Source: Kiritimatiellia bacterium
GTDB lineage: Bacteria > Verrucomicrobiota > Kiritimatiellia > RFP12 > UBA1067
Direction of reading: 5' to 3'
Length of the DNA: 64,000 bases
Assembly (NCBI GenBank): GCA_017514235.1
Contig: JAFWKK010000040.1
Span: 1-64,000 of the forward strand
Shown: piece by piece, positions 1 to 64,000 of the stretch
Layout: every line of letters begins with the position of its first letter
How positions within the stretch are numbered: position 1 is the first letter of the stretch
Position numbers and translations under genes: made by a program
The notes under the pieces: generated by a model
The model's input: the letters and a program-made list of their open reading frames with translations, nothing else
What the model was told of the DNA's origin: nothing
The model's database searches: none

Positions 1-252
1 GCCGGAGCATTCCCACTGGACGGCGACCGTCTTCTCGTCCGCCACCATGTCGACAAGCTTCCACTGCACATCCGGGAAACTCTTCCGCATGAGGCTGACG
101 ACGCTCAGGTATCCTTCCGCGCCGTAAAGCGGCGTGGGCGAAACGGGCGTGTCGAACGCCGCCGTTTCCGCGATGAGCTTGCGGCCCAGTTCCAGGTCGT
201 TGGTGTTGATGCACTTTTCGAAGAGCCGTATCGTTTCACGGTTTTTGTTCAT
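1..252 (-). CDS. SnoaL-like/ester-cyclase family protein (3' end outside window)
   Basis: The reading frame starts at an ATG whose first base is 252 and runs off the left edge, giving 84 residues that begin MNKNRETIRLFEKCINTND. The pattern of an N-terminal helix, then 'DTPVSPTPLYGAEGYLSVV', then 'SFPDVQWKLVDMVADE' and 'VAVQWECSG' is typical of the SnoaL/NTF2-like polyketide-cyclase fold, a small alpha+beta cone used by cyclases, isomerases and many uncharacterised proteins. It is the last visible gene of a minus-strand run that begins at the flavodoxin gene near 2293. Its exact substrate cannot be told from the fold, and the C-terminal third is missing. Confidence 0.7.
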   Translation of the reverse strand, partial: MNKNRETIRLFEKCINTNDLELGRKLIAETAAFDTPVSPTPLYGAEGYLSVVSLMRKSFPDVQWKLVDMVADEKTVAVQWECSG

Positions 253-265
253 TTGCAGTCCGATC

Positions 266-364
266 TTATAATGTTTTCCCTTGAATCAAAATGCCCCTGT
301 CTTTGCGTCTGCTCTCCTTGGCTACCTTTTCGATGTCGGTGTTTCCGAGTTTAGCGTATTTCAT
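266..364 (-). pseudogene. N-terminal stub of an aldo/keto reductase
   Basis: A 32-codon frame opens at ATG 364 behind a GGAGCA-type ribosome binding site and reads MKYAKLGNTDIEKVAKES before ending at TAA (268-266). The first 12 residues match the characteristic aldo/keto reductase opening (M-K-Y-x-K-L-G-N-T-D-I-E), but none of the roughly 280-residue barrel follows. It lies between the acyltransferase and the SnoaL-like gene on the same strand. I read it as the remnant of a deleted oxidoreductase; it could also be a translated short peptide. Confidence 0.6.
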
Positions 365-393
365 GGCATTGCTCCTTAGTCCAATGCTTCGCG

Positions 394-1521
394 TCACCCT
401 GCGATGAAACGTCCTACGAACGGAATGCGCCGCAGCGTGACTCCAGCCGCCGAAGCGAGCACGTATGTTGCCACGGCGGCGGCTGTCATCGTTGCCGCCG
501 GGGAAAGATGCTGCCGGAAACAGTCAACGACTGGGACGAGGATAAGCATGTGCAGCAGATATGTTCCATAGCTGGCTTCCGAGAGCGGACGCACGACGCG
601 CCTGTAGAACACTCCCGAAAAATCCAGTTTTCGGATGAGCAGGAAGTAGGCGACCGTCATGAGCGCAATGCCGAATCCGCAGAACTCCCAGCTCGTTTCC
701 AGGTCTATCGCGAAGGCATACGGACGTGCGACGGGATAGCCCTGCGCATCGGGAATGCGGAAGTAGAAGAAGCCCCACACGATCGCCATACCGACAACCC
801 ACAAAGGCAATGCAAGCGAAAGCGTTCTGCGCCAGTCGAGACTCGGAACGAACTTCCTGAAATAGAAGCCAAGAAGCATGTAGCCGAAAAATCCGCTTAC
901 ATAGTAGAACGCTCCATAGCGATTCCACGGCGCTTCGCCCCAGAGGAAGGGCGTCGGACCGAACTCCGGCGCACCGAACTTTGCGAGCCAAAAGCGACGG
1001 ACGAACGGGAAGAGCGTGGTGGCCAGCCAAAGCAGCAGCCAGCCGCGCACCTCCCGCTCCGATGCCTTCTCCGCCCAGGGCGACAGGAGAGGCATTAGGA
1101 GATACAGCCCTATGAGCATATACACGAACCAGAGATGGCCGCCCGCGAACGGAAAGTTGAACGGAAGCCTTGCCCATTCCCCCCACACGGCGGTGTATAT
1201 GCACATCCACAATGCATACGGGACGAACACTCGCACAAGGCGTCGCCTGAAGAATTCGCCGACTGGGCGCGTCACCGGAAAGAGCAGGTAGCTTGACGCC
1301 ATCACAAACAGCGGCACGCAGCAGTGAACAAGGGAGTCTAGCCATGACGCCCAGAACGCGGCGTTCTTCGACTGGAAGAACGTGTTGCCGTCGGCGTCGA
1401 AATAGAACGGCTCGCACGTGTGGACGAGCATCACCATGAAACAGGCGATTGTCCTGAGCCAGTCGAGGAAAACCACCCTGTTGCCATTTCCGGCGTTCCT
1501 TACATCGATTTCTGTATTCAT
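394..1521 (-). CDS. Acyltransferase family 3 membrane protein
   Basis: This is a 375-residue integral membrane protein of the acyltransferase-3 (OafA/NodX/WecH) family. It opens with the family signature 'VVFLDWLRTIACFMVMLVHT', in which the Arg and the His of the first transmembrane region are the conserved catalytic-site residues. About ten hydrophobic segments follow, for example around 'LWFVYMLIGLYLLMPLL' and 'SYGTYLLHMLILVPV'. Members transfer acetyl or succinyl groups from cytoplasmic acyl donors to sugars of surface polysaccharides or other extracytoplasmic acceptors. The ATG overlaps the TGA of the flavodoxin stub upstream (ATGA), suggesting translational coupling. The acceptor is unknown. 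Confidence 0.9.
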   Translation of the reverse strand: MNTEIDVRNAGNGNRVVFLDWLRTIACFMVMLVHTCEPFYFDADGNTFFQSKNAAFWASWLDSLVHCCVPLFVMASSYLLFPVTRPVGEFFRRRLVRVFVPYALWMCIYTAVWGEWARLPFNFPFAGGHLWFVYMLIGLYLLMPLLSPWAEKASEREVRGWLLLWLATTLFPFVRRFWLAKFGAPEFGPTPFLWGEAPWNRYGAFYYVSGFFGYMLLGFYFRKFVPSLDWRRTLSLALPLWVVGMAIVWGFFYFRIPDAQGYPVARPYAFAIDLETSWEFCGFGIALMTVAYFLLIRKLDFSGVFYRRVVRPLSEASYGTYLLHMLILVPVVDCFRQHLSPAATMTAAAVATYVLASAAGVTLRRIPFVGRFIAG

Positions 1522-1661
1522 GTTTTCCTTGTTTGCGTTCTGCGGCGCGGAAGCCTTGCGTTTTCCACGCCTTCTTCGGCGAATGTCCTAGCCATTTCGT
1601 CAAGGCCGGCCTTCGGCGAGCCATCGTTGTTCCACGAACCGTTAAGCATCAGCACTTTCAT
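1518..1661 (-). pseudogene. N-terminal stub of an NADPH-dependent FMN reductase/flavodoxin
   Basis: A 47-codon frame from ATG 1661 begins MKVLMLNGSWNNDGSPKAG and continues with 'LDEMARTFAEEGVE', which aligns with the first strand, phosphate loop and first helix of flavodoxin-like reductases (compare MKVLMINGSPRRNGNT in the gene at 8485). It then turns into a basic tail and stops at TGA 1520-1518, overlapping the acyltransferase start. The rest of the roughly 180-residue fold is missing, so it should be non-functional as a reductase. Its loop sequence is also degenerate. Confidence 0.6.
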
Positions 1662-1708
1662 TGTTGGAACCGCATTCTACCGTTGGATGCGAAGCTGGAG
1701 GCTTCCGA

Positions 1709-2293
1709 TTATTTGGCTGCCATGCGTTCGTCGGCGAAATCCTCGAGCGCCTTGACGCTGGACTTGATCGACGAGCCGCCGAACGCCTTTGGCGGCAGGA
1801 CTTTCGCCGTATCGCCGAAGATCTCCGCGAACTCCTTGCCAACGCGCTGCATTCCGCCGCCGCCGTGGGTCTGGAAAAGGCAAACCGTCTTGCCCTTGAG
1901 CGCTTCCTTGCTCTGCGTCACCCAGGTGCGCACCGGCGGAGCCATCGTGCCCCACCAGTTCGGCGTGCCGACGAAGACGACATCATACTTCGCAAGGTCG
2001 AGTCCCTCAACCGGCTTGATCGGACGCAGCGTCTTGCCGTAGCACTCAGGCTTAGCCTCATCGCAGCACTTGCCGAAGTCGCTGCTGTAGGGTTCCTCGG
2101 CCTTGATCTCGAAGATCGTCGCCTCCGCCTTCTTTGCGATCGTCTCCGCCGCGAAGCGAGTGTTCCCGCTCCATGAGAAATAAACAACTGCGCATTTCAT
2201 TTTCTTTCCTCCTTCTTTTGCGGATGCAAAGCCGTGAATGGCCGCAACGCTCACGGCCGCGCCCATCTTCTTGATGAATTCTTTCCTGTTCAT
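1709..2293 (-). CDS. Exported flavodoxin
   Basis: I chose ATG 2293 (MNRKEFIKKMGAAVSVAAIH), giving 194 residues; the longer frame upstream only reads through a repeat. Residues 1-30 look like an export signal with an RKEF motif, similar to a Tat signal but lacking the second arginine. The mature part begins 'MKCAVVYFSWSGNTRFAAET', the FMN phosphate-binding loop of flavodoxins, followed by the 'VFVGTPNWWGTMAPPVRTW' and 'LFQTHGGGGMQRVGKEF' loops that wrap the flavin. It is probably an electron carrier or flavin reductase. It heads the small minus-strand redox operon running to position 1. Confidence 0.85.
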   Translation of the reverse strand: MNRKEFIKKMGAAVSVAAIHGFASAKEGGKKMKCAVVYFSWSGNTRFAAETIAKKAEATIFEIKAEEPYSSDFGKCCDEAKPECYGKTLRPIKPVEGLDLAKYDVVFVGTPNWWGTMAPPVRTWVTQSKEALKGKTVCLFQTHGGGGMQRVGKEFAEIFGDTAKVLPPKAFGGSSIKSSVKALEDFADERMAAK

Positions 2294-2335
2294 TTTCGTT
2301 TTCCCTTCTTGTCTTGTTTTGTGGGTAAGTTTTAT

Positions 2336-2373
2336 CTCACGCAGAGGCACCGAGAGGCGGAGAGCGCAGAGAT
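2336..2373 (-). repeat. Left inverted repeat of the first GxxExxY cassette
   Basis: Purine-rich on the plus strand (CTCACGCAGAGG at the outer end, GCGCAGAGAT at the inner end). It is the inverted partner of 2792-2829, differing at four positions. Confidence 0.75.
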
Positions 2374-2376
2374 TGT

Positions 2377-2778
2377 TCAAGTTGATGTGGTGGTGGGTTC
2401 GTTGAATCCGTTGACGACTCTGACATAGCCATCGACCAGTTTTTCCAAGCCAAAGTTTATGAGCAATCCAAGTGGCAGATTCATTGCGACAAGATAGGTT
2501 TTGACCTGCTTGAGAAAAAGGGGGTTCATTTTCTCAACAGCTTTTAGCTCCACGACAATCCTACCATCCACAAACAGGTCCACCCTGAAAGCATCCTCAA
2601 GCGTCATTCCCTCATATTCAAAAGACACGGATTTCTGCCGCTCGACCGTATGTCCGCGCTTTATGAGCTCCGCTTCAAGCAATCTCTCGTAAACAGACTC
2701 CAGCATCCCTGGTCCAAACTTTCGATGGACCTTTATCGCCGCATCGAGGATATCACCTGTAATCTCATTTTCGTTCAT
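2377..2778 (-). CDS. GxxExxY family protein
   Basis: A 133-residue protein beginning MNENEITGDILDAAIKVHRK. It carries the defining G-x-x-E-x-x-Y motif in 'GPGMLESVYERLLEAEL' and the family's nuclease-like core: 'EDAFRVDLFVDGRIVVELKA' (the V-D-L...V-E-L-K pattern of PD-(D/E)XK-type folds), then 'KQVKTYLVAMNLPLGLLINF'. Function is unestablished; the core suggests nucleic-acid binding or cleavage (inference). The gene sits alone between inverted repeats, and the upstream repeat ends in GCAGAGAGGAGG, giving a strong Shine-Dalgarno before the ATG. A homologue lies at 10957-11412 in the same repeat context. Confidence 0.9.
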   Translation of the reverse strand: MNENEITGDILDAAIKVHRKFGPGMLESVYERLLEAELIKRGHTVERQKSVSFEYEGMTLEDAFRVDLFVDGRIVVELKAVEKMNPLFLKQVKTYLVAMNLPLGLLINFGLEKLVDGYVRVVNGFNEPTTTST

Positions 2779-2791
2779 AATCCGAACCCTC

Positions 2792-2829
2792 CTCTCTGCG
2801 CTCTCAGCCTCTCCGCGCCTCTGCGTGAG
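2792..2829 (+). repeat. Right inverted repeat of the first GxxExxY cassette
   Basis: Plus-strand CTCTCTGCGCTCTCAG at the inner end to CCTCTGCGTGAG at the outer end. It overlaps codons at the 3' end of the TetR gene, and on the minus strand its inner edge forms the ribosome binding site of the GxxExxY gene. Confidence 0.75.
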
Positions 2830-3427
2830 TCTTAACGTACGGAGCGAGGAGGGCGGGCAGCTGGAGCTTTGCGAATCGCCCGACCCACTCCTCAGGATCG
2901 AACTTAGTGTCGCTCATGCACCAGCATGTCATCATGCCGTAGAGTTCGCACATGAAGATGTGTACGAGCGCTTCGACGGGCGTGTTCTTTTTCAGCAAGC
3001 CGTCCCTCACCGCATCCCTTAGAAAGGCGGTCAGGCGCTCGTGGTCGTATGCGTACTTGCCGCCGCACATCTCGCCCGGAGAGTCGGCGGGGTCGATCAC
3101 CTCGCGCACCCACTGGCGGCACAGCTCCACGCCGCCGCACGTCACTCCCTCCATGAACCCCTTGAAGTAGAACGCCAGCTTCTCTACGATGGTGCCCTTG
3201 TGCCCGCGCGCCTTGCGGTCCACGTCGCTGAACCACTCCTTGCAGCACTCGAACACGATCTCCTCCTTGCGCTTGAAATAGACGTAGAAGGTTCCCTTCG
3301 CCACGCCGCAGGCGCGCGTGATGTCCTCGACGGACACATTGGCGAAACCGTTTTTTTCGATGAGAGAACAGGCCGTAGTGTATATCCTCTGGCGCGTTTC
3401 CTGTGCTATCTCCTGTCTTTTTGTCAC
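2804..3427 (-). CDS. TetR/AcrR family transcriptional regulator (C-terminus rewritten by a repeat)
   Basis: I chose the GTG at 3427 because AGGAGG lies 8 nt upstream; this gives 207 residues beginning (M)TKRQEIAQETRQRIYTTA. Residues 10-55 are a classic TetR helix-turn-helix, with 'IEKNGFANVSVEDITRACG' and 'VAKGTFYVYFKRKEEIV'. The remainder is an all-helical ligand-binding domain of normal length. The last codons (THAEARRG and the stop) are encoded by the inverted repeat at 2792-2829, so the original C-terminus was replaced. A promoter and a palindrome overlapping its -35 lie just upstream, suggesting autoregulation. It diverges from the XylR-like gene. Confidence 0.9.
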   Translation of the reverse strand: MTKRQEIAQETRQRIYTTACSLIEKNGFANVSVEDITRACGVAKGTFYVYFKRKEEIVFECCKEWFSDVDRKARGHKGTIVEKLAFYFKGFMEGVTCGGVELCRQWVREVIDPADSPGEMCGGKYAYDHERLTAFLRDAVRDGLLKKNTPVEALVHIFMCELYGMMTCWCMSDTKFDPEEWVGRFAKLQLPALLAPYVKTHAEARRG

Positions 3428-3462
3428 TTGCCAAACCTCCTGCGGGGTGGAAGACGACGGGC

Positions 3463-3506
3463 ATGATATCACATTGCCGACCGCAAGTCAATGACCTGGA
3501 GTCATT
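3463..3506 (-). promoter_or_regulatory. tetR promoter with overlapping operator palindrome
   Basis: On the minus strand there is a -35 TTGACT (3491-3486), a 17-nt spacer and a -10 TATCAT (3468-3463). A perfect 6-5-6 palindrome AATGACCTGGAGTCATT (3490-3506) overlaps the -35, where a TetR-type dimer would block transcription. Operator assignment is inferred from position and symmetry. Confidence 0.6.
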
Positions 3507-3576
3507 TTAAGCGCTTGTCGGATTTCTGGAAATACGTGCTGACGGGCGTGCGGTACTATCGCAGCGACATGGCTTT

Positions 3577-3585
3577 TGATATAAT
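3577..3585 (+). promoter_or_regulatory. Extended -10 promoter of the XylR-like gene (leaderless)
   Basis: TGATATAAT ends 6 nt before the ATG at 3592, so transcription should begin at or next to the start codon. There is no room for a Shine-Dalgarno sequence. Confidence 0.65.
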
Positions 3586-3591
3586 GTGCGC

Positions 3592-4812
3592 ATGAGGGTT
3601 AAGGGGAGAGAGCACAGGGTCGCCGCCCAGACCAGACGAGTCGTCGTCGCGCTCAGGATGGCAGGCATCGCCGGGCAGGACAAGCTCAACGGTGTTTTCG
3701 ACTTTCTTGGCGAGGGGCGCAGATGGCAGCTTTCGATATTCCGCACCAGGCACGAGTTCACGGCGAAGACCGTTCAAGACGAAATTGCACGTGGCGCGGA
3801 CGGCTTCATAGTCGGCATTCCGGGAACGGACGATGCGCTCTCGGTTCTGGCCGCGTCAAACATCCCTACAGTGGTGATGAACGTGACGGGCGGCGGCATG
3901 GAAAAGCGCAAAGGCATGGTTGCGTTCGTCAAGAGCGATTCGGCGGCAGTAGGGCGCGAGGCGGCGGCCGCTCTTTTGAACCAGGGAATCTACAAGAGCT
4001 ATGGCTATGCGGGATATCGCACGGATGAAGACTGGAGCCGCGATCGAGGAAGGGCGTTCCGCGAGGCTCTTGCCGCGGCCGGGTTTGTCGGCAGGATGCT
4101 TGACGTCGAACACTATCAGGACAAGGTCGTAGACAAGGAGACGGTTTTCAGCTGGCTGAAAACACTCCCCAAACCGTGTGGCATCCTCGCCGCCTGCGAC
4201 GACAGGGCGTTTGAAATCCTGGACGCTTGCCGCGAAATAGGCATAAAGGTCCCTGCCGAAGTCGGCGTTCTGGGCGTGAACAACGACCCGATTCTCTGTG
4301 AGAACGCCGAGCCGAGGCTCTCGAGCATCCAGCCGGATTTCATAGGAGAAGGGCGGATTGCGGCGGAAATCCTCGAGCGAATGATGGCCGGGCGCGACCT
4401 GCCGTCAGAACGCCGGACTCACAAGGTGGGCATTAGGGAGGTCGTCCACCGGGAGTCGACCGTGTCGCAGTCTGTCGCCGGACGGTTCGTTCAGAAGGTG
4501 CTCGCCTACATAAACAAGAATGCGCTCAAGAAGATCGGCGTGGAGGACGTCGCAAGACGCTTCAAGGTGTCGCGTTCGCTTCTCGAGCTGCGCTTCAGGG
4601 AGCTTCAGGGCGAGAGCGTCTATGAGGCGATCCTGCGCGTCAGGCTGGAGGAGGTCAAGCATCGGCTCAGGCACACGAACGCGACAATTGCGGAAATCAC
4701 CGCCTCGTGCGGCTGGGACAACCCCGCTCCGCCGAAGGTTCTATTCAAGAAGCGCTTCGGCATGTCCATGCGCGACTACCGTGAATCGGTTTCATGTCGT
4801 TGCGAGAAATGA
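3592..4812 (+). CDS. XylR-like transcriptional regulator (LacI-type sensor plus AraC HTH)
   Basis: 406 residues from ATG 3592; a GTG two codons earlier is possible, but the promoter spacing favours 3592. Residues about 10-285 form a periplasmic-binding-protein-type sugar sensor ('EIARGADGFIVGIPGTDD', 'ILAACDDRAFEILDACREI', 'VGVLGVNNDPILCENAEP'). The last 110 residues are an AraC-type double helix-turn-helix ('IGVEDVARRFKVSRSLLELR', 'NATIAEITASCGWDN', 'FKKRFGMSMRDYR'). This order matches E. coli XylR, a xylose-responsive activator, so a monosaccharide ligand is likely. No sugar operon is adjacent. The 3' end overlaps the convergent membrane-protein gene by about 20 nt. Confidence 0.88.
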   Translation: MRVKGREHRVAAQTRRVVVALRMAGIAGQDKLNGVFDFLGEGRRWQLSIFRTRHEFTAKTVQDEIARGADGFIVGIPGTDDALSVLAASNIPTVVMNVTGGGMEKRKGMVAFVKSDSAAVGREAAAALLNQGIYKSYGYAGYRTDEDWSRDRGRAFREALAAAGFVGRMLDVEHYQDKVVDKETVFSWLKTLPKPCGILAACDDRAFEILDACREIGIKVPAEVGVLGVNNDPILCENAEPRLSSIQPDFIGEGRIAAEILERMMAGRDLPSERRTHKVGIREVVHRESTVSQSVAGRFVQKVLAYINKNALKKIGVEDVARRFKVSRSLLELRFRELQGESVYEAILRVRLEEVKHRLRHTNATIAEITASCGWDNPAPPKVLFKKRFGMSMRDYRESVSCRCEK

Positions 4813-6513
4813 AAGGAGAGAACGGCGGTAGGCGCTTTCCCGAGATTCGGCGGCGCGACGCTTGAACATGTCTGAAGGCGTGCTTCTTTCGCAAAGGCAC
4901 ATGTTGCTTGTCCGCTGGACAGGCAGGTATTCGGTCCAGGGAACGGCCACGTCGTGCCACTTCCCGTCGCCGCCGTATGCCTCTTTGTGTTCAACCTGTT
5001 CAACGCCACGATAGCCGTATGCCGTGACAGCGATGGTGTTTTCTCCGTTTTCCCTCTGGACGACCCGTGTCTTCAATATGCTGCGCGTGATGCAGCTCGG
5101 ATGCTCAAACTTGTCCTCGCCGTGGTAGTTGGCGACGGCCTCATGTTCCCAGAACGACGACGCCTTGAGTCCGAGAACGTCTTTCCAGATGTCCTCGTGG
5201 GTCCGCATCTGCTGGTAGAGCGGAATGGACAGGAGCGGAGCGAGCGCGAAATAGGCGTCCCTGAAGTAACGCTCGTTGAACTGGACGAAAAAGGAGAACG
5301 CTGCGTCGTAGTCCCAACTGCGGAATCTCGAAGGATCGGTGTCTATGGTCGCTTCGCTAAGGTGCTTCGAGAACAGCATGTTGATCTTCTTCTGCTTGAG
5401 GAACGTGAAGTCGTCGCCGTAGCCGACCGAGGTGTCCTTCATGAGGTTGAGCATCTGGGTCTGTGCGACGGGAGTGAACAGCAGCCGGAACTCCACTTCG
5501 TTGTCTCTGTCTTTTGCGTGAAACCATGTTTCGAACTCATGGTTGTTCATCAAGGTGAAGTTCGAGTCGTCGTCCAGGTTGCGCGAATAGGCTTTCAGCC
5601 TGCTGAGACGCCATTTCTTGCGTATGGAAGTCCAGAAGTCGCCTTTTTCCCCGGACAGGCCGGACGGCTGACGCGAAAAAGAAAGGTTCGGAGCGGCGTC
5701 ATTTCCGTAAACCAGAAACTTTTGCTCGCTATAGACCGGTATCGGTTTCGTCACGTACGCACGCAGAGTTTCGTATCTGCGAACTGGATGCTTCTTTCCG
5801 TCCGCGCCCTCCACCCATTCGGTCCATGATATTTCCTTTGTCCCCTCGTATGTCTTTTCGCCCCACTCCATGTCGAGGTAGTGGCCGAACACGAAAGGGT
5901 TCCCGTTTATGACGCCAGACTGTGCGAATATGATGGACTTGCCGTCGTTGAACGAGTCGTCCCACCCGAACTGCCTGTTAAGCGCCGCAAGCCTGTCCGC
6001 CGTAAAATACGGGTCGAAATCCAGTCGAGGCACGGTCGCCTCGATCAGCTTGACCGTGACATCCCACGTGTAGAGCCTGTTCAACGGCTCCATCTGCTTC
6101 CATGCGATTCCTTTCTTCGCGGCGATCTGTGATTCGAGGCTGGCCAGCAGTTCCGCAACCGCGTTGAAGAGTGGAATCATAATGACGCCGAGAACTACGC
6201 CCGCCCCGATTCCCGCTATGCACCAGCCATGGGCATTGGGATCCGAATCGCCTGTTGCAATGGCTCCTGCAAGCGCGGCGGCCGCACCGACGAACCCGAG
6301 CGCCATCAGCCATCCGTAGCATGCCTTCCTGACTCTAGCGGAATTGACCTTTGTCTGCAGCGCCTTGATTTTCTTGACGATGATGCGGTTGGCGCGGACA
6401 TCCACCTTGGACTTCTGCGTCAGCTCCTTGAACTTCTCGCGCGTCAGCGCGGCGAATTTCTGGCGAAACTCATACCGATAGCGTGCAAGCGGCTCGTAGA
6501 CGTCCTCGATCAA
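4792..6513 (-). CDS. Large membrane protein encoded with LemA
   Basis: A 573-residue protein whose ATG overlaps the stop of the LemA gene by 4 nt. The N-terminal 60 residues are basic and probably coiled-coil ('KFAALTREKFKELTQKSK'). Two hydrophobic helices follow at about 63-85 ('WLMALGFVGAAAALAGAIAT') and 95-115 ('CIAGIGAGVVLGVIMIPLFN'). The remaining 450 residues form a large soluble domain rich in aromatic and acidic residues, without a motif I recognise. A LemA protein paired with a two-TM protein having a large C-terminal domain resembles the LemA/DUF3137-like pairs of other bacteria, but I cannot confirm membership. A role in envelope stress or phage defence would be speculation. Confidence 0.7.
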   Translation of the reverse strand: MIEDVYEPLARYRYEFRQKFAALTREKFKELTQKSKVDVRANRIIVKKIKALQTKVNSARVRKACYGWLMALGFVGAAAALAGAIATGDSDPNAHGWCIAGIGAGVVLGVIMIPLFNAVAELLASLESQIAAKKGIAWKQMEPLNRLYTWDVTVKLIEATVPRLDFDPYFTADRLAALNRQFGWDDSFNDGKSIIFAQSGVINGNPFVFGHYLDMEWGEKTYEGTKEISWTEWVEGADGKKHPVRRYETLRAYVTKPIPVYSEQKFLVYGNDAAPNLSFSRQPSGLSGEKGDFWTSIRKKWRLSRLKAYSRNLDDDSNFTLMNNHEFETWFHAKDRDNEVEFRLLFTPVAQTQMLNLMKDTSVGYGDDFTFLKQKKINMLFSKHLSEATIDTDPSRFRSWDYDAAFSFFVQFNERYFRDAYFALAPLLSIPLYQQMRTHEDIWKDVLGLKASSFWEHEAVANYHGEDKFEHPSCITRSILKTRVVQRENGENTIAVTAYGYRGVEQVEHKEAYGGDGKWHDVAVPWTEYLPVQRTSNMCLCERSTPSDMFKRRAAESRESAYRRSLLSFLATT

Positions 6514-7172
6514 AAGAACGTTTCCCTCGCCTGTGACTTGATTTCAGCGGATGCTGTGAACGGGATGCGTGTCGTGTATCCGGCACGTGCGGCAACGATC
6601 TGCTTGGTCGGCCAGTCGAAGATGTCGGAGTTCCACTGCATGACGGAATCGTTGTAGAGCTGGCGGGCGGCGGTGATCTCCTTTTGCAGATAGCTGTTCT
6701 GCTGGGCAGCTTCGGCGATGGCGGCGTGGGCCTGGAGGTCCGGATACGCCTCGACCTGCGGGAAGAGCCTTCCGAAGCACCCGTCGATCTGGTTGGCGAC
6801 TGCGTTTCTCTCGCCGTCGGTCAGCCTTCCGCCACGGAACGCGGCGACGGCCTTCATGACATCCTTGTCGAGGTCGATTGCCTTTTCGACGAGTTTAGCC
6901 AGGTTCTTCAGAATCTGAACTCTCTGCTCAAGGTAGTTGTCGATGGTCGAGGCGTCGGCCTGGATTTTCTGCTGAAGCTTTTGGAAGTAGTTTTTGGCAC
7001 CGATCTTCATGAAGAGGAAGATAAGACCTGGAAGTATGCCGAGACACCACAGTATGATCTCGAACAAGGTCGAGCCCCATCCGATACGGGCAGGAAGCTG
7101 CTTTTCTATTACATTTATGTCGCGCCCCGCATTGTTGACGGGACCTGTCATTTCGTCCAGTTCGTTAGCCAT
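6510..7172 (-). CDS. lemA: LemA family protein
   Basis: 220 residues from ATG 7172, preceded by an AAAGGAAC ribosome binding site. It has a short N-terminal tail, one membrane helix ('LFEIILWCLGILPGLIFLFM'), and then the long three-helix bundle typical of LemA ('QKIQADASTIDNYLEQRVQI', 'AIAEAAQQNSYLQKEITAAR', 'QLYNDSVMQWNSDI'). The 'YN...QWN' region corresponds to the conserved RxxYN...N stretch of the family. LemA proteins sit in the membrane with the bundle exposed; their function is poorly defined. It is translationally coupled to the 573-residue membrane protein. Confidence 0.88.
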   Translation of the reverse strand: MANELDEMTGPVNNAGRDINVIEKQLPARIGWGSTLFEIILWCLGILPGLIFLFMKIGAKNYFQKLQQKIQADASTIDNYLEQRVQILKNLAKLVEKAIDLDKDVMKAVAAFRGGRLTDGERNAVANQIDGCFGRLFPQVEAYPDLQAHAAIAEAAQQNSYLQKEITAARQLYNDSVMQWNSDIFDWPTKQIVAARAGYTTRIPFTASAEIKSQARETFF

Positions 7173-7228
7173 TTTGCCTGTTCCTTTCTTTGTTGGTGTA
7201 TAGATTCCCTTGTGTTTCAGCGACAGTA

Positions 7229-8008
7229 TTATGACATGTTTTCCTCTTGAATCCCCCGAGTCGCCCTTTGCTGACAGTTGCGTATGCGTACGTCTATGGG
7301 CGTGCCGGCGAGGAGTTCCGAGACGCGTTTGACCGGTGTCTCGGAATAGTGGTACGGAAAGAGCACTTTCGGCTTTATCGTCTTTGCGGCCCGCGCAACC
7401 TGTTCTGGCGTCATCGTGTATGGTTGGTTGCATGGGAGAAACGCAACGTCGATGTCCTTGAGGTTTCCCATTTCCGGGATGTCCTCTGTGTCTCCGGCGA
7501 TGTAGATGCTGAACCCGTCCATTGCGAGCACATAGCCGTTGTCACGGCCTTTGGGATGGAACTGCGTTCGTCCGCTCGTCGTGTTATACGCGGGAACGGC
7601 GGTTATGTTTATGCCCTTGGCGATTGCGCGGCTCTCACCGTTCGTCATCGCCGTGCCGGAGCCGAGCATCATCTGGACTGCTGGATTGGCGATCACCTGT
7701 GTGCTATCCTTTTGCAGCGCGGCGATGGCCGGGCGGTCAAAGTGGTCGAAATGCTCGTGAGTCACAAGGACGATGTCGGCCTTCGGGAACTTCGAGTAGT
7801 CGGTCGCAGGCGGGTATTTGGCTACTGGGTCGACCTGGATCTCTAGCCCGCCGTACCGTATGCGCAAACTGGCGTGCTTGATGGCTGTTATCACGACCTC
7901 CTTTCCGCTTTTTGTCTTGAAGGTGTCCGCCTGGCATTCCGCCGCAGCGGTGCTTGCTGTTGCGATTGCCATTGCCATTGTCAGTGCTCCTGTTGTGATT
8001 TTGCTCAT
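7229..8008 (-). CDS. Exported metallo-beta-lactamase-fold hydrolase (UlaG-like)
   Basis: 259 residues with a cleavable signal peptide (MSKITTGALTMAMAIATAST, then AAAECQ). The metal-binding motif H-x-H-x-D-H is seen as 'VLVTHEHFDHFDRPAI'; further ligands are likely in 'IYIAGDTEDIPEM' (Asp) and 'VLFPYHYSET' (His). The short single-domain architecture matches the UlaG/L-ascorbate-6-phosphate-lactonase-like branch of MBL hydrolases, but export to the periplasm argues for a different substrate. Its ATG overlaps the stop of the upstream small gene by 4 nt. Confidence 0.9.
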   Translation of the reverse strand: MSKITTGALTMAMAIATASTAAAECQADTFKTKSGKEVVITAIKHASLRIRYGGLEIQVDPVAKYPPATDYSKFPKADIVLVTHEHFDHFDRPAIAALQKDSTQVIANPAVQMMLGSGTAMTNGESRAIAKGINITAVPAYNTTSGRTQFHPKGRDNGYVLAMDGFSIYIAGDTEDIPEMGNLKDIDVAFLPCNQPYTMTPEQVARAAKTIKPKVLFPYHYSETPVKRVSELLAGTPIDVRIRNCQQRATRGIQEENMS

Positions 8009-8358
8009 GTTTTGTCTTCCGCAAGTTCAAACTTCATCTTTCGCATTTTATTGCGCCTGACAGTTAATAGCCACTCGCGGGCAGGCCTGACTTCAATCGT
8101 GAAGCCATGCTGCGATATAGTTTCGCGCTCATGGTCTGTTACAAGCAGGGGGCTTCCGCATCCCGTCTTCTTTGCAACGGAGAAAAGAGGCTCGACTTCG
8201 CGCCTGTGCGTCTTGAGGCCATCGATCTTGTGTGCGACCCGGATGAACTGGACGGTCTTTCCGGGCCGCACGCGTACGCGCTCGAAACATCGGCCTTCTG
8301 CGCAAGACGGCCAAGCTTCTGCTAGTGTATCGTCTTTCTTAGGTCTCTGCTCGTGCAA
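8005..8358 (-). CDS. Hypothetical 117-residue protein (possible GyrI-like fold)
   Basis: The frame opens at a TTG (8358) about 19 nt downstream of a minus-strand TATAAT (8383-8378); no in-frame ATG occurs until near the end. Codon choice resembles neighbouring genes, and the stop overlaps the MBL gene by 4 nt, supporting a real gene. The stretch 'FERVRVRPGKTVQFIRVA' followed by 'REVEPLFSVAKKTGCGSPLL' is loosely reminiscent of GyrI-like small-molecule-binding domains. This is a weak resemblance, and no function should be assumed. Confidence 0.5.
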   Translation of the reverse strand: MHEQRPKKDDTLAEAWPSCAEGRCFERVRVRPGKTVQFIRVAHKIDGLKTHRREVEPLFSVAKKTGCGSPLLVTDHERETISQHGFTIEVRPAREWLLTVRRNKMRKMKFELAEDKT

Positions 8359-8467
8359 TCTGCCCCTTTTGGCAAAAATTATAGCATTTCCCGTCTGCCT
8401 AGTGCAATGGGATTCGCTGGAAACGCAATGTCGCGCTATGTTGGCGTGGCAATATTACGGGAAATCA

Positions 8468-8476
8468 TGATATAAT
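8468..8476 (+). promoter_or_regulatory. Extended -10 promoter, near-leaderless
   Basis: TGATATAAT ends 8 nt before ATG 8485 of the Tat-exported flavodoxin-like gene. No Shine-Dalgarno sequence is present. Confidence 0.65.
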
Positions 8477-8484
8477 ATCTGCAC

Positions 8485-9204
8485 ATGACAACAAGACGAG
8501 AGTTTGCGGTGGGAACGGTTGCCGCGACGGCCTCGGCTGTCGCGGCGTCGCAGTCATTGTGTGCACATGAGAAAGAGAGGGAAGAACGGATGAAAGTACT
8601 GATGATTAACGGAAGTCCGCGGCGGAACGGAAACACCGCGCGGGCGCTCGAGGAAATCGCCGACACTCTTGCCAAGGAGGGCGTCGACAGCGAGGTCGTG
8701 CGGATTGGCGTGCAGCCGGTGCGCGGATGCATCGCATGCGGACAGTGCAAAAAGAAGAATCTCGGGCGCTGTGCGTTTGACGACGACATCGCGAACCGCA
8801 TCGTCGAGAAGCTTGCCGATGCGGACGGCATCATCCTCGGTTCGCCGACGTACTACGGACAGCCTAACGGCACGCTGCTCGCAGTGTGGCAGCGTGTATG
8901 CTTTGCGGCCGGTGCGCACATTCAGGGCAAACCCGCCGCCTGCATAGCGGTCTGCCGTCGCGGCGGATCGACTGCGGCGTTCCAGGCGATGAACATGCCG
9001 TTCGAGATGCTTAACTGTCCGCTCGTGACATCGCAGTACTGGAACATTGCCTTTGGCCGCGCAGAAGGGGAGTGCGGCGCGGACACCGAGGGCATGCAGA
9101 CGATGCGCACGATGGCCCGCAACATGGCGTGGCTCATCAAGAGCCTCAAGGGAAATCCGCCGCCCGTGCGCGAACCCTGGCAGCCGATGAACTTCATACG
9201 CTGA
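8485..9204 (+). CDS. Tat-exported flavodoxin-like NAD(P)H-dependent oxidoreductase
   Basis: 239 residues. The N-terminus MTTRREFAVGTVAATASAVA is a twin-arginine signal (TRREF plus a hydrophobic stretch), implying export of a folded cofactor-loaded protein. From residue 36 the flavodoxin-like reductase fold begins: 'MKVLMINGSPRRNGNTARAL' is the FMN-binding loop. A cysteine cluster 'GCIACGQCKKKNLGRCAFDD' resembles the iron-sulfur-type insertion of iron-sulfur flavoproteins. 'ILGSPTYYGQPNGTL' is the second flavin loop. It is transcribed alone from a near-leaderless promoter, opposite to its neighbours. Confidence 0.88.
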   Translation: MTTRREFAVGTVAATASAVAASQSLCAHEKEREERMKVLMINGSPRRNGNTARALEEIADTLAKEGVDSEVVRIGVQPVRGCIACGQCKKKNLGRCAFDDDIANRIVEKLADADGIILGSPTYYGQPNGTLLAVWQRVCFAAGAHIQGKPAACIAVCRRGGSTAAFQAMNMPFEMLNCPLVTSQYWNIAFGRAEGECGADTEGMQTMRTMARNMAWLIKSLKGNPPPVREPWQPMNFIR

Positions 9205-9219
9205 ATTATCAGTAATCTT

Positions 9220-9327
9220 CTATCTGTTGAGCGCGGTCGCCCTGACGATCTCGAACCACTCGGCGATGCACTTGCCGATGCCCTGCGCCCCGCCGGTTAC
9301 GACTATCACCTTGTCTTTGAATTCCAT
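9220..9327 (-). pseudogene. N-terminal stub of a short-chain dehydrogenase
   Basis: 35 codons from ATG 9327, with AAGGAG about 12 nt upstream. The sequence MEFKDKVIVVTGGAQGIGKC is the NAD(P)-binding opening of the SDR family (TGGxxGIG); it continues 'IAEWFEIVRATALNR' and stops. The catalytic Tyr-x-x-x-Lys region and about 200 residues are absent. It follows the nudC-like gene by 2 nt, as in an operon, so the body was probably deleted while the start region was kept. Confidence 0.7.
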
Positions 9328-9329
9328 TG

Positions 9330-9908
9330 TCAACACGCTCCTTTCACCCATGCGTCGAGCATGGCTCTTGCTATCGACCCAGGACGGGGAATCTCCGGCA
9401 AATTGCCGCAGTCGAACCAACCCGATTCAATTACCTCTTCGCCGTCAGGCTTTAATTCGCCCGAGTCATATTCCGCCCTGAAACCGATCATTATGTTCGA
9501 CGGGAACGGCCATGTCTGCGAGCCGAAGTAGCGGATATCCTTCACCTCGATGGACGCCTCCTCGCGTATCTCGCGGCGGACGGCATCCTCAAGGCTTTCC
9601 CCGGCATCGACAAACCCTGCAACGAGCGACCAGACGACGCCCTTGTAGTGTGTATTCCGTTGGAGGAGCACCTTGTCGCCCTTTGTGACGAGCGTGATGA
9701 CGGCGGGGGTGATCTTCGGATACGAGGTGTAGCCGCACGACGGGCAGACAAATGCCTGCTCAGCAGGATTGTCGTGCGGCTTCATCATCGCACCGCAGCG
9801 CCCGCAGAAACGGTTGTCGATCCGCCATTCCTCAAGCTCCGCCAAACGGGAGGCTTCGCGCTTCTCGGCAGGGCTCATGTCGCGGAATGTGTCTCTGAGG
9901 TTCGCCAT
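9330..9908 (-). CDS. nudC: NADH pyrophosphatase-type Nudix hydrolase
   Basis: 192 residues. A zinc ribbon (C-G-x-C-G at 'FCGRCGAMMK' and C-x-x-C at 'VCPSCGY') precedes the Nudix box 'GFVDAGESLEDAVRREIREE', whose glutamates bind the catalytic metals. It is followed by 'SQTWPFPSNIM', the SQPWPFPxS signature that distinguishes NudC from other Nudix hydrolases. NudC cleaves NAD(H) to NMN and AMP and removes NAD caps from RNA. It lacks the N-terminal domain of E. coli NudC, making it shorter than the 257-residue enzyme. It lies between a flavin reductase and an SDR stub. Confidence 0.92.
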   Translation of the reverse strand: MANLRDTFRDMSPAEKREASRLAELEEWRIDNRFCGRCGAMMKPHDNPAEQAFVCPSCGYTSYPKITPAVITLVTKGDKVLLQRNTHYKGVVWSLVAGFVDAGESLEDAVRREIREEASIEVKDIRYFGSQTWPFPSNIMIGFRAEYDSGELKPDGEEVIESGWFDCGNLPEIPRPGSIARAMLDAWVKGAC

Positions 9909-9926
9909 GACTGTTTTACGTGAATA

Positions 9927-10442
9927 TCAAATGTTCTTTACGAGTTCAAGAATCTTCTCACGCGTCGTTTCCGTCTTCTGCTCGTCGATCTTGGCGGTGA
10001 CAATCCCGGCGTCCTCAACGCCCCAGTAGTTACGGATGCCATGATACTCCCCGATTGCGCCGTCGTACACGTTGGGCGAGTAGGAGGAGGCCAGGAGCGC
10101 TGTCTTCCTCAGCTTGCCCGGCTTGTTCATGCTGTAGATGCGCTGGATTGGTGCCTGGATCTGCGCGGACAGTGTGAAATAGTAGATTGGAGCCGCGAGG
10201 ACGAGGACTTCCGCCTCGGCCAGCAACGGGTAGAGTTCCTGCATGTCATCCATCTGGATGCAAGCTCCGTTTCCCTTGCCGTGGCAGTATTCACAGGCGA
10301 GGCAGCCTGCAATCTTCTTGTGCGCGACGTCGACGAGCGTCACCTTGTGACCTGCCGCTTCAGCGGCCTTTCGGAACTCCTCGGCCATCCACGCCGTGTT
10401 CCCGTTCGCCCTCGGCGAACCCTGTAGAATGAGAATGTTCAT
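9927..10442 (-). CDS. NADPH-dependent FMN reductase/flavodoxin family protein (copy 1)
   Basis: 171 residues beginning MNILILQGSPRANGNTAWMA, the flavodoxin-like FMN phosphate loop. Also present are a CxxC-containing 'CLACEYCHGKGNGACIQMDD' segment, 'VLAAPIYYFTLSAQIQAPIQ' (flavin contact loop) and a C-terminal helix. The cysteine motif is common in multimeric flavodoxin WrbA/iron-sulfur flavoprotein relatives. About 81% of residues match the copy at 15921-16436, marking a recent duplication. Its ATG overlaps the macrodomain stop by 4 nt (ATGA). Confidence 0.88.
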   Translation of the reverse strand: MNILILQGSPRANGNTAWMAEEFRKAAEAAGHKVTLVDVAHKKIAGCLACEYCHGKGNGACIQMDDMQELYPLLAEAEVLVLAAPIYYFTLSAQIQAPIQRIYSMNKPGKLRKTALLASSYSPNVYDGAIGEYHGIRNYWGVEDAGIVTAKIDEQKTETTREKILELVKNI

Positions 10443-10960
10443 TTGCCGTTTCCTTTCAGTAGTTGCCCGTAAATCTTCTTGTCGCCGCTTAAGAGGCAGC
10501 AGAACACGACCTCGATGTCGTGTGTCTTGAGAAACGCCTCAGCCTCACGCACGGCGATTTTGGCGGCGTCCCCGATGGGGTAGCCGTACACGCCTGTCGA
10601 GATGCACGGAAACGCTACGCTCTTGCAGCCGTTCTCAGCGGCGAGGGCGAGCGAGTTGCGATAACAAGCGGCGAGTTTCTCCGGCTCTCCATGCTGGCCG
10701 TCGCGATAGACAGGGCCGACGGTGTGGATGACGAATTTCGCGGGCAGATTGAAGCCCGGCGTGATTCGCGCTTCGCCTGTCGGACACCTCACGCCCGGCT
10801 GCACCTCCGGCACTTTGAGGCACGCCTCGTAAAGTTCCCGCCCCGCTGCGCGATGGATTGCGCCATCAACTCCGCCGCCGCCCAGCATCACCTGGTTCGC
10901 CGCGTTGACGATGGCATCCACCGCCAGCGTCGTTATGTCGCCCTGAATAATCTTGATCAT
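10439..10960 (-). CDS. Macrodomain protein (O-acetyl-ADP-ribose deacetylase-like)
   Basis: 173 residues forming a single macrodomain. Recognisable are 'IIQGDITTLAVDAIVNAANQ', the glycine-rich 'GGGGVDGAIHRAAG' loop with the catalytic aspartate of YmdB/MacroD-type deacetylases, and 'FPCISTGVYGYPI', which binds the diphosphate. Such enzymes hydrolyse O-acetyl-ADP-ribose or remove ADP-ribose from proteins. Proximity to NudC, which acts on NAD and related dinucleotides, suggests NAD/ADP-ribose metabolite handling. The start codon overlaps the end of the second GxxExxY gene by 4 nt. Confidence 0.93.
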   Translation of the reverse strand: MIKIIQGDITTLAVDAIVNAANQVMLGGGGVDGAIHRAAGRELYEACLKVPEVQPGVRCPTGEARITPGFNLPAKFVIHTVGPVYRDGQHGEPEKLAACYRNSLALAAENGCKSVAFPCISTGVYGYPIGDAAKIAVREAEAFLKTHDIEVVFCCLLSGDKKIYGQLLKGNGK

Positions 10961-11412
10961 GGTTGTTCCTTTTTTGTTTCCCGCAGAGACGCAGAGGCGC
11001 AGAGTTGATTTTGAGAACCGTTTAAATTGTGGCTGTTGATTACCCGCACTATACCGTCTTTCATCAATGCCATGCCAAAGTTTATAACCAAACCAATTTC
11101 CAAGCCGGAGAGAACAAGATATGTCCGCAGTTGCTTAGCAAAAACAGGATTCATCGTGCTGGTAGATTTCAACTCGACAACAACATCCCCGTCCACAAGC
11201 ACATCAAGACGAAATGCATCTTCAAACGCCTCGCCCTCATACATAAAGCCGATTGCTTTCTGGCATTCCACGACATGTCCGCGTCTCTTCAGTTCTATAG
11301 CCAGCATCCGTTCGTAAACCGACTCCAGCATTCCAGGTCCAAACATCTTATGAATCTTCATCGCCGAATCAATTATGTCGCCAGTTATCTGTCTCACGTC
11401 ATCTTCTCTCAT
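10957..11412 (-). CDS. GxxExxY family protein (second copy)
   Basis: 151 residues, with 'FGPGMLESVYERMLAIELKR' carrying the GxxExxY motif and 'FRLDVLVDGDVVVELKSTST' the nuclease-like core. It resembles the copy at 2377-2778 over its length. The natural family end appears to be near 'VRVINSHN'. Translation then continues through the left inverted repeat (10979-11004), adding the repeat-encoded residues LCASASLRE and ending 4 nt inside the macrodomain gene. A strong AGAGAGGAGG ribosome binding site upstream is formed by the inner edge of the right repeat. Confidence 0.9.
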   Translation of the reverse strand: MREDDVRQITGDIIDSAMKIHKMFGPGMLESVYERMLAIELKRRGHVVECQKAIGFMYEGEAFEDAFRLDVLVDGDVVVELKSTSTMNPVFAKQLRTYLVLSGLEIGLVINFGMALMKDGIVRVINSHNLNGSQNQLCASASLRETKKEQP

Positions 11413-11449
11413 ATCTACCTCCTCTCTGCGCCTCTGCGTCTCTGCGGGA
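10979..11449. mobile_element. Second GxxExxY cassette bounded by perfect 26-bp inverted repeats
   Basis: The minus-strand GxxExxY gene lies between 10979-11004 (TCCCGCAGAGACGCAGAGGC at its start) and 11424-11449 (CTCTGCGCCTCTGCGTCTCT at its start). These are identical over 26 bp as an inverted repeat. The arms differ in sequence from those of the first cassette but are built from the same CTCTGCG-type units. No transposase is present. The insertion boundary on the left falls inside the coding run-on into the macrodomain gene. Confidence 0.6.
11424..11449 (+). repeat. Right CTCTGCG repeat shared by the GxxExxY and RhuM-Fic genes
   Basis: This is the inverted partner of 10979-11004 and, in the same orientation, a relative of 12402-12424. 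It therefore separates the GxxExxY gene from the RhuM-Fic gene and lies about 10 bp downstream of the latter's stop. Confidence 0.7.
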
Positions 11450-11458
11450 GATATAAAC

Positions 11459-12394
11459 TCACTTCAGAAACGTCATCACGAGATTGACCATCAGCTCTTT
11501 CTCCTGTGGCTTGGATTCTGCAATCATCACTGTAAGCGCGACGAGCGTATGGTCGGCGATGCGCTTCGAGCCATCCTTGCGGAAAAGCAGCCTGTTGCGC
11601 TTTAGGAAATACAGGAACAGTCCGGCGGCGATTCGCTTGTTGCCATCGGAGAAGCCGTGGTTCTTCGTGACTAGATAGAGCAGGTTCGCCGCCTTCTCCT
11701 GCGAGGACGGATAGAGGTCCTTTCCGCCAAAAGACTGGTACACCGCCCCGAGCGCCGACTTGAACGAGCCGTCCTTCTCATTGCCGAACAGCGGCGAATC
11801 CGCCGCGAACTTCATGCCGTCAATGAAGCGACGGCACTCCTCGTAGGTCAACGCGACAGACCGGCCCCTCGTCTTAGGCTTCTCAATCGTCTGGTGGTCG
11901 TAACCATCAAGGAGGTCCAGCGCCGCCGAGTAGGTCTGGACGACATCAAGCACCTGCTCGGTGTCAAGGTTATTGGCAACCCGCTTCATCACCTCAATCG
12001 TTTGGCCAAGTTGTCTTATGCGATCCCTATTGATCGCATAACCCCGAACAAGATACGCTTTCAGCACCGAGGTGGCCCAGCGCCGGAATTCAACCCCACG
12101 TTGGGATTTCACACGATAACCAACAGATATTATCACGTCCAGATTATAAGCCTCAGTCCAATACGTCTGATCGGCATCCTTACCCACATGTGCAAATTTT
12201 GCACACATGGTCGTGGCATCAATTTCACCATCTGAAACCGCATTACGGATGTGACGCCCTATGACCGTTCTGTCCTTCCCAAACAGCTGCGCCATTTGAG
12301 CCTGCGAAAGCCATACGGTATCAGCCTCGACCGATACCGGCAACGATACCGCGCCATCTTTGGACTCAAACAACACTATCTCATTCTTTTCCAT
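11459..12394 (-). CDS. rhuM: RhuM-type virulence protein fused to a Fic/Doc domain
   Basis: 311 residues. The first 110 match the RhuM family: 'VWLSQAQMAQLFGKDRTVIG' is an HTH-like segment, and 'TYWTEAYNLDVIISVGYRVK' followed by 'GVEFRRWATSVLKAYLVRGY' is the hallmark block. The C-terminal half carries 'VTKNHGFSDGNKRIAAGLFL', a Fic/Doc active-site motif (H-x-F-x-D-G-N-K-R). Fic enzymes AMPylate or phosphorylate target proteins; Doc is a toxin. The fusion suggests a toxin-like effector, but no antitoxin gene is evident next to it. CTCTGCG repeats lie on both sides. Confidence 0.9.
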   Translation of the reverse strand: MEKNEIVLFESKDGAVSLPVSVEADTVWLSQAQMAQLFGKDRTVIGRHIRNAVSDGEIDATTMCAKFAHVGKDADQTYWTEAYNLDVIISVGYRVKSQRGVEFRRWATSVLKAYLVRGYAINRDRIRQLGQTIEVMKRVANNLDTEQVLDVVQTYSAALDLLDGYDHQTIEKPKTRGRSVALTYEECRRFIDGMKFAADSPLFGNEKDGSFKSALGAVYQSFGGKDLYPSSQEKAANLLYLVTKNHGFSDGNKRIAAGLFLYFLKRNRLLFRKDGSKRIADHTLVALTVMIAESKPQEKELMVNLVMTFLK

Positions 12395-12401
12395 TTAAAA
12401 G

Positions 12402-12424
12402 CTCCTCTCGGCGCCTCTGCGGGA
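12402..12424 (+). repeat. CTCTGCG-type repeat upstream of the RhuM-Fic gene
   Basis: CTCCTCTCGGCGCCTCTGCG, then GGA. It matches the repeat at 11424-11449 with one 8-bp unit missing. Read on the minus strand, its inner end (GAGAGGAGC) is the ribosome binding site of the RhuM-Fic gene. Confidence 0.65.
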
Positions 12425-12434
12425 AACAATCCCC

Positions 12435-13991
12435 TTACAGATACTTCCTCACTGTGTTCCGGCTCACGTCTAGCGCTTCGGCGGCGCGGGTGAGATTCTG
12501 TCCGTACTTCTCGTACACGCGGCGCACATGCAGGCGCATCGCGTCCTCAAGCTTGTCGGGGATACGCCCGGACTTCAACTCAAGGTTTCCAGCAAGCCCT
12601 GCGTTCATCTCCTTGTGTTCGCGCATGAGGGCTTCAAAATCATACTCCTCCAGGGCGGTCGCCCTGTCAAGGATGTTGATAAGTTCGCGGACGTTTCCGG
12701 GGTAGTCGTAATCCATCAGCGCGGCAATCTGCTCTTCTTTGAGAACGGCGTTGTCGTGGAACTTGCGCCACCATGCGTTGGCGATGATCGGAATGTCATC
12801 CTTGTGTTCGCGCAGGGACGGCGTTCTCATCTGCACCACGTTGAGGCGCTGGTAGAGATCTTCGCGGAACTTGCCCTCGACTACGAGGCGCGGCAAGTCG
12901 CGGTTTGTGGCCGTGATGAGCCGCACGTCGCACTTTAACTCTTCCTTGCCACCCACACGCATGAACCGTCCTCCTTCGAGAACGCGCAACAGAAGCGCCT
13001 GAACCTCCAGTGACATCTCTCCAATCTCATCAAGAAAGAGCGTGCCGCCGTCCGCCTGGAGAAACAAGCCGTCCGTCCTCTCCACGGCATTCGTGAACGC
13101 CCCGCGCTCGTGTCCAAAGAACCGATCCTCCAGAAGGTCTTTCGTCACGCTCGCGCAGTTGAAGGCGATAAACGGCATCTTCCATCTCGGACTCTTCGTA
13201 TGGATCTGTTGGGCAACGGTCTCCTTGCCGGTGCCGCTTTCGCCGAGGATGAGGACGCGGGCGTGTTCATGCGCCGCCACCCGGTTGATGCGATCCTGCA
13301 ATGTCGTGATCTCGTCGCTTTTCCCAAGAAGCTCCCTGTTGCCGTAGCGGTCGTAATGTTCGACGGCGCTCCTGACATCCGGCTCCCACGCCGCAGGGCG
13401 AACGCCGCCGGCGAGATAGCGGGCGGTCGTGACGTAGAGAGATTCGTCCTGGTAGTTGCGGTAGTAGAACTGCGCCGTGTCGATCAGCGTGAAGTAGTCG
13501 CGAACGTCCGCCGACACTCTCTTTCGATCTTTGAGGAACGGCATGAACACCTCGACGTCCACGCCAAACGTCTGCCCGACCGCTTCAAGAAGGCTCCCGT
13601 CATAGCAGCGCACCTTCATGACGCCGTCAAGCAGGGCGGCGATGTGTTCGGGCATTTCAAGCGCACTTATCCACGTCACATCCGCGCCCTTTGCCTTCAA
13701 CTTTGCAAGGGCTATCTTGAGCGATTCAGGATCGGCGCTCAACGAGAGGCCAAGAAGGTAGATGTGCTTCCATTGCGGCGTTCCGCGTCCCCCCGCGAGT
13801 TCTCCAAGGAACTCCGGCAGACGCCTGCGGCTCACGCCGTACACGTCCGTTCGGCCGCCAAGTGCCTTCAATGCGACGGCTGCCGAGGCCACATATTCCG
13901 CATAGCCCCAGCCCGTCAGAATCAGTTTCCCGTTCTTCTCCACTTTGTAACAGTCCTTATGATTGCTTTCAACAGGCGTATATTTTATCAT
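12435..13991 (-). CDS. Sigma-54-dependent transcriptional activator with uncharacterised N-terminal sensor
   Basis: I take ATG 13991 (MIKYTPVESNHKDCYKVEKN), 518 residues; upstream in-frame codons look non-coding. Residues 1-215 form a sensor domain I do not recognise ('GKLILTGWGYAEYVASAAVA', 'HIYLLGLSLSADPESL'). Residues about 225-450 are the AAA+ domain: Walker A GESGTGKE (250-257), sigma-54 contact loop GAFTNA (297-302) in place of the usual GAFTGA, Walker B 'GTLFLDEIGEM' and an arginine-finger region. The C-terminus has a Fis-type HTH ('LTRAAEALDVSRNTVRKYL'). It should activate RpoN promoters; I could not find a convincing -24/-12 site nearby. Confidence 0.87.
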   Translation of the reverse strand: MIKYTPVESNHKDCYKVEKNGKLILTGWGYAEYVASAAVALKALGGRTDVYGVSRRRLPEFLGELAGGRGTPQWKHIYLLGLSLSADPESLKIALAKLKAKGADVTWISALEMPEHIAALLDGVMKVRCYDGSLLEAVGQTFGVDVEVFMPFLKDRKRVSADVRDYFTLIDTAQFYYRNYQDESLYVTTARYLAGGVRPAAWEPDVRSAVEHYDRYGNRELLGKSDEITTLQDRINRVAAHEHARVLILGESGTGKETVAQQIHTKSPRWKMPFIAFNCASVTKDLLEDRFFGHERGAFTNAVERTDGLFLQADGGTLFLDEIGEMSLEVQALLLRVLEGGRFMRVGGKEELKCDVRLITATNRDLPRLVVEGKFREDLYQRLNVVQMRTPSLREHKDDIPIIANAWWRKFHDNAVLKEEQIAALMDYDYPGNVRELINILDRATALEEYDFEALMREHKEMNAGLAGNLELKSGRIPDKLEDAMRLHVRRVYEKYGQNLTRAAEALDVSRNTVRKYL

Positions 13992-14448
13992 ATTCTGCAC
14001 ACTACGTTCAAATTGTAACCGGACAGTTTGCTGTTCGATCCTAATCGATGGTCTTTCTAAAGTTGTCATACATAGCATTTTCCATGCCAAGGGAAAATCA
14101 GAGATTTCCCCGCAGTAAAATCGGTCAGAATTTTACCACACGACAAAAGCTCTGCCACCAACCGTTGTCTCGATATACTTCGTGCGCGTAGAGGGCGCCT
14201 CGATGATCGGTGCGAGGCAAAAGGCCGCATTGTTCCAATGGTCACGGTGGCGGGCTTGCCGCTGGCGATGAACCTTCTTTGCGATACTTACGGCAAGGCA
14301 ATGGCACAGGGACGATCTTGAAGCGAGAGATACCGGAGCGACGCCCAGACATCAGCGTCTTGACAGTCTAGGTCATCCTAAAACTCCTCTGCAACGAGGG
14401 CTTCATCTGCAAGACAGGCAACGGTCACAACTCCGCCTACGTTCGCCC
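13992..14448. other. Gene-free stretch with degraded coding-like sequence
   Basis: No intact gene is seen. On the plus strand, 14318-14455 reads 'ILKREIPERRPDISVLTV', an in-frame stop, then 'VILKLLCNEGFICKTGNGHN', which looks like the tail of a winged-helix domain. On the minus strand, about 14265-14145 has a coding-like run ending 'YIETTVGGRAFVVW'. I read this as decayed genes that I cannot identify. The first 100 bp should hold the promoter of the sigma-54 activator; a minus-strand TACAAT at about 14010-14016 is a candidate -10. Confidence 0.4.
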
Positions 14449-14664
14449 TCAACGCCAGCAGTGCCTCTGCGGAGGCGGGGGTGGCGGCGGTGGAGGAGGC
14501 GGGGTCATTCCCCAGTGGTGCGGTGGCGGCGGTGGCGGTGGAGGCATCCGCCAGCCGTGCCGGTGGTGGTGATGATGGTGCGCGATCACGCCTCCAGGAG
14601 AGGCGAACGCGGCTCCGGTGAATGCGACTGCGGCGAGTGCCGCGATGAGTTTGATCTTGTTCAT
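14449..14664 (-). CDS. Secreted His/Pro-rich micro-protein
   Basis: 71 residues from ATG 14664, preceded by AAAGGAAC. A signal peptide (MNKIKLIAALAAVAFTGAAF, cleavage near AFA-S) is followed by a low-complexity mature part: six consecutive histidines, then two proline runs of 8 and 11 separated by 'HHWGMT', ending QRHCWR. Such short His-rich exported peptides may bind Ni, Zn or Cu, and polyproline tracts would form a rigid PPII rod. Function is inferred from composition only. The homopolymer-rich DNA could harbour sequencing length errors. Confidence 0.7.
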   Translation of the reverse strand: MNKIKLIAALAAVAFTGAAFASPGGVIAHHHHHHRHGWRMPPPPPPPPHHWGMTPPPPPPPPPPPQRHCWR

Positions 14665-14790
14665 GGTGTGGTTCCTTTCTTCATTCTCGTGCAAGCCCAT
14701 TTTCGCGCTTACACAAAGGCAGGACGATCCGCCGGAAGTTTCTGACAGAAGATTTCGAGACGGCGATTCGCCAGCGGCAATCTCGCGTTT

Positions 14791-14799
14791 TGGTATAAT
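14791..14799 (+). promoter_or_regulatory. Extended -10 promoter of the DUF1653 gene
   Basis: TGGTATAAT with 16 nt to ATG 14816 (25 nt to the alternative ATG 14825). There is no Shine-Dalgarno sequence. Confidence 0.6.
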
Positions 14800-14815
14800 A
14801 TGAAGTACCCAGCGG

Positions 14816-15055
14816 ATGAAATCTATGACAGAAGAACAGGCAAAGCTCGTCGGACGGACGTTCCGGCACTTCAAAGGCAATCTCTACCGGCTTGAGGGGC
14901 TCGCAAAGGATTCCGAGACGCTGGAGGAGATGGTCGTGTACCGCTCGCTCTACGGCGAGGGTGGTCTCTGGGTACGCCCAACCAAGATGTTCTTCGAGTC
15001 CATCCAGCGCGACGGCAAGACCATGAAGCGATTTGAACTTGTGGAGGATACGTGA
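14816..15055 (+). CDS. DUF1653 family protein
   Basis: 79 residues (or 76 from the ATG at 14825). The whole protein matches DUF1653: 'RTFRHFKGNLYRLEGLAKDS' followed by 'ETLEEMVVYRSLYGEGGLWV', then 'RPTKMFFESI' and 'KRFELVEDT'. This small beta-rich domain is widespread and uncharacterised, and may be a ligand-binding or SH3-like barrel. The TGA overlaps a GTG that starts the truncated CrcB frame, so the two were translationally coupled. Confidence 0.85.
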   Translation: MKSMTEEQAKLVGRTFRHFKGNLYRLEGLAKDSETLEEMVVYRSLYGEGGLWVRPTKMFFESIQRDGKTMKRFELVEDT

Positions 15056-15231
15056 CAAGGGGCCTTTTTGTATTTCTCGGCGGCGGTATTGGATGTGTTT
15101 TGAGATACTGCGCAGGACTTGTCATTACCTCGACAATGTTCCCGTATGCCACGTTCGCCGTTAACGCCGTCGGAAGCGTCGCCATCGGCATTGCAGCAGT
15201 TGCGCTCGGGTATTGGATTGCAAAACACTAA
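15052..15231 (+). pseudogene. crcB: Internally deleted CrcB/FluC fluoride channel
   Basis: A 59-residue frame from GTG 15052: '(M)TRGLFVFLGGGIGCVLRYC' is the CrcB opening with its conserved G-G-x-x-G-x-x-x-R-Y, and 'PYATFAVNAVGSVAIGI' is the T-x-x-V-N-x-x-G-S segment. The central GFCGGFTTFS region that lines the fluoride pore is absent, and the frame ends with a tail like the family's C-terminus ('ALGYWIAKH'). About half the protein is missing from the middle, apparently in frame. It should not form a Fluc dimer pore. Confidence 0.65.
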
Positions 15232-15248
15232 CAAATGAAAGGCTGGCA

Positions 15249-15434
15249 ATGAGGATAGCAGTATGTTCCGAAAACGGAGAGGTGTTCCAGCACTTCGGGC
15301 ACACGCCAGAGTTCCCGGGAGAGGGGAGAAATCGCCGCCTGAAAAGAGGCGAGGGGAGAAATCCGCGAGGGGAGGAAAACGAAAAATCCCCAAATTACTG
15401 GGGATTTTCTTGTTTCCGCACACACGCGGAATGA
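15249..15434 (+). pseudogene. Truncated NifB/NafY-like (dinitrogenase cofactor-binding) protein
   Basis: From ATG 15249 the frame reads MRIAVCSENGEVFQHFGHTP, the start of the small RNase-H-like domain found in NafY, NifX and MTH1175-type proteins (conserved 'HFGxxxxF'). After 'EF' it enters unrelated low-complexity sequence with two copies of GAGGGGAGAAATC, then a terminator hairpin. About 80 residues of the domain are missing. It is the third truncated frame in this short plus-strand run. Confidence 0.55.
15383..15408 (+). terminator. Rho-independent terminator
   Basis: AAAATCCCC (15383-15391), an 8-nt loop, GGGGATTTT (15400-15408), then CTTGTTT. The stem is perfect, and A and T runs flank it on both sides, so it may work in both directions. 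It ends the DUF1653 run. Confidence 0.7.
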
Positions 15435-15481
15435 ACCATTCTCCGTTTCAGCAGGATTTAAGATGGTCGAGCACTTTGCTC

Positions 15482-15646
15482 TTAAAGCGTAAGTTTCTCC
15501 TTTGCTGTTTTCGTGCAAAGCGACAGCACTTTGCATGAAATGCTAAAATTCTCTTTAGCATATCGTGCAAAGTCCGTCATTCTGCATGAAAAGCGTAAAA
15601 GCACGTTTTCACTACAACCTGTGGCGTATGTTGTCATGGATGTCAT
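15482..15646 (-). CDS. Possible 54-residue peptide over palindromic repeats
   Basis: A minus-strand frame from ATG 15646 (MTSMTTYATGCSENV) to TAA 15484-15482, downstream of a strong TGGTATAAT (15682-15674). The distal half contains the echo 'FSCRMTDF...FSISCKVLSL' because the DNA is made of inverted and direct repeats (GTGCAAAG / CTTTGCAT). It may be a leader peptide, a small structured RNA with chance coding, or nothing. No family is recognised. Confidence 0.25.
   Translation of the reverse strand: MTSMTTYATGCSENVLLRFSCRMTDFARYAKENFSISCKVLSLCTKTAKEKLTL
15509..15573. repeat. Two overlapping, mutually exclusive hairpins
   Basis: Hairpin A pairs 15509-15520 (TTTCGTGCAAAG) with 15529-15540 (CTTTGCATGAAA). 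Hairpin B pairs 15528-15547 (ACTTTGCATGAAATGCTAAA) with 15554-15573 at 18 of 20 positions around a 6-nt loop. The right arm of A is part of the left arm of B, so only one can form at a time. Confidence 0.65.
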
Positions 15647-15673
15647 GTGACCCTCTCACGTCAAGCGGCTGAT

Positions 15674-15682
15674 ATTATACCA
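15674..15682 (-). promoter_or_regulatory. Orphan extended -10 promoter
   Basis: Minus-strand TGGTATAAT (plus strand ATTATACCA). It drives transcription into the repeat region at 15509-15573, where only a doubtful 54-codon frame exists; a small RNA is an alternative. Between here and the UVR gene (15683-15766) I see only a run of ten Cs at 15708-15717. Confidence 0.45.
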
Positions 15683-15766
15683 TATCGGATTGGGGTGCTC
15701 AATCAAGCCCCCCCCCCTCGCTCACCTTATGGCAGCCATGCCACGGGTTCCAGATGATCATCTGCC

Positions 15767-15907
15767 CTACACTCGCTCCAGCAATCGGCGGAGCTGCTCC
15801 TTGAGCCGCTCCACCTCGTCCCAGTCCTTCTGCTCCTCGGCGTAGGCAATCAAGCCCTCAAGCCTATGGATCTGCTCTATGGTGTTGTCCCGCTGTGGCA
15901 TTGCCAT
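15767..15907 (-). CDS. Small UVR-motif coiled-coil protein
   Basis: 46 residues from ATG 15907, 13 nt after the stop of the FMN reductase gene. The sequence MAMPQRDNTIEQIHRLEGLI continues 'AYAEEQKDWDEVERLKEQLR' and 'RLLERV'. The heptad pattern and the 'A...EQKDWDEVERLKEQL' spacing resemble the UVR motif (the UvrB-UvrC helical hairpin, also found in McsA and ClpC), which mediates protein-protein contacts. It is too short for anything else. It is probably the last gene of the minus-strand operon beginning near 18610. Confidence 0.6.
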   Translation of the reverse strand: MAMPQRDNTIEQIHRLEGLIAYAEEQKDWDEVERLKEQLRRLLERV

Positions 15908-15920
15908 CGTTGACCCCGTT

Positions 15921-16436
15921 TCAGAGTTTCTTCACAAGTTCAAGAATCTTCTCGCGTGTCGCTTCCGTCTTCTGCTCGTCGGCCTTGGCGGTGACGATTC
16001 CGGCATCCTCGAACTTGAAGAACGTACACATGCCCTTGTACTGTCCAATCGCTCCGTCATAGACATTCGGCGAGTTGGACGAGAGGAGGAGCACCATCTT
16101 CTTCACCTTCGCCGGTTTGAAAGGCGCATACATCCGCTGGATCGGAGCCTGTATCTGCGCGGAGAGCGTGAAGTAGTACACAGGTGAGGCAATGACGAGG
16201 ACTTCCGCCTCGGCCAGCAACGGGTAGAGTTCCTGCATGTCGTCCTTCTGGACGCAGGCTCCGTTGCCCTTGCCGTGACAGTATTCACAGGCGAGGCAGC
16301 CTGCAATCTTCTTGTGCGCGACGTTGACGAGCGTCACCTTGTGTCCAGCCGCTTCAGCGGCCTTGCTGAACTCCTCGGCCATCCACGACGTGTTCCCGTT
16401 CGCACGAGACGAACCCTGTAGAATGAGAATGTTCAT
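15921..16436 (-). CDS. NADPH-dependent FMN reductase/flavodoxin family protein (copy 2)
   Basis: 171 residues beginning MNILILQGSSRANGNTSWMA, with the same CxxC-bearing segment ('CLACEYCHGKGNGACVQKDD') and flavin loop ('VIASPVYYFTLSAQIQAPIQ') as the copy at 9927-10442. By eye 138 of 171 residues are identical; most changes fall in residues 100-145, which shape the active-site rim, so substrates may differ. Its ATG overlaps the upstream gene's stop by 4 nt. The SPR of the phosphate loop is SSR here, a small change at a conserved proline. Confidence 0.87.
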   Translation of the reverse strand: MNILILQGSSRANGNTSWMAEEFSKAAEAAGHKVTLVNVAHKKIAGCLACEYCHGKGNGACVQKDDMQELYPLLAEAEVLVIASPVYYFTLSAQIQAPIQRMYAPFKPAKVKKMVLLLSSNSPNVYDGAIGQYKGMCTFFKFEDAGIVTAKADEQKTEATREKILELVKKL

Positions 16437-17443
16437 TGGTTTTGTCCTTTTAGCTGGCCCATGTTTTTTTCATGCTCTGCATAATCTCTAACGGTGTTTC
16501 GCAGATAAAATCCATCTTCAATGCTTGCATCATTGGGAGCAGGATTGAAACAACCATCTTCCAGATCCATTGAATCCAAATCTGGAGACCATTGCCCTTG
16601 AATGCAGCCATAATGTGCATAGTTAAGTTTCCCGTCTTCTACAGTAGTTCGTGTTCTAAAGACGAGATATTCGTTTTCATTTAGCCAAATCATCGTCCTC
16701 TTTCCATCCTCATTTCGTTCGCGCACATAGTGAAACTCCGATTGAAATGTCTCGTTGGTGTTTGCAAGGCTTAGCGTTTTGAGATCAGAACTCAAGTCCT
16801 TCTTCATTACATAGGCACCCGCAAAGAGATTATTCGTAAAAGACACATCCATTGTAAACCTGAACACTGAATTACTCTTCTTGCTTCTTGTGAAATAAAG
16901 CAGGACGTCTTCATGATTACCAATGCCATGAGGCTTACACCAGTCAAATTTCTCAAGATCAAATCCAAGCCACTTGTCATACAATGGGATTCCCCATGAT
17001 ATATGCTTTCGCTTGTCAGGAACTGCGAGCTTACCATTATCGACTCTTTTTTTCAGGACAATGGTGTGCTTGTCACCATGCGGCTGCCATTTTCCCGCTT
17101 TTACTTCATGCGAATACCCGTAGTTGGTCAAAAGGAATTCGGACCTGTAATATCCAGCCTTAGTTATGTCACATCGTATTCTGTTCGTACATTTACCTTG
17201 TATCACATACTCACCATTCGTGTCAGTAACACCACTTATAGGAGTGAAGTCCCTAAGGTTGCCGCCTGTCTGCAGCCCTCCCCAGACCTTTGCGTCGGCG
17301 ACAGGAAGTCCGTCCTGGTCTACTACTCGCAGACACTCCCTGGCCAACGCACCATGCTCTCGCGCCCTGTAAAGAGCAAGGTCTTGTGCCGACGCGCATA
17401 GCGCGAAGGTAACTATGAAACAATGTGTAACTATGACTTTCAT
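16433..17443 (-). CDS. Secreted protein with carboxypeptidase-regulatory-like domain
   Basis: 336 residues with a signal peptide (MKVIVTHCFIVTFALCASAQ). Residues about 35-110 form a beta-sandwich of the carboxypeptidase-regulatory type: 'LRVVDQDGLPVADAKVWGGL', 'GVTDTNGEYVIQGKCTNRI' and 'ITKAGYYRSEF'. The remaining 220 residues are an unrecognised, aromatic-rich beta domain. The AT content of this gene is visibly higher than that of its neighbours, which suggests recent acquisition. It overlaps by 4 nt the lipase-like gene before it and the FMN reductase after it. Confidence 0.65.
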   Translation of the reverse strand: MKVIVTHCFIVTFALCASAQDLALYRAREHGALARECLRVVDQDGLPVADAKVWGGLQTGGNLRDFTPISGVTDTNGEYVIQGKCTNRIRCDITKAGYYRSEFLLTNYGYSHEVKAGKWQPHGDKHTIVLKKRVDNGKLAVPDKRKHISWGIPLYDKWLGFDLEKFDWCKPHGIGNHEDVLLYFTRSKKSNSVFRFTMDVSFTNNLFAGAYVMKKDLSSDLKTLSLANTNETFQSEFHYVRERNEDGKRTMIWLNENEYLVFRTRTTVEDGKLNYAHYGCIQGQWSPDLDSMDLEDGCFNPAPNDASIEDGFYLRNTVRDYAEHEKNMGQLKGQNQ

Positions 17444-18480
17444 TTCATCATTCCTTTCTGGACAAGCTCATTGTGAAGCGGATAAACATAGAAGAAGGCC
17501 ATATCCTTCATATCAGAATGGAGCCAATTCTGGTTATAGACATTGTCTTGTCGGCCCCATCCATCGCGATACGATGTACCGTTTAAGTTGTGGTCCTCTA
17601 ATCCCAATGCCGCCATTCCTCCGATTGGAGAAGATATGGCTGGAACGTATTTTGCAAGGGATAGCCAGATATCGTCCTGAGATGCATTGCGGTTGTTGAG
17701 CTGCGTTCCGCCATAACTGAACACCGGGCTGTTTGTGATTGAGCCGTTCGCCACCATCGCATTGGCCTGGGTCGCTGTGTAGTACATCTGCACGGGTTCG
17801 TCGCCGACAGTCTCGTACCAGCAGTTGAATCCCCATCCGCCCAGTAGCGTCCCCGCTATAGGTTCTACGCCTTTGTGGGTTTCCTGCTTTTGCCAGCTTC
17901 CTTCTTCGGCGGTGATGTTGAAATCTATGAATGGCCAAGACAGGGATAGCGTAGGCCAATGGAAAACTCCCGTGGTGACGCCGGGAACGGTGTCCGATTC
18001 GAGGAAGATCGGATCGCCTGTCGAGTAATAGTTGTACACCGTTCCGGCACGCGCCAGGGCTGTGGAAAAGTAGTTCGGCCAGCCCATTTTGCCGCGAGAA
18101 TCCGTAGCGTCGTTGTTGAACCACTTGTGCCAGTTCGCCGCCCAAGACTGCGAATCGTAGTCGCTCCAGTCGGACGGGACGTACTTGGACTTGACCGCCG
18201 CGTTTGCGTTCTGGAGTGTTCCGTCGACGGCCTCGGAGGCGACAGCCGCGTTGAACATGAAGTACTTGCCTACGGAAAGGCCCTGACGCATCGCCTCGCA
18301 GGCGACCATGTTGCCGAGTGACTGCGACATGAGTATGCGCTTGGCGGAAGTGGGCTGCGCGCTCTCCATGAACGCCTTTAGCGCAGCACCGGTCTTGAGC
18401 GCCTGATACACGTCCTGCTGATAGTGGAGGCCGTTGAACGCATCACCCAGCCAATTGTAGTCCCCCGACCATGTGAACAT
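17440..18480 (-). pseudogene. C-terminal part of a secreted alpha/beta-hydrolase (lipase-like), start lost
   Basis: 346 codons beginning MFTWSGDYNWLGDAFNGLHY. 'RILMSQSLGNMVACEAM' is a nucleophile elbow (S-x-S-x-G), so the catalytic serine remains, and later segments such as 'STGDPIFLES' and 'FAYP'-like strands fit an esterase. The first strands of the fold and a signal peptide are missing. A signal peptide does occur just upstream (18443-18610) but in another frame. It reads as one gene whose segment after the signal sequence was deleted with a frameshift. It might still be expressed as a cytoplasmic fragment from ATG 18480. Confidence 0.6.
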
Positions 18481-18610
18481 CCAGAACCACTCCTATTGCC
18501 GCGCCAAGCGTTCCGCCGACAAAAAGTACACAGCATACTTGCGCAACCAGTATCGCAACAATAATGCCCAATCTGCAAAACAGTCTGAACTTCCTAAAAT
18601 CAGATTTCAT
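18443..18610 (-). pseudogene. Signal-peptide stub of the lipase-like gene
   Basis: From ATG 18610, behind AAAGGAG, the frame reads MKSDFRKFRLFCRLGIIVAI and 'LVAQVCCVLFVGGTLGAAIG', a signal peptide or anchor. It then runs out of frame through the hydrolase sequence and stops at 18443. The offset to the downstream frame is one base. A good promoter (18654-18646) and ribosome binding site remain, so the lesion is likely recent. Confidence 0.6.
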
Positions 18611-18645
18611 GTGGTTAACTCCTTTCGTTAGTTTCAGCAAGTTAT

Positions 18646-18654
18646 ATTATACCA
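18646..18654 (-). promoter_or_regulatory. Extended -10 promoter of the lipase-like operon
   Basis: Minus-strand TGGTATAAT, 35 nt before ATG 18610, followed by AAAGGAG. Unlike the leaderless genes, this one has a conventional leader. Confidence 0.65.
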
Positions 18655-18710
18655 AACATCGACTTGCCATTAATGGCGAAACTACCAAATCACTCAGATT
18701 CGGGATGTCT

Positions 18711-19712
18711 CTATTTGACTTCTTGCATTATCAACAAGGCAGCATAGCCCACGAATACCAGTAACCAGGCAGCACCTTCAAGGCGTGCAATCCGCCCAGC
18801 GCCAGATGGTTTCCGGTAGTTGATCCCGAAAAAGCCAATGGACAGCGACAAGAGAACCATAACCGGCAAATCTCGCGAGAGAACGTGGGGTGACACGTCC
18901 TTGAACGGGCATATCGTGCCGCTCAAACCGACCACGGCAAGCGTATTGAAGAAATTCGATCCGATGATGTTGCCAAGCACGAAGTCGTTTTGGCCTTTCC
19001 GCGCAGAGGCTATGGCCGACGCCAGTTCCGGAAGCGATGTACCCGCCGCAACGATAGTGAGACCGATCAATAGCTCCGAAACGCCAAGCGACCGTGCCGC
19101 CGAAACTGCTCCCCACACCAGCAGATGCGACGATGCCACGAGTAGGGCAAGCCCGCCAAACAAGGCAACCCAATAATGTTGTCTTGTTGTCGCAGGCACA
19201 CAGTTCGCAGACACATTCGCACTCTTCGATTTCTTGTCGAGCCAACAGTAGAGAGGCAAAAGGACTGCGAAAGTCGCCAACTGGATGATGCCGTCCAAAC
19301 GGGAGAATCCGCCACCTGCGCAGACAAGCAGACAGGACAGGAGCGCTATCCCAGCCAACAGCGGTGACGCCACGAACGCCGCCAGCGGCTTGACCGACAG
19401 GGGATGGATCATCGCCGCAGTTCCGAGTATGGCGGCGATGTTGAAGATGTTTGAGCCGTAGGCGTTTCCAAGCGACAGATTGGAATGCCCCGTGCCGCCG
19501 GAAATCGCAGACACGGCCAGTTCCGGGGCGGACGTGCCGAACCCAATCACAACCATGCCGATGATGAACGGTGAAACGCCGAACGACCGGGCAACTGCTT
19601 CCGCTCCGTCGACAAAAAGGTTCGCGCTCCATGCCAGCAGCCAAAGGCCACCAAGCATGAAGACTATTGCAAGCCAAAATGGAAGATCGACGTACACGGC
19701 AGGAACGGTCAA
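18711..19712 (-). CDS. yrbG: Calcium/sodium antiporter (CaCA family, YrbG-like)
   Basis: 333 residues with about ten membrane helices in two inverted halves. Each half holds an alpha-repeat: 'IGFGTSAPELAVSAISGG' with 'LGNAYGSNIFNIAAILG', and 'VAAGTSLPELASAIASARKG' with 'LGNIIGSNFFNTLAVVG'. The glutamates in G-T-S-x-P-E and the G-S-N-x-x-N residues bind the transported cations. The family exports Ca2+ in exchange for Na+ (or K+/H+). Its start overlaps the TatA-like gene by 4 nt, making it the last gene of the Na+-pump operon. Confidence 0.93.
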   Translation of the reverse strand: MTVPAVYVDLPFWLAIVFMLGGLWLLAWSANLFVDGAEAVARSFGVSPFIIGMVVIGFGTSAPELAVSAISGGTGHSNLSLGNAYGSNIFNIAAILGTAAMIHPLSVKPLAAFVASPLLAGIALLSCLLVCAGGGFSRLDGIIQLATFAVLLPLYCWLDKKSKSANVSANCVPATTRQHYWVALFGGLALLVASSHLLVWGAVSAARSLGVSELLIGLTIVAAGTSLPELASAIASARKGQNDFVLGNIIGSNFFNTLAVVGLSGTICPFKDVSPHVLSRDLPVMVLLSLSIGFFGINYRKPSGAGRIARLEGAAWLLVFVGYAALLIMQEVK

Positions 19713-19912
19713 GCCTCGCTACTGCTGTCTTTTAGCGAAGACTCAACCTCGTTTTCGATTTTGCGGTCAAGCGACATCATCTGACGTTTGAACTCGTCGG
19801 ACATCCGCTGAAGCTTCCCCATCATCCGGGCAATCTTGCGAACCGCCGACGGCATCTGCTTCGGGCCGAGAAGAATCAGGGCGAGAGCCGCGACAATAAG
19901 CCACGTTGTCAT
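19709..19912 (-). CDS. tatA: TatA-family protein
   Basis: 67 residues from ATG 19912 (MTTWLIVAALALILLGPKQM); a TTG five codons earlier is less likely. A short N-terminal membrane helix ends in the conserved 'LGPKQMPSAVRKIARMMGKL' hinge and amphipathic helix, followed by a charged tail, as in TatA/TatB/TatE. TatA forms the pore-like assembly of the twin-arginine translocase. No tatC is visible in the window, although several Tat-type signal peptides are (8485, 46894). Its place between ion-transport genes is unusual; a second copy elsewhere would be expected. Confidence 0.8.
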   Translation of the reverse strand: MTTWLIVAALALILLGPKQMPSAVRKIARMMGKLQRMSDEFKRQMMSLDRKIENEVESSLKDSSSEA

Positions 19913-19923
19913 GGCTTCACTGC

Positions 19924-20052
19924 TCAACTCTTCTGCTCGGTGTCTTTTTTCTCCGTGTCGTCCGATTTGCCGTCGGCCATTCTGCCGAGAACAAACATAA
20001 GCACGACCGTGGCGATGGAAGCGCCGACGATGACGATGATTTTCGTAGTCAT
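19924..20052 (-). CDS. 42-residue single-pass membrane peptide
   Basis: From ATG 20052 the peptide begins MTTKIIVIVGASIATVVLMF, a single hydrophobic helix, followed by a charged tail ending 'DDTEKKDTEQKS'. The start overlaps the antiporter-EIIA stop by 4 nt. The design (short N-terminal helix plus charged tail) is similar to TatA and OadG, but there is no diagnostic motif. It may be a regulatory or assembly peptide for the antiporter (inference). Confidence 0.6.
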   Translation of the reverse strand: MTTKIIVIVGASIATVVLMFVLGRMADGKSDDTEKKDTEQKS

Positions 20053-22310
20053 GTTGTCTTCTCCTTCTGTTTTGAACTGAAAAAGTCCTTCATTGATTCT
20101 GCCGATGTACACATCAAAAGCCGGCGATATGCCGATGACGCATGAAGTATTCTGCTCAACGACGCCATCAGCTGGAGATATGGCGCATTGTAATTCTTCG
20201 GAGCGACCGTCAGCACGATGATTCGGACCGGCGTATGGTCGAACGTCTCGTAGTCGGCGATTGCCGGAACGCCGTCTTCGCGCTCGGCGACAATTGCCAC
20301 GGCACCGACGATGCGAGTAACCGCGTCCGTTTTGCAGTGGGGGACGGCTATGCCGTGGTCAAGGCCGCTGCTCATGGCCCGTTCACGGGCGAGGATCGTC
20401 CTCTTGACCTCCCCGGCGTCGCTTATCGCGTCGGGACTCTCTGCCGCAATCGCATCCACCATCTTTTCAATGGCCTCTTGCTTTGTCGACGCAGTCAACG
20501 CGGGAAGCATCAAGTAATCGCGCAGCCGTTTCTTCGGCATGCGCGGCGATCCGTCGTCGCGCATGGCCTCGTTTCTCATGAACGCGCCGACTTCGTCCTG
20601 TCGGACTGGCTGCGACAGCTCCTCGGCGACAGAGCGCATCTGCCCTACAACGTCAAGCCACACGCCCATCACAAGCGCCTCTTCATCAGGGGTGCTTTCA
20701 AAGAAGATTTTCCGCCCCTCGCGCCTAACGGAGATTTCCGCGTCATTCAACATCGCCGACCATATGTTTTCGTCGGCATTGAGCAGAAAAGTGAAGAAAC
20801 CCTCGTCGCGGAATGTGGAGATGAGCCGTTCCAGCATCATCTGCGCGACATTATCGGACGTGAGGACAAAGCTGAAAGGCCGCGAGGTCTCATTTGACGG
20901 CGAGCGTCTGCCGCGCACGCCCGGACGGTTCGTGGAGAACAAAGCCACAAGGCACGGCGGGGCGACTACAGTCGTCACAAGCGTCATCAGGATGCCGATG
21001 CCGAACACCTCCTGCGACAGGATCGGCTTGCCGTCCACGACTGTCGAGACGCCGATGCCGGCTACAATCAAAGCGACCTCTCCACGTGGTATCATCCCTG
21101 CGCCGACACGAAGCGCGCCAAGTGTGTTGAATCCGCAGAACAGCGAAGGGATTGCGCATCCAACCACTTTTGCTGCCACGGCAAGAACCGTATATATTGC
21201 GCCAAATATCAACACTGGCTTCGAGCAAAGCGCCGAAACGTCAACCATCATGCCCATTACGCAGAAGAACACAGGGACAAGGAAGGTATAGACGCTCTGA
21301 AGGTTCTCCTGGATAAGATGCTTGAGGTCTGTGCGGGAAAGCGCAAGCCCCATCACGTATGCGCCGATGATGAGCGTCAGCCCCATCGACTCGAACAGCC
21401 CTGCAATCACCAGCGAAAGACCGAAGGCGAGGGTCGCTATTGCAACCGGACTGCGAAAGAACTTCAAAAGCCATGAAATCCTCCGCGCAAGCAGAATGCC
21501 GATGACAGTCCCACCCAGCCAGACTCCAAAGGCGTTTGCCGCGACCTTGCCTATGCCGAGCCAGTTGACCGAACTTCCGGCCTCCGCCTTCCCGCTGGCC
21601 GCGATGATGCCCATGCCGATGGCGAGGACAATTATGCCGAGGACGTCGTCGATGACCGCGCCCGCCATGATCGTGACGCCTTCCTCGGTGTCCATCTTCC
21701 GCCGTTCGGAAAGGATGCGGGCCGTGATGCCCACGGATGTCGCGGTGGACATGATTCCCATGAACATCGCGGCTGGCGAGAGGATCGCCTGAAGGGTCGG
21801 AAGATCGGCCAGATGGCCGAACGTCGCAGGGAGAAACTTCGGCAGCAGATAGACTGCGCAAAGGTCGCCGAACAGGAAACTCGCCACCACTCCGCCGATG
21901 CCGACGAGCGATCCGGTGAATGCAAATCGCAGAAACATCTTGAGGTTCGTCTCGATGCCCGACAGGAACAGAAGCACGACCGATGCGATGGTGCATAGCC
22001 CGTACAGTTCCGGCGTCACGGCGAAAGGCGAACTGCCGGTCGCCGCCGCCACAGCCCGAAGTTCAGCGCCACGGAACAGTCCGTTCTGGAAAAGCCCAGA
22101 CCCGAACCCAATGCCGCCCAACGCCCACGGGCCAATCACAATGCCGGCCGCAAGTTCGCCAAGAACACTCGGCAGCTTCACGCGAACCGCAAGCATTCCG
22201 CCGAGTTTTGCCGCAAAGAGGATGAGCCCTACCTGAAGCGCGAGAAGCGTCATCTTCTCGGTCAATGGAAGTTCGGCGACAGCCGTTGAAGCCAAAATCA
22301 GATTCGACAT
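20049..22310 (-). CDS. Kef-type cation/proton antiporter fused to a PTS EIIA domain
   Basis: 753 residues from ATG 22310 (MSNLILASTAVAELPLTEKM). Residues about 20-430 are a monovalent cation:proton antiporter-2 domain of roughly 12 helices ('LPSVLGELAAGIVIGPWALG', 'ITARILSERRKMDTEEGVTI', 'GAVIDDVLGIIVLAIGMGI', with the Asp pair likely involved in ion exchange). A linker domain follows. The last 150 residues are a fructose-type PTS EIIA domain: 'GLDHGIAVPHCKTDAVTRI' contains the phosphoryl-accepting histidine. Phosphorylation state could thus gate Na+/H+ or K+/H+ exchange. It lies directly downstream of the Na+-pump gene oadB. Confidence 0.9.
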   Translation of the reverse strand: MSNLILASTAVAELPLTEKMTLLALQVGLILFAAKLGGMLAVRVKLPSVLGELAAGIVIGPWALGGIGFGSGLFQNGLFRGAELRAVAAATGSSPFAVTPELYGLCTIASVVLLFLSGIETNLKMFLRFAFTGSLVGIGGVVASFLFGDLCAVYLLPKFLPATFGHLADLPTLQAILSPAAMFMGIMSTATSVGITARILSERRKMDTEEGVTIMAGAVIDDVLGIIVLAIGMGIIAASGKAEAGSSVNWLGIGKVAANAFGVWLGGTVIGILLARRISWLLKFFRSPVAIATLAFGLSLVIAGLFESMGLTLIIGAYVMGLALSRTDLKHLIQENLQSVYTFLVPVFFCVMGMMVDVSALCSKPVLIFGAIYTVLAVAAKVVGCAIPSLFCGFNTLGALRVGAGMIPRGEVALIVAGIGVSTVVDGKPILSQEVFGIGILMTLVTTVVAPPCLVALFSTNRPGVRGRRSPSNETSRPFSFVLTSDNVAQMMLERLISTFRDEGFFTFLLNADENIWSAMLNDAEISVRREGRKIFFESTPDEEALVMGVWLDVVGQMRSVAEELSQPVRQDEVGAFMRNEAMRDDGSPRMPKKRLRDYLMLPALTASTKQEAIEKMVDAIAAESPDAISDAGEVKRTILARERAMSSGLDHGIAVPHCKTDAVTRIVGAVAIVAEREDGVPAIADYETFDHTPVRIIVLTVAPKNYNAPYLQLMASLSRILHASSAYRRLLMCTSAESMKDFFSSKQKEKTT

Positions 22311-22314
22311 GGAA

Positions 22315-23811
22315 TTATCTGCAAAGTGTGTAGAGTACACCGGCGACGACAGCCGAGCCGATCACGCCGGATACGTTCGGCCCCATAGCCTGCATGAGGA
22401 CGTAGTTAGTCGGGTCTTCCGCAAGCGCGACCTTGTTTGAGACGCGCGCCGCCATCGGGACGGCGGACACGCCCGCAGACCCGATGAGCGGATTAATGCG
22501 GTTCTCCTTACGACAAAAGAGGTTCATTATCTTTGCCATGATGACGCCAGCCGCCGTGCCGACGCAGAACGCGCAGAGTCCGAGTGCGAGGATTGCGAGC
22601 GTCTGTCCGGAGAGGAACTTCTCGCAGGCGAGCTTCGACCCAACGGAAAGGCCAAGCATGATCGTCACGATGTTGATGAGGGCGTTCGACATGGTGTCGG
22701 CGATGCGCGAGACGGACGCACCGACTTCCCTTGCGAGATTTCCGAGCATGAGCGCGCCAATGAGCGGCACGGCGGACGGCAGAAGCAAGGCGCAGAGCAG
22801 AAGGACGATGAGCGGGAACGCGATCTTCTCTATCTTGGTCACGTTGCGCAGCTGCGGCATCCTGATAAGCCGCTCCTCCCTTGTCGTGAGCGCCTTCATT
22901 ATCGGCGGTTGGATGATCGGAACGAGAGCCATGTACGAATACGCAGCAACCGCTATTGCGCCCAAAAGGTCGGGTGCGAGACGCGAGGTGAGCCAGATTG
23001 CGGTCGGACCGTCCGCACCGCCTATGATGCCGATTGCCGAGGCTTCCTTCAACCCGAATCCAAGGTCTGTAAACAGCGAGCTCAGACCCAACGCCCCGAA
23101 GAGTGCGAAGAAGATCCCGAACTGCGCAGCGCCGCCGAGTAGCGCGGACTTGGGGTTGGCGATCAGCGGGCCGAAGTCCGTCATCGCACCCACGCCCATG
23201 AAGATCATTATCGGGAACACGCCAGTGTCGATGCCGAACTTGAAGAAGTAGTGGAGAAACCCGCCCGGCTCGACTATGCCGCCTTGCATGACGGGAATGC
23301 CAGATTCAAGGAACGATATGATGCCGCCGTGCATCATTGCCGGGGCGACGATGCCGGACAGCGGACAGTTAGCCAGAAGTCCGCCAAAACCGATGGGCAG
23401 CAGCAAAAGCGGCTCGAATCCCTTTACAATCGCAAGGTACATCAGCACAAGGCATATTGGAATCATTATCAGCTGCCCAACGCCGTATGGGATGCCGAAG
23501 AGCGTCTTCACCTCGTGCCCCTCGACGAATGCGCCTGTGTCGTCAAAATATCCGCCATGCCACGACCCGTCCTTGCCGTAGTAGCCGTGATCGTTAGCCG
23601 CCGTAGCTCCCGCTGAGGGTTTATGCGGACGCTCCGCCTCGTCCCAGTTCCCTGTTATGTAGGCGGGAGCCTCACGCTTCGCAAACCCCGCGAGTCCCGT
23701 ATCGCCTGAAAGGTCTGCGACCTTGCCGAGCGTTGTTTTCCAGTCGCCCTCGGCACTTGCGCCGAACGCACATACGGCAGCCAGAACAGCCACAAAAAGC
23801 CTAATCTTCAT
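22315..23811 (-). CDS. oadB: Sodium-translocating decarboxylase beta subunit with exported N-terminal extension
   Basis: 498 residues. From about residue 110 it matches OadB/GcdB/MmdB: '[20 protein letters not shown]', '[17 protein letters not shown]', '[20 protein letters not shown]' (with the Asp used for Na+ and proton movement) and '[20 protein letters not shown]'. The family couples decarboxylation of biotin-bound CO2 to Na+ export. Unusually, it starts with a signal peptide ([20 protein letters not shown]) and an extra hydrophilic stretch of about 90 residues that includes '[17 protein letters not shown]'. The carboxyltransferase alpha subunit is not in this window. Confidence 0.93.
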
Positions 23812-23820
23812 GCATCCCCC

Positions 23821-24246
23821 TTAACTTACGAACGCCACCGTGTCGCCTGTCGCCACCTTGTCCATCACGGCCACTTTCAGCGACACCGTTCCCGCGCACG
23901 GGGCGGTAATCGGCGTTTCCATCTTCATGACGTCCATCACAAGTATTTCATCGCCCTTGGTTACGCTCTGCCCCTCCGACGCGGTCAACCGCAGCACGGT
24001 TCCCGGCACGGGTGCGGTAACTGCCTCGCCGGAGGTGGCGACTGTCGGCTGAACCGTCCCCGCCTTGGGCGTTTCCGGCATCGCCGCACGCGTCATCTTC
24101 TTGGGCTTGTCATCAGGGAGAATCGCCTCGAACCGCGACACGAACCGGCTTGACCAGTCAGAAACGAAAATCAGCACATAGAGGAACGCATAGACGATTC
24201 CCATGCCCGCGATCATCAACACGAGCCCCTGCCCCATCAACTCCAT
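23821..24246 (-). CDS. OadG-like membrane anchor fused to a biotin carrier domain
   Basis: 141 residues. The N-terminal membrane helix 'GLVLMIAGMGIVYAFLYVLI' is OadG/gamma-subunit-like. A Pro/Thr-rich linker leads to a biotinyl-lipoyl domain ending 'EILVMDVMKMETPITAPCAG', where the lysine of M-K-M is the biotin site; the usual EAMKM is DVMKM here. Such a fusion anchors the carboxybiotin carrier next to OadB. The start overlaps the previous stop by one base (TAATG), and oadB follows 9 nt later. Confidence 0.9.
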   Translation of the reverse strand: MELMGQGLVLMIAGMGIVYAFLYVLIFVSDWSSRFVSRFEAILPDDKPKKMTRAAMPETPKAGTVQPTVATSGEAVTAPVPGTVLRLTASEGQSVTKGDEILVMDVMKMETPITAPCAGTVSLKVAVMDKVATGDTVAFVS

Positions 24247-24590
24247 TATTCATCCTCCTTCTTCTTGCCGGACTTGCCACGACGGAAGCACTCGCGGAAC
24301 ATGCTCAGCAAAGCCCAGCCCGTGACACATTCTTCCTTTGCGGCACCATTTGCCGCAATGAGAGCCGCCTTTCTGTCCGACGGTGGCGTTGTGCGTCCAG
24401 TCATGCCGATGGCGAGCGTGACGGTTGCGGCTATCAGAGCAATGAGTATCGTAAGCCTCACCTTGAACGCCCGCCGCGAACGGCGGACCGAGAGCCGCAG
24501 TCTCTCGGAAAACGATTCCGGCAGGGATTTCCCCGCTACATAGTCCCTGGCCCATGCGGTCAGGACGCGGTCAACTTTCTCTTCTGTCAT
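24246..24590 (-). CDS. Small membrane protein in anti-sigma position
   Basis: 114 residues: a soluble N-terminal part ('VDRVLTAWARDYVAGKSLPE'), one membrane helix at about 45-62 ('LTILIALIAATVTLAIGM') and a basic tail. It overlaps the ECF sigma gene by 4 nt. Position, topology and size fit a membrane-bound anti-sigma factor, but no zinc-binding (H-x3-C-x2-C) motif is seen, so this is inference from context. Confidence 0.55.
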   Translation of the reverse strand: MTEEKVDRVLTAWARDYVAGKSLPESFSERLRLSVRRSRRAFKVRLTILIALIAATVTLAIGMTGRTTPPSDRKAALIAANGAAKEECVTGWALLSMFRECFRRGKSGKKKEDE

Positions 24591-25144
24591 GATTTCTCCT
24601 TTCCATGTCCGGGCAATAGTCCAACAAGCATTTCTCGTGCATTGTGCAGACGCGACTTGACGGTTCCAACCGGGATATCAAGCGCGGCGGCAATCTCCTC
24701 GACGGATTTGTCGGCGAAATAGCGCAGCACGACTACCTCCCGGAGCGGTTGCGAGAGCGCACGTATGGCGTTCGCAACCTCATCGTCGGCATTATGCGTT
24801 TCCGCCGCCGTGCCCGCGACCTGCTCCGGCAGGTCTTCCGCCGCCCCCATTGGGACTTCCTCTACGCGGCGGCGGCGATGGTTCATGCGGTGGAAGTTGA
24901 GCATGATCGCGTACAGCCAAGTGAAGAAGTTCCGGCTGGGGTCAAAGAGACGTATCTTCTTTACCGCCTGGTCGAATGTGCGGAAGACAAGTTCCTCGGC
25001 GTCTTGGTCGTTGGCGCAAAGCAAGACGGCGGCCGCATAAAGGCGGTTGCCGTATTCGGCAACCAGCCTTTCCGCTCCGCGTTCCTTGTCTTTTCGTATC
25101 TCTTGCCAGACTTCCATCTTTGTTTGGGCCTTCGCGTTCACCAT
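24587..25144 (-). CDS. ECF-type RNA polymerase sigma factor
   Basis: 185 residues from ATG 25144, chosen because AAGGTG lies about 10 nt upstream; a GTG at 25156 is possible. Region 2 is 'AERLVAEYGNRLYAAAVLLC' with 'DAEELVFRTFDQAVKKIRLF' and 'FFTWLYAIMLNFHRMNHRRR' (core binding and -10 recognition). Region 4 is 'ALSQPLREVVVLRYFADKSV' with 'EEIAAALDIPVGTVKSRLHN' (-35 HTH). It heads the operon with a possible anti-sigma factor and the Na+ pump, so it may control its own operon in response to ion or energy state. Confidence 0.9.
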   Translation of the reverse strand: MVNAKAQTKMEVWQEIRKDKERGAERLVAEYGNRLYAAAVLLCANDQDAEELVFRTFDQAVKKIRLFDPSRNFFTWLYAIMLNFHRMNHRRRRVEEVPMGAAEDLPEQVAGTAAETHNADDEVANAIRALSQPLREVVVLRYFADKSVEEIAAALDIPVGTVKSRLHNAREMLVGLLPGHGKEKS

Positions 25145-25507
25145 TCGCGCAGACACCTTACACAGTAATATGCACTTCTTCCCTCAAAAGGTTCACTCGA
25201 ATCTTCTTTTGTTGATTCTACCATTTCTCGCTTTCAAAGTGAACGAAAGAGGCACACTTCCGAGAATAGCACTGATTCCGTCAACCACCGCAACCCTTTC
25301 AAAGTGACTCGCCGGCAAGAAAAATCTACCAGAGGCTCTCCGATGGTCGCAAATAAGTATATGCAGGGACGCGGATTCCCGCCCCAGATTGATGCAACCA
25401 TCTGATGCCTCAGCTTCGGAAAGAATACGCCCGCGTGAACGCACCCTCAAGCACGGAATGTGCCTGTCGCCGATGGCGAATTATTGCTCCGGCAATCAAA
25501 TATATTG

Positions 25508-25573
25508 AGCCACGGAATATACAGAATTACACGGACGGCTTGATTTCCGTGTAGTTCCGTGCTTTCCGTGGCT
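25508..25573. repeat. 28-bp inverted repeat of TTCCGTG units
   Basis: Left arm 25508-25535 (AGCCACGGAA ... ACACGGA) pairs with right arm 25546-25573 (TCCGTGTAG ... TTCCGTGGCT) around a 10-nt centre. The outer 10 bp and inner 7 bp are perfect. It is a gene-less analogue of the CTCTGCG repeats around the GxxExxY genes, built of a different short unit. Confidence 0.65.
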
Positions 25574-25944
25574 AAGATAAATCAACATATTTCGTTGCCG
25601 TATCTATAAGACCGGTGATTACCTTGGCCATGCCGTTTCTCCGGCGGGCAATCAACCGCTTCAAGAATATGTCGCGCTTTACTTGCACATTGCTCCTTAT
25701 ATAGGGATACAAACTGCGCTCGGGCGCAAAATTTCTCCCTTGAACGCCACATATTGTACCACAAGAGCGGTTGCCAGGTCAATCGCAAGCGAAAAAAGTT
25801 TGCGCCCTTACGCACAGAATTTCCCATAAAGTGGCCACAAAGAGTCTGCCTTTGCGGGATTTCTTTGAATTTTCGCCGCTTCTGAATTCGTCCGCAAGTT
25901 AACACACTTCCGAAAACACCAGTAAAACAGGGGACAAAATCGAT

Positions 25945-25961
25945 CCCTCAAGAATTGAGGG
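25945..25961 (-). terminator. Probable terminator of the tRNA-Pro gene
   Basis: On the minus strand CCCTCA-ATTCT-TGAGGG is followed by ATCGATTTTG, 25 nt after the tRNA 3' end. The stem is short and the T-tract weak. Confidence 0.45.
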
Positions 25962-25986
25962 GTTCAGATTTCACTACCCATTCAGA

Positions 25987-26063
<77 letters not shown>

Positions 26064-26138
26064 TCAAACAGTTGCGTATTATATACGATTTACCGCCCGT
26101 TTGGCAATGCCCCCCTCTCGCGAACCAGGATGGCTTGG

Positions 26139-27374
26139 TCAGGCATAGCGCGACAGGTGCTTCGCCAGCAGGGCCGAAAGCCGTGTCTCGAGCCATGGCG
26201 TCACCTTCCAGTAGTCGCGCAAGGCCAGGTACTCTCCGACTGGCGCGGCTTGCCCGGGCTTGACGCCGTATTCGCACTTTAGCATGATGTTCCGTGCCGT
26301 CGCCTCGCCGTCGACGAACTCCACCACGCGCGTCCGAAAGCCGAGTACCCGCATGATCATTGCCCTGAACGAGTCAGTTAGTATGTCGCAAAGACGTTCG
26401 CGAAGTATCGGCTGACGCAGGAGCCCCGCGAAGTCCCCAGCGCCGCACCCCCCGGACAGCGCCTCTTGCAGCTCGTGTTGGCAGCAGGGGGCCGCGAGGA
26501 CGTACCGTGCCTTCCATTCGACACCTTTGGCGAGCGCCTCGTCAGTGGCCGTGTCGCAGGCGTGGAGCGAGATCACCATGTCTACGCGCTCGCCGTCCGT
26601 GACGTCCGCAAGCCCGACGTCAGCGAGGTCGGCTTCGACGAACGTCACCTGCTTGTCGACGTCGAGCTGTGAGGCGATATTCCGTGCAGCCGCCACCACG
26701 TCGGCGCGGCGGTCGATCCCCACGATCCGAACAGATGGCATCTTGCGCACCTGGACGAGGTAATGGTAGAGCGCGACGGTTAGATACGCCTTGCCGCAAC
26801 CGCAGTCCACGACGGTGAACGTACGGCCGTGATCCGCCTCTGCGTCGCCCAAGAGTTCACCGACGGCCTTCAGGAACTCGTTGACCTGGTCGTACTTGCC
26901 TCTCATCGAAGCCCGGATCTTGCCGTCGCCGTCCGCCAGGCCAGTCGCCCGGAGCAGGGCCGTCGCGTCGAAGCTGGTCAGCGGAGTGCGCTTGATCCGG
27001 TCGTGCGGCATGGCGACAGCCTCTCGCTCCATCTCTGCGGAACGCGACACGAGGACATGGCCTTTCTTCGTCACGCGGACGTGCAGGTCGCCGCGCGCGG
27101 TGATGAGGTGCAGGTCCCTTGCGCCTTTCTGGTCCAGGATCTCCTCTAGCCCCGCTGTAACGTCGCGTGCGTCGAGGTTCTTGACTTGGACGTGTCCGTC
27201 GTCCGTCATCTCCGCCTGAATCTTCCGCTCTTCGCCGATTACGACCGGGCGTAGCGAAATCCGGAACGTCCGTCCGTTCCGCCGAACGGACTGGACTATC
27301 TTGACGAACCCGTCGCCCATGACGCGGGCGCGGATCTCGTCCTTCAGCACAGGCTCAAGTTCGAATTTCTCCAT
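26139..27374 (-). CDS. METTL25/RRNAD1-like SAM-dependent methyltransferase
   Basis: 411 residues from ATG 27374, the first ATG after a minus-strand TATAAT 7 nt upstream; longer frames run antisense through truA. Residues 1-130 form an N-terminal domain with repeats of basic and beta-strand character. The catalytic domain has motif I '[20 protein letters not shown]' (D190-x-G-C-G-K), an acidic '[15 protein letters not shown]' (second SAM loop) and '[19 protein letters not shown]', the A-P-C-C-Q motif of the Methyltransf_32 family. Eukaryotic relatives are METTL25/RRNAD1; the bacterial substrate is unknown, with RNA or ribosomal protein plausible given the divergent truA. Confidence 0.85.
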
Positions 27375-27381
27375 GCCGCGT

Positions 27382-27413
27382 ATTATATCATCTTCCGCAT
27401 TTTTTGGTATAAT
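27382..27413. promoter_or_regulatory. Divergent leaderless promoters for the methyltransferase and truA
   Basis: The minus-strand TGATATAAT has its -10 hexamer at 27387-27382, 7 nt from ATG 27374. The plus-strand TGGTATAAT has its hexamer at 27408-27413, 9 nt from ATG 27423. The two cores are 20 bp apart, so polymerases would compete and expression of the pair is likely balanced. Confidence 0.65.
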
Positions 27414-27422
27414 CCCGCTTCC

Positions 27423-28196
27423 ATGGATGCGGATTCTAGGGCGCAAGCGGCGGACGGGCGGAAATACCGCGTCGTCATCGCCTATGACGGCACGGGCTAC
27501 TCGGGCTGGCAGTTCCAGTCCAACGCGGTCGGCATCCAGCAGGTCGTCGAGGAGGCTCTCGCCTGGCTGGAGGGCGCCCCGGTGCGCGTGTTCGGCTCGT
27601 CGAGGACCGACGCCGGCGTGCATGCCCGTGGTTTTGTCGCGCACTTCCGCCTGACCAAGCCCATTCCGCCGAAGAACCTGGTCCGTGCGATGAACGCGCG
27701 GCTGCCGGACGCTATACGGGTTATGCGCGCGGCGTATGCGAGGGACGGTTTTGACGCCCGGCTGTCGGCGAAGGGGAAGGAGTACCGGTACCAGCTTTAC
27801 CAGGCGGACATCTTGCCGCCCCATCTCGCCCCGTACTGGACGTTCTGTCACCGTCCGCTTGACCTGGAGGCCATGCGGAAGGCGGCTGCGCATTTCGTCG
27901 GGCGTCACGACTTCGTGGCGTTCGCGGCGAACCCGAACCGCGAGCTGGAGTCGACGGTAAGGAGGATATTCTCGTTCGAGATCCGGCGGACGGGACCCAG
28001 GTACGTATTCGTCGTCCGCGGCGACGGCTTCCTTTACAAGCAGGTGCGCTCCATGGTCGGCTTTCTCATTGCCGTCGGCAAGGGGCGCGAGGCGCCGACC
28101 GCAGTCCGTTCGCTCCTGCGCGGGAAGGCGCCGCGCACGGCGCGGGTCGAGACCGCACCCGCGCGCGGGCTCTTCCTGTGGAAGGTTTTCTACTGA
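27423..28196 (+). CDS. truA: tRNA pseudouridine(38-40) synthase
   Basis: 257 residues. It matches TruA: 'YRVVIAYDGTGYSGWQFQSN', the catalytic-Asp motif 'VFGSSRTDAGVHARGFVAHF', 'GKEYRYQLYQADILPPHLAP', 'FVGRHDFVAFAANPNRELES' and 'FLYKQVRSMVGFLIAVGKG'. TruA converts U38-U40 in tRNA anticodon arms to pseudouridine. A 12-residue N-terminal tail precedes the normal start of the family, but no other ATG fits the promoter. Length is typical. It is followed by the TPR operon, which has its own promoter. Confidence 0.95.
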   Translation: MDADSRAQAADGRKYRVVIAYDGTGYSGWQFQSNAVGIQQVVEEALAWLEGAPVRVFGSSRTDAGVHARGFVAHFRLTKPIPPKNLVRAMNARLPDAIRVMRAAYARDGFDARLSAKGKEYRYQLYQADILPPHLAPYWTFCHRPLDLEAMRKAAAHFVGRHDFVAFAANPNRELESTVRRIFSFEIRRTGPRYVFVVRGDGFLYKQVRSMVGFLIAVGKGREAPTAVRSLLRGKAPRTARVETAPARGLFLWKVFY

Positions 28197-28229
28197 GCCC
28201 GCCGGGTTGCATCCGTGCGGCGGATTTAG

Positions 28230-28235
28230 TATAAT
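28230..28235 (+). promoter_or_regulatory. -10 box of the TPR-ExbBD operon
   Basis: TATAAT with 10 nt to ATG 28246 and no ribosome binding site. Unlike the others it is preceded by TAG rather than TGn, and I see no clear -35. Confidence 0.55.
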
Positions 28236-28245
28236 TCACATCACC

Positions 28246-31200
28246 ATGAGGCAGATGCTAACAGTCCTTTTAGTTCTCGCGGCCGTGTCGTCGGTACGCG
28301 TCTCCGCCGAGGAGGCGGCGTCCGCCGGCCTGCCCAAGGAGAACCCCGAGCTCGAAGCCGAGATGAGTTACATCGAGGCGCTCGTCAACAACGCGTATCC
28401 CGACATTGCGGCTCCGGTCATCGAGGAGACGAAGAAGAAGTGGCCGGAGTCCGAGGCGCGGCTGTTCGCGCTCGAGATACGCAGCCTGCTGGCGCTCGGC
28501 AAGTTCGACGAGGCCGAGAAGAAGATCGCGTCGCTCCCCGACAGGAAGTCCACGAAGTACTGGGCGGCGCGCCTTGAGGTGGCGAACAACTACTTCGCCC
28601 GCGGGCAGAAGGCGGAGTGCATGAAGATATACGGCGAGTTCTTCAAGGTGTTCCCGAAGCCGCCTGCCGACATCCGCGCGTTCTACATGAACGCCTGCTA
28701 CATGTACGGGCAGCTGCTTGCGCAGGACAACCAGTACGAGAAGGCCATTCCCCGCTACGAGTCGCTTCTCTCCCAGCTCACGGAAGGCGACAACGACTGG
28801 TGCTCACTCGCGTGCGAGACGGTGAACCTCTACATGAAGGTCGCCGAGGGGCTTGACCCCGCCAAGGCCGGCAAGCAGCGCGCGGCAAAGCTCGCTGCCG
28901 CCGAGAAGATAGTGGACAAGCTTCTCTGGCTCAACGAGAAGCAGCCGCTTTACTTTGGGCGCGGCGTCTCCATGAAGGCCCACATCGCGCACATGAGGGG
29001 CAACGTCGCGAGGGCTGCCGAGATCATCGACGAGTACAAGCCGCAGCTGCAGGAGATTCACGACCAGATCGTGGCGGCCGTGGAATCCGACCCGGCGAAC
29101 GCCGGTCTTCTGAGGGAGTCTCCGCTTCCGGAGTGCATGTACCTGCAGGCCAAGATGCAGTGGGACGAGGCGAAGGCCGAGTCGAAGAAGGCAAAGCGCG
29201 ACGACGACAAGATAAAGGATCTCATGTTCGGGCCGAAGGGCAAGAACGGAAAGCGCGTCGGCGCGAAGGGCGCCTACAACATGGCGGTCAACGTGTTCCT
29301 CAACTACGAGACGAACGCGTGGGCGCCGGCCGCCGGCGACCTCTCGGAGGAGATAAAGGCGTTCGCGGAGAAGCAGTATAACGCGAAGATCAAGACCAAG
29401 GTGACGCCAGAGCAGATTGCGAAGGTCCGTGCCGCGCAGTTCAAGGAGGCGAACGAGAAGTTCGCGGCCGGCGACTACGCCGGTGCGGTTGAGGCGTACC
29501 TGGCGGTGCTAGCAAGGTATCCCGAGGTGCAAGAGTCCATCGCTGCGGTGGAGAGGGTGGCGTCCGCGCTCGTTGATCTTTCGATAGAGGCGAAGAACGC
29601 CAAGAACGAGGCGAAGTCGGCGGATTGCAGGCTTGACGCGGACGCGGTGGAGGGCTACCTCGCCGAGCGCTTTGCGGGCGCAAAGCAGAAGCTGCTGATG
29701 ACTTCGGCCGGCGACGCGGTGGTCAGGCTCGCGAAGAAGGAGATCGACTACAAGAACGAGGCGGCGGCGGACAGGCTGTACATGATGTTCCTTGACAACT
29801 ACCGCAGCCACAGCATGGCTCCGAACGTGGCCGCCGCCAGGGCATCCGAGCTGCAGAAGGCCGAGAGATACGAGGATGCCGCGCGGTACTGGGGCGTCAT
29901 TGCGACCGTATACACGAACTCGTCCTCTTACGCGGCGGCGCTCCTGCAGCTGAGCGTCTGCAGCGGCAAGCTCGGCGACAGCGCTGGCGAGATCGAGTAC
30001 ATGACGAAGTACCTCGACGCGGAGACGGTTCCGGTTAGAAGGCTTCAGGCGCAGTTCAAGCTGGCGCAGATGTACCAGCGCAACGGGCTTGAGACGCTTG
30101 CCTCCGCCTCGACGAACGAAGCTCCTGAGGCGGTGGAGGCCGCGGAGCGTCAGGGAACGGCCCAGATTGTCCGCGCCGTCAAGACGTTCGCCGGCTTCAC
30201 TGCGGCGGCAGACGCCGCGCTCAAGGACCCGACGACCAGCAAGGAGGACGCCGGGAAGTACCGCGAGCTGCGCGAGGCGGCGCTCTTCATGGTCGGCGAG
30301 TGCTGGAGCCACATGAGCCGGCCGGAGAAGAACCTGCCGGCGTACCGCAAGCGCGCAGCCGACAGCTACGAGGCGTATCTCAAGGAATATCCGGAAGGGC
30401 AGTATGCCAAGGGCGCCTACGTGAAGCTCGGCACGATCTACACGGCGCTCAACGACATGGCGAAGTCGAAAGACGCGCTCGATCGCCTGTCCAAGACTTT
30501 CCCCGACTCCGACGAGGCGAAGAACGCGAAGCCTCGCCTTGCCAAGAGCCTCATGGAGATGGGGCTCAAGAAGGAGGGTGCCGACATCTACGCCGAGATG
30601 TTGCGTACGGACGGCGCCTACAAGCCCGCCCAGTTCCTGAACGCCGGCGAGGCTCTCATAGAGGCGAAGGACTGGGACCTGGCGAACCAGGCGTTCGAGA
30701 AGACGATCCGCATGGCCGGCACGAACACGCCTGTGACGGTGGCGCGCGCTCGGCTGGGCCAGGCGAAGTGCGCATGGCGGCAGGGCCTGCTTGCGGAAGC
30801 CCGCGAGTCGCTTGACCGGTTCCTGGGCGACCCGAAGATGTCGAAGATGGCCATTGCGGCTGACGCGAACTTCATGCTTGTCGAGGTTGCCTCGGAGCAG
30901 GGCCGCACGGAGAAGGACGCTGCGATGCGCGGCAAGTACTTCGGCGCGGCGATCGGCGCGCTGAAGAAGGTCCGCCAGTACTGGGCCAAGAAGCCGCTCT
31001 GGGAGCAGAACCAGCTCGACTTGCTCTCCGGCGACGTGCTGGTGCGGCGCATGAAGGCCGAGGAAGCGATGGGCCTGAAGGAAGAGGCGAAGGAGACGTG
31101 CGGCCGCGCGGCCTCGACGTTCCAGGTGTTCCTGCAGGCGCACGGCGCCGACGCGGAGCATCCTATCGACAAGATGGATCCGGGCGACGTCGCCAACCTG

Positions 31201-31380
31201 GAGCGCGCGTACTCCACGATGATCCCGCTCTTTTCCCAGCTGGGCGCCGAGCAGGCCGACCGCGTGATGAAGTACGGGAAGGAGTATCTCGAACTGTTCC
31301 CGAACGGAAAGTCCAGGACCGAGATCGAGAACTGCATGAACCAGGCGAAGGCCGACCTGCCGGCGAATTCCGCGAACTGA
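28246..31380 (+). CDS. Giant exported TPR protein
   Basis: 1044 residues from ATG 28246 with a signal peptide (MRQMLTVLLVLAAVSSVRVS, then AEEAA). The remainder is almost wholly helical, with many TPR-like repeats: 'ALEIRSLLALGKFDEAEKKI', 'AAVEAYLAVLARYPEVQ'-type units, 'RYEDAARYWGVIATVY', 'DSYEAYLKEYPEGQYAKGAY' and 'LDRLSKTFPDSDEAKNAK'. The 'YP(E/D)' and 'FPDS' helix ends resemble those of YbgF/CpoB and BamD, which work with Tol-Pal or Bam complexes. As the first gene of the ExbB-ExbD operon it probably provides a large periplasmic scaffold. It contains no catalytic motif. Confidence 0.85.
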   Translation: MRQMLTVLLVLAAVSSVRVSAEEAASAGLPKENPELEAEMSYIEALVNNAYPDIAAPVIEETKKKWPESEARLFALEIRSLLALGKFDEAEKKIASLPDRKSTKYWAARLEVANNYFARGQKAECMKIYGEFFKVFPKPPADIRAFYMNACYMYGQLLAQDNQYEKAIPRYESLLSQLTEGDNDWCSLACETVNLYMKVAEGLDPAKAGKQRAAKLAAAEKIVDKLLWLNEKQPLYFGRGVSMKAHIAHMRGNVARAAEIIDEYKPQLQEIHDQIVAAVESDPANAGLLRESPLPECMYLQAKMQWDEAKAESKKAKRDDDKIKDLMFGPKGKNGKRVGAKGAYNMAVNVFLNYETNAWAPAAGDLSEEIKAFAEKQYNAKIKTKVTPEQIAKVRAAQFKEANEKFAAGDYAGAVEAYLAVLARYPEVQESIAAVERVASALVDLSIEAKNAKNEAKSADCRLDADAVEGYLAERFAGAKQKLLMTSAGDAVVRLAKKEIDYKNEAAADRLYMMFLDNYRSHSMAPNVAAARASELQKAERYEDAARYWGVIATVYTNSSSYAAALLQLSVCSGKLGDSAGEIEYMTKYLDAETVPVRRLQAQFKLAQMYQRNGLETLASASTNEAPEAVEAAERQGTAQIVRAVKTFAGFTAAADAALKDPTTSKEDAGKYRELREAALFMVGECWSHMSRPEKNLPAYRKRAADSYEAYLKEYPEGQYAKGAYVKLGTIYTALNDMAKSKDALDRLSKTFPDSDEAKNAKPRLAKSLMEMGLKKEGADIYAEMLRTDGAYKPAQFLNAGEALIEAKDWDLANQAFEKTIRMAGTNTPVTVARARLGQAKCAWRQGLLAEARESLDRFLGDPKMSKMAIAADANFMLVEVASEQGRTEKDAAMRGKYFGAAIGALKKVRQYWAKKPLWEQNQLDLLSGDVLVRRMKAEEAMGLKEEAKETCGRAASTFQVFLQAHGADAEHPIDKMDPGDVANLERAYSTMIPLFSQLGAEQADRVMKYGKEYLELFPNGKSRTEIENCMNQAKADLPANSAN

Positions 31381-31413
31381 CGGCCTGAAGTGAATTTCAA
31401 GGAGTAACGAAAG

Positions 31414-32172
31414 ATGAAGAAGACGATGATCCTGACGTTCGCAGCGCTGGCCGCTGCGGAGACGTTCGCCATTCAGGGTTCGGTTTCGACAGAGGCCGAG
31501 ACCTTCGCCGGCGACATCAAGTGGCACGCCCGCGACAAGAAGTACGTGGTAGAGAAGGGCAAGGTCACCAAGGAGTTCAAGCTTGCGGACGTGACGGGGC
31601 TTGAAATACCCGAGCCGGCCGGGTTCAAGAAGGCCGCGCAGATGGTGGACGAAGGCCAGGGCGCCGCGGCCATCGCGACGCTGACTAAGATCGTAGCCGA
31701 CTACAGGATGCTGAAGTGGGACAAGCCGGCGGGGCGCTATCTCGCGCTCGCCTACCTTGCCGCAGGCAACGCGCAGAAGGCTTACGACGCATGCCAGCCG
31801 ATCGTCGCCGAGGACAAGGCGTCGGCATATTCCGGCGATCTCGCAGCCGCCTACTGGCAAGCCCTGCTGAAGCTCGGCAAGCGCGAGCAGCTGGAGGGCC
31901 TGCTGAAGAAGGCGTCGTCGTCCGCCGACCGCGCGGCCTCTGCCGCGGCGCTCGTCATGCGCGGCGACATAATCGTCGCCGCGTCGAACGACAAGCCCGA
32001 CGAGCTGCGCCGTGCGCTCCGCGACGGCTACCTCAGGGTCGTGCTGATGTATCAGGACGCGGCATGCGCCCGCGAGCGCAGCGAGGCGTGTCTCAAGGCC
32101 GCACAGTGCTTCGACAAGCTCGGCCAGTCGTCACGGGCGGAGCAGCTGAAGGCATCGGCGAAGGCGATCTGA
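31414..32172 (+). CDS. Exported TPR-like protein
   Basis: 252 residues with a signal peptide (MKKTMILTFAALAAAETFAI). After an N-terminal beta-rich segment ('GDIKWHARDKKYVVEKGKVT') it has helical repeats such as 'AGRYLALAYLAAGNAQKAYD' and 'LQCFDKLGQSSRAEQLKASA'-like helices. It has a good ribosome binding site (AAGGAGT) and lies 33 nt downstream of the giant TPR gene. It is probably a smaller periplasmic partner of the same machine. Confidence 0.75.
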   Translation: MKKTMILTFAALAAAETFAIQGSVSTEAETFAGDIKWHARDKKYVVEKGKVTKEFKLADVTGLEIPEPAGFKKAAQMVDEGQGAAAIATLTKIVADYRMLKWDKPAGRYLALAYLAAGNAQKAYDACQPIVAEDKASAYSGDLAAAYWQALLKLGKREQLEGLLKKASSSADRAASAAALVMRGDIIVAASNDKPDELRRALRDGYLRVVLMYQDAACARERSEACLKAAQCFDKLGQSSRAEQLKASAKAI

Positions 32173-32266
32173 AATGAATTTGACCGATTGCCGTGGAAGG
32201 CAGTCGAGGACACAAGGAAACCAGCAGAAGATTCAACAAAAATCTAACCAAAAGGAAAACAACCAA

Positions 32267-33085
32267 ATGAACAAGATCAGGAAGACACTTCTTGCGGCGT
32301 CGGTTCTCGTGGGAACCTGCGTCGCGCCGATGGCCGCGCTCCAGTCGCTGGGACAGGAGCTGACCGATGCCGAAGGCAACAAGGTCGAGGCCAACGCGGC
32401 CGTTACAAAGAAGTCCGGGGGAGGCTTCTACGACATAGTCTTCGGTTCCGGCATCGTGGGCATGATCCTCTGGTTCGCGCTGTTTGCCGACGGTGCGCTT
32501 GCGATCTACTTTTCCATAGACTCGGCGATTCTCATCAAGCCGGACAAGCTCATGCCTAAGAAGCTTCTTGACGGCGTGCAGGCCGCGATGGGCGAGGGCG
32601 ACGTCGTGAAGGCGATGGAGGTGTGCCAGCAGAACCCCGCCGCGATGTCAAACATCGTCATGGCGGCGTTCCAGCACATCGAGGAGGGCTTCGAGGCAAT
32701 ACAGGAGGCCGTCACGGCGGCGTCCGACCTGGAGCAGGAGAAGATACAGCAGCGGCTCAACTGGATTTCGGTGTGCGGCAACCTTGGCCCGTCCCTCGGC
32801 CTGCTCGGCACCGTGCAAGGCATGATCCTTACGTTCCAGGCCCTTGCTTCGGGCGGCGCGGGCGACGCGTCGGCACTCGCTAGCTCCATCGGCCAGGCGC
32901 TCTGGACGACTGCCGGCGGCCTTATCGTGTCCATTCCCTCGATAACCATCTTCTACTCTCTCCGCAACAAGGCCAACCGCCTCATTCTCAAGATGACGGC
33001 GATGACCATGGAGATCCTTAACGAACTGCGGAACGTCGCCGTCGAGCCCGGTGCGGAGGGCGAGGCCGCAGGGCTTCCCGCCTGA
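32267..33085 (+). CDS. exbB: MotA/TolQ/ExbB proton channel protein
   Basis: 272 residues from ATG 32267, preceded by AAAAGGAAAAC. An N-terminal signal-like segment (MNKIRKTLLAASVLVGTCVA) and an extra 45-residue periplasmic stretch precede the three-helix ExbB core: TM1 'SGIVGMILWFALFADGALAI', a cytoplasmic loop, 'VCGNLGPSLGLLGTVQGMIL' (the conserved G-L-L-G-T-V motif of TM2) and TM3 'WTTAGGLIVSIPSITIFYSL'. ExbB pentamers with ExbD convert proton flow into movement of a TonB-like partner. The N-terminal extension is typical of environmental ExbB forms. Confidence 0.93.
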   Translation: MNKIRKTLLAASVLVGTCVAPMAALQSLGQELTDAEGNKVEANAAVTKKSGGGFYDIVFGSGIVGMILWFALFADGALAIYFSIDSAILIKPDKLMPKKLLDGVQAAMGEGDVVKAMEVCQQNPAAMSNIVMAAFQHIEEGFEAIQEAVTAASDLEQEKIQQRLNWISVCGNLGPSLGLLGTVQGMILTFQALASGGAGDASALASSIGQALWTTAGGLIVSIPSITIFYSLRNKANRLILKMTAMTMEILNELRNVAVEPGAEGEAAGLPA

Positions 33086-33098
33086 GGGGGGCGAGCCC

Positions 33099-33581
33099 AT
33101 GGCGCAGAAGTCAAAGCACAACCCCGCCCTCGACATGACGCCGATGATCGACGTCGTGTTCGAGCTCATCATCTTCTTCGTCGTGACGCTGGTGGAAGCC
33201 CAGCGCAAGGACGAGACGATCGAGCTTGAGGACGGCAGGCACGGCATAGTGCTGACGCCCGAGGAACTGCCGCCGACGCACATGATGATCGACATCGGCC
33301 TCAGGAAGGGCAAGCCCCGCATCTCCATGGGAGACCGGGATATCACGCCGGAGGAGATCGGCCGCCGCGTGAAGGAGAAGATGCATCGCGTCGGCGAGTT
33401 CCCGGTGCTTATCCGGGCGGACTACGCCGTTCCGCACTACGCCGTCGCTCGGGTGATGAACGCCTGCACCGCCGCGGGGTTATGGAAGATATCCTTCGTA
33501 GCGGTCCAGGAGGACAAGACCTCGAAGCCGGGCCACCCGGGCCGCAAGCGCCTGGCGGCCCTGAAGAGAAGGGGGAACTGA
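33099..33581 (+). CDS. exbD: ExbD/TolR family protein 1
   Basis: 160 residues from ATG 33099. Starts with the ExbD motif 'LDMTPMIDVVFELIIFFVVT', in which the Asp of 'MIDVVF' is the proton-carrying residue of the single membrane helix. A periplasmic domain follows ('HMMIDIGLRKGKPRISMGDR', 'EFPVLIRADYAVPHYAVARV'), with a basic C-terminal tail. The first 62 nt of the motif are nearly identical to those in the next gene. Confidence 0.93.
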   Translation: MAQKSKHNPALDMTPMIDVVFELIIFFVVTLVEAQRKDETIELEDGRHGIVLTPEELPPTHMMIDIGLRKGKPRISMGDRDITPEEIGRRVKEKMHRVGEFPVLIRADYAVPHYAVARVMNACTAAGLWKISFVAVQEDKTSKPGHPGRKRLAALKRRGN

Positions 33582-33582
33582 C

Positions 33583-33990
33583 ATGGCGCGCAAGCCCCAG
33601 GAGAATCCCACCCTCGACATGACGCCGATGATCGACGTCGTGTTCGAGCTCATAATCTTCTTCGTCGTGACGATCAAGCAGGAGGACATCTTCTCGAAGC
33701 TCAACGCCAACCGGCCCGCGCCGGCGTCAGGACAGAGCTCGAACGAGTCCGACACGACGGTCACGATCGAGATCGGCCGCGGCCCGGACGCGAACGGCCT
33801 GCTGGTCTACAACAGGCGCCCGGTGCGCCGTTCGGAGCTAGACCAGTACCTTCGCGACGTCGCCCGTACGTCGAAGAAGACGCCTATCATCATCAAGTGC
33901 GCCGAGGATTCGCCCCACAAGGCCCTCGTCGACGCGCTTGACATCTGCTACCGCAATCAGCTCTTCAGCGTCAGCATATTCACGCTGTAG
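33583..33990 (+). CDS. exbD: ExbD/TolR family protein 2
   Basis: 135 residues, starting 1 nt after the first ExbD gene. It shares 'LDMTPMIDVVFELIIFFVVT', including the conserved Asp, but has a different periplasmic domain ('TVTIEIGRGPDANGLLVYNR', 'TPIIIKCAEDSPHKALVDAL'). Two non-identical ExbD subunits would allow a hetero-dimer inside one ExbB ring. It ends 20 nt before the TonB-like toroid gene. Confidence 0.93.
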   Translation: MARKPQENPTLDMTPMIDVVFELIIFFVVTIKQEDIFSKLNANRPAPASGQSSNESDTTVTIEIGRGPDANGLLVYNRRPVRRSELDQYLRDVARTSKKTPIIIKCAEDSPHKALVDALDICYRNQLFSVSIFTL

Positions 33991-34010
33991 GGAACAAGGA
34001 GCCGAAGACA

Positions 34011-35738
34011 ATGTCCGACGAGAGCAGCGAATGGGACGAGACGGCCGAAGAGGCGCCGCTGTCGGCCGAGGAGCTTTTCGAGATTCACAAGGCCGAGATT
34101 GACGCGGCATTCGAGGAGCGCGGCATCTTCCGTCGCCTCGGCGACATGTTCCGCGGCCTGGGGCGTCCGCGCTCGTCGCCCGAATACAAGCTGGCGGTGC
34201 TTGAGCTACAGCGGCTGATCGCGCCGCTCTGCGCGATCGTCCTGCCGACGCTTGGCGTGCTGATACTCATCGTCGTCACTGCCGTTACGGGTCAGAACGG
34301 CGAGACGATACAGGTTGACATAGCCCGCGCCCAGGAGGACGAGGCGGAGCTGGAGGAGCAGCAGGATCCCGATGAGATCGAGGAGCAGACTCCGCCCGAG
34401 GAGGTCGTAGACGTTCAGGTGGACACCCCGAACATCTCCGAGGTCGACGTGTCAACCCCTACGCCGACTCCCAACGAGCCGGTCTCGGTGAAACCCGCCA
34501 CGCAGGACTCCGTCGCGCTCATCAAGTCGCCTATCACGATGAGGTCTATGGCCGGCTCGCGCAACCCCGGATCGATCGGCAAGTTCACGTCCGGCGGCGG
34601 CTTGTACGGAGACGCGGCAACCGAGGGCGCGGTGCTGAAGGCCCTCAGGTGGCTCAAGAAGACGCAGAACGCCAACGGCAGCTGGTCGCCGGTTCCAATA
34701 TCCAACACGGGCCTTGCGATTCTAGCCTTTCTTGCGCACGGCGAGACGCCGGCCTCCAAGGAGTTCGGTCCGACCGTGCAGAAGGCGATGCAGTTCCTTA
34801 TCGACTCCCTCTCCAAGAAGCGGGACAAGACGGGCAAGGAAGTCGTTACCTTCAAGGGAACCGACGGGAACGAGTACGCGACCCTGATCGCGACGTATGC
34901 GCTCTGCGAGGCGTACGGCATGACGCGCAACCCGAACACCAAGGTCGTGGCCGAGCAGACCCTCCAGCGCATCGTCGACAACCAGAGTCCCACAGGCGGC
35001 TGGGACTATGGCATCAACAAGGCCTCGACACGCGACGACATGTCATTCGCCGGCTGGGCGCTTCAGGCGCTGAAGGCCGGCAAGATGGCCGGCATGCACC
35101 CGAAGGGACTGGACGAGTGCATCAAGAAGGCGATCAAGTGCCTCAAGACTCGCAACTTCCGCAACGGCGGCTTCAACTATACCGCAGGCGGAGGCCCGAC
35201 GGGCCTGACGGCTACCGGTTGCCTCGCAATGCAGCTTCTCGGCTACATGAACGAGAAGGAAGTCAAGGATGCGCTTGAGACCATGCGCCCGTGGAAGCCG
35301 TCGTTCACCGGCAACAAGGGCACGAAGCTCTCCGAAGCCTTGCCTTCCGGCAACCCGCAGTACTACTGCTACTATGCGGCCCAGTGCAAGTACCAGGCCG
35401 GCATGTGCCAGGGAGCTACGCCAGCGAACATAAAGACCTGGCAGGACTGGAACATGGCCATGAAGGCGCTGTATCCGAGGACGATCATAACGCTTCCCGA
35501 TACGATCGAAGGACCTGACGGCAAGCCGCGCAAGATCGGCTACTGGAAGTGGGTCGCCGACGAGACGTGCAAGGGCGGAGGCGACACTATGACTACGTGC
35601 CTGTGCGCTCTCCAGCTTATGGTCTACTACCGCTATCTGCCTACCATGCAGACGAAGGCTGCCAAGGCCATCACCGAGCCGGAAGAGTCGGAAGAGTCCA
35701 AGAAGACCGCCGAGGTCGACGTTGAAGTCGACATCTGA
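34011..35738 (+). CDS. TonB-like protein with a C-terminal prenyltransferase/squalene-cyclase-type toroid
   Basis: 575 residues. Residues 1-69 are cytoplasmic and acidic; 70-92 form a single membrane helix ('IAPLCAIVLPTLGVLILIVV'). Residues 95-165 are an acidic, proline-rich linker ('EIEEQTPPEEVVDVQVDTPN', 'STPTPTPNEPVSVKP'), as in TonB. Residues about 205-550 carry repeats of the alpha6/alpha6-toroid type found in terpene cyclases and prenyltransferase beta subunits: 'ALRWLKKTQNANGSWSPVPI', 'IVDNQSPTGGWDYGINKAST' and 'CLKTRNFRNGGFNYTAGG'. No cyclase DxDD motif is evident. I infer a proton-driven arm ending in a toroidal binding or enzymatic domain in the periplasm. Confidence 0.8.
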   Translation: MSDESSEWDETAEEAPLSAEELFEIHKAEIDAAFEERGIFRRLGDMFRGLGRPRSSPEYKLAVLELQRLIAPLCAIVLPTLGVLILIVVTAVTGQNGETIQVDIARAQEDEAELEEQQDPDEIEEQTPPEEVVDVQVDTPNISEVDVSTPTPTPNEPVSVKPATQDSVALIKSPITMRSMAGSRNPGSIGKFTSGGGLYGDAATEGAVLKALRWLKKTQNANGSWSPVPISNTGLAILAFLAHGETPASKEFGPTVQKAMQFLIDSLSKKRDKTGKEVVTFKGTDGNEYATLIATYALCEAYGMTRNPNTKVVAEQTLQRIVDNQSPTGGWDYGINKASTRDDMSFAGWALQALKAGKMAGMHPKGLDECIKKAIKCLKTRNFRNGGFNYTAGGGPTGLTATGCLAMQLLGYMNEKEVKDALETMRPWKPSFTGNKGTKLSEALPSGNPQYYCYYAAQCKYQAGMCQGATPANIKTWQDWNMAMKALYPRTIITLPDTIEGPDGKPRKIGYWKWVADETCKGGGDTMTTCLCALQLMVYYRYLPTMQTKAAKAITEPEESEESKKTAEVDVEVDI

Positions 35739-35784
35739 GTGAAGCCCCGCCGTCTGCCGACTTCCTGAAGGCGATGCAGCACCA

Positions 35785-37227
35785 ATGGCGAACGAAAGCA
35801 GGCGGAAGGCGGCTGTGGCGCACGGTCGAATCCTTGCGACCGTTGCGGCAGGTTGCATCGCGCAAGCGGCTTTTTCTGACACGTCGGTGGAGTTTGACGC
35901 CGGCATACATTCCCGCATCCGCCAGACATGCGTAAGGAACGCTCCCGGACTTCCGAACGGCGGAGACGCCGTGCCGGTCAGCAAGGAGCGCAAGGCGAAT
36001 ACGCAGGGAATGCGCGTGGATTCCTACCCGTGGGTCAACGCGAAGTGGCGTGAGTACACGGCGGTCCTCGGCTTCGGGCACTCGTTCATCGAGTACTTCG
36101 AAGGCGTGACTTCGCCTCACAGCGAACGAGCCTATCGCCTGCCGGACATTCTCTACCTGAACAACCTCTATCTTGACGGGACGGGAGTCTGGGACGGATT
36201 CATGGACTTTCGGATCGGACGCCAGAACATGACCGAGAACCGGCGTTCCGTGCTGGGGCTCGACAGGCTGATACTCGACGGCACGCCAGGTGACAGTTCT
36301 GTCTCCACGTATTCCGACATGGCCAGGTTCCGGTTCCATTTTGACGAGCGCAGGAGTCTTGACCTCTTCGGACTTTATGATTGTGCCCGCAACACGATGA
36401 GCATGGGGCTCAGTCGGGCCAGGCAACGCTCCCTGAACCGCCTCACTTCGTCCGATTCGCCGGACATGGACCAGTTTGGCGCCGGTGCAATCTGGAGCGA
36501 CACCGTCGGCGAAGCGATGCCGTTCAAGGCATATGCGATACTGAAGGGCGACCGTTCATATGAGCGGAAGGGCGAACGGCAGCCCGGCAAGCGGATCGCC
36601 ACGCTTGGCGTGAACGTGAGACCGCAGCTGACGGAGACTCTCTCGCTCGACCTTGAGGGTGCGCAGCAGGCAGGGCGGCGCACAAATGGACGCTTTGCCG
36701 GCGGCACCATGGCGTATCTAGACGTCGTCTACCGCCGGGAGTGCCCGTGGGAATTCAAGGCAAGCCCGTACGGACACGCAGGCGTATGGTTCATGAGCGG
36801 CGACAAGCACCGCCTTGACGCGGACGATTCGGATACGGCCTGGGATCCGCTATGGCGTCGCATTTCGGTTCCGAGCGAGATTTTCGCCAATGGAGCTCAT
36901 CCGGGCCTTAGGTACTGGACGAACATGCTGTGGCTGAACGGCCTGGTGGGGCTTGATTTCGGGCGTATGCACCGCGTGGAGGCGTATTCGGGTCCGATAT
37001 TCGCGCCAGCGCAGGATGAACTCGGCGGCGGCGATTCGTCGTTCAAGGGCGTACTTTCGCGCATCAACTACTTCTTCCCGATTCGCCTTGCGCCTGCCAA
37101 CGCGCATGGCATGGACAGGTGCGAAGTGTTTGGAAGCGCCTGCTTCGAGCTGTTCAATCCTGGCGATTACTACGCTTCCTCCAAGCCGGCGATCTACGTG
37201 CGCTGGCTTCTGAACTTCAGGTTCTAA
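35785..37227 (+). CDS. Outer-membrane beta-barrel protein (alginate-export-like)
   Basis: 480 residues with a signal peptide in the first 31 residues ('ATVAAGCIAQAAFSDTSVEF'). The rest is a run of amphipathic strands: 'WREYTAVLGFGHSFIEYFEG', 'FMDFRIGRQNMTENRRSVLG' (the 'RxGRQ' segment common in AlgE-like barrels), 'YGHAGVWFMSGDK' and 'LFNPGDYYASSKP', ending 'YVRWLLNFRF' with the terminal phenylalanine used for BAM recognition. It is probably a channel or the outer-membrane end of the ExbBD machine, located 46 nt downstream of the toroid gene. Confidence 0.8.
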   Translation: MANESRRKAAVAHGRILATVAAGCIAQAAFSDTSVEFDAGIHSRIRQTCVRNAPGLPNGGDAVPVSKERKANTQGMRVDSYPWVNAKWREYTAVLGFGHSFIEYFEGVTSPHSERAYRLPDILYLNNLYLDGTGVWDGFMDFRIGRQNMTENRRSVLGLDRLILDGTPGDSSVSTYSDMARFRFHFDERRSLDLFGLYDCARNTMSMGLSRARQRSLNRLTSSDSPDMDQFGAGAIWSDTVGEAMPFKAYAILKGDRSYERKGERQPGKRIATLGVNVRPQLTETLSLDLEGAQQAGRRTNGRFAGGTMAYLDVVYRRECPWEFKASPYGHAGVWFMSGDKHRLDADDSDTAWDPLWRRISVPSEIFANGAHPGLRYWTNMLWLNGLVGLDFGRMHRVEAYSGPIFAPAQDELGGGDSSFKGVLSRINYFFPIRLAPANAHGMDRCEVFGSACFELFNPGDYYASSKPAIYVRWLLNFRF

Positions 37228-37279
37228 AATTGACGCGCGAAAAAAAAACGATGTTTTGCCGTTTTGAGTCATGAAATTG

Positions 37280-37288
37280 TGTTATAAT
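37280..37288 (+). promoter_or_regulatory. Promoter of the first HGSNAT-like gene
   Basis: TGTTATAAT, 33 nt before the GTG start and followed by AAAGGAG. The same block occurs at 39991-39999. An AAAACG...CGTTTT hairpin lies just upstream at about 37248-37265. Confidence 0.65.
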
Positions 37289-37321
37289 AGGGATGTGTAG
37301 ACTGTAAAAAGGAGCCGTTAA

Positions 37322-38449
37322 GTGGTAGAGACGAAAAGAATTTTGTCGATTGATGCGTTGCGCGGCTTTGACATGATGTGGATCGCGGGGGTTGATCGGG
37401 TTTTGAAGCGTGCTGGCGCGGCGCTGAACAACGACTTCGGCGCGGCGATGGCCGCGCAGATGAACCATGTTGACTGGGCGGGGCTGCACATAATTGATCT
37501 TGTGTTCCCCACGTTCGTGTTTCTTGCCGGCGCGAGCTGGCCTTTCTCGCTCGCGAGCAGGCGTGCGAGGGGTGCAACGGATCGGCAGATCCTCTGGAGC
37601 ATCGTGAAGCGCTTCCTCATCCTCTTCGCGCTCGGGCTTCTCTACGACAATTTCTTCAAGTTCAATTTTGCCAACTGTCTCTACAACTCCGTTCTCGGCC
37701 GTGTCGGATTAGGGTGGGCGGTCGCGGCGGCCACACTCCTGCTCTGCAAGAGGCTGAGGACCGTCATCTGGATATCGGTCGGCATTTTCGTGGCATACTG
37801 GCTTGCGGGGCTGTTGATACCGCTCGCTGTGAACCCTCCGGGCGTTGATCCGTGGGCGCCGCGCGAGGTTGCCGTCACGCGGCTTCTCGACAACAAGTTC
37901 TTTGACGGGCTTGCCGCGCTGTTCGGCGGCGATTTCCAGAATGTGCGAAGGCAGGGGCTTTTCGCTGGAATCGGCTGCATCTCGTCGGCGTTCCTCGGGA
38001 TGTACGCGGGTCTCATCCTCAAGCATGACGGATGGTCGCCGGCGCGAAAGAGCGGCTTGCTGGCGCTCTTTGCGTTGGCGCTTGGAGCGGGCGGCGGGAT
38101 TGCGCTGCTCACCGGTTGCCCGTGCGTGAAGCCGAGCTGGAACCCCACGTACATTCTCGTGGCGGGTTCCATCGCGACGGCGCTTCTCGCGCTCTTCCAC
38201 TGGCTCATCGATGTCAAGGGGCGCGTGGCGTGGAGCTTCCCGTTCCGCGTGATTGGCATGAACTCCATCACGGTGTACCTTCTGTACCGCATGGTGGATC
38301 TGGAGACGACCAGCAAGTTCTTCCTTGAGGGCACTGCCAACCTCTTTCCGGAGCCGTGGGCGCAGACCATCACGGCGGCCGGCGCGGCGGCGCTTGCGTG
38401 GCTCGCGATGTACTGGCTGTATCGAAAGAAGATATTCATCAGGGTGTGA
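37322..38449 (+). CDS. Membrane acyltransferase of the HGSNAT/DUF5009 type, copy 1
   Basis: 375 residues from GTG 37322 (AAAGGAG upstream). The N-terminus 'RILSIDALRGFDMMWIAGVD' carries the S-x-D-x-L-R-G motif shared by lysosomal heparan-alpha-glucosaminide N-acetyltransferase and its bacterial relatives. About ten membrane helices follow, including 'LVFPTFVFLAGASWPFSLAS' and 'FRVIGMNSITVYLLYRMVDL'. These proteins move acetyl groups across the membrane onto sugars. Its paralogue lies at 40026-41150 and the two flank a GH28 gene. A 92-nt segment is identical between them. Confidence 0.88.
   Translation: MVETKRILSIDALRGFDMMWIAGVDRVLKRAGAALNNDFGAAMAAQMNHVDWAGLHIIDLVFPTFVFLAGASWPFSLASRRARGATDRQILWSIVKRFLILFALGLLYDNFFKFNFANCLYNSVLGRVGLGWAVAAATLLLCKRLRTVIWISVGIFVAYWLAGLLIPLAVNPPGVDPWAPREVAVTRLLDNKFFDGLAALFGGDFQNVRRQGLFAGIGCISSAFLGMYAGLILKHDGWSPARKSGLLALFALALGAGGGIALLTGCPCVKPSWNPTYILVAGSIATALLALFHWLIDVKGRVAWSFPFRVIGMNSITVYLLYRMVDLETTSKFFLEGTANLFPEPWAQTITAAGAAALAWLAMYWLYRKKIFIRV
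37979..38070 (+). repeat. 92-bp segment identical to 40680-40771
   Basis: It encodes 'ISSAFLGMYAGLILKHDGWS' and the following 'PARKSGLLAL'. The identity is uninterrupted at the DNA level although flanking codons have diverged, the mark of gene conversion. Confidence 0.85.
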
Positions 38450-38534
38450 GGTGTCGTTGAGATGCAGAGGGACTGGGCTTAAGAGTAAGAGGCGCAGGTG
38501 AAGCAAGGGGGGACGAAGTGGAATTGATAGACAT

Positions 38535-39947
38535 ATGGTAAAGTTGATGTTTCTCGCCCTTGCGGGCGCATGCGCCGCATGCCCGGCTACGACGTTCGAC
38601 GTGCGGGATTTCGGTGCGAAGGGTGACGGTGCGGCCAAAGACACAGCCGCCATCCAGCGGGCGCTTGACGCCTGCGCCAAGACGGGCGGCCGTGTTGTCG
38701 TGCCGCCCGGGACCTACCTGATCGGCTCCGTTTTTCTTGGCGATGGCACGGAACTCCATCTGCAGGAGGGAGCAACCCTTCTCGGCAGTCCGGATCTTGC
38801 CGACTACAACGCGCCGGACGCCTATCCGCAGAATTTCTGCAGTCCACGTGAGGGCTGGAGCGCGAAACACCTGATCCTTGCTATTGAGCGGCGGAACGTG
38901 TCCATCACGGGGCGCGGAGTCATAGACGGAAACGGGCGTGCCTTTTTCGAAAGCAAGCCTTTACGCTACTACAAGGTCTGTTGGCGCGATGGCTACTGTC
39001 AGGTGCGGGGACCTCGCAAGGAGATGGGACGTCCGGGGCAGGAGATCGTGTTTGTGGAGTGCGCGGACGTGATCGTGCGAGACGTGACCTTCCGTGACAT
39101 GAGCTGCTGGAGCTGTCTTTTCCATGGTTGCGAAAACGTGACGGTGAGCGGCGTGACCGTGCGAAACGGTCTCCGCAACATGAACACCGACGGTTTCGAT
39201 GTCGATTCCTGCCGGAACGTCAGGATTGGCGATTGCGACATCGTGACCGGCGACGACGCGATCGCCATCCGCGGGGTGCCGTCGCGTCTGAAGGACAAGA
39301 CGAAGGTTTGCGAGAACATCCGCGTATCGAACATCGTCTGTCACGTGTCGGCGGATGGCGTGCGCGTGGGGGTTGGGGACGGCACGATCCGCAATGTGCG
39401 TGTGTCAGACATGACGATAGAGCGTGCCGGGCGTGGGCTCCATGTGCAGTGTTGCTACGTCAAGAACAAAGGCAATGTGGCTGTGAAAGGCGTGGACATC
39501 TCGGACGTCTCCTTTGAGCGCATCAAGATCAGAGATGTCGCCGATGCTGTGCTCGTCGGCGCCGGCTACCCGGGCTCTCAGGCGAAACTCGAGAACATCC
39601 GCTTTGATCGCATTGACGCCGAATTCTTTGCGCCGTGCATTGTTGCTGGCAATGGCGGCACGCGCGCTCGTGACGTCAGTTTCACCGACTGTTCGTTCAG
39701 GGTTGTGCGCGCGCCTGACGAGATTCCCGACGACAACGAATCAGGTTTGCTCGCCTGTGGCCGCAACGGCGCCTTTCGCATCCAGCAGGCCGACAATGTT
39801 TCGTTTCGCGGTTGCACGCTCGCTTGGGCGGAAGACGTTTCACTGGAACTGAACCGGGCTTTTGCGGTTCACGATGCGCAGGTGCCGTTGGTAGACAAGC
39901 GTTCCGCCATGAACGATCGTCCGTCATCAGCGGCAAAGGCGGAATGA
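38535..39947 (+). CDS. GH28 (polygalacturonase-family) beta-helix protein
   Basis: 470 residues with a signal peptide (MVKLMFLALAGACAACPATT). It begins 'FDVRDFGAKGDGAAKDTAAI', the usual GH28/pectin-lyase-fold opening, followed by right-handed beta-helix coils. Of the GH28 catalytic set, NTDG (217-220) and GDD (239-241) are present. The G-H-G loop is replaced by 'HVSADGVRVG' and the R-I-K motif is not obvious. Many cysteines ('CWSCLFHGC') suggest disulfides. It may cleave galacturonans or related uronides with altered specificity, or only bind them. It lies between the two acyltransferases. Confidence 0.85.
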   Translation: MVKLMFLALAGACAACPATTFDVRDFGAKGDGAAKDTAAIQRALDACAKTGGRVVVPPGTYLIGSVFLGDGTELHLQEGATLLGSPDLADYNAPDAYPQNFCSPREGWSAKHLILAIERRNVSITGRGVIDGNGRAFFESKPLRYYKVCWRDGYCQVRGPRKEMGRPGQEIVFVECADVIVRDVTFRDMSCWSCLFHGCENVTVSGVTVRNGLRNMNTDGFDVDSCRNVRIGDCDIVTGDDAIAIRGVPSRLKDKTKVCENIRVSNIVCHVSADGVRVGVGDGTIRNVRVSDMTIERAGRGLHVQCCYVKNKGNVAVKGVDISDVSFERIKIRDVADAVLVGAGYPGSQAKLENIRFDRIDAEFFAPCIVAGNGGTRARDVSFTDCSFRVVRAPDEIPDDNESGLLACGRNGAFRIQQADNVSFRGCTLAWAEDVSLELNRAFAVHDAQVPLVDKRSAMNDRPSSAAKAE

Positions 39948-39990
39948 CAATTGAAAAAACAATGTTTTATCGTTTTTAACCAAAAAATTA

Positions 39991-39999
39991 TGTTATAAT
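39991..39999 (+). promoter_or_regulatory. Promoter of the second HGSNAT-like gene
   Basis: TGTTATAAT, 26 nt before ATG 40026, then AAAAGGAG. It is a diverged copy of the block at 37280-37288, so the duplication included the promoter. Confidence 0.65.
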
Positions 40000-40025
40000 A
40001 GGGTTGTATTGAAAAGGAGCCATTA

Positions 40026-41150
40026 ATGGAAGAGAAGAAAAGGATTTTGTCGATTGATGCGTTGCGCGGCTTTGACATGATGTGGATCATCGGTGTTGGC
40101 GCGTTCTTGATCCAGGCGGGTCGGGCCTGGGGCGGACCTGTAGGTAACGCTGTGGCGGACCAGATGGAGCACGTGCCGTGGGAGGGGCTGCATCTGATTG
40201 ATCTCATCTTCCCAACGTTCCTTTTCCTCGCGGGCGCGAGTTGGCCGTTCTCTTTGGCGAGCCAGCGCGCGAAAGGCTACTCTGACCGTCAGATATTCTG
40301 GCGCATCGTCAAGCGCTTTCTCATCCTTGTCGCGTTTGGCCTGATTTACGACAACATCTTCAAGTTCGACTGGGTGAACTGCCTCTACAACTCTGTTCTC
40401 GGCCGCGTGGGCTTTGGCTGGGCGGTGGCGGCGGCCACGCTTCTGCTATGCAGACGGCTGCGCACCGTCATCTGGGTGTCGGTGGGGATATTCGCGGCAT
40501 ACTGGCTTATCGGTCTCATCGTGCCGCTCGTCGCGAACCCGCCGGGCGTCGATCCATGGATGCCGCGCGAGGTGGCGGTTACGCGACTCCTTGACAACTG
40601 GCTGTGGGCCGGCATCGCCAAGATATTCCCCGGCATCATGGAGATCAAGCCGCAGGGACTCTTCGCCGGATTCGGCTGTATCTCGTCGGCGTTCCTCGGG
40701 ATGTACGCGGGTCTCATCCTCAAGCATGACGGATGGTCGCCGGCGCGAAAGAGCGGCTTGCTGGCGCTCTTCTCGCTGGCGCTAGCGGCGGGCGGTGGCG
40801 TCGCGATGCTCACCGGCTGCCCGTGCGTGAAGCCTAGCTGGAACCCCACCTACATACTCGTAGCCGGGGCGATAGCGATGGGTTTCCTCGCACTATTCCA
40901 CTGGATCATCGACGTGAAGGGCTACACGAAGTGGTGCTTCGTGTTCCAGGTGATCGGCATGAACTCCATCACCGTGTATATGTTCCACCGTCTCTTCGAC
41001 CTGAAGTATACGTCGCGTCGCTTCCTGCTCGGCTTCGCCAACATGGTGCCGCCTGCATGGTTCGATGCCGTCATAGCGTTCGGCGTACCGATAATCTGCT
41101 GGATATTCGTGTACTACCTCTACAGGAAGAAGATCTTCCTGAGGGTTTAA
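40026..41150 (+). CDS. Membrane acyltransferase of the HGSNAT/DUF5009 type, copy 2
   Basis: 374 residues, beginning MEEKKRILSIDALRGFDMMW with the same S-x-D-x-L-R-G motif and helix layout as the gene at 37322 ('LIFPTFLFLAGASWPFSLAS', 'FQVIGMNSITVYMFHRLFDL'). Most divergence lies in loops and in the last helices, which may change the acceptor sugar. It starts with ATG instead of GTG. The first SUMF1 gene follows 26 nt downstream, so it likely leads the operon of region 4. Confidence 0.88.
   Translation: MEEKKRILSIDALRGFDMMWIIGVGAFLIQAGRAWGGPVGNAVADQMEHVPWEGLHLIDLIFPTFLFLAGASWPFSLASQRAKGYSDRQIFWRIVKRFLILVAFGLIYDNIFKFDWVNCLYNSVLGRVGFGWAVAAATLLLCRRLRTVIWVSVGIFAAYWLIGLIVPLVANPPGVDPWMPREVAVTRLLDNWLWAGIAKIFPGIMEIKPQGLFAGFGCISSAFLGMYAGLILKHDGWSPARKSGLLALFSLALAAGGGVAMLTGCPCVKPSWNPTYILVAGAIAMGFLALFHWIIDVKGYTKWCFVFQVIGMNSITVYMFHRLFDLKYTSRRFLLGFANMVPPAWFDAVIAFGVPIICWIFVYYLYRKKIFLRV
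40680..40771 (+). repeat. 92-bp segment identical to 37979-38070
   Basis: This is the partner of the identical block in the first acyltransferase gene. See that entry for the encoded residues. Confidence 0.85.
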
Positions 41151-41176
41151 GCGGGATCTAACGGAAAGGAGAAATA

Positions 41177-42754
41177 ATGAAGAAACTGATTACGACGGTG
41201 CTGGTTGCCGCGACAGGGTCGGCTCTCCAGGCTGCTCTGCCGACCGTGTCCAACGTAACGCTGTCGCAGAACCCTGACACGAGGCTCGTGACAATCACCT
41301 ACACGCTGACTGGCGACACGCCGGCGATTGTGACGGCGGACATTTGCACCAACGGAGTCTCCGTCGGGGCGGTGGGCGCGGTCTCGGGTGACATCAACAA
41401 GATGATCACGCCTACCGGCGGTACATATACGGCCTACTGGCAGCCTCGTGTCGATCTGCCGGGTATCGAGTTGGATGCCAATACCGTGAATGCTAAATTT
41501 ACGGTATGGGATCGCGCCTCGCCGCCGGACTACATGGCGGTGGACCTCACGGTGACCAATTCGCGCACGTTCTATCCGAGCGCAGATATGGTGCCGGGCG
41601 GCGTCACGAACCGCCTTTACAAGACGGACATCCTGCTCATGCGCAAGATTCCGGCGGCGGGAGCGGAGTTCATCATGGGCACGCCGGTGAACAAGAACGG
41701 TGCCGGGCGCACTGAATTGGGACGTACGACTCAGGAACTGACGCCCCATGCGGTGCTGCTCACCAACAACTACTACATCGGGGTGTACACGCTCACCATT
41801 GCGCAATACCGTCACGTAATCCAAGGCCTGCCCTACTATTGCCCCTTCACGAACAACAACCTTCCCGCCGGGGCGGATGTCGAAGCCCTGCCGCTTGGGA
41901 ACTTCCAGTACTACCAGTGGCGCACGAAGAGCAAAGCGAATAGTGAACAGCCAGGGCCTGGTGACTTGACCAGCTGCACGGTACGCTGGCCTCAGAGCGG
42001 GCATGAAATCGTGACGACCAATGGTGCGTGGTTCGCGAATTTTCGAAATATCACCGGTCTTGAACTGGACTTCCCCACGGAAGCGCAGTGGGAGTTCGCC
42101 TGCCGCGCAGGTTCGCAGAATGCACTCTACACAGGTGAAGAGCTGCGCTATACAGCTGTGACCAATCTCAGCATTGCGGAGGGTGTGACCATCGGCACAA
42201 CCATCACCAACATAACAGAGAACGGGGAGACGGTGGTGACCAACATATTCAAGGTATTCAACCTCTCCACAAACCTCGAAACCATCGCCTGGTATGCGGG
42301 CAACTGGCATAAGGATCCCAACGCCCTGCGCACGCTGGACGGCAAGTTGTGTCCGCACGAGGTGGGGCTGCTCCAGCCGAACGCTTTCGGTCTCTACGAC
42401 ATGCAGGGCAATGTGTGGGAACCGTGTCTCGATGCAATGAGCAACACGGCTGGCAACGAATCCAACGGCGCCGAGGAGATTGAGCCGGTTGGGGCCTACA
42501 AGCCGACGAACTGTGATGCGCGGCATCTCATCCGCGGCGGTTGCTTCGGTGATGCGGCGTGGGGTGTGCGCATCGGGCGGAGGCTCAGCATCAACAACAG
42601 CACCACCGCCGCATCGACAAACCTCGATCAGGCTCTTGACGGCGCTGTCAACGCTTCTGCGAATACCGGCGTGCGGTTCGCCTGCCCGGCGGTGATACCC
42701 ATTGCGGTCGAAGGGGAAGTGGAAACGATACCGACGGAAGGAGGCAACGAATGA
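41177..42754 (+). CDS. Secreted SUMF1/FGE-fold protein 1
   Basis: 525 residues with a signal peptide (MKKLITTVLVAATGSALQAA). Residues 20-115 form a beta-sandwich ('NPDTRLVTITYTLTGDTP'). A formylglycine-generating-enzyme-type domain follows: 'NNYYIGVYTLTIAQYRHVIQ', 'LDFPTEAQWEFACRAGSQNA', 'NAFGLYDMQGNVWEPCLDAM' and 'RHLIRGGCFGDAAWGVRIGR'. The paired cysteines of true FGE are not seen, so sulfatase activation is unlikely; sugar or peptide binding or an EgtB-like reaction is possible. It is the first of three tandem paralogues, with AAAGGAG upstream. Confidence 0.85.
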   Translation: MKKLITTVLVAATGSALQAALPTVSNVTLSQNPDTRLVTITYTLTGDTPAIVTADICTNGVSVGAVGAVSGDINKMITPTGGTYTAYWQPRVDLPGIELDANTVNAKFTVWDRASPPDYMAVDLTVTNSRTFYPSADMVPGGVTNRLYKTDILLMRKIPAAGAEFIMGTPVNKNGAGRTELGRTTQELTPHAVLLTNNYYIGVYTLTIAQYRHVIQGLPYYCPFTNNNLPAGADVEALPLGNFQYYQWRTKSKANSEQPGPGDLTSCTVRWPQSGHEIVTTNGAWFANFRNITGLELDFPTEAQWEFACRAGSQNALYTGEELRYTAVTNLSIAEGVTIGTTITNITENGETVVTNIFKVFNLSTNLETIAWYAGNWHKDPNALRTLDGKLCPHEVGLLQPNAFGLYDMQGNVWEPCLDAMSNTAGNESNGAEEIEPVGAYKPTNCDARHLIRGGCFGDAAWGVRIGRRLSINNSTTAASTNLDQALDGAVNASANTGVRFACPAVIPIAVEGEVETIPTEGGNE

Positions 42755-44130
42755 AGATGAACCTGATTCTGCTGGCGGCGGTTGCGATGAGCGTGACCAT
42801 TCCGGTGTTTGCCACGCCGGAGATTGTGAACATGAATCTTGTGCGCGATCCGAACACGCATCTCGTGACGATCAGCTACGATCTGTCGGAGGACGCCATC
42901 GTGACGGCTCAGGTGTTCACCAACGGCGTGGCTTTGCCGCATGCTGCCTATGGTAACATGGGCGGCAAGGTGCACCGCACGGTGAAGCAGGGCACGGGGC
43001 ATCAGGTTTGGTGGAACCCGCCGACGCGCGAGGTGGATGCGCTCGTCGCTGGCGGCGGCGCGGAAGTGAAGCTCTCCGCCTGGGCGAAGGACAATCCGCC
43101 GGACTACCTCGCCATCGATCTGCTGGCCACAAACTGCTGGCGGTTCTATGTGACGGCGGAGGATGTGCCGCTCGGCGTGACGAATCGTCTGTACAAGTCC
43201 TCCAAGATGTTGATGCGCAAGATCTATGCGAAGGACATCACCTGGCCGGCGGGCATCTCATCCGACCGCATGGATGGTTCCCAGACCTACGGCACCAACA
43301 CCCTCCATAGGCCGCATTACGTTACGCTCACCTACAACTACTACATCGGCATCTATGAGGTCACATACAGCCAGTACCGCAACGCCTCCTGTTATTCCTA
43401 TAGTGGAACAACGTATGCTCCCGATAAAGAGACAGGCACAATCACTCTTTCAGGGCAGGTGTGTGATATCATCCCCTCAGATCAGAAACAGGCGGCCTTC
43501 TGGCCTGCCCCATGGCTCGCGCCATCGGATATGCGGGGACGCGACCCGACTTCCGCCTACTGGCCCAAGCATGGGCACAATGTGCCTGCCGCTTCAGGGC
43601 TGGGGTATTTCCGCAAGCGGACAGGGCTAAATCTCGATCTCACTACGGAGGCGGAATGGGAATACGCCTGCCGCGCCGGGGAATCGAAGAACCTGTATAC
43701 GGGCGAGCCGTTTCTTTCGGAAAATGTCGACACGTTGGCGTGGTCGGCGCACAACTGGAATCGCGACCCCGACTGTTCCTCCAACCAGTTGCATGAAGTG
43801 GGATTACTGAAGCCGAATGCATGGGGATTGTACGATATGCTTGGAAACGGTTTTGAGGTCTGTCTTGATGCGATGAACAACGACGATTCGGGTACAGATG
43901 TGGTTGATTTCTACCATGGCAATTCGGTGACGAATCCGGTGGGGCCGGCCGGTTCCGTCAGTTATCGCCGGGCACGGCGTGGCGGAGGGGTGTTTGATTC
44001 GACGACCTCCAATTACACCAAGGGCATGGCATTCAACGCTAGTCGTGCCGACAACCGTGTCAACATCTCATATACCGTTCAATATCCGGCGACAGCCTAC
44101 AGGCTTGCGCTCCCGGCGGTGATACCGTGA
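42751..44130 (+). CDS. Secreted SUMF1/FGE-fold protein 2
   Basis: 459 residues, overlapping its predecessor by 4 nt (ATGA). A signal peptide (MKMNLILLAAVAMSVTIPVF) is followed by the same N-terminal sandwich ('IVNMNLVRDPNTHLVTISYD') and SUMF1 domain ('NYYIGIYEVTYSQYRNASCY', '[20 protein letters not shown]', '[20 protein letters not shown]'). The region after 'RRARRGGG' differs sharply from both paralogues. The protein ends 'YRLALPAVIP', close to the 'CPAVIP' of protein 1. Confidence 0.85.
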   Translation: MKMNLILLAAVAMSVTIPVFATPEIVNMNLVRDPNTHLVTISYDLSEDAIVTAQVFTNGVALPHAAYGNMGGKVHRTVKQGTGHQVWWNPPTREVDALVAGGGAEVKLSAWAKDNPPDYLAIDLLATNCWRFYVTAEDVPLGVTNRLYKSSKMLMRKIYAKDITWPAGISSDRMDGSQTYGTNTLHRPHYVTLTYNYYIGIYEVTYSQYRNASCYSYSGTTYAPDKETGTITLSGQVCDIIPSDQKQAAFWPAPWLAPSDMRGRDPTSAYWPKHGHNVPAASGLGYFRKRTGLNLDLTTEAEWEYACRAGESKNLYTGEPFLSENVDTLAWSAHNWNRDPDCSSNQLHEVGLLKPNAWGLYDMLGNGFEVCLDAMNNDDSGTDVVDFYHGNSVTNPVGPAGSVSYRRARRGGGVFDSTTSNYTKGMAFNASRADNRVNISYTVQYPATAYRLALPAVIP

Positions 44131-44176
44131 TAGGGAATAGGGTAGAGAGGGAATAGTGAATAGGTAGGAGAGGAGA

Positions 44177-45532
44177 ATGAAGATGAGGAAGATTTTAGGA
44201 GTGGTTATGACGGTCGCGACAAGCGCGACACTTACGGCGGCGATGCCTACGGCGAGCAACGTGACGGTCTCGATGGCGCAAGGCAAGGCATTCGTCGATT
44301 TCACGCTGTCGGGCGGGCCGGCTGTGGTGACGGCGACGTTCCAGACTAACGGCGTTCCGCTCGATGCCGCGCTCTACCGCGACGGCATGGGCGGCGACGC
44401 GGGGAAATTGCTGTCGAATGGGGCGCACAAGATAATCTGGAGGGCCCACAATACCATGCCCGACCTGGACATCAGGGGTGCGAACCTGACGGCGGAACTG
44501 ACCGTGTGGCCACAATCCCTTCCGCCAGACTACATGGCGCTGGATCTGGCCAGGGCAAGCAACATAACCTACTACGCCTCCGCAGAGATGGTGCCGAAAG
44601 GCGTCACGAACCGGCTCAACAAGACGGACGTTCTTTTGCTGCGCCGCATCGATGCCTCTGGCGTAAGATGGCGTATGGGGCAACCGCTGGGTGAAGGCCT
44701 GAAGCTGTCTTCGGGCGCTACCGATATGCAGGCACATTGGGTGACGCTCACGAATGACTACTACATTGGCGTGTATGAAATGACGCAAAAGCAGTTTGCC
44801 AACGTCTGCGGAACGACCTTCACGGCCAATGCCTCGGGCTACCCGGATTCGGATGTCCGGCCGATGGAATCTGTTGGATACCATACCCTCCGGCCTGTTG
44901 ATGGTTCCGCTCCCGTCTGGCCGACGAATGGGCATGACATCGACCCCTCCGGTTGCCTGTATGCCTACCGCCAGTTGACGGGTGTTGAGATTGATCTGCC
45001 GACAGAAGCGCAGTGGGAGTACGCCTGCCGGGCGGGAACGACGACGAAAACCTATGCGGGCACTGATGTGGCGTCGATCGCCTGGTACAACGCCAACTGG
45101 AGGAATGATCCGATGAGCGTGAGCGAGGAGTGCGGGAACAAGAACCAGACCCATGCCGTGGGGCAACTTAAGCCGAATGCCTGGGGACTGTATGATATGC
45201 TGGGGAATGTGTCGGAATTCTGCTTGGATATCTTGGCGAATCCTGAGACGAAGACGGGTGGCGTTGCCTATGGCTATGGCCCGGCGGTAGATTGGTACAA
45301 AGGTGCGGACGCTGTGGAGCCTGTCGGGCCGATGGTCGGCCCCAACGGGGCGCAACCCAGAGTCAGCAACCGGGCCATCAGAGGCCAGAACTATGGCAGT
45401 GGCGATAGCGGCGGTACCATCCGCTGCTCCGCAAGGGGCACGTCGGGACGGTATGTCAGTTCCAACGGGATTGAAGGGAAAGGCTTCCGCGTGGCGTGTC
45501 CGGCGAAGGCCCCGGATTGGATGGTTCGGTAG
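44177..45532 (+). CDS. Secreted SUMF1/FGE-fold protein 3
   Basis: 451 residues. The signal peptide is [20 protein letters not shown] (ATG 44177; a start at 44183, MRKIL, is equally good). The sandwich reads '[20 protein letters not shown]'. The SUMF1 domain has '[20 protein letters not shown]', '[20 protein letters not shown]', '[20 protein letters not shown]' and '[20 protein letters not shown]'. The RGG of the fold is RGQ here. A gap of 46 nt separates it from protein 2. The three proteins have probably diverged to bind different ligands. Confidence 0.85.
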
Positions 45533-45585
45533 TGGTTGGTGGTTAGTGATTAGCATCTAGTGGTTGGCAAAGGGAGGAGAGTGTA

Positions 45586-45879
45586 ATGAAAAAAATAATG
45601 ATTGTGTCGGTTCTTGCGATTGCGTCTGCCGTGTTCGCAGAGGACAAGGTGTGGCCGGCGAACTACTGGCAGACCGTTACCAACATGGTGACGGCGGCGA
45701 CGCCGACTGGCAATGCGACGGCGAGCCAGGCCGTAAGCATTGCGCAGGACACGTCCGTAACCGCATCGCCGGCATATTCGCAGCAACTTGAGACGCGGAT
45801 GTATCTTACGGTCGGTTCTGAGAATGCTGTCGCCGATTTCAACTCGTATGGCGTTGGGTTGACCGTAATCATACGGTAA
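45586..45879 (+). CDS. Small exported protein of unknown function
   Basis: 97 residues with a signal peptide (MKKIMIVSVLAIASAVFAED). The mature 78 residues are Thr/Ala/Ser-rich ('VTNMVTAATPTGNATASQAV') and predicted mainly beta; the end 'FNSYGVGLTVIIR' resembles a short strand pair. Family unknown. It follows the three SUMF1 genes by 53 nt and precedes the PIG-L gene by 13 nt, so it is likely co-expressed with both. Confidence 0.65.
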   Translation: MKKIMIVSVLAIASAVFAEDKVWPANYWQTVTNMVTAATPTGNATASQAVSIAQDTSVTASPAYSQQLETRMYLTVGSENAVADFNSYGVGLTVIIR

Positions 45880-45892
45880 ACAGGAAGCTGTG

Positions 45893-46858
45893 ATGAAGCG
45901 GAATGGATTTGCCATTGGCATTGTGCTGGCGGCTTTTGCCGCGACACTTGCGATCGGTGCTTTTGGCGCTGAGAACACGGGCGCCACGAAGGCGGGGCTG
46001 CGGAGCTGGGGCTCCAAGGAGATTCCGCGCGCTGAGGGCGCGCTGCGCGTGATGGCCATTGTGGCGCACCCTGACGATGCAGACTTTCGCATGGGGTGCC
46101 TTGCCGTCAAGCTTGCCCGGCAAGGTGCGCGCGTGCGCTTCGTCTCCGTCTGCAACGGCAACATGGGGCACCAGACGATGATGCCGCCGGAGCTTGCCGC
46201 GCGCCGGAAGCGCGAGGCCGAGGAGGCCGGAAAGCGGTACGGCATCGAACGCTATGATGTCCTGGACAACGACGATTGTTCGCTCATGCCGGACTATGAG
46301 CGGCGAGTGGAGATCGTGAAGATCATCCGTGAGTTCCAGCCAGACTTCATCGTGACGCACCGCACGTGCGACTACCATGCCGATCACCGTGCCGCCGGGC
46401 AGCTCGTGCAGGATGCGGGCTACCTGCTCGGCGTGCCGCATTGGGTGCCGGAGGCGCCCGTGCAACGTAAGCGTCCCGTGATCCTCTTCGCCACCGACAC
46501 CTTCACCCAGCCGCGACTGCTGCGTCCCGACGTGATGGTGGATGTGGAGCCCTATCTCGAACAGTGGTGCGAAGGCGTGAACTGCCACGTGTCCCAGGTG
46601 TACGAATGGCTGCCGTGGGATTCTGGCTATCAGGCGGAGCTGGAGAAGGTGAAGGAGTCGAAGGAGGCGCGCAACGCCTACCTTATCCGGCATTGGGCGG
46701 GGCGCAAGAAGAACGACGCGAAACGGTTCGCTTCCACATGGAAGGAGCGTTATCCGGATGTGCCTGTGCCGAAATACGTCGAGGTGTTCGAGGTGAGCGA
46801 GTACGGACGAACCCCTTCCGCTGACGATTTGGCGCGGTTTGCCGGCCTTTTGAAGTGA
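45893..46858 (+). CDS. Exported PIG-L/LmbE-family deacetylase
   Basis: 321 residues from ATG 45893 (GGA 7 nt upstream; a GTG one codon earlier is possible). After a signal peptide (MKRNGFAIGIVLAAFAATLA) comes 'VMAIVAHPDDADFRMGCLAV', the zinc-binding A-H-P-D-D motif. 'VTHRTCDYHADHRAAGQLVQ' contains the third zinc-binding His (H-x-D-H). The family removes N-acetyl groups from GlcNAc-type sugars. In this cluster it may deacetylate amino sugars, opposing the HGSNAT-like acyltransferases. Confidence 0.9.
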   Translation: MKRNGFAIGIVLAAFAATLAIGAFGAENTGATKAGLRSWGSKEIPRAEGALRVMAIVAHPDDADFRMGCLAVKLARQGARVRFVSVCNGNMGHQTMMPPELAARRKREAEEAGKRYGIERYDVLDNDDCSLMPDYERRVEIVKIIREFQPDFIVTHRTCDYHADHRAAGQLVQDAGYLLGVPHWVPEAPVQRKRPVILFATDTFTQPRLLRPDVMVDVEPYLEQWCEGVNCHVSQVYEWLPWDSGYQAELEKVKESKEARNAYLIRHWAGRKKNDAKRFASTWKERYPDVPVPKYVEVFEVSEYGRTPSADDLARFAGLLK

Positions 46859-46893
46859 AGAGCATGTCTTTAGTTACAAGAGGTATAGTCAAC

Positions 46894-48345
46894 ATGAAGA
46901 TCACAAGACGGGATTTTGTCGGTTCGGCCGCCTGTGCGGGCGTGCCGTTTTTCATCGGCTGCGGCTCGGCATGCGTTGCGTCCGCCCCCTTGCGGCGTCC
47001 GAATTCGAACGGGCGCGTGAACGTGGGCATCATCGGCTGCGGTCTGATCGCAAAGGGTACGAACGTTCCGGGATTCCTCAAGGATCCGCGTTGCCGCATA
47101 ACGGTCGCCTGCGACATGGTCAGGGAGGCGCCCGGATACTTCTACGGGGCGAAGAAAAGCAACTTTGGCGCGGAGGGGCTTGTTGTGAAGGACGATTCCG
47201 CACGCCGTGATGTGTGCGGATCGAGGATCGTCAAAACACTTGTTGACAAGCATTACGGCGATAGTTCCTGCCGCGAGGTGTTCGACTGGCGTGAGGTCAT
47301 CGCCGATCCGTCGATAGATGCGGTGTGCATCTGTACGCCCGACCACTGGCATGTGCTGATCGCCATCGCCGCCATGCGCGCCGGAAAGCACGTCTTCTGC
47401 CAAAAGCCGCTCACGCTCGGCATTTCGGAGGGCAAGGCACTCGTCAAGGTCGCGAAGGAGACTGGCGTGAAGTTCCAGGTGGGCAACCAGGGGCGGAGCT
47501 CCGCCGACAAGCGCATTGTCGAGGAGATCGCGCTGAACAAACTTCTCGGCGACCTGAAGTCAGTGACGGTGGCCATTCCCGGCGGCGACCATTGGGAAGG
47601 TCATGGGCATTCGGCCGCCCGCGCTCCCCTCCCGGGCTGGATGAGCAAGGAGGCGTGGGATCTATGGCAGGGTCCTGCTGAACATTGGGAGAACAATGCG
47701 TTCATCCCGAGCATCCATGAGCCGACGTGCTGGCGCTTCAACCGCCGCTACGGCGGCGGGATGATTCCGGATTTCGGCGCACACGAGTTTGATGTCGTCC
47801 AGCGGGGAATGGGGCTTGACCGCTCCGGTCCGGTGGCCGTGGAGAACATGAAGACGGACCTGCGTAAAGACAATGACGTGTTCACGTGGGCGGGCAAGTA
47901 CGAGTTCGATTTCGTGTATGCGAATGGCGTGCGCGTTCATGTGCGGCCGGTGGACAAGAAGGCCGGCGTGATACGCGGAGTGACGTTCCATTGCGAGAAG
48001 GGCGATATCTCCACCTGCAAGGGCGCGAAGCGTCCCAAGGGGCTTGAGAAATGGCGCGAGTCAGACCTGAAGGACGGGGACGTGAAGCTCTATGCGCCAG
48101 CGAACGGCCATTGGCACGAGGCGGATTTCATCGACGGCATAGTAGAGAACCGCGCCATCTGCTCGGATGCCGAGATCGGGCATCGTACGATCACCTGTGC
48201 GCACATTGCCAACATTTGCGAGCAGTTGCGCACGGATCGTCTGGATTGGGATCCGGTGAAGGAGACGTTCACGGGGAAGCTTGCCGCCGAGGCAAATGCA
48301 ATGGCGGAGGTGAAACACCACAACGGATGGGAGCTAAAGGCATGA
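46894..48345 (+). CDS. Tat-exported Gfo/Idh/MocA oxidoreductase
   Basis: 483 residues from ATG 46894 (MKITRRDFVGSAACAGVPFF), a twin-arginine signal; 13 upstream codons are less likely coding. The Rossmann part starts 'NVGIIGCGLIAKGTNVPGFL', and 'VCICTPDHWHVLIAIAAMRA' followed by 'GKHVFCQKPLTLGISEGKAL' is the E/Q-K-P motif of the family, with Gln replacing the usual Glu. 'YGGGMIPDFGAHEFDVVQRG' is the substrate-site region with its conserved Asp and His. Exported members with tightly bound NAD act on sugars, for example in glycoside hydrolysis through 3-keto intermediates. Its stop overlaps the DUF1080 start. Confidence 0.92.
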   Translation: MKITRRDFVGSAACAGVPFFIGCGSACVASAPLRRPNSNGRVNVGIIGCGLIAKGTNVPGFLKDPRCRITVACDMVREAPGYFYGAKKSNFGAEGLVVKDDSARRDVCGSRIVKTLVDKHYGDSSCREVFDWREVIADPSIDAVCICTPDHWHVLIAIAAMRAGKHVFCQKPLTLGISEGKALVKVAKETGVKFQVGNQGRSSADKRIVEEIALNKLLGDLKSVTVAIPGGDHWEGHGHSAARAPLPGWMSKEAWDLWQGPAEHWENNAFIPSIHEPTCWRFNRRYGGGMIPDFGAHEFDVVQRGMGLDRSGPVAVENMKTDLRKDNDVFTWAGKYEFDFVYANGVRVHVRPVDKKAGVIRGVTFHCEKGDISTCKGAKRPKGLEKWRESDLKDGDVKLYAPANGHWHEADFIDGIVENRAICSDAEIGHRTITCAHIANICEQLRTDRLDWDPVKETFTGKLAAEANAMAEVKHHNGWELKA

Positions 48346-49955
48346 GAGAATGGCGTGCTGTTGCAGTGGCGGTGGCGATTGCGGCTCATGCGGTCGCCGG
48401 GACGGCGAAATGTGATGCCGACGGCTTTGCGACGTTTGACGGCACTCTCCCGCAGAATTCGCCGGGCGAATATTTCATCATCCGCTACGAGCATCCCGCC
48501 GGGGTGTATACGAACGGATGGATGAAAGGGTTGCCGCGCTGGGTGTTCACAGAGGTGCGGCAGCTGAAGGAAGGCTCCACGGTGCTTACGGATGGTGTCC
48601 TGTCGAAGTCGAAGAAGCGGGTAGAGCCGCGTAATTGGGTGAAATGGCTTAAGCCCGGTGCGCGCAAGGTACGCGTCAAGTTCGTGGGGGCGGACTATGC
48701 GCTTGCCTCAGACGGGCGCGAATCAGCGCCGGAAGGTTTCGTGGAGCTGTTCAACGGCCACGATCTGACAGGATGGAAGGGTGCGACAAAGGAGGGTGGC
48801 TTCAACAGCCCGGGCGTTCGGCGCGCGGCCCTGCCGGAGAAGATGAAGGAGATGCAGGCGAAGGCGGATGTATCCATGCGCGAACATTGGCATGTGCGGG
48901 ATGGCGTGCTGTTTTTCGATGGTCTTCCAGGTGGCTACTCGCTCGCGACGGCGAAGGACTACGGCAATTTCGAGTTCCATGCTGACTGGAGATTGTTGCG
49001 TACCTATGGTGATTCGGGGTTCTATCTGCGGGGGTTGGCGCAGGTTCAGATTTGGGATCCGAACACATGGGGTGGTCTCGGTTCCGGTGGCCTCTACAAC
49101 AACACGCGGGCATTTTCAAGTGCCATGTCGCGACAGGATCGTCCGATCGGAGACTGGAACCGTTGCCGGATCAAGATGGTCGGCAACCGCGTTACGGTAT
49201 GGCTCAACGGCGTGAAGGTTGTCGATGACGTGAAATACGAGTACTCGAAACGGCCCGATTGCCCGATTCCGCTCATTGACCGCATCGAGTTGCAGTGTCA
49301 TGGCGATCCTATAGAGTTCCGCAACATTTTTATCCGGGAACTGCCAGAGGCGTTGGCGGACATTCCCGATCCGGCCAAGGCTGAACGGGGCGCGAAGGTT
49401 GACCTTCTTGCGGGTGGGATGGACGGATGGGAGGCCGCAGATCCCAAGGCGCGGATGGGGTGGGCCATGAAGGATGGCGTGCTGACGAATGACACGGGAA
49501 TTGACCCGGACAAGACTGTTCGTGGCGGTGCAGGCACTACGCACCTTGTGACGAAGCGTGCGGATTTCTTCGATTTTGACCTCTCCTACGATGTGCTCGT
49601 GCCGAAGAACTGCAATTCCGGCGTGTACTTGAGAGGGCGCTATGAGATCCAGGTGAGGGATTCCTGCGGACGTAAGCCTGACGGGCACACGATGGGTGCG
49701 CTCTACAGTCTGATCGTGCCTTCCGTCGCGGCGGAGAAGCCGGCCGGAGAATGGCAGCATGTGGATGTCACGCTTTACAGGCGGCATCTTACCGTGACGC
49801 TGAACGGCGTGAAGATCATCGACAACAAGCCGATTGCTGGGGTGACCCCGGGCGCATTGGATCCTGACGAGACGGTTCCTGGTCCGATTCTGCTTCAGGG
49901 CGACCACTCGAATGCCTCCTTCCGCAATATGGTGCTCACGCCCATACTTAAATAG
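48342..49955 (+). CDS. Two-domain DUF1080 (3-keto-disaccharide hydrolase-like) protein
   Basis: 537 residues from ATG 48342, overlapping the previous stop (ATGA). A signal peptide (MREWRAVAVAVAIAAHAVAG) and an approximately 100-residue N-terminal domain precede two concanavalin-like DUF1080 domains: the first starts near residue 130 ('GFVELFNGHDLTGWKGATKE', 'GDSGFYLRGLAQVQIWDPNT'), the second near 350 ('DLLAGGMDGWEAADPKARMG', 'NSGVYLRGRYEIQVRDSCG'). Known DUF1080 enzymes hydrolyse 3-keto-glycosides produced by Gfo/Idh/MocA dehydrogenases, which fits the coupled gene. The two domains may differ in activity. Confidence 0.88.
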   Translation: MREWRAVAVAVAIAAHAVAGTAKCDADGFATFDGTLPQNSPGEYFIIRYEHPAGVYTNGWMKGLPRWVFTEVRQLKEGSTVLTDGVLSKSKKRVEPRNWVKWLKPGARKVRVKFVGADYALASDGRESAPEGFVELFNGHDLTGWKGATKEGGFNSPGVRRAALPEKMKEMQAKADVSMREHWHVRDGVLFFDGLPGGYSLATAKDYGNFEFHADWRLLRTYGDSGFYLRGLAQVQIWDPNTWGGLGSGGLYNNTRAFSSAMSRQDRPIGDWNRCRIKMVGNRVTVWLNGVKVVDDVKYEYSKRPDCPIPLIDRIELQCHGDPIEFRNIFIRELPEALADIPDPAKAERGAKVDLLAGGMDGWEAADPKARMGWAMKDGVLTNDTGIDPDKTVRGGAGTTHLVTKRADFFDFDLSYDVLVPKNCNSGVYLRGRYEIQVRDSCGRKPDGHTMGALYSLIVPSVAAEKPAGEWQHVDVTLYRRHLTVTLNGVKIIDNKPIAGVTPGALDPDETVPGPILLQGDHSNASFRNMVLTPILK

Positions 49956-50049
49956 CCAATGGAGGTCTTGGGAGAAAGCCGCAATGGCGTACGTTTTAAT
50001 GATGTGGCTGTGATGCCACGCGTGTTTCAAGCAAGAAAGGAATGATACG

Positions 50050-52257
50050 ATGAAAAAACTGATGTCATTGGTTCTGATGGGGACGGGCTTTGCGAGCGTG
50101 GCGGCTGTGACAAGCACTGCCAACCCCAAAGAGGCGATCGACTGGACGGACAAGGCCGTGCGGCGGCAGGCCATCATTGAGACGGCCTATGCCTACTACC
50201 TCAAGGCCGATAGCGTGCAGTACGGGTCGGTGCCACTCGTGGTGAGCGCACTGTACAAGGACGTGGGCTGGCTGGCGTATTCGCGTCGCACGAAGGAGGG
50301 GACGCCCGAGGATGCCACGCCCGACAGCACCTACTACACCGTCTGCTCGTCTTTCCCCTACGAGACGTACTACAACGCCATGGGCTACAAGCTTTCCGGC
50401 GATGCCGATACGTCCGTAACCATCATCCTCACTACGCGTCCGCAGGATTGCGTCGTGTTCGACTACGACAAGCGACTCGACCCCGACGGGTCGAAATATG
50501 AGCCGGAGATGATGCGCTTGCGTTCGCGTCTGGAACCTGGCGACATCCTCGTTTACAGTACCATCAAGCAGGATCCCAAGACGGGCAAAATCGACGGTGG
50601 CGGCCATGCGCTCATGTACGTTGGCGATGTGGCGGGCGACGGGCATCCGATGGTGATGCACTCCGGTGGTGCGAAATACCAGTTCGATGACGGCGGTTAT
50701 GACCAGGTGGAGAAGAGCGGCACGATTCGTCTAGACGATTTTGACGCTTGTTTCTTCCATGGGCCATCAATGATGAAGCACACGAAGATCATGGCGCTCC
50801 GTCCGCTGGACCTCCCGGCGGAGAAGTACCCGCTTTCGGAAAGCGCAAAGGCGCGCTATCTGCATCCGCGCCTCCGGATTGACCGTTGCGTGGACGTCGG
50901 GCCTTATGGCAGCGTGGTGACTGGCGGCGAGTTGAACTACTCCATCACACTCAAGAACTTCTCCAAGGTCCCCTACACGGTGCCGGTGCGCGAAAAGGTG
51001 CCGGAAGGATGCATTCTGCTGCCTGACCGCAGTTTTGGAGGGATGGTGGCGACGGGACCGACGTTTGGATGGAATGTACCGCTCGCGCCGGGCGAGGAGC
51101 GCGTGTTGAAATGGTGTGTGAAGGTGACGGCTCCGGCTGGAAGCAAGATCGTTGCGACGGGCGGCGCGGCGGCTGACATCCCGTCCAACACGCTTGTGAC
51201 GGAGGTCGTTCCGCGCCGCATTTCCGCCGCTGTGGCGCGCGCGTGGGCCGAAGCGAACATCCACAACGTCACGAATCTGCCCGATTGCCGCGTGGCCGGC
51301 TGGGCGGGCGGACGCTGGTCGAAGAATCCGCCGCGCATGGTGCGCAACCGCGACCCGCACATGAGCCAGCTGATGGAGGGGGATGTGGTGGTCGTGAGCC
51401 GCAAGCTCTCTAGACCGAAAGAATTCAGCCTCTGGGTGAAGGGCCGGGACGGACTGGAGGAGATGACGCCGCAGGGCATCCGCTGGGTTACGGAGGAAGA
51501 GGTGGCGTCGCTGCTGGCGAAGGACCTTTTCGTGGCGCTTCGGCCGGCGGCGCTTCCATCCGTGGAGGATTTCATTGCGCGTGAGAAGGCGGTGGTGGCG
51601 ACGGCGTTTGCCTACCACCGCAAACGGGAGTTCGTGCAGGCGGCGCCGACAGGCGCGGTGGCCGAAGCGCTGGGTTATGTGCCGAAGTACGGCGAGCCGC
51701 CTGAAGCGGCGGGACCTTCGCATACCATCTGCCAAACGCCCCTTTCGTTCGTAAACGACGTGTATCTCAACACGATCGGCTATGCGCTGTGCGATCCGGC
51801 CACGACATCCGTCTCGAATCTCGTGGAGACGCCGCCTGCCGGCACCGTGGTGTTCGAGTACGACTGCCGCAAGGATCCCGAGCAGAAGCGGTTCTGGGGC
51901 GAGATGAAGAAGATGTGGTCCATTATCGAGCCGGGCGACGTGGTGGCGTTCATGACCGATCACCCCTCGCCGAAGAAAAAGAAACCCGGCCGTTGCCATG
52001 TGGTGCTGTACGTGGGCGATACGCTCAAGGACGGCCACGCGCAGATGCTTCACGTTTCGGGTGACGGAACGGATGCGGCATCCGTTCTCGGCCGCACCAA
52101 TGGTTGTCTGAGGAAGTCGCTGTTCGACGGACTTCTGCATGGCCGCAACAGCAACTACCTCAAGGACCGCACAAAGGTCGTGGTGCTGCGTCCGCTGCAG
52201 CTGCCGGCCAAGTCCTGGCCGCTTTCTGATGCGGCGCGTCAACGCCAGTCCCGATAG
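50050..52257 (+). CDS. Exported protein with two NlpC/P60-like cysteine hydrolase domains
   Basis: 735 residues with a signal peptide (MKKLMSLVLMGTGFASVAAV). Two similar domains flank a beta-sandwich linker. The first (about 35-270) has 'TYYTVCSSFPYETYYNAMGY' with Cys99 and 'IDGGGHALMYVGDVAGDGHP' with His186. The second (about 515-735) has 'SHTICQTPLSFVNDVYLNTI' and 'GRCHVVLYVGDTLKDGHAQM'. The repeated C...H-x-x-x-Y-V-G-D pattern fits an NlpC/P60-type papain fold. The central part ('LNYSITLKNFSKVPYTVPVR') resembles DUF11-type Ig repeats. Possible roles are peptidoglycan or ester/amide cleavage; assignment is by motif only. Confidence 0.65.
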   Translation: MKKLMSLVLMGTGFASVAAVTSTANPKEAIDWTDKAVRRQAIIETAYAYYLKADSVQYGSVPLVVSALYKDVGWLAYSRRTKEGTPEDATPDSTYYTVCSSFPYETYYNAMGYKLSGDADTSVTIILTTRPQDCVVFDYDKRLDPDGSKYEPEMMRLRSRLEPGDILVYSTIKQDPKTGKIDGGGHALMYVGDVAGDGHPMVMHSGGAKYQFDDGGYDQVEKSGTIRLDDFDACFFHGPSMMKHTKIMALRPLDLPAEKYPLSESAKARYLHPRLRIDRCVDVGPYGSVVTGGELNYSITLKNFSKVPYTVPVREKVPEGCILLPDRSFGGMVATGPTFGWNVPLAPGEERVLKWCVKVTAPAGSKIVATGGAAADIPSNTLVTEVVPRRISAAVARAWAEANIHNVTNLPDCRVAGWAGGRWSKNPPRMVRNRDPHMSQLMEGDVVVVSRKLSRPKEFSLWVKGRDGLEEMTPQGIRWVTEEEVASLLAKDLFVALRPAALPSVEDFIAREKAVVATAFAYHRKREFVQAAPTGAVAEALGYVPKYGEPPEAAGPSHTICQTPLSFVNDVYLNTIGYALCDPATTSVSNLVETPPAGTVVFEYDCRKDPEQKRFWGEMKKMWSIIEPGDVVAFMTDHPSPKKKKPGRCHVVLYVGDTLKDGHAQMLHVSGDGTDAASVLGRTNGCLRKSLFDGLLHGRNSNYLKDRTKVVVLRPLQLPAKSWPLSDAARQRQSR

Positions 52258-52303
52258 CCTGGCGGGCCGTACTCGTCTGGACGTCAAAGAGAAGCTGTTG
52301 CGC

Positions 52304-54748
52304 ATGAAAAGATTATTAGTTGTGCCAGCGCCTATGGTACTGCTTATTGCCATGTTGGCGGTTTGGCCTGGCCGTTGCGCAGTGACCGCAGGGTGGGAGA
52401 ATTCCAATCCGAAGCGGCGTGAGTTTCCGGTGTCCAAGGTGGTGTGGAACGCTCCTTCGGATGGCTTTGACGTGAAGCGCGAGGATGGCGCGGAGGGCGA
52501 GGTTTCGCTGGAGGACGGCGCAATCCGCATAAAGAAGACCAACGAGAAGGGGCGCATTGTAGTCAGCGCCCCGTCGTTCCCCGCCGAAAAAGGCAAGACG
52601 GTCAGGCTCTTCGCTGACGTCTCAGCGAAGACCGAGTCGCCGTCCGCCGCCGTCGGCTACCTTTGCGCATACGGGGGAACGCGCGTCCTTGCGTTTCCCG
52701 ATCCTGTCAGCGCAAAGGAGTTCTCCTGCGGGTGCCGTCCGTATATGCGTGGTCTTGTGAATTCCGCGCCTGGGACTTCCTACCGCAAGTACGCCCATTT
52801 CACACCTGACGATGGACCGACGACGCCTGCTATTGTCATAGAGGGCGCACCATCTGAAAGCGTCTGGCGCAATTGGGGCGCTGAAGATCTTGTCGCCGCG
52901 CAGGAGGCGTGGGCCGCGCATCATAAAAAGCTTTCTGCGCAGGATCGTTCGGGCGACCTCGCCGACAGAGCTGCGTTCTACGCCGCGCTCGCCGCAGACA
53001 TAGACCACACTGCGGAGATCGTGAGCCGTGACGGATTCTCAAGATTCGTCGTTGACGGCAAGGAAGCCGTGCCGTTTGCCTACAAGGCTGCATCGCGTGA
53101 CGGTGCACAGTATTCTGGAAAGCCTCTACAGCGGCATGGCGTCAAGGTCGGGTGTATCGTGCTCGCCCTCGGCGAACTTCCGGGACGCTCCGCGCCATGG
53201 AGCGAAAGGGGGTTTGACGTCCGCTTCGCCGTGGAGAAGATACGCAGAAGCATGATGATCGGCGACGAGTCGTGCTTCATACTCTCTTTTAGCTGCTCGG
53301 CCTATCCGGCGTTCACGGAGAAGGAGCATCCCGACGAAGTTTGGCGCAGGGCGGATGGTTCGGTCGTGTTCGGGAATTCGGGCAGTGCGATTCCCGACGA
53401 GTACAATGACGGCGGCAAGCTCGACAAAGGAGACCGTCGCTGGCCGTGGGTTTCGTACGCCTCGCCTGCGTGGCGCAATGCGATAAAGGACATCACGGCG
53501 CGGATTTTCGCCGAGCTCAAGAAAGAGGGACTCTTCAAGCGCATTGTTGGTGTCCACTACTGCGGCTACCACGACGGACAGTTTGCCATGCCGGTCATTG
53601 ACTATTCGCCGTGCGCCAAGGCGGAATACGCCGGACACGAGGATGTAGACTACGCCTATTTCGCGAAGTCCCTCGGATTTCGTGCGCTCGAGGAGTTCTC
53701 CCGAGAAGCTAAGAGGCTGGCGGGCAAGCCCATCATAGCTGTCCGGTGGTGCATGCGTCCGCTGGGTGGTCATAAGGATTCGGCCTACGACATCGCCTCG
53801 TTCACAAAGTCCGACGCTGTAGACGTGATTGTGCCGCAGCCTACGTACGGACAGCGGCTCCCGACGCTTGCACAGGGCGTGAGGCTCCCGTGCCAGACGC
53901 TTCACCGTCATGGCAAGATGATGTGGTACGAGTTTGATCTTCGCACGTACGGTGCGCTGGAGCGATGGGCGAAAAGCGTAATGTCCGCAAAGGGGCTGGG
54001 CATCGCGGAGGATCTCCCGATGTGGCAGACCGTATTCCGCAAGCATGCCGGCATCATGCTGGCGCAGCGCATGGGCTGGTGGCTATACGACATGGCTGGC
54101 GGGTGGTTTTATCCCGAGGAGATTGCCGCCGACTGCGGCGAAGTGTTGTCGTTCTGCCGCGAGATGCAGACGGTGACGCCTGATCCGTGGCGACCCGACG
54201 TCGCTCTCGTCGCCGACGAGCGGGCAATTGCGGCATATACGCTTGCAGACCCGAAGCATGCGGGTAATCTTGTCATGAAGCAGTGGCCGCGTACGGCGGC
54301 GTCGGGCGTCCCTTACGACTTCTACCTCGCTGAAGACGTCTACGGGGAGCCAGATGCGCTGAAGGGCTACAAGGCGGTCGTACTCTGCGGATACCTGGAG
54401 CCCGATGTCCGGCAGAAGGCTTTCAAGGACAGGCTTGCAGCGTTCGGCGCAAAGACGTTCGTCGTGCCGCCGGACGGCTATCAGCCGGAAGCGTTTCATG
54501 ACTTCGTTGTGAAGGCTGGCGGATACGCTGCAATGCGTCCAGGAGTTGCGCAGGTGGACATGAACGGCGACTTTGCGTCAGTCCACTGCATCGTGCCAGG
54601 TCGGCACGACTTCCGGCTTCCGTTCCCGGCGAGGGTCGTTAACGTGAAAAGCAGTCTTGAAGAAGAGGTCAAGGGCGACGTTCTGCCGCTTGTTATGTCT
54701 GCCGGAGAGACGTGTTGGTTCCGCATTTACAGAAAGGAGAAGAGATGA
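52304..54748 (+). CDS. GH42-like glycoside hydrolase (beta-galactosidase clan)
   Basis: 814 residues from ATG 52304 with a signal sequence (MKRLLVVPAPMVLLIAMLAV). An N-terminal beta domain is followed by a TIM-barrel-like region ('RIVGVHYCGYHDGQFAMPVI', 'YAYFAKSLGFRALEEFSREA', 'DVIVPQPTYGQRLPTLAQGV'). Near the C-terminus a Rossmann-like domain ('YKAVVLCGYLEPDVRQKAFK') resembles the trimerisation domain of GH42. I could not fix the acid/base and nucleophile glutamates, so family membership is tentative. It lies in the glycan operon, 46 nt after the cysteine-hydrolase-like gene. Confidence 0.6.
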   Translation: MKRLLVVPAPMVLLIAMLAVWPGRCAVTAGWENSNPKRREFPVSKVVWNAPSDGFDVKREDGAEGEVSLEDGAIRIKKTNEKGRIVVSAPSFPAEKGKTVRLFADVSAKTESPSAAVGYLCAYGGTRVLAFPDPVSAKEFSCGCRPYMRGLVNSAPGTSYRKYAHFTPDDGPTTPAIVIEGAPSESVWRNWGAEDLVAAQEAWAAHHKKLSAQDRSGDLADRAAFYAALAADIDHTAEIVSRDGFSRFVVDGKEAVPFAYKAASRDGAQYSGKPLQRHGVKVGCIVLALGELPGRSAPWSERGFDVRFAVEKIRRSMMIGDESCFILSFSCSAYPAFTEKEHPDEVWRRADGSVVFGNSGSAIPDEYNDGGKLDKGDRRWPWVSYASPAWRNAIKDITARIFAELKKEGLFKRIVGVHYCGYHDGQFAMPVIDYSPCAKAEYAGHEDVDYAYFAKSLGFRALEEFSREAKRLAGKPIIAVRWCMRPLGGHKDSAYDIASFTKSDAVDVIVPQPTYGQRLPTLAQGVRLPCQTLHRHGKMMWYEFDLRTYGALERWAKSVMSAKGLGIAEDLPMWQTVFRKHAGIMLAQRMGWWLYDMAGGWFYPEEIAADCGEVLSFCREMQTVTPDPWRPDVALVADERAIAAYTLADPKHAGNLVMKQWPRTAASGVPYDFYLAEDVYGEPDALKGYKAVVLCGYLEPDVRQKAFKDRLAAFGAKTFVVPPDGYQPEAFHDFVVKAGGYAAMRPGVAQVDMNGDFASVHCIVPGRHDFRLPFPARVVNVKSSLEEEVKGDVLPLVMSAGETCWFRIYRKEKR

Positions 54749-56448
54749 AATCGTATCGTATGCTTCAGGCTGTTTCCGCTGCGTTTTGCCTTGTCGTTGT
54801 GCTGGCATGCCCTTCTGGTTTGGCGGGGGCCGCAGGTGTCGGTCGCGAGGGCAGCCTGGAGCAGCGGATCGAGCGCGTGATGGCGGTGAAGGACGACACT
54901 GTCGCCTCGCTGAAGGTCACTTTGCACACAAAGGCCGATCCGGAAGGGAAGGATCCCTTGGAAATGTGGCGTGCGGAGGAAAAAGAGAAGGTCGAGCTTA
55001 AGGACGCGTTCGTTCGCGTGGACTTTTCGCTGTCGCCGGAGAAAGGCAGCGACATCAAATGTCGCGCCGAACTTCCGCTCCCGGAGAAGTGGGACGGACG
55101 CATGTGGGGCCAGGGCAACAGCGGCAGGGCCGGCTCGATCCGTTCGCTGGCAGGCTACCTGGCCGCAGGTACCGCTGCCGTCACTACAGACCTCGGCACG
55201 AGTTCGGTGGCTGACAAGGGAATTGAGTCTGCCGACGTGGTGTGGCCGCCAGCCATCCTGCGCGATTTCCACTGGCGGGCGACGCACCTCATGACCGTCT
55301 ACGGCAAGCGCATAGTCGAGGCGTTCTACGGGAGGCCGGCGAGCAAGGCGTACTTTGCCGGCGGATCGACGGGCGGGCGCCAGGCGATGAGCGAGGCGAT
55401 CCGCTATCCCGAGGACTACGACGGCTTTCTAGTGAGCCTGCCTGACAACAGTGCCGCAGTGAACGAAATCGCCGCCTGGCATCTGTGGCGGCAGACCCAT
55501 GACGCTAAAGGCAAGTCGCTTTTCACTGCGGATGAGATGCGCGTGGTGGCGGATGCTGCGGTGCATTATCGTGCGAAGACGGACCCCGCTCCTTACGCAG
55601 GGCGTATCCTCGCCGACGCCCGTTTCGACGAGGCGGAGATTGACGGGTTCCTCGCGCTCGCGGCGGAGAAGTGCCCGTCGCTCGCTAAGGCTGACAAGAT
55701 TGCACGGCTCAAGTCGCTCTACATGCCGCTCATGCATGACGGGAAGTGCTACTTTAGCGGCTACGCGCCTGGTTCGTATCTCGGAAAGAACATGGAATGG
55801 CATGGCCTTGTCTCGCTGAGATTCTTCCTGGTGGAGAAAGGGTTCGACGTGGCAAGGTGGGCGGAAGTCGGATGGAAGGAGATCGACATGTACCTGCGTG
55901 AGCGGGCTCCGGAGTTCAACGCCTGCTCGCCCGATCTCGATGCGTTCAGGAAGCGCGGCGGCAAGATCATGATGTCCCTCGGCTGGGAGGACCAGACCGT
56001 GCCGCCCATGCCTGTCGTCGAGTATTACGAGCGCGTGTGCGAGCGCAGCGGCGGACTCGAAGCCACGAAAAGATGGTTCCGCCTCTTCTGCATTCCCGGC
56101 TGTGCGCATGGCGGCGGCAAGGGGCGCGCGATGACAGGGACTCCTAGCGGCGTCAGGGCTCGCAGGCTGCTGGTGCTGTGGTGCGAGAACGGACAGCCGC
56201 CTGAGATGCTTGACTCCTCGTGGAAGTCCAAGAAGCTGGACATGCCGATTGCTGCCTACCCAGGCCTCTATGTCAAGGACGCGGCTGGAAAATGGAATGT
56301 CATGCAGGTGAAACGCAGCGTTCCGCTTATAGACGGAGCGTGCCTTGAAACAAGGAAGACGACATGCGACGCGAAGTCGTTCGGCGCTGCCGGGGACGGG
56401 GGCGCGAAGGATGTTGCGGCGCTTCAGCAGAGAGTGTCCGGAAAATGA
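54745..56448 (+). CDS. Tannase/feruloyl esterase family protein 1, with a GH28-like tail fragment
   Basis: 567 residues from ATG 54745 (AAAGGAGAAG upstream; overlaps the previous stop). After a signal peptide (MKSYRMLQAVSAAFCLVVVL), the tannase fold shows 'KAYFAGGSTGGRQAMSEAIR' (Ser208), 'MMSLGWEDQTVPPMPVVEYY' (Asp) and 'CIPGCAHGGGKG' (His). The adjacent cysteine pair of the usual C-S-D-H-C motif is missing. The last 30 residues ('CDAKSFGAAGDGGAKDVAAL') match the start of a GH28 domain and then end, as if a tannase-GH28 fusion had been truncated. It probably removes feruloyl, galloyl or acetyl esters. Confidence 0.87.
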   Translation: MKSYRMLQAVSAAFCLVVVLACPSGLAGAAGVGREGSLEQRIERVMAVKDDTVASLKVTLHTKADPEGKDPLEMWRAEEKEKVELKDAFVRVDFSLSPEKGSDIKCRAELPLPEKWDGRMWGQGNSGRAGSIRSLAGYLAAGTAAVTTDLGTSSVADKGIESADVVWPPAILRDFHWRATHLMTVYGKRIVEAFYGRPASKAYFAGGSTGGRQAMSEAIRYPEDYDGFLVSLPDNSAAVNEIAAWHLWRQTHDAKGKSLFTADEMRVVADAAVHYRAKTDPAPYAGRILADARFDEAEIDGFLALAAEKCPSLAKADKIARLKSLYMPLMHDGKCYFSGYAPGSYLGKNMEWHGLVSLRFFLVEKGFDVARWAEVGWKEIDMYLRERAPEFNACSPDLDAFRKRGGKIMMSLGWEDQTVPPMPVVEYYERVCERSGGLEATKRWFRLFCIPGCAHGGGKGRAMTGTPSGVRARRLLVLWCENGQPPEMLDSSWKSKKLDMPIAAYPGLYVKDAAGKWNVMQVKRSVPLIDGACLETRKTTCDAKSFGAAGDGGAKDVAALQQRVSGK

Positions 56449-57953
56449 AAGCAGCGACCTTTGGCTTTTCTGTTTTGATTGGTTGGCTGGGCTTGGCGGC
56501 TTTGGCGGCTTGCACGATTCGCCCGGAGGCGAAGAATGATTCTGCCCAGGCGTGGCAGACGCGCATCAAGGCGGTGGAAGACAGACTCTGCTCCGTCACG
56601 AACCTTGTCGTGATCGATGCCAAGACGGGGCTTGTGCGCGTGGACTTTGTGCTGCGGGCCGAGCCAGAAAGCGTCGTCAGGTGCCGGGCCGAACTTCCAT
56701 CACCGGAGAAATGGAACGGTCGCCTGTGGGGCGTGGGGAACAGCAGCCTTGGCGGCTTTATCCCGAAACTCCATGCGTACACCGCCACAAGGGCTGCCGC
56801 CATCACCACGGATATCGGAACTTGGGCGATGGTGGTGGGCAAACGGGATCTCGACACCTGGCCTTTGGCCGTTCGGCGCGACTACAGCTGGCGGGCCACG
56901 CACCTGATGACCATCTACGGCAAGCGGATGGTCGAGGCGTATTACGGAAAGGCACCCAGCAAGTCGTACTTCCATGGCGGATCGTGCGGCGGACGGCAGG
57001 CGTTCAGCGAGGCGATTCGCTACCCGGCGGACTACGACGGGATAGTGACGCATCTGCCGGCCAACAACTACATGGCGAACAGGTTCAACGCCTGGCTTGC
57101 CTGGCATTACACGCGAGACAAGAACGAGAATCTCGTGTTCACCACGAATGAGATGCAGACGGTGGCCGATGCGGCGGTGGAGTACAGGGCGGCGAGCGAC
57201 CCAAAGCCCTACGCCGGTCATTTCCTCGCGGACGGGCGGGCCACGCCGGAGGAGGTGGAGGCGATGCTCGCCTTGGCTGCGAAGAAGATGCCGTCGCTCT
57301 TGGATGGCGACAAGATGGCGCGCCTAAAGGCGCTCTACACGCCGTTCTGCGTGGACGGCAAGTGCCTGGCGACGGGATTCGCTCCCGGCACGTACCTCGG
57401 CCAGCGCATGAAGCGTTCGGCGGCGAAAAGCTGGCAGTCCGTCATGGAGTTTGCGGAATGCGACGGCGACTGGTACAACGCCAACGCCGCAGACCTCACG
57501 CCGTTCTTCGCGCGCGGCGGCAAGATGATGATTCTCGCGGGATGGGAGGACCAGACCATTTCGCCGCTCCCGATCGTGGACCATTACGAGCGCATTTGCG
57601 CGTTCGAGGGCGGGCTTGAGAAGACGATGGAGCATTGCCGCCTCTTCTGCGCGCCGGGCGTCGCCCACGGCGGCGGCAAGGGACGCGCCACGCAGGGCGG
57701 CGCGGGAAAGGTGTGCGCCGCTTACGGGCACAGGGCCATTGTCGAATGGGTGGAGAATGGCGTTGCGCCGGATCGGATCATGGTGGAGGACAAGCCGCGC
57801 GGCACTACCTTCCCCGTGGCGACCTATCCCGGGTTGTTCGTCCAGAACGGCAAGGGCGAGTGGACGCGCACGGAACGTCCGCGCTCGAAGCCCACGCTCG
57901 CGGAGATCACCTTCGCGTGCGACAGAACGCCACCGGGCGCTGTTGAGCCCTGA
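56445..57953 (+). CDS. Tannase/feruloyl esterase family lipoprotein 2
   Basis: 502 residues from ATG 56445, overlapping the previous stop by 4 nt. The signal 'LIGWLGLAALAACTIRPEAK' ends in a lipobox (L-A-A-C, Cys23), so the protein should be lipid-anchored. The catalytic set is 'SKSYFHGGSCGGRQAFSEAI' (Ser180, with Cys after rather than before the serine), 'MMILAGWEDQTISPLPIVDH' and 'CAPGVAHGGGKGRA'. It is a paralogue of the preceding gene; one secreted and one anchored esterase would act on ester-decorated polysaccharide outside or in the periplasm. It is the last gene of the plus-strand cluster. Confidence 0.88.
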   Translation: MKAATFGFSVLIGWLGLAALAACTIRPEAKNDSAQAWQTRIKAVEDRLCSVTNLVVIDAKTGLVRVDFVLRAEPESVVRCRAELPSPEKWNGRLWGVGNSSLGGFIPKLHAYTATRAAAITTDIGTWAMVVGKRDLDTWPLAVRRDYSWRATHLMTIYGKRMVEAYYGKAPSKSYFHGGSCGGRQAFSEAIRYPADYDGIVTHLPANNYMANRFNAWLAWHYTRDKNENLVFTTNEMQTVADAAVEYRAASDPKPYAGHFLADGRATPEEVEAMLALAAKKMPSLLDGDKMARLKALYTPFCVDGKCLATGFAPGTYLGQRMKRSAAKSWQSVMEFAECDGDWYNANAADLTPFFARGGKMMILAGWEDQTISPLPIVDHYERICAFEGGLEKTMEHCRLFCAPGVAHGGGKGRATQGGAGKVCAAYGHRAIVEWVENGVAPDRIMVEDKPRGTTFPVATYPGLFVQNGKGEWTRTERPRSKPTLAEITFACDRTPPGAVEP

Positions 57954-58030
57954 GCGTCCGACGTCCTGCGCACGGCGGCTGAGGGAAAGGGCGAAACTGA
58001 CGACCGCCGAAGAGGCGTCTCATGCACTGC

Positions 58031-59254
58031 TTACTGGTTCAGCGCGCGGACGGGGTCCTTCGACGCCGCGAACAGGGCCGGAATGAACGAGGCGAGAAGG
58101 CCGAACACGAAAACCAGTCCGACGACCCAGAAGATGTCCGAGACTATGAGCCTGTGGGGAATGGCGGCAAGGCCGTAGACTGAAGCCGGAAACACCTCGA
58201 GCCCCATCTTGGCGAGCCACTCAACGATGCTTTGAAGGTTAGCAAGCACCGCCCACGACGCCAGGAGCCCAAGCGCGATTCCGATTCCGCACTGGATCAT
58301 TCCGTGCACGAGAAAGACTTTCATGATCTGTCCGCTTCGGAATCCGAGCGCCTTTAGAAGGCCGATCTCCGGCGTCTTCTGGACGGTCAGCACGAGCAGC
58401 GTGTTCATGACGCAGAAGACGGCGACGAGCGAGATGAGCGACAGCAGCAAGGCCGTCATGTTCTTCTCCACTGCGAGGGCGTTGAATATCTCGCGGTCAG
58501 CCTCGCGCCAGGTGACCTGCCGAAGTTGCGGCGCATATTCGGCGATTGCCGCGCAGAGCGCGTCGAACTTGGACTTGTCCGTCGGGCAGTCGGTCTTGAC
58601 GTGGATGGCCAGCACCCCGTTCTCCATGCCCATCAGGTCGCGGACGTTTGCCAGCGACGCCACTACGTAGCCAGAGTCGTAGTCGTGCTGGCCGCAGGAG
58701 AAGATTCCGACGACCTTCCATTTGACCGGCAGGTAGACCTCGTCTCGGGATACGAGCGTCTTCGGAGAATAGACTACCACCTCGTCGCCGACCCAGACGC
58801 CAAGAGTCCGTGCTGCGGTAGAGCCCATTACGATCGAATCACCCGACAGGTCGAACGTTCCCGCGACCGGCGACCCAGTCCGGTACGCCTTTGTGAACTC
58901 GTCACCGTCTACGCCAAGCATGACAGGTGCAAGCACCCTCCCTCCGTGGGACAGCAGGACACGCGTATCGATCTCGGGCGTGACGCAGGTGACGCCTGGG
59001 ACGCTCCTGATCTTCGACGACAGCTCGTCCTCGCCGTGCACGGCATATCCGCTCGTGGGCAGAAGCGATACGTGCGGCTTGAAGTCAAGTATCTTTTCCT
59101 CCCAGATGTCGCCGAATCCGGTCATCACGCTGCGCACGATTATGACCACCGCCACGCCGAGCATGACGCCCAGCACGGAGACGCAGGTTATGACCGAAGC
59201 GACCGAGCGCGTCGGCTTCAGGTACTTCGTGGCAAGAAATAGCGGAAAGTTCAT
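58031..59254 (-). CDS. lolC: LolC/LolE-type lipoprotein-releasing ABC permease
   Basis: 407 residues. I chose ATG 59254 (MNFPLFLATKYLKPTRSVAS) because it lies 6 nt after a -10 box. TM1 'VITCVSVLGVMLGVAVVIIV' is followed by a periplasmic domain ('GVTCVTPEIDTRVLLSHGGR') and three further helices ('LISLVAVFCVMNTLLVLTVQ', 'GLVFVFGLLASFIPALFAAS'). The 'KTPEIGLLKALGFRSGQIMK' coupling helix is typical of LolC/E and FtsX-type permeases. No lolD ATPase is next to it. It would extract lipoproteins from the inner membrane for outer-membrane delivery. Confidence 0.88.
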   Translation of the reverse strand: MNFPLFLATKYLKPTRSVASVITCVSVLGVMLGVAVVIIVRSVMTGFGDIWEEKILDFKPHVSLLPTSGYAVHGEDELSSKIRSVPGVTCVTPEIDTRVLLSHGGRVLAPVMLGVDGDEFTKAYRTGSPVAGTFDLSGDSIVMGSTAARTLGVWVGDEVVVYSPKTLVSRDEVYLPVKWKVVGIFSCGQHDYDSGYVVASLANVRDLMGMENGVLAIHVKTDCPTDKSKFDALCAAIAEYAPQLRQVTWREADREIFNALAVEKNMTALLLSLISLVAVFCVMNTLLVLTVQKTPEIGLLKALGFRSGQIMKVFLVHGMIQCGIGIALGLLASWAVLANLQSIVEWLAKMGLEVFPASVYGLAAIPHRLIVSDIFWVVGLVFVFGLLASFIPALFAASKDPVRALNQ

Positions 59255-59260
59255 ACGCAT

Positions 59261-59324
59261 ATTATACCAAACCCGGCGGGGATGTGGCACGGATTCCGCC
59301 GGATGGCCCGGTTTGTGATATAAT
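59261..59324. promoter_or_regulatory. Divergent leaderless promoters for the LolC-like gene and htpG
   Basis: Minus strand: TGGTATAAT with hexamer 59266-59261, 6 nt before ATG 59254. Plus strand: TGATATAAT with hexamer 59319-59324, 11 nt before ATG 59336. Neither has a Shine-Dalgarno sequence. No CIRCE-type or heat-shock operator is evident for htpG. Confidence 0.65.
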
Positions 59325-59335
59325 ATCCAATCACT

Positions 59336-61255
59336 ATGGAAACGAAAAAGAATCCTTTCAAGGCCGAGATCGCCGAGATGCTCGACCTCGTCGTGAACTC
59401 GCTCTACTCCAAGAAGGAGATATTCCTGCGCGAGCTGATCTCCAACGCCTCCGACGCGATCGACCGCGCCAAGTTCCTGGGGCTCACCGACAAGTCGTTG
59501 ATCGCCGACAGCCCCGAGTGGAAGATACAGATCGCCGCCAACCGCGAGGCTAAGACGCTGATGGTGTCCGACAACGGCATAGGCATGGACGCCGATGACC
59601 TGGAGAACAACCTCGGCACTATCGCGCGTTCCGGCACGAAGAAATTCCGTGAGATGCTGAAGGAGAAGGGAGGGGAGTCGCTTCCTGAACTGATCGGCCA
59701 GTTCGGCGTCGGGTTCTATGCCGCGTTCATGGTGGCCGACAGGGTGACGGTCGAAACGCTGAAGCGAGGCACCGAAGCTCCGCTCAAGTGGGAGTCAGAC
59801 ATGTCGGGCGGCTATACTGTCTCCGATGGCGAGCGTGACTTCCCCGGCACGTCCGTCACGTTGCATCTGCGGGACGACCAGCTCGAATACCTGGACTGGT
59901 GGAGGGCCGGAGAACTTGTGAAGAAGTACTCCGACTTCATCGCGTATCCGATCTACTTCCGCGAGATCGTCAAGGAAACTCCGCCGCCTGCAGACGAAAA
60001 GGCCGCAAAGGCGGCCGAGGAGGAGAAGAAGCGCCGCGAAGAACGCGAGGCGAAGCCGCTGAACACGATGGTCGCGCTCTGGAAGCGCGCCAAGAAGGAC
60101 GTCAAGCAAGAGGAGTACGACGAGTTCTACAAGCACCTCACGCATGACTGGGAGGCGCCGTTCGAGACGATACCGTTCTCCGGCGAGGGTGCCGTCGAGT
60201 TCAAGGCGCTCCTCTTCCTGCCGAAAAAGGCGACGATGGAGCTGTTCATGCCGCAGCAGAAGCGCGGCCTCTCGCTCTACGTGCGAAACGTGTTCATAGG
60301 CGACGACATCGAAATGCTGCTTCCGAACTGGCTCAGGTTCGTGAAGGGCGTTGTCGACTCCAGCGACCTGCCGCTAAACGTCTCGCGCGAGATGTTGCAG
60401 GACGATGCAATCGTCCAGAAGATCAAAAGTGCCGTCACAGCCAAGGTGCTCTCGACGTTTGAAGACCTTAAGAAGAAAGATGCGAAGCGTTATGACGAAT
60501 TCTGGTCCGCCTTCGGCACGGTCGTGAAGGAGGGAGTCCACACCGACTATGCGAACGCCGACCGCATCAAGAAGCTCCTGAAGTACCCGACCGCCCGTTC
60601 GGACACAGGCAAGACCGTGTTCCTGGAGGATTACGTGAAGGACATGGCTCCCGGGCAGAAGGACATCTACTACCTCTGCGCCGAGCGCGAGGAGGACGCG
60701 CGCCGCGCCCCGCAGCTGGAGGCCGCGCGCAAGCACGGCTGCGACGTGCTGCTGTGGTGCGATCCGGTAGACGACTACCTCACCGAATCCCTGCGCGAGT
60801 TCGACGGCAAGTCGTTCGTGGATGTCGCCAAGGGTGACGTGCAGTTCGGGAGCGACGACGAGAAGAAAGCCGAGAAGGAGGCGAACGAGAAGGCCGCAGC
60901 AGACCTCAAGCCGGTCCTCGAGCGCGTGAAGAAGGAGCTTGGCGACAAGGTGTCGGACGTGCGCGTCTCGACGCGTCTCACCGACTCTCCCTGCTGTCTT
61001 GTCGCGCAGGAGCATGCCCTGCCGCCGTCAATGGTGCGCATGATGCGTGCGATGAAGCAGGACGTTCCGGACGAGAAGCGCATCTTCGAGATCAACGCCT
61101 CCCATCCGCTTGTCGCGAAGCTGAAGGGCCTGGAGGGCGCCGCGTTCGGCGATGCGGTCGAGCTGCTCTATGACTCCGCGCTCATCGCAGAGGGCTCGCC
61201 AGTCGCTGACGGGGCCAAGTTCGCGAAGCTCCTCGCCGACCTGATGATGAAGTAG
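59336..61255 (+). CDS. htpG: Chaperone protein HtpG (Hsp90)
   Basis: 639 residues, full length. The ATPase domain has 'LYSKKEIFLRELISNASDAI' (catalytic Glu and Mg-binding Asn), 'VSDNGIGMDADDLENNLGTI' and 'LIGQFGVGFYAAFMVADRVT'. A charged linker ('EKAAKAAEEEKKRREEREAK') is followed by the middle domain ('RGLSLYVRNVFIGDDIEMLL', 'LPLNVSREMLQDDAIVQKIK') and the C-terminal dimerisation domain ('DAVELLYDSALIAEGSPVAD'). It refolds client proteins by ATP-driven opening and closing. Transcribed from a near-leaderless promoter, with the amidohydrolase following at once. Confidence 0.97.
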   Translation: METKKNPFKAEIAEMLDLVVNSLYSKKEIFLRELISNASDAIDRAKFLGLTDKSLIADSPEWKIQIAANREAKTLMVSDNGIGMDADDLENNLGTIARSGTKKFREMLKEKGGESLPELIGQFGVGFYAAFMVADRVTVETLKRGTEAPLKWESDMSGGYTVSDGERDFPGTSVTLHLRDDQLEYLDWWRAGELVKKYSDFIAYPIYFREIVKETPPPADEKAAKAAEEEKKRREEREAKPLNTMVALWKRAKKDVKQEEYDEFYKHLTHDWEAPFETIPFSGEGAVEFKALLFLPKKATMELFMPQQKRGLSLYVRNVFIGDDIEMLLPNWLRFVKGVVDSSDLPLNVSREMLQDDAIVQKIKSAVTAKVLSTFEDLKKKDAKRYDEFWSAFGTVVKEGVHTDYANADRIKKLLKYPTARSDTGKTVFLEDYVKDMAPGQKDIYYLCAEREEDARRAPQLEAARKHGCDVLLWCDPVDDYLTESLREFDGKSFVDVAKGDVQFGSDDEKKAEKEANEKAAADLKPVLERVKKELGDKVSDVRVSTRLTDSPCCLVAQEHALPPSMVRMMRAMKQDVPDEKRIFEINASHPLVAKLKGLEGAAFGDAVELLYDSALIAEGSPVADGAKFAKLLADLMMK

Positions 61256-61263
61256 GGTTGGCG

Positions 61264-63470
<2,207 letters not shown>

Positions 63471-63494
63471 GGCTGGCTTAAGGCAGCAAACAAG

Positions 63495-63534
63495 CAGCCG
63501 CGCGGGACGAATGCCCCGCGCGGCTGTCGTTTTT
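63495..63534 (+). terminator. Rho-independent terminator of eno
   Basis: CAGCCGCGCGGG (63495-63506) pairs perfectly with CCCGCGCGGCTG (63515-63526) over 12 bp, followed by TCGTTTTT. It may also serve the convergent outer-membrane gene on the other strand, although its A-run there is weak. Confidence 0.9.
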
Positions 63535-63552
63535 GTCGGCAGTCCCCGTGTA

Positions 63553-64000
63553 TTAGAACTGGTATTGCACCGAGAGAACGAATCCGCCGCCGACGCCGAG
63601 GTCTTTTGTCTTGCCGTAGCGGTAGAACTTGTCCTTGTCGCCCGTGTAGGCGTAGGCGCCGACGAGCGTCAGGGAGTCGGTCACGAACCACGCGACGTGC
63701 CCGTCGAAGTAATCGTGGTTGGTTATGCCGTCGCCGACGTTCACCCCCTGCTTGTACTCGAAGCCGATCGCAACCTGCTCGACCGGGATGAGATCGATGT
63801 TGGCGAACACTGATGCGCCGTAGTCGTTGTGACCGACGACGCCGTTCACCACCTCGTCCGAGAGCAGTCCGCCGACGGATATCAGCACCGGGATGGGGGT
63901 TTGCGTGATGAGCTTGGACGCCACCACGTAGGCGTCGAATCCGTCGTGGTCGAGCCCGAGCGCATCGACAGTCTTGGAGTCGGTGTACTTGTACACGCCG
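63553..64000 (-). CDS. Outer-membrane barrel protein, C-terminal part (5' end outside window)
   Basis: 149 codons are visible, open at the right edge. The sequence consists of alternating amphipathic strands ('YGASVFANIDLIPVEQVAIG', 'GHVAWFVTDSLTLVGAYAYT') and ends 'GGGFVLSVQYQF' with a terminal phenylalanine, typical of a BAM substrate. The composition and strand spacing recall DUF3034-type outer-membrane proteins. The signal peptide and N-terminal barrel lie beyond 64000, so neither length nor pore type can be judged. It converges with eno. Confidence 0.7.
   Translation of the reverse strand, partial: GVYKYTDSKTVDALGLDHDGFDAYVVASKLITQTPIPVLISVGGLLSDEVVNGVVGHNDYGASVFANIDLIPVEQVAIGFEYKQGVNVGDGITNHDYFDGHVAWFVTDSLTLVGAYAYTGDKDKFYRYGKTKDLGVGGGFVLSVQYQF

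Follow-up and report, generated by a model that had tools for sequence, protein, structure and literature searches.

What does an ExbB/ExbD-type motor drive when its arm does not end in a familiar domain? The well-understood outputs of such motors are TonB and TolA. At a locus of a Kiritimatiellia gut bacterium, the arm encoded beside the motor genes ends in a predicted alpha/alpha toroid. The locus lies within a stretch of 64,000 nucleotides (the window), which is contig C32 in a draft genome of 3.96 Mb. The original prediction described seven genes here, encoding a proton-driven envelope machine. All seven open reading frames were seen, every one on the + strand. The closest named relative in our scan was a Kiritimatiellae genome from goat ileum (locus L031), in which the arm is 97% identical.

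The first gene, T (28246..31380, +; start ATG at 28246), encodes a 1044-residue TPR protein (TPR_6, E 4e-13) with an N-terminal signal-peptide-like stretch. Its YbgF/BamD-like matches were under the cut-offs. The second gene, R (31414..32172, +), encodes a small protein of 252 residues with a signal-peptide-like start. Pfam gave no match for this R protein alone; TPRs were assigned from its family, of which 17 of 34 members matched TPR_19. By eye, the N-terminal part of R looks rich in strands. Gene B (32267..33085, +) encodes a proton channel subunit of the ExbB/TolQ type (PF01618 MotA_ExbB, E 7e-26), the N-terminus of which looks exported. The products of D1 (33099..33581, +; PF02472, E 3e-19) and D2 (33583..33990, +; PF02472, E 1e-19) are two different ExbD/TolR-type subunits. 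The starts of B and D1 are the most likely ones, inferred from the 272- and 160-residue relatives in L031; the listed reading frames begin at 32174 and 33051 respectively. The MotA_ExbB match and both ExbD matches exceed the curated cut-offs, which places these proteins in the ExbB/ExbD motor families. D1 and D2 alike have a membrane aspartate in the motif PMIDVVF, which we take to be the proton-carrying residue. Gene A (34011..35738, +) encodes the arm, 575 residues in length. Sequence and structure prediction divide it into an N-terminal segment, transmembrane helix, linker, toroid head and tail. The last gene, O (35785..37227, +), encodes a probable outer-membrane barrel of 480 residues (weak Alginate_exp Pfam match, under the cut-off). 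From T to O, the intergenic gaps are 33, 94, 13, 1, 20 and 46 bases. No PADLOC match was found among all seven proteins; thus, nothing pointed to an anti-phage system.

We examined the gene order in loci fetched from relatives. These loci are the best matches per lineage, a non-random pick, with genes called by a simple script. The order T-R-ExbB-ExbD1-ExbD2-arm recurred in the genus, the order, the class and, outside the class, within the phylum. The gene set is thus far above chance, the same order being found phylum-wide, and the conserved unit comprises these six genes. Among 100 fetched loci with a toroid arm, 60 were motor-linked, 27 were separate and 13 ended too early to decide. Hence, among these loci the toroid gene is not separable from exbBD in most relatives. 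Conversely, the arms without an adjacent motor (27 of 87 resolvable loci) count against a reading that joins arm and motor. Several of these unlinked arms are second copies beside a linked one in the same genome (e.g. L053, L091, L092, L094 and L095).

The head of the arm spans residues 197-547 (34599..35651, +). In the AlphaFold2 model, block pLDDT was 82-98 across residues 201-540 apart from residues 381-400, where it fell to 67-73. Approximately six inner and six outer helices were assigned by hand from the helix list. Fold comparison of the predicted head supported an alpha/alpha toroid, and the closest solved fold handles squalene. Pfam matches between the arm and squalene-cyclase families were sub-threshold only. 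The squalene-cyclase-type toroid proposed from the sequence is supported by structure prediction and fold comparison. We also aligned the toroids of related arms. From 122 matches, 12 were dropped (cut off, over-long or short); the remaining 110 and the window's own sequence gave an alignment of 111. Approximately a dozen polar or aromatic residues were kept in 108-111 of the 111 arms, including His243, Glu245, Glu300, Asp343 and Arg541. This is despite a range of 32-97% identity between 47 arms and the arm of the window.

Such conservation could mean that the motor complex carries a tethered enzyme, namely the toroid. The invariant residues would then be catalytic, acting on a glycan or an isoprenoid for example, and the motor would place or feed the toroid. 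Enzymes such as squalene-hopene cyclase, GH76 and sugar epimerases predominate among the fold neighbours listed, and a conserved polar pocket suits an enzyme equally well as a binder. Conversely, the DxDD motif, which we take to be the catalytic motif of class II terpene cyclases, was found anywhere in only 4 of the 111 toroids and is absent from that of the window. The cyclase acid would presumably fall at position 342, which varies across the aligned arms. An Asp-Cys-His zinc site of the prenyltransferase beta type would presumably put Cys at position 345. By sequence alignment position, residue 345 follows D343 and is Ser in 110 of 111 arms. Toroids also occur apart from arms. Six genomes of the genus carry the toroid as a fusion, preceded by an ECF sigma factor and a transmembrane segment (sigma domain by Pfam for L098 and by similarity for the others), which agrees with a ligand-sensing module. 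Furthermore, in some close relatives the toroid slot of the arm is filled by a head of the PA14 carbohydrate-binding type (predicted fold; 6m8m, 6x8d and others). Eight PA14-type arms were scored; a ninth match (L175) had no scored arm. A tethered enzyme is, we think, unlikely. We instead favour the view that the toroid is a binding module and not a terpene cyclase; a role in cyclisation is not expected.

The arm thus resembles a holder for tools, onto which different predicted heads can be fitted. In one further locus with the order T-R-B-D-D-arm (L183), the head appears vWA-like by eye. Arms with different heads often share their final residues. In the window this acidic, alternating tail is VDVEVDI (residues 569-575; 35715..35735, +). 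We searched the C-terminal ends of 113 arms for a loose form of it, [DEN][VIL]x[VIL]; this set was drawn with a lower score threshold than the toroid set and includes two PA14-headed arms. The loose form was present in 88 of these 113 arms, compared to 34 of the 977 remaining genes in these loci. The corresponding figures for a strict form were 46 of 113 and 0 of 977. In the set L031-L100, mostly from the genus and order, 47 of 51 arms had the loose tail. The acidic tail was also present in all eight listed PA14-type arms; it was absent from L108-L111 and from some further arms and lineages. Since the tail is kept while the head changes, it is likely to be a docking signal, as far as sequence comparison can indicate.

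Proteins with alpha/alpha toroids bind lipids as well as sugars. The toroid could accordingly be imagined to bind acyl or polyprenyl chains, partnering an adjoining LolC/E-type permease in lipoprotein or lipid traffic. The closest solved fold, that of a squalene-handling protein, fits such a role. Moreover, a LolC/E-type homologue lies directly 3' of the arm in 21 fetched loci, several with overlapping ends. For the two such genes scanned, the best match was TIGR02212, under the cut-off. However, all 21 loci belong to the source organism's family, and the LolC/E-type gene of the source contig (58031..59290, −; likewise best matched by TIGR02212, under the cut-off) is approximately 22 kb from the arm on the opposite strand. 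In 9 loci of the class, a gene that is MutL-like by eye takes the next place; the downstream neighbour is therefore lineage-specific. We rejected the downstream gene as a general functional link, and consider a role in lipid traffic distinctly improbable.

We next consider whether the arm belongs with its operon partners. The phylum set contained 288 genomes that were at least 85% complete. Using a profile built from 47 arms (E 1e-30), we found the arm in 147 of these genomes, including two PA14-headed arms (G219 and G283) that matched via their N-terminal half. A profile of 34 R proteins (E 1e-12) matched 127 of the 288. Within the class (97 genomes), 85 genomes had both, 2 the arm only, 2 R only and 8 neither (Fisher p 1.3e-8, kinship ignored). 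The link was weaker in the 191 genomes outside the class, where both were found in 24, the arm only in 36, R only in 16 and neither in 115. One family accounts for 22 of the 36 arm-only genomes; the four fetched from it have 1-3 toroid arms each, with no motor adjoining. We also searched for R in 26 genomes, mostly with solo arms and including G000. A strong match (1e-12 or better) was found in 19; the 7 without one were G043, G058, G276 and four genomes of one genus. Loci were fetched from 14 genomes in which R is away from a toroid arm, and in all 14 R is beside T and/or ExbB/ExbD. In two of them (L163 and L164) an arm is also present behind R; in some others, ExbD2 runs directly into a different gene. 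In genomes that may be Akkermansia, as guessed in part from a fucosidase-like gene nearby, toroid arms were present and a strong R match was absent. No link to the Akkermansia muciniphila mucin-utilisation locus was found; among the literature matches listed, nothing concerned ExbB/ExbD at that locus, and the literature covered included the review PMC12418764.

The original prediction called the anchor TonB-like. The transmembrane helix (residues 69-93 by alignment; 34215..34289, +) and the linker stand; the Ser-x3-His motif of TonB and TolA does not, being replaced by Ala75 and Pro79. According to PMC12215075, Ser16 and His20 of E. coli TonB touch Ser34 and Trp38 of ExbB. Distant toroid arms have the TonB-type Ser-x3-His, and Ala-x3-Pro or similar is found in the source organism and most of its order. 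At arm position 79, P is found in 47 of 111 arms and H in 34 of 111. With anchor classes read from alignment columns, we compared the 60 loci that contain both arm and ExbB. One column in the first ExbB transmembrane helix (Gly107 in the 303-residue listed reading frame of the window) was Ser in 20 of 20 loci with a His arm, compared to 2 of 40 with a non-His arm. By eye, this column appears to be that of E. coli Ser34. Parsimony gave four changes for each character, anchor His and ExbB Ser; these are few events, changing together, and a p-value counted over loci overstates the association. Because the residues covary, we take them as evidence that the arm docks at the site used by TonB and that the source lineage rewired the contact.

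Directly after the helix, residues 100-106 (IQVDIAR; 34308..34328, +) are a candidate D-box-like strand. As set out in PMC10907165, the D-box combines an alternating pattern with flanking prolines; IQVDIAR fits the alternation and has no such prolines. The strict pattern was matched by 41 of 111 arms and not by 70 of 111; 200 shuffles gave a mean of 7.8 and a maximum of 17. The charge pattern around the transmembrane segment, and the TonB-type anchor of relatives, argue that the toroid is periplasmic. A cytoplasmic toroid is thus disfavoured, on the basis of sequence features. A TonB C-terminal domain found no Pfam match in the arm, the C-terminal domain of which is predicted as the toroid.

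These observations also bear on a further possibility, in which T/R or another arm is what the motor drives, and the toroid protein, anchored in the inner membrane, just travels with the operon. In its favour, toroid arms occur alone, T-R-B-D-D cassettes occur without an arm, and the anchor in the window lacks Ser-x3-His. However, arm and R are present or absent together within the class, and the passenger explanation is at odds with both the covariation at the TonB docking site and the candidate D-box-like strand. We hold it to be very doubtful.

It is highly improbable that the locus serves uptake, with the adjoining barrel opened by the arm as TonB-dependent receptors are by TonB, the barrel-like gene directly after the arm being offset by its presence there in only two genomes among the fetched loci, by common homologues elsewhere in relatives, and by a separate ExbB-ExbD-TonB locus in the same genome (L043, with a TonB C-terminal domain) together with one TonB-dependent receptor match. 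Barrel O had been proposed as a seventh machine part. We rejected this, as among the fetched loci the gene lies directly 3' of the arm in just two, the window and L031, and is not a fixed neighbour. A search of 59 genomes, the source genome included, gave barrel homologues in 51. Barrel O is thus a facultative neighbour, outside the conserved unit.

Arms with vWA heads beside similar motors are already in print (Williams-Jones et al., 2025; PMC12204202). As described there, those transducers likewise have a transmembrane segment, a disordered linker and a globular head unlike the TonB C-terminus. Upstream they have a TPR gene, a TolQ-like gene and two TolR-like genes; here we find T, B, D1 and D2 plus R. 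The heads differ, being a vWA fold in the published arms, a toroid here and PA14-type in relatives; the arm of the window has no vWA match. Many of the published arms keep an SHLS motif, in contrast to Ala/Pro in the arm of the window. The words 'toroid' and 'squalene' are absent from the main text of that paper, and its section 8 mentions no R-like gene. The cassette is of the kind described by Williams-Jones et al. but differs in its head and in having R as an additional gene. At a further locus (L041), the source genome encodes a vWA arm accompanied by an ExbB, an ExbD and a TPR gene of its own. Our literature search for ExbB/ExbD with toroid or PA14 heads found no such arms among the matches listed.

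The locus resembles TonB-ExbB-ExbD and TolA-TolQ-TolR in its motor families, single-helix arm, linker and candidate D-box-like strand, and in the Ser-x3-His of distant arms. Unlike those systems, it has no TonB or TolA C-terminal domain, two different ExbDs and the TPR partners T and R. With class II terpene cyclases such as squalene-hopene cyclase, the head shares the alpha/alpha toroid and QW-like repeats. However, squalene-hopene cyclase has two toroids; here there is one, attached to a membrane arm and without DxDD. PA14 domains are found on adhesins or glycosidases, whereas the PA14-type head of the relatives, which does not occur in the window, is on a motor-linked arm.

Taken together, the original observation was confirmed with respect to gene set, motor Pfam matches, predicted toroid and recurring order. 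Its interpretation is partly supported: for a toroid arm linked in gene order to a motor, but not for the barrel as a fixed part nor, as regards Ser-x3-His, for a TonB-like anchor. Gene set and order, the predicted fold, the co-occurrence of genes, the anchor covariation, the head swap and the tail were established computationally; coupling to the motor, a periplasmic position, binding in place of catalysis, a glycan as ligand and the functions of T, R and tail are inferred. Our preferred reading, held with moderate confidence, is that these six genes specify a force transducer that spans the envelope and is driven by protons, like TonB-ExbBD or TolQRA, with a toroid arm, exchangeable heads and, likeliest, a glycan-type ligand. 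The ExbB ring with ExbD1 and ExbD2 would turn proton flow into motion, so that the arm is moved or tensioned. The transmembrane helix of the arm would dock on ExbB, and the D-box-like strand on the ExbD pair. The acidic, proline-rich linker would span the periplasm and present the toroid, and this toroid, or a PA14-type head, would grip the ligand. T and R, as exported TPR partners, are probable scaffolds for the arm or for its target, and would arrange the target side. For the conserved C-terminal tail, strand addition to a shared docking partner is the probable role. Since a PA14-type fold fills the toroid slot, and polar and aromatic residues are invariant, the likeliest ligand would be a glycan-containing envelope polymer; this is a guess and the weakest step.

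More tentatively, the six genes may represent a third proton-driven envelope machine, of a Verrucomicrobiota type, beside Ton and Tol. The motor would pull a glycan-containing polymer using exchangeable heads (toroid, PA14-type, and further or vWA types), many with a common strand-like tail that sits in one docking partner. If a motor cassette with interchangeable heads is indeed encoded here, ExbB/ExbD motors would be a general platform for periplasmic force. Arm-motor coupling and the target that is pulled could then be probed directly by way of the exchanged heads, the tail and the covarying residues of anchor and ExbB.

The genome that carries the toroid-arm cassette also encodes a vWA-headed arm. 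The locus in question (L041:6407-10837, on contig G000:C25) comprises ExbB, an ExbD match, a YbgF-like TPR protein and the vWA arm, which has a Ser-x3-His motif within its transmembrane segment. This gene set closely resembles the vWA-headed transducers described in PMC12204202. At the TonB locus of the same genome, ExbB (G000:C34:98295-98543) contains one in-frame TGA within the family match, so the gene may be a pseudogene, unless the stop stems from a frameshift or from faulty assembly. In a relative (L056:8204-9912), the arm gene is split into two ORFs that overlap, possibly the result of a frameshift or assembly error.

The match to R, the small TPR-family protein of the cassette, in the PA14-headed genome G017 has one in-frame TAA (G017:C20:41808-42569). 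In L177 (6060-10486), a weak R homologue lies near permease, ATPase and MCE protein genes that, by eye, resemble an Mla/MCE lipid transporter.

Downstream of the barrel gene, the window encodes two mutually similar membrane proteins (37322-38449 and 40026-41150), presumably acyltransferase-like. Between them is a gene judged by eye to be pectate-lyase/GH28-like (38535-39947). Three consecutive exported proteins with similar starts follow (41177-45532), the first appearing by eye to be of formylglycine-generating-enzyme type.

Toroids also occur in other settings. A 1879-aa protein (L093:6567-12206) combines two toroids with PD40 propeller repeats, and ExbB and ExbD genes directly follow. At L108-L111, from genomes that may be Akkermansia, toroid arms occur without a motor or C-terminal tail, two or three in tandem at L108-L110 and one at L111; a fucosidase-like gene is near those of L108. 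Finally, in six genomes of the genus, a single protein joins an N-terminal ECF sigma factor, one transmembrane segment and a C-terminal toroid (L098:509-2290; further cases, L193-L197). They may be transmembrane sigma factors in which the toroid serves as a sensor in the periplasm.
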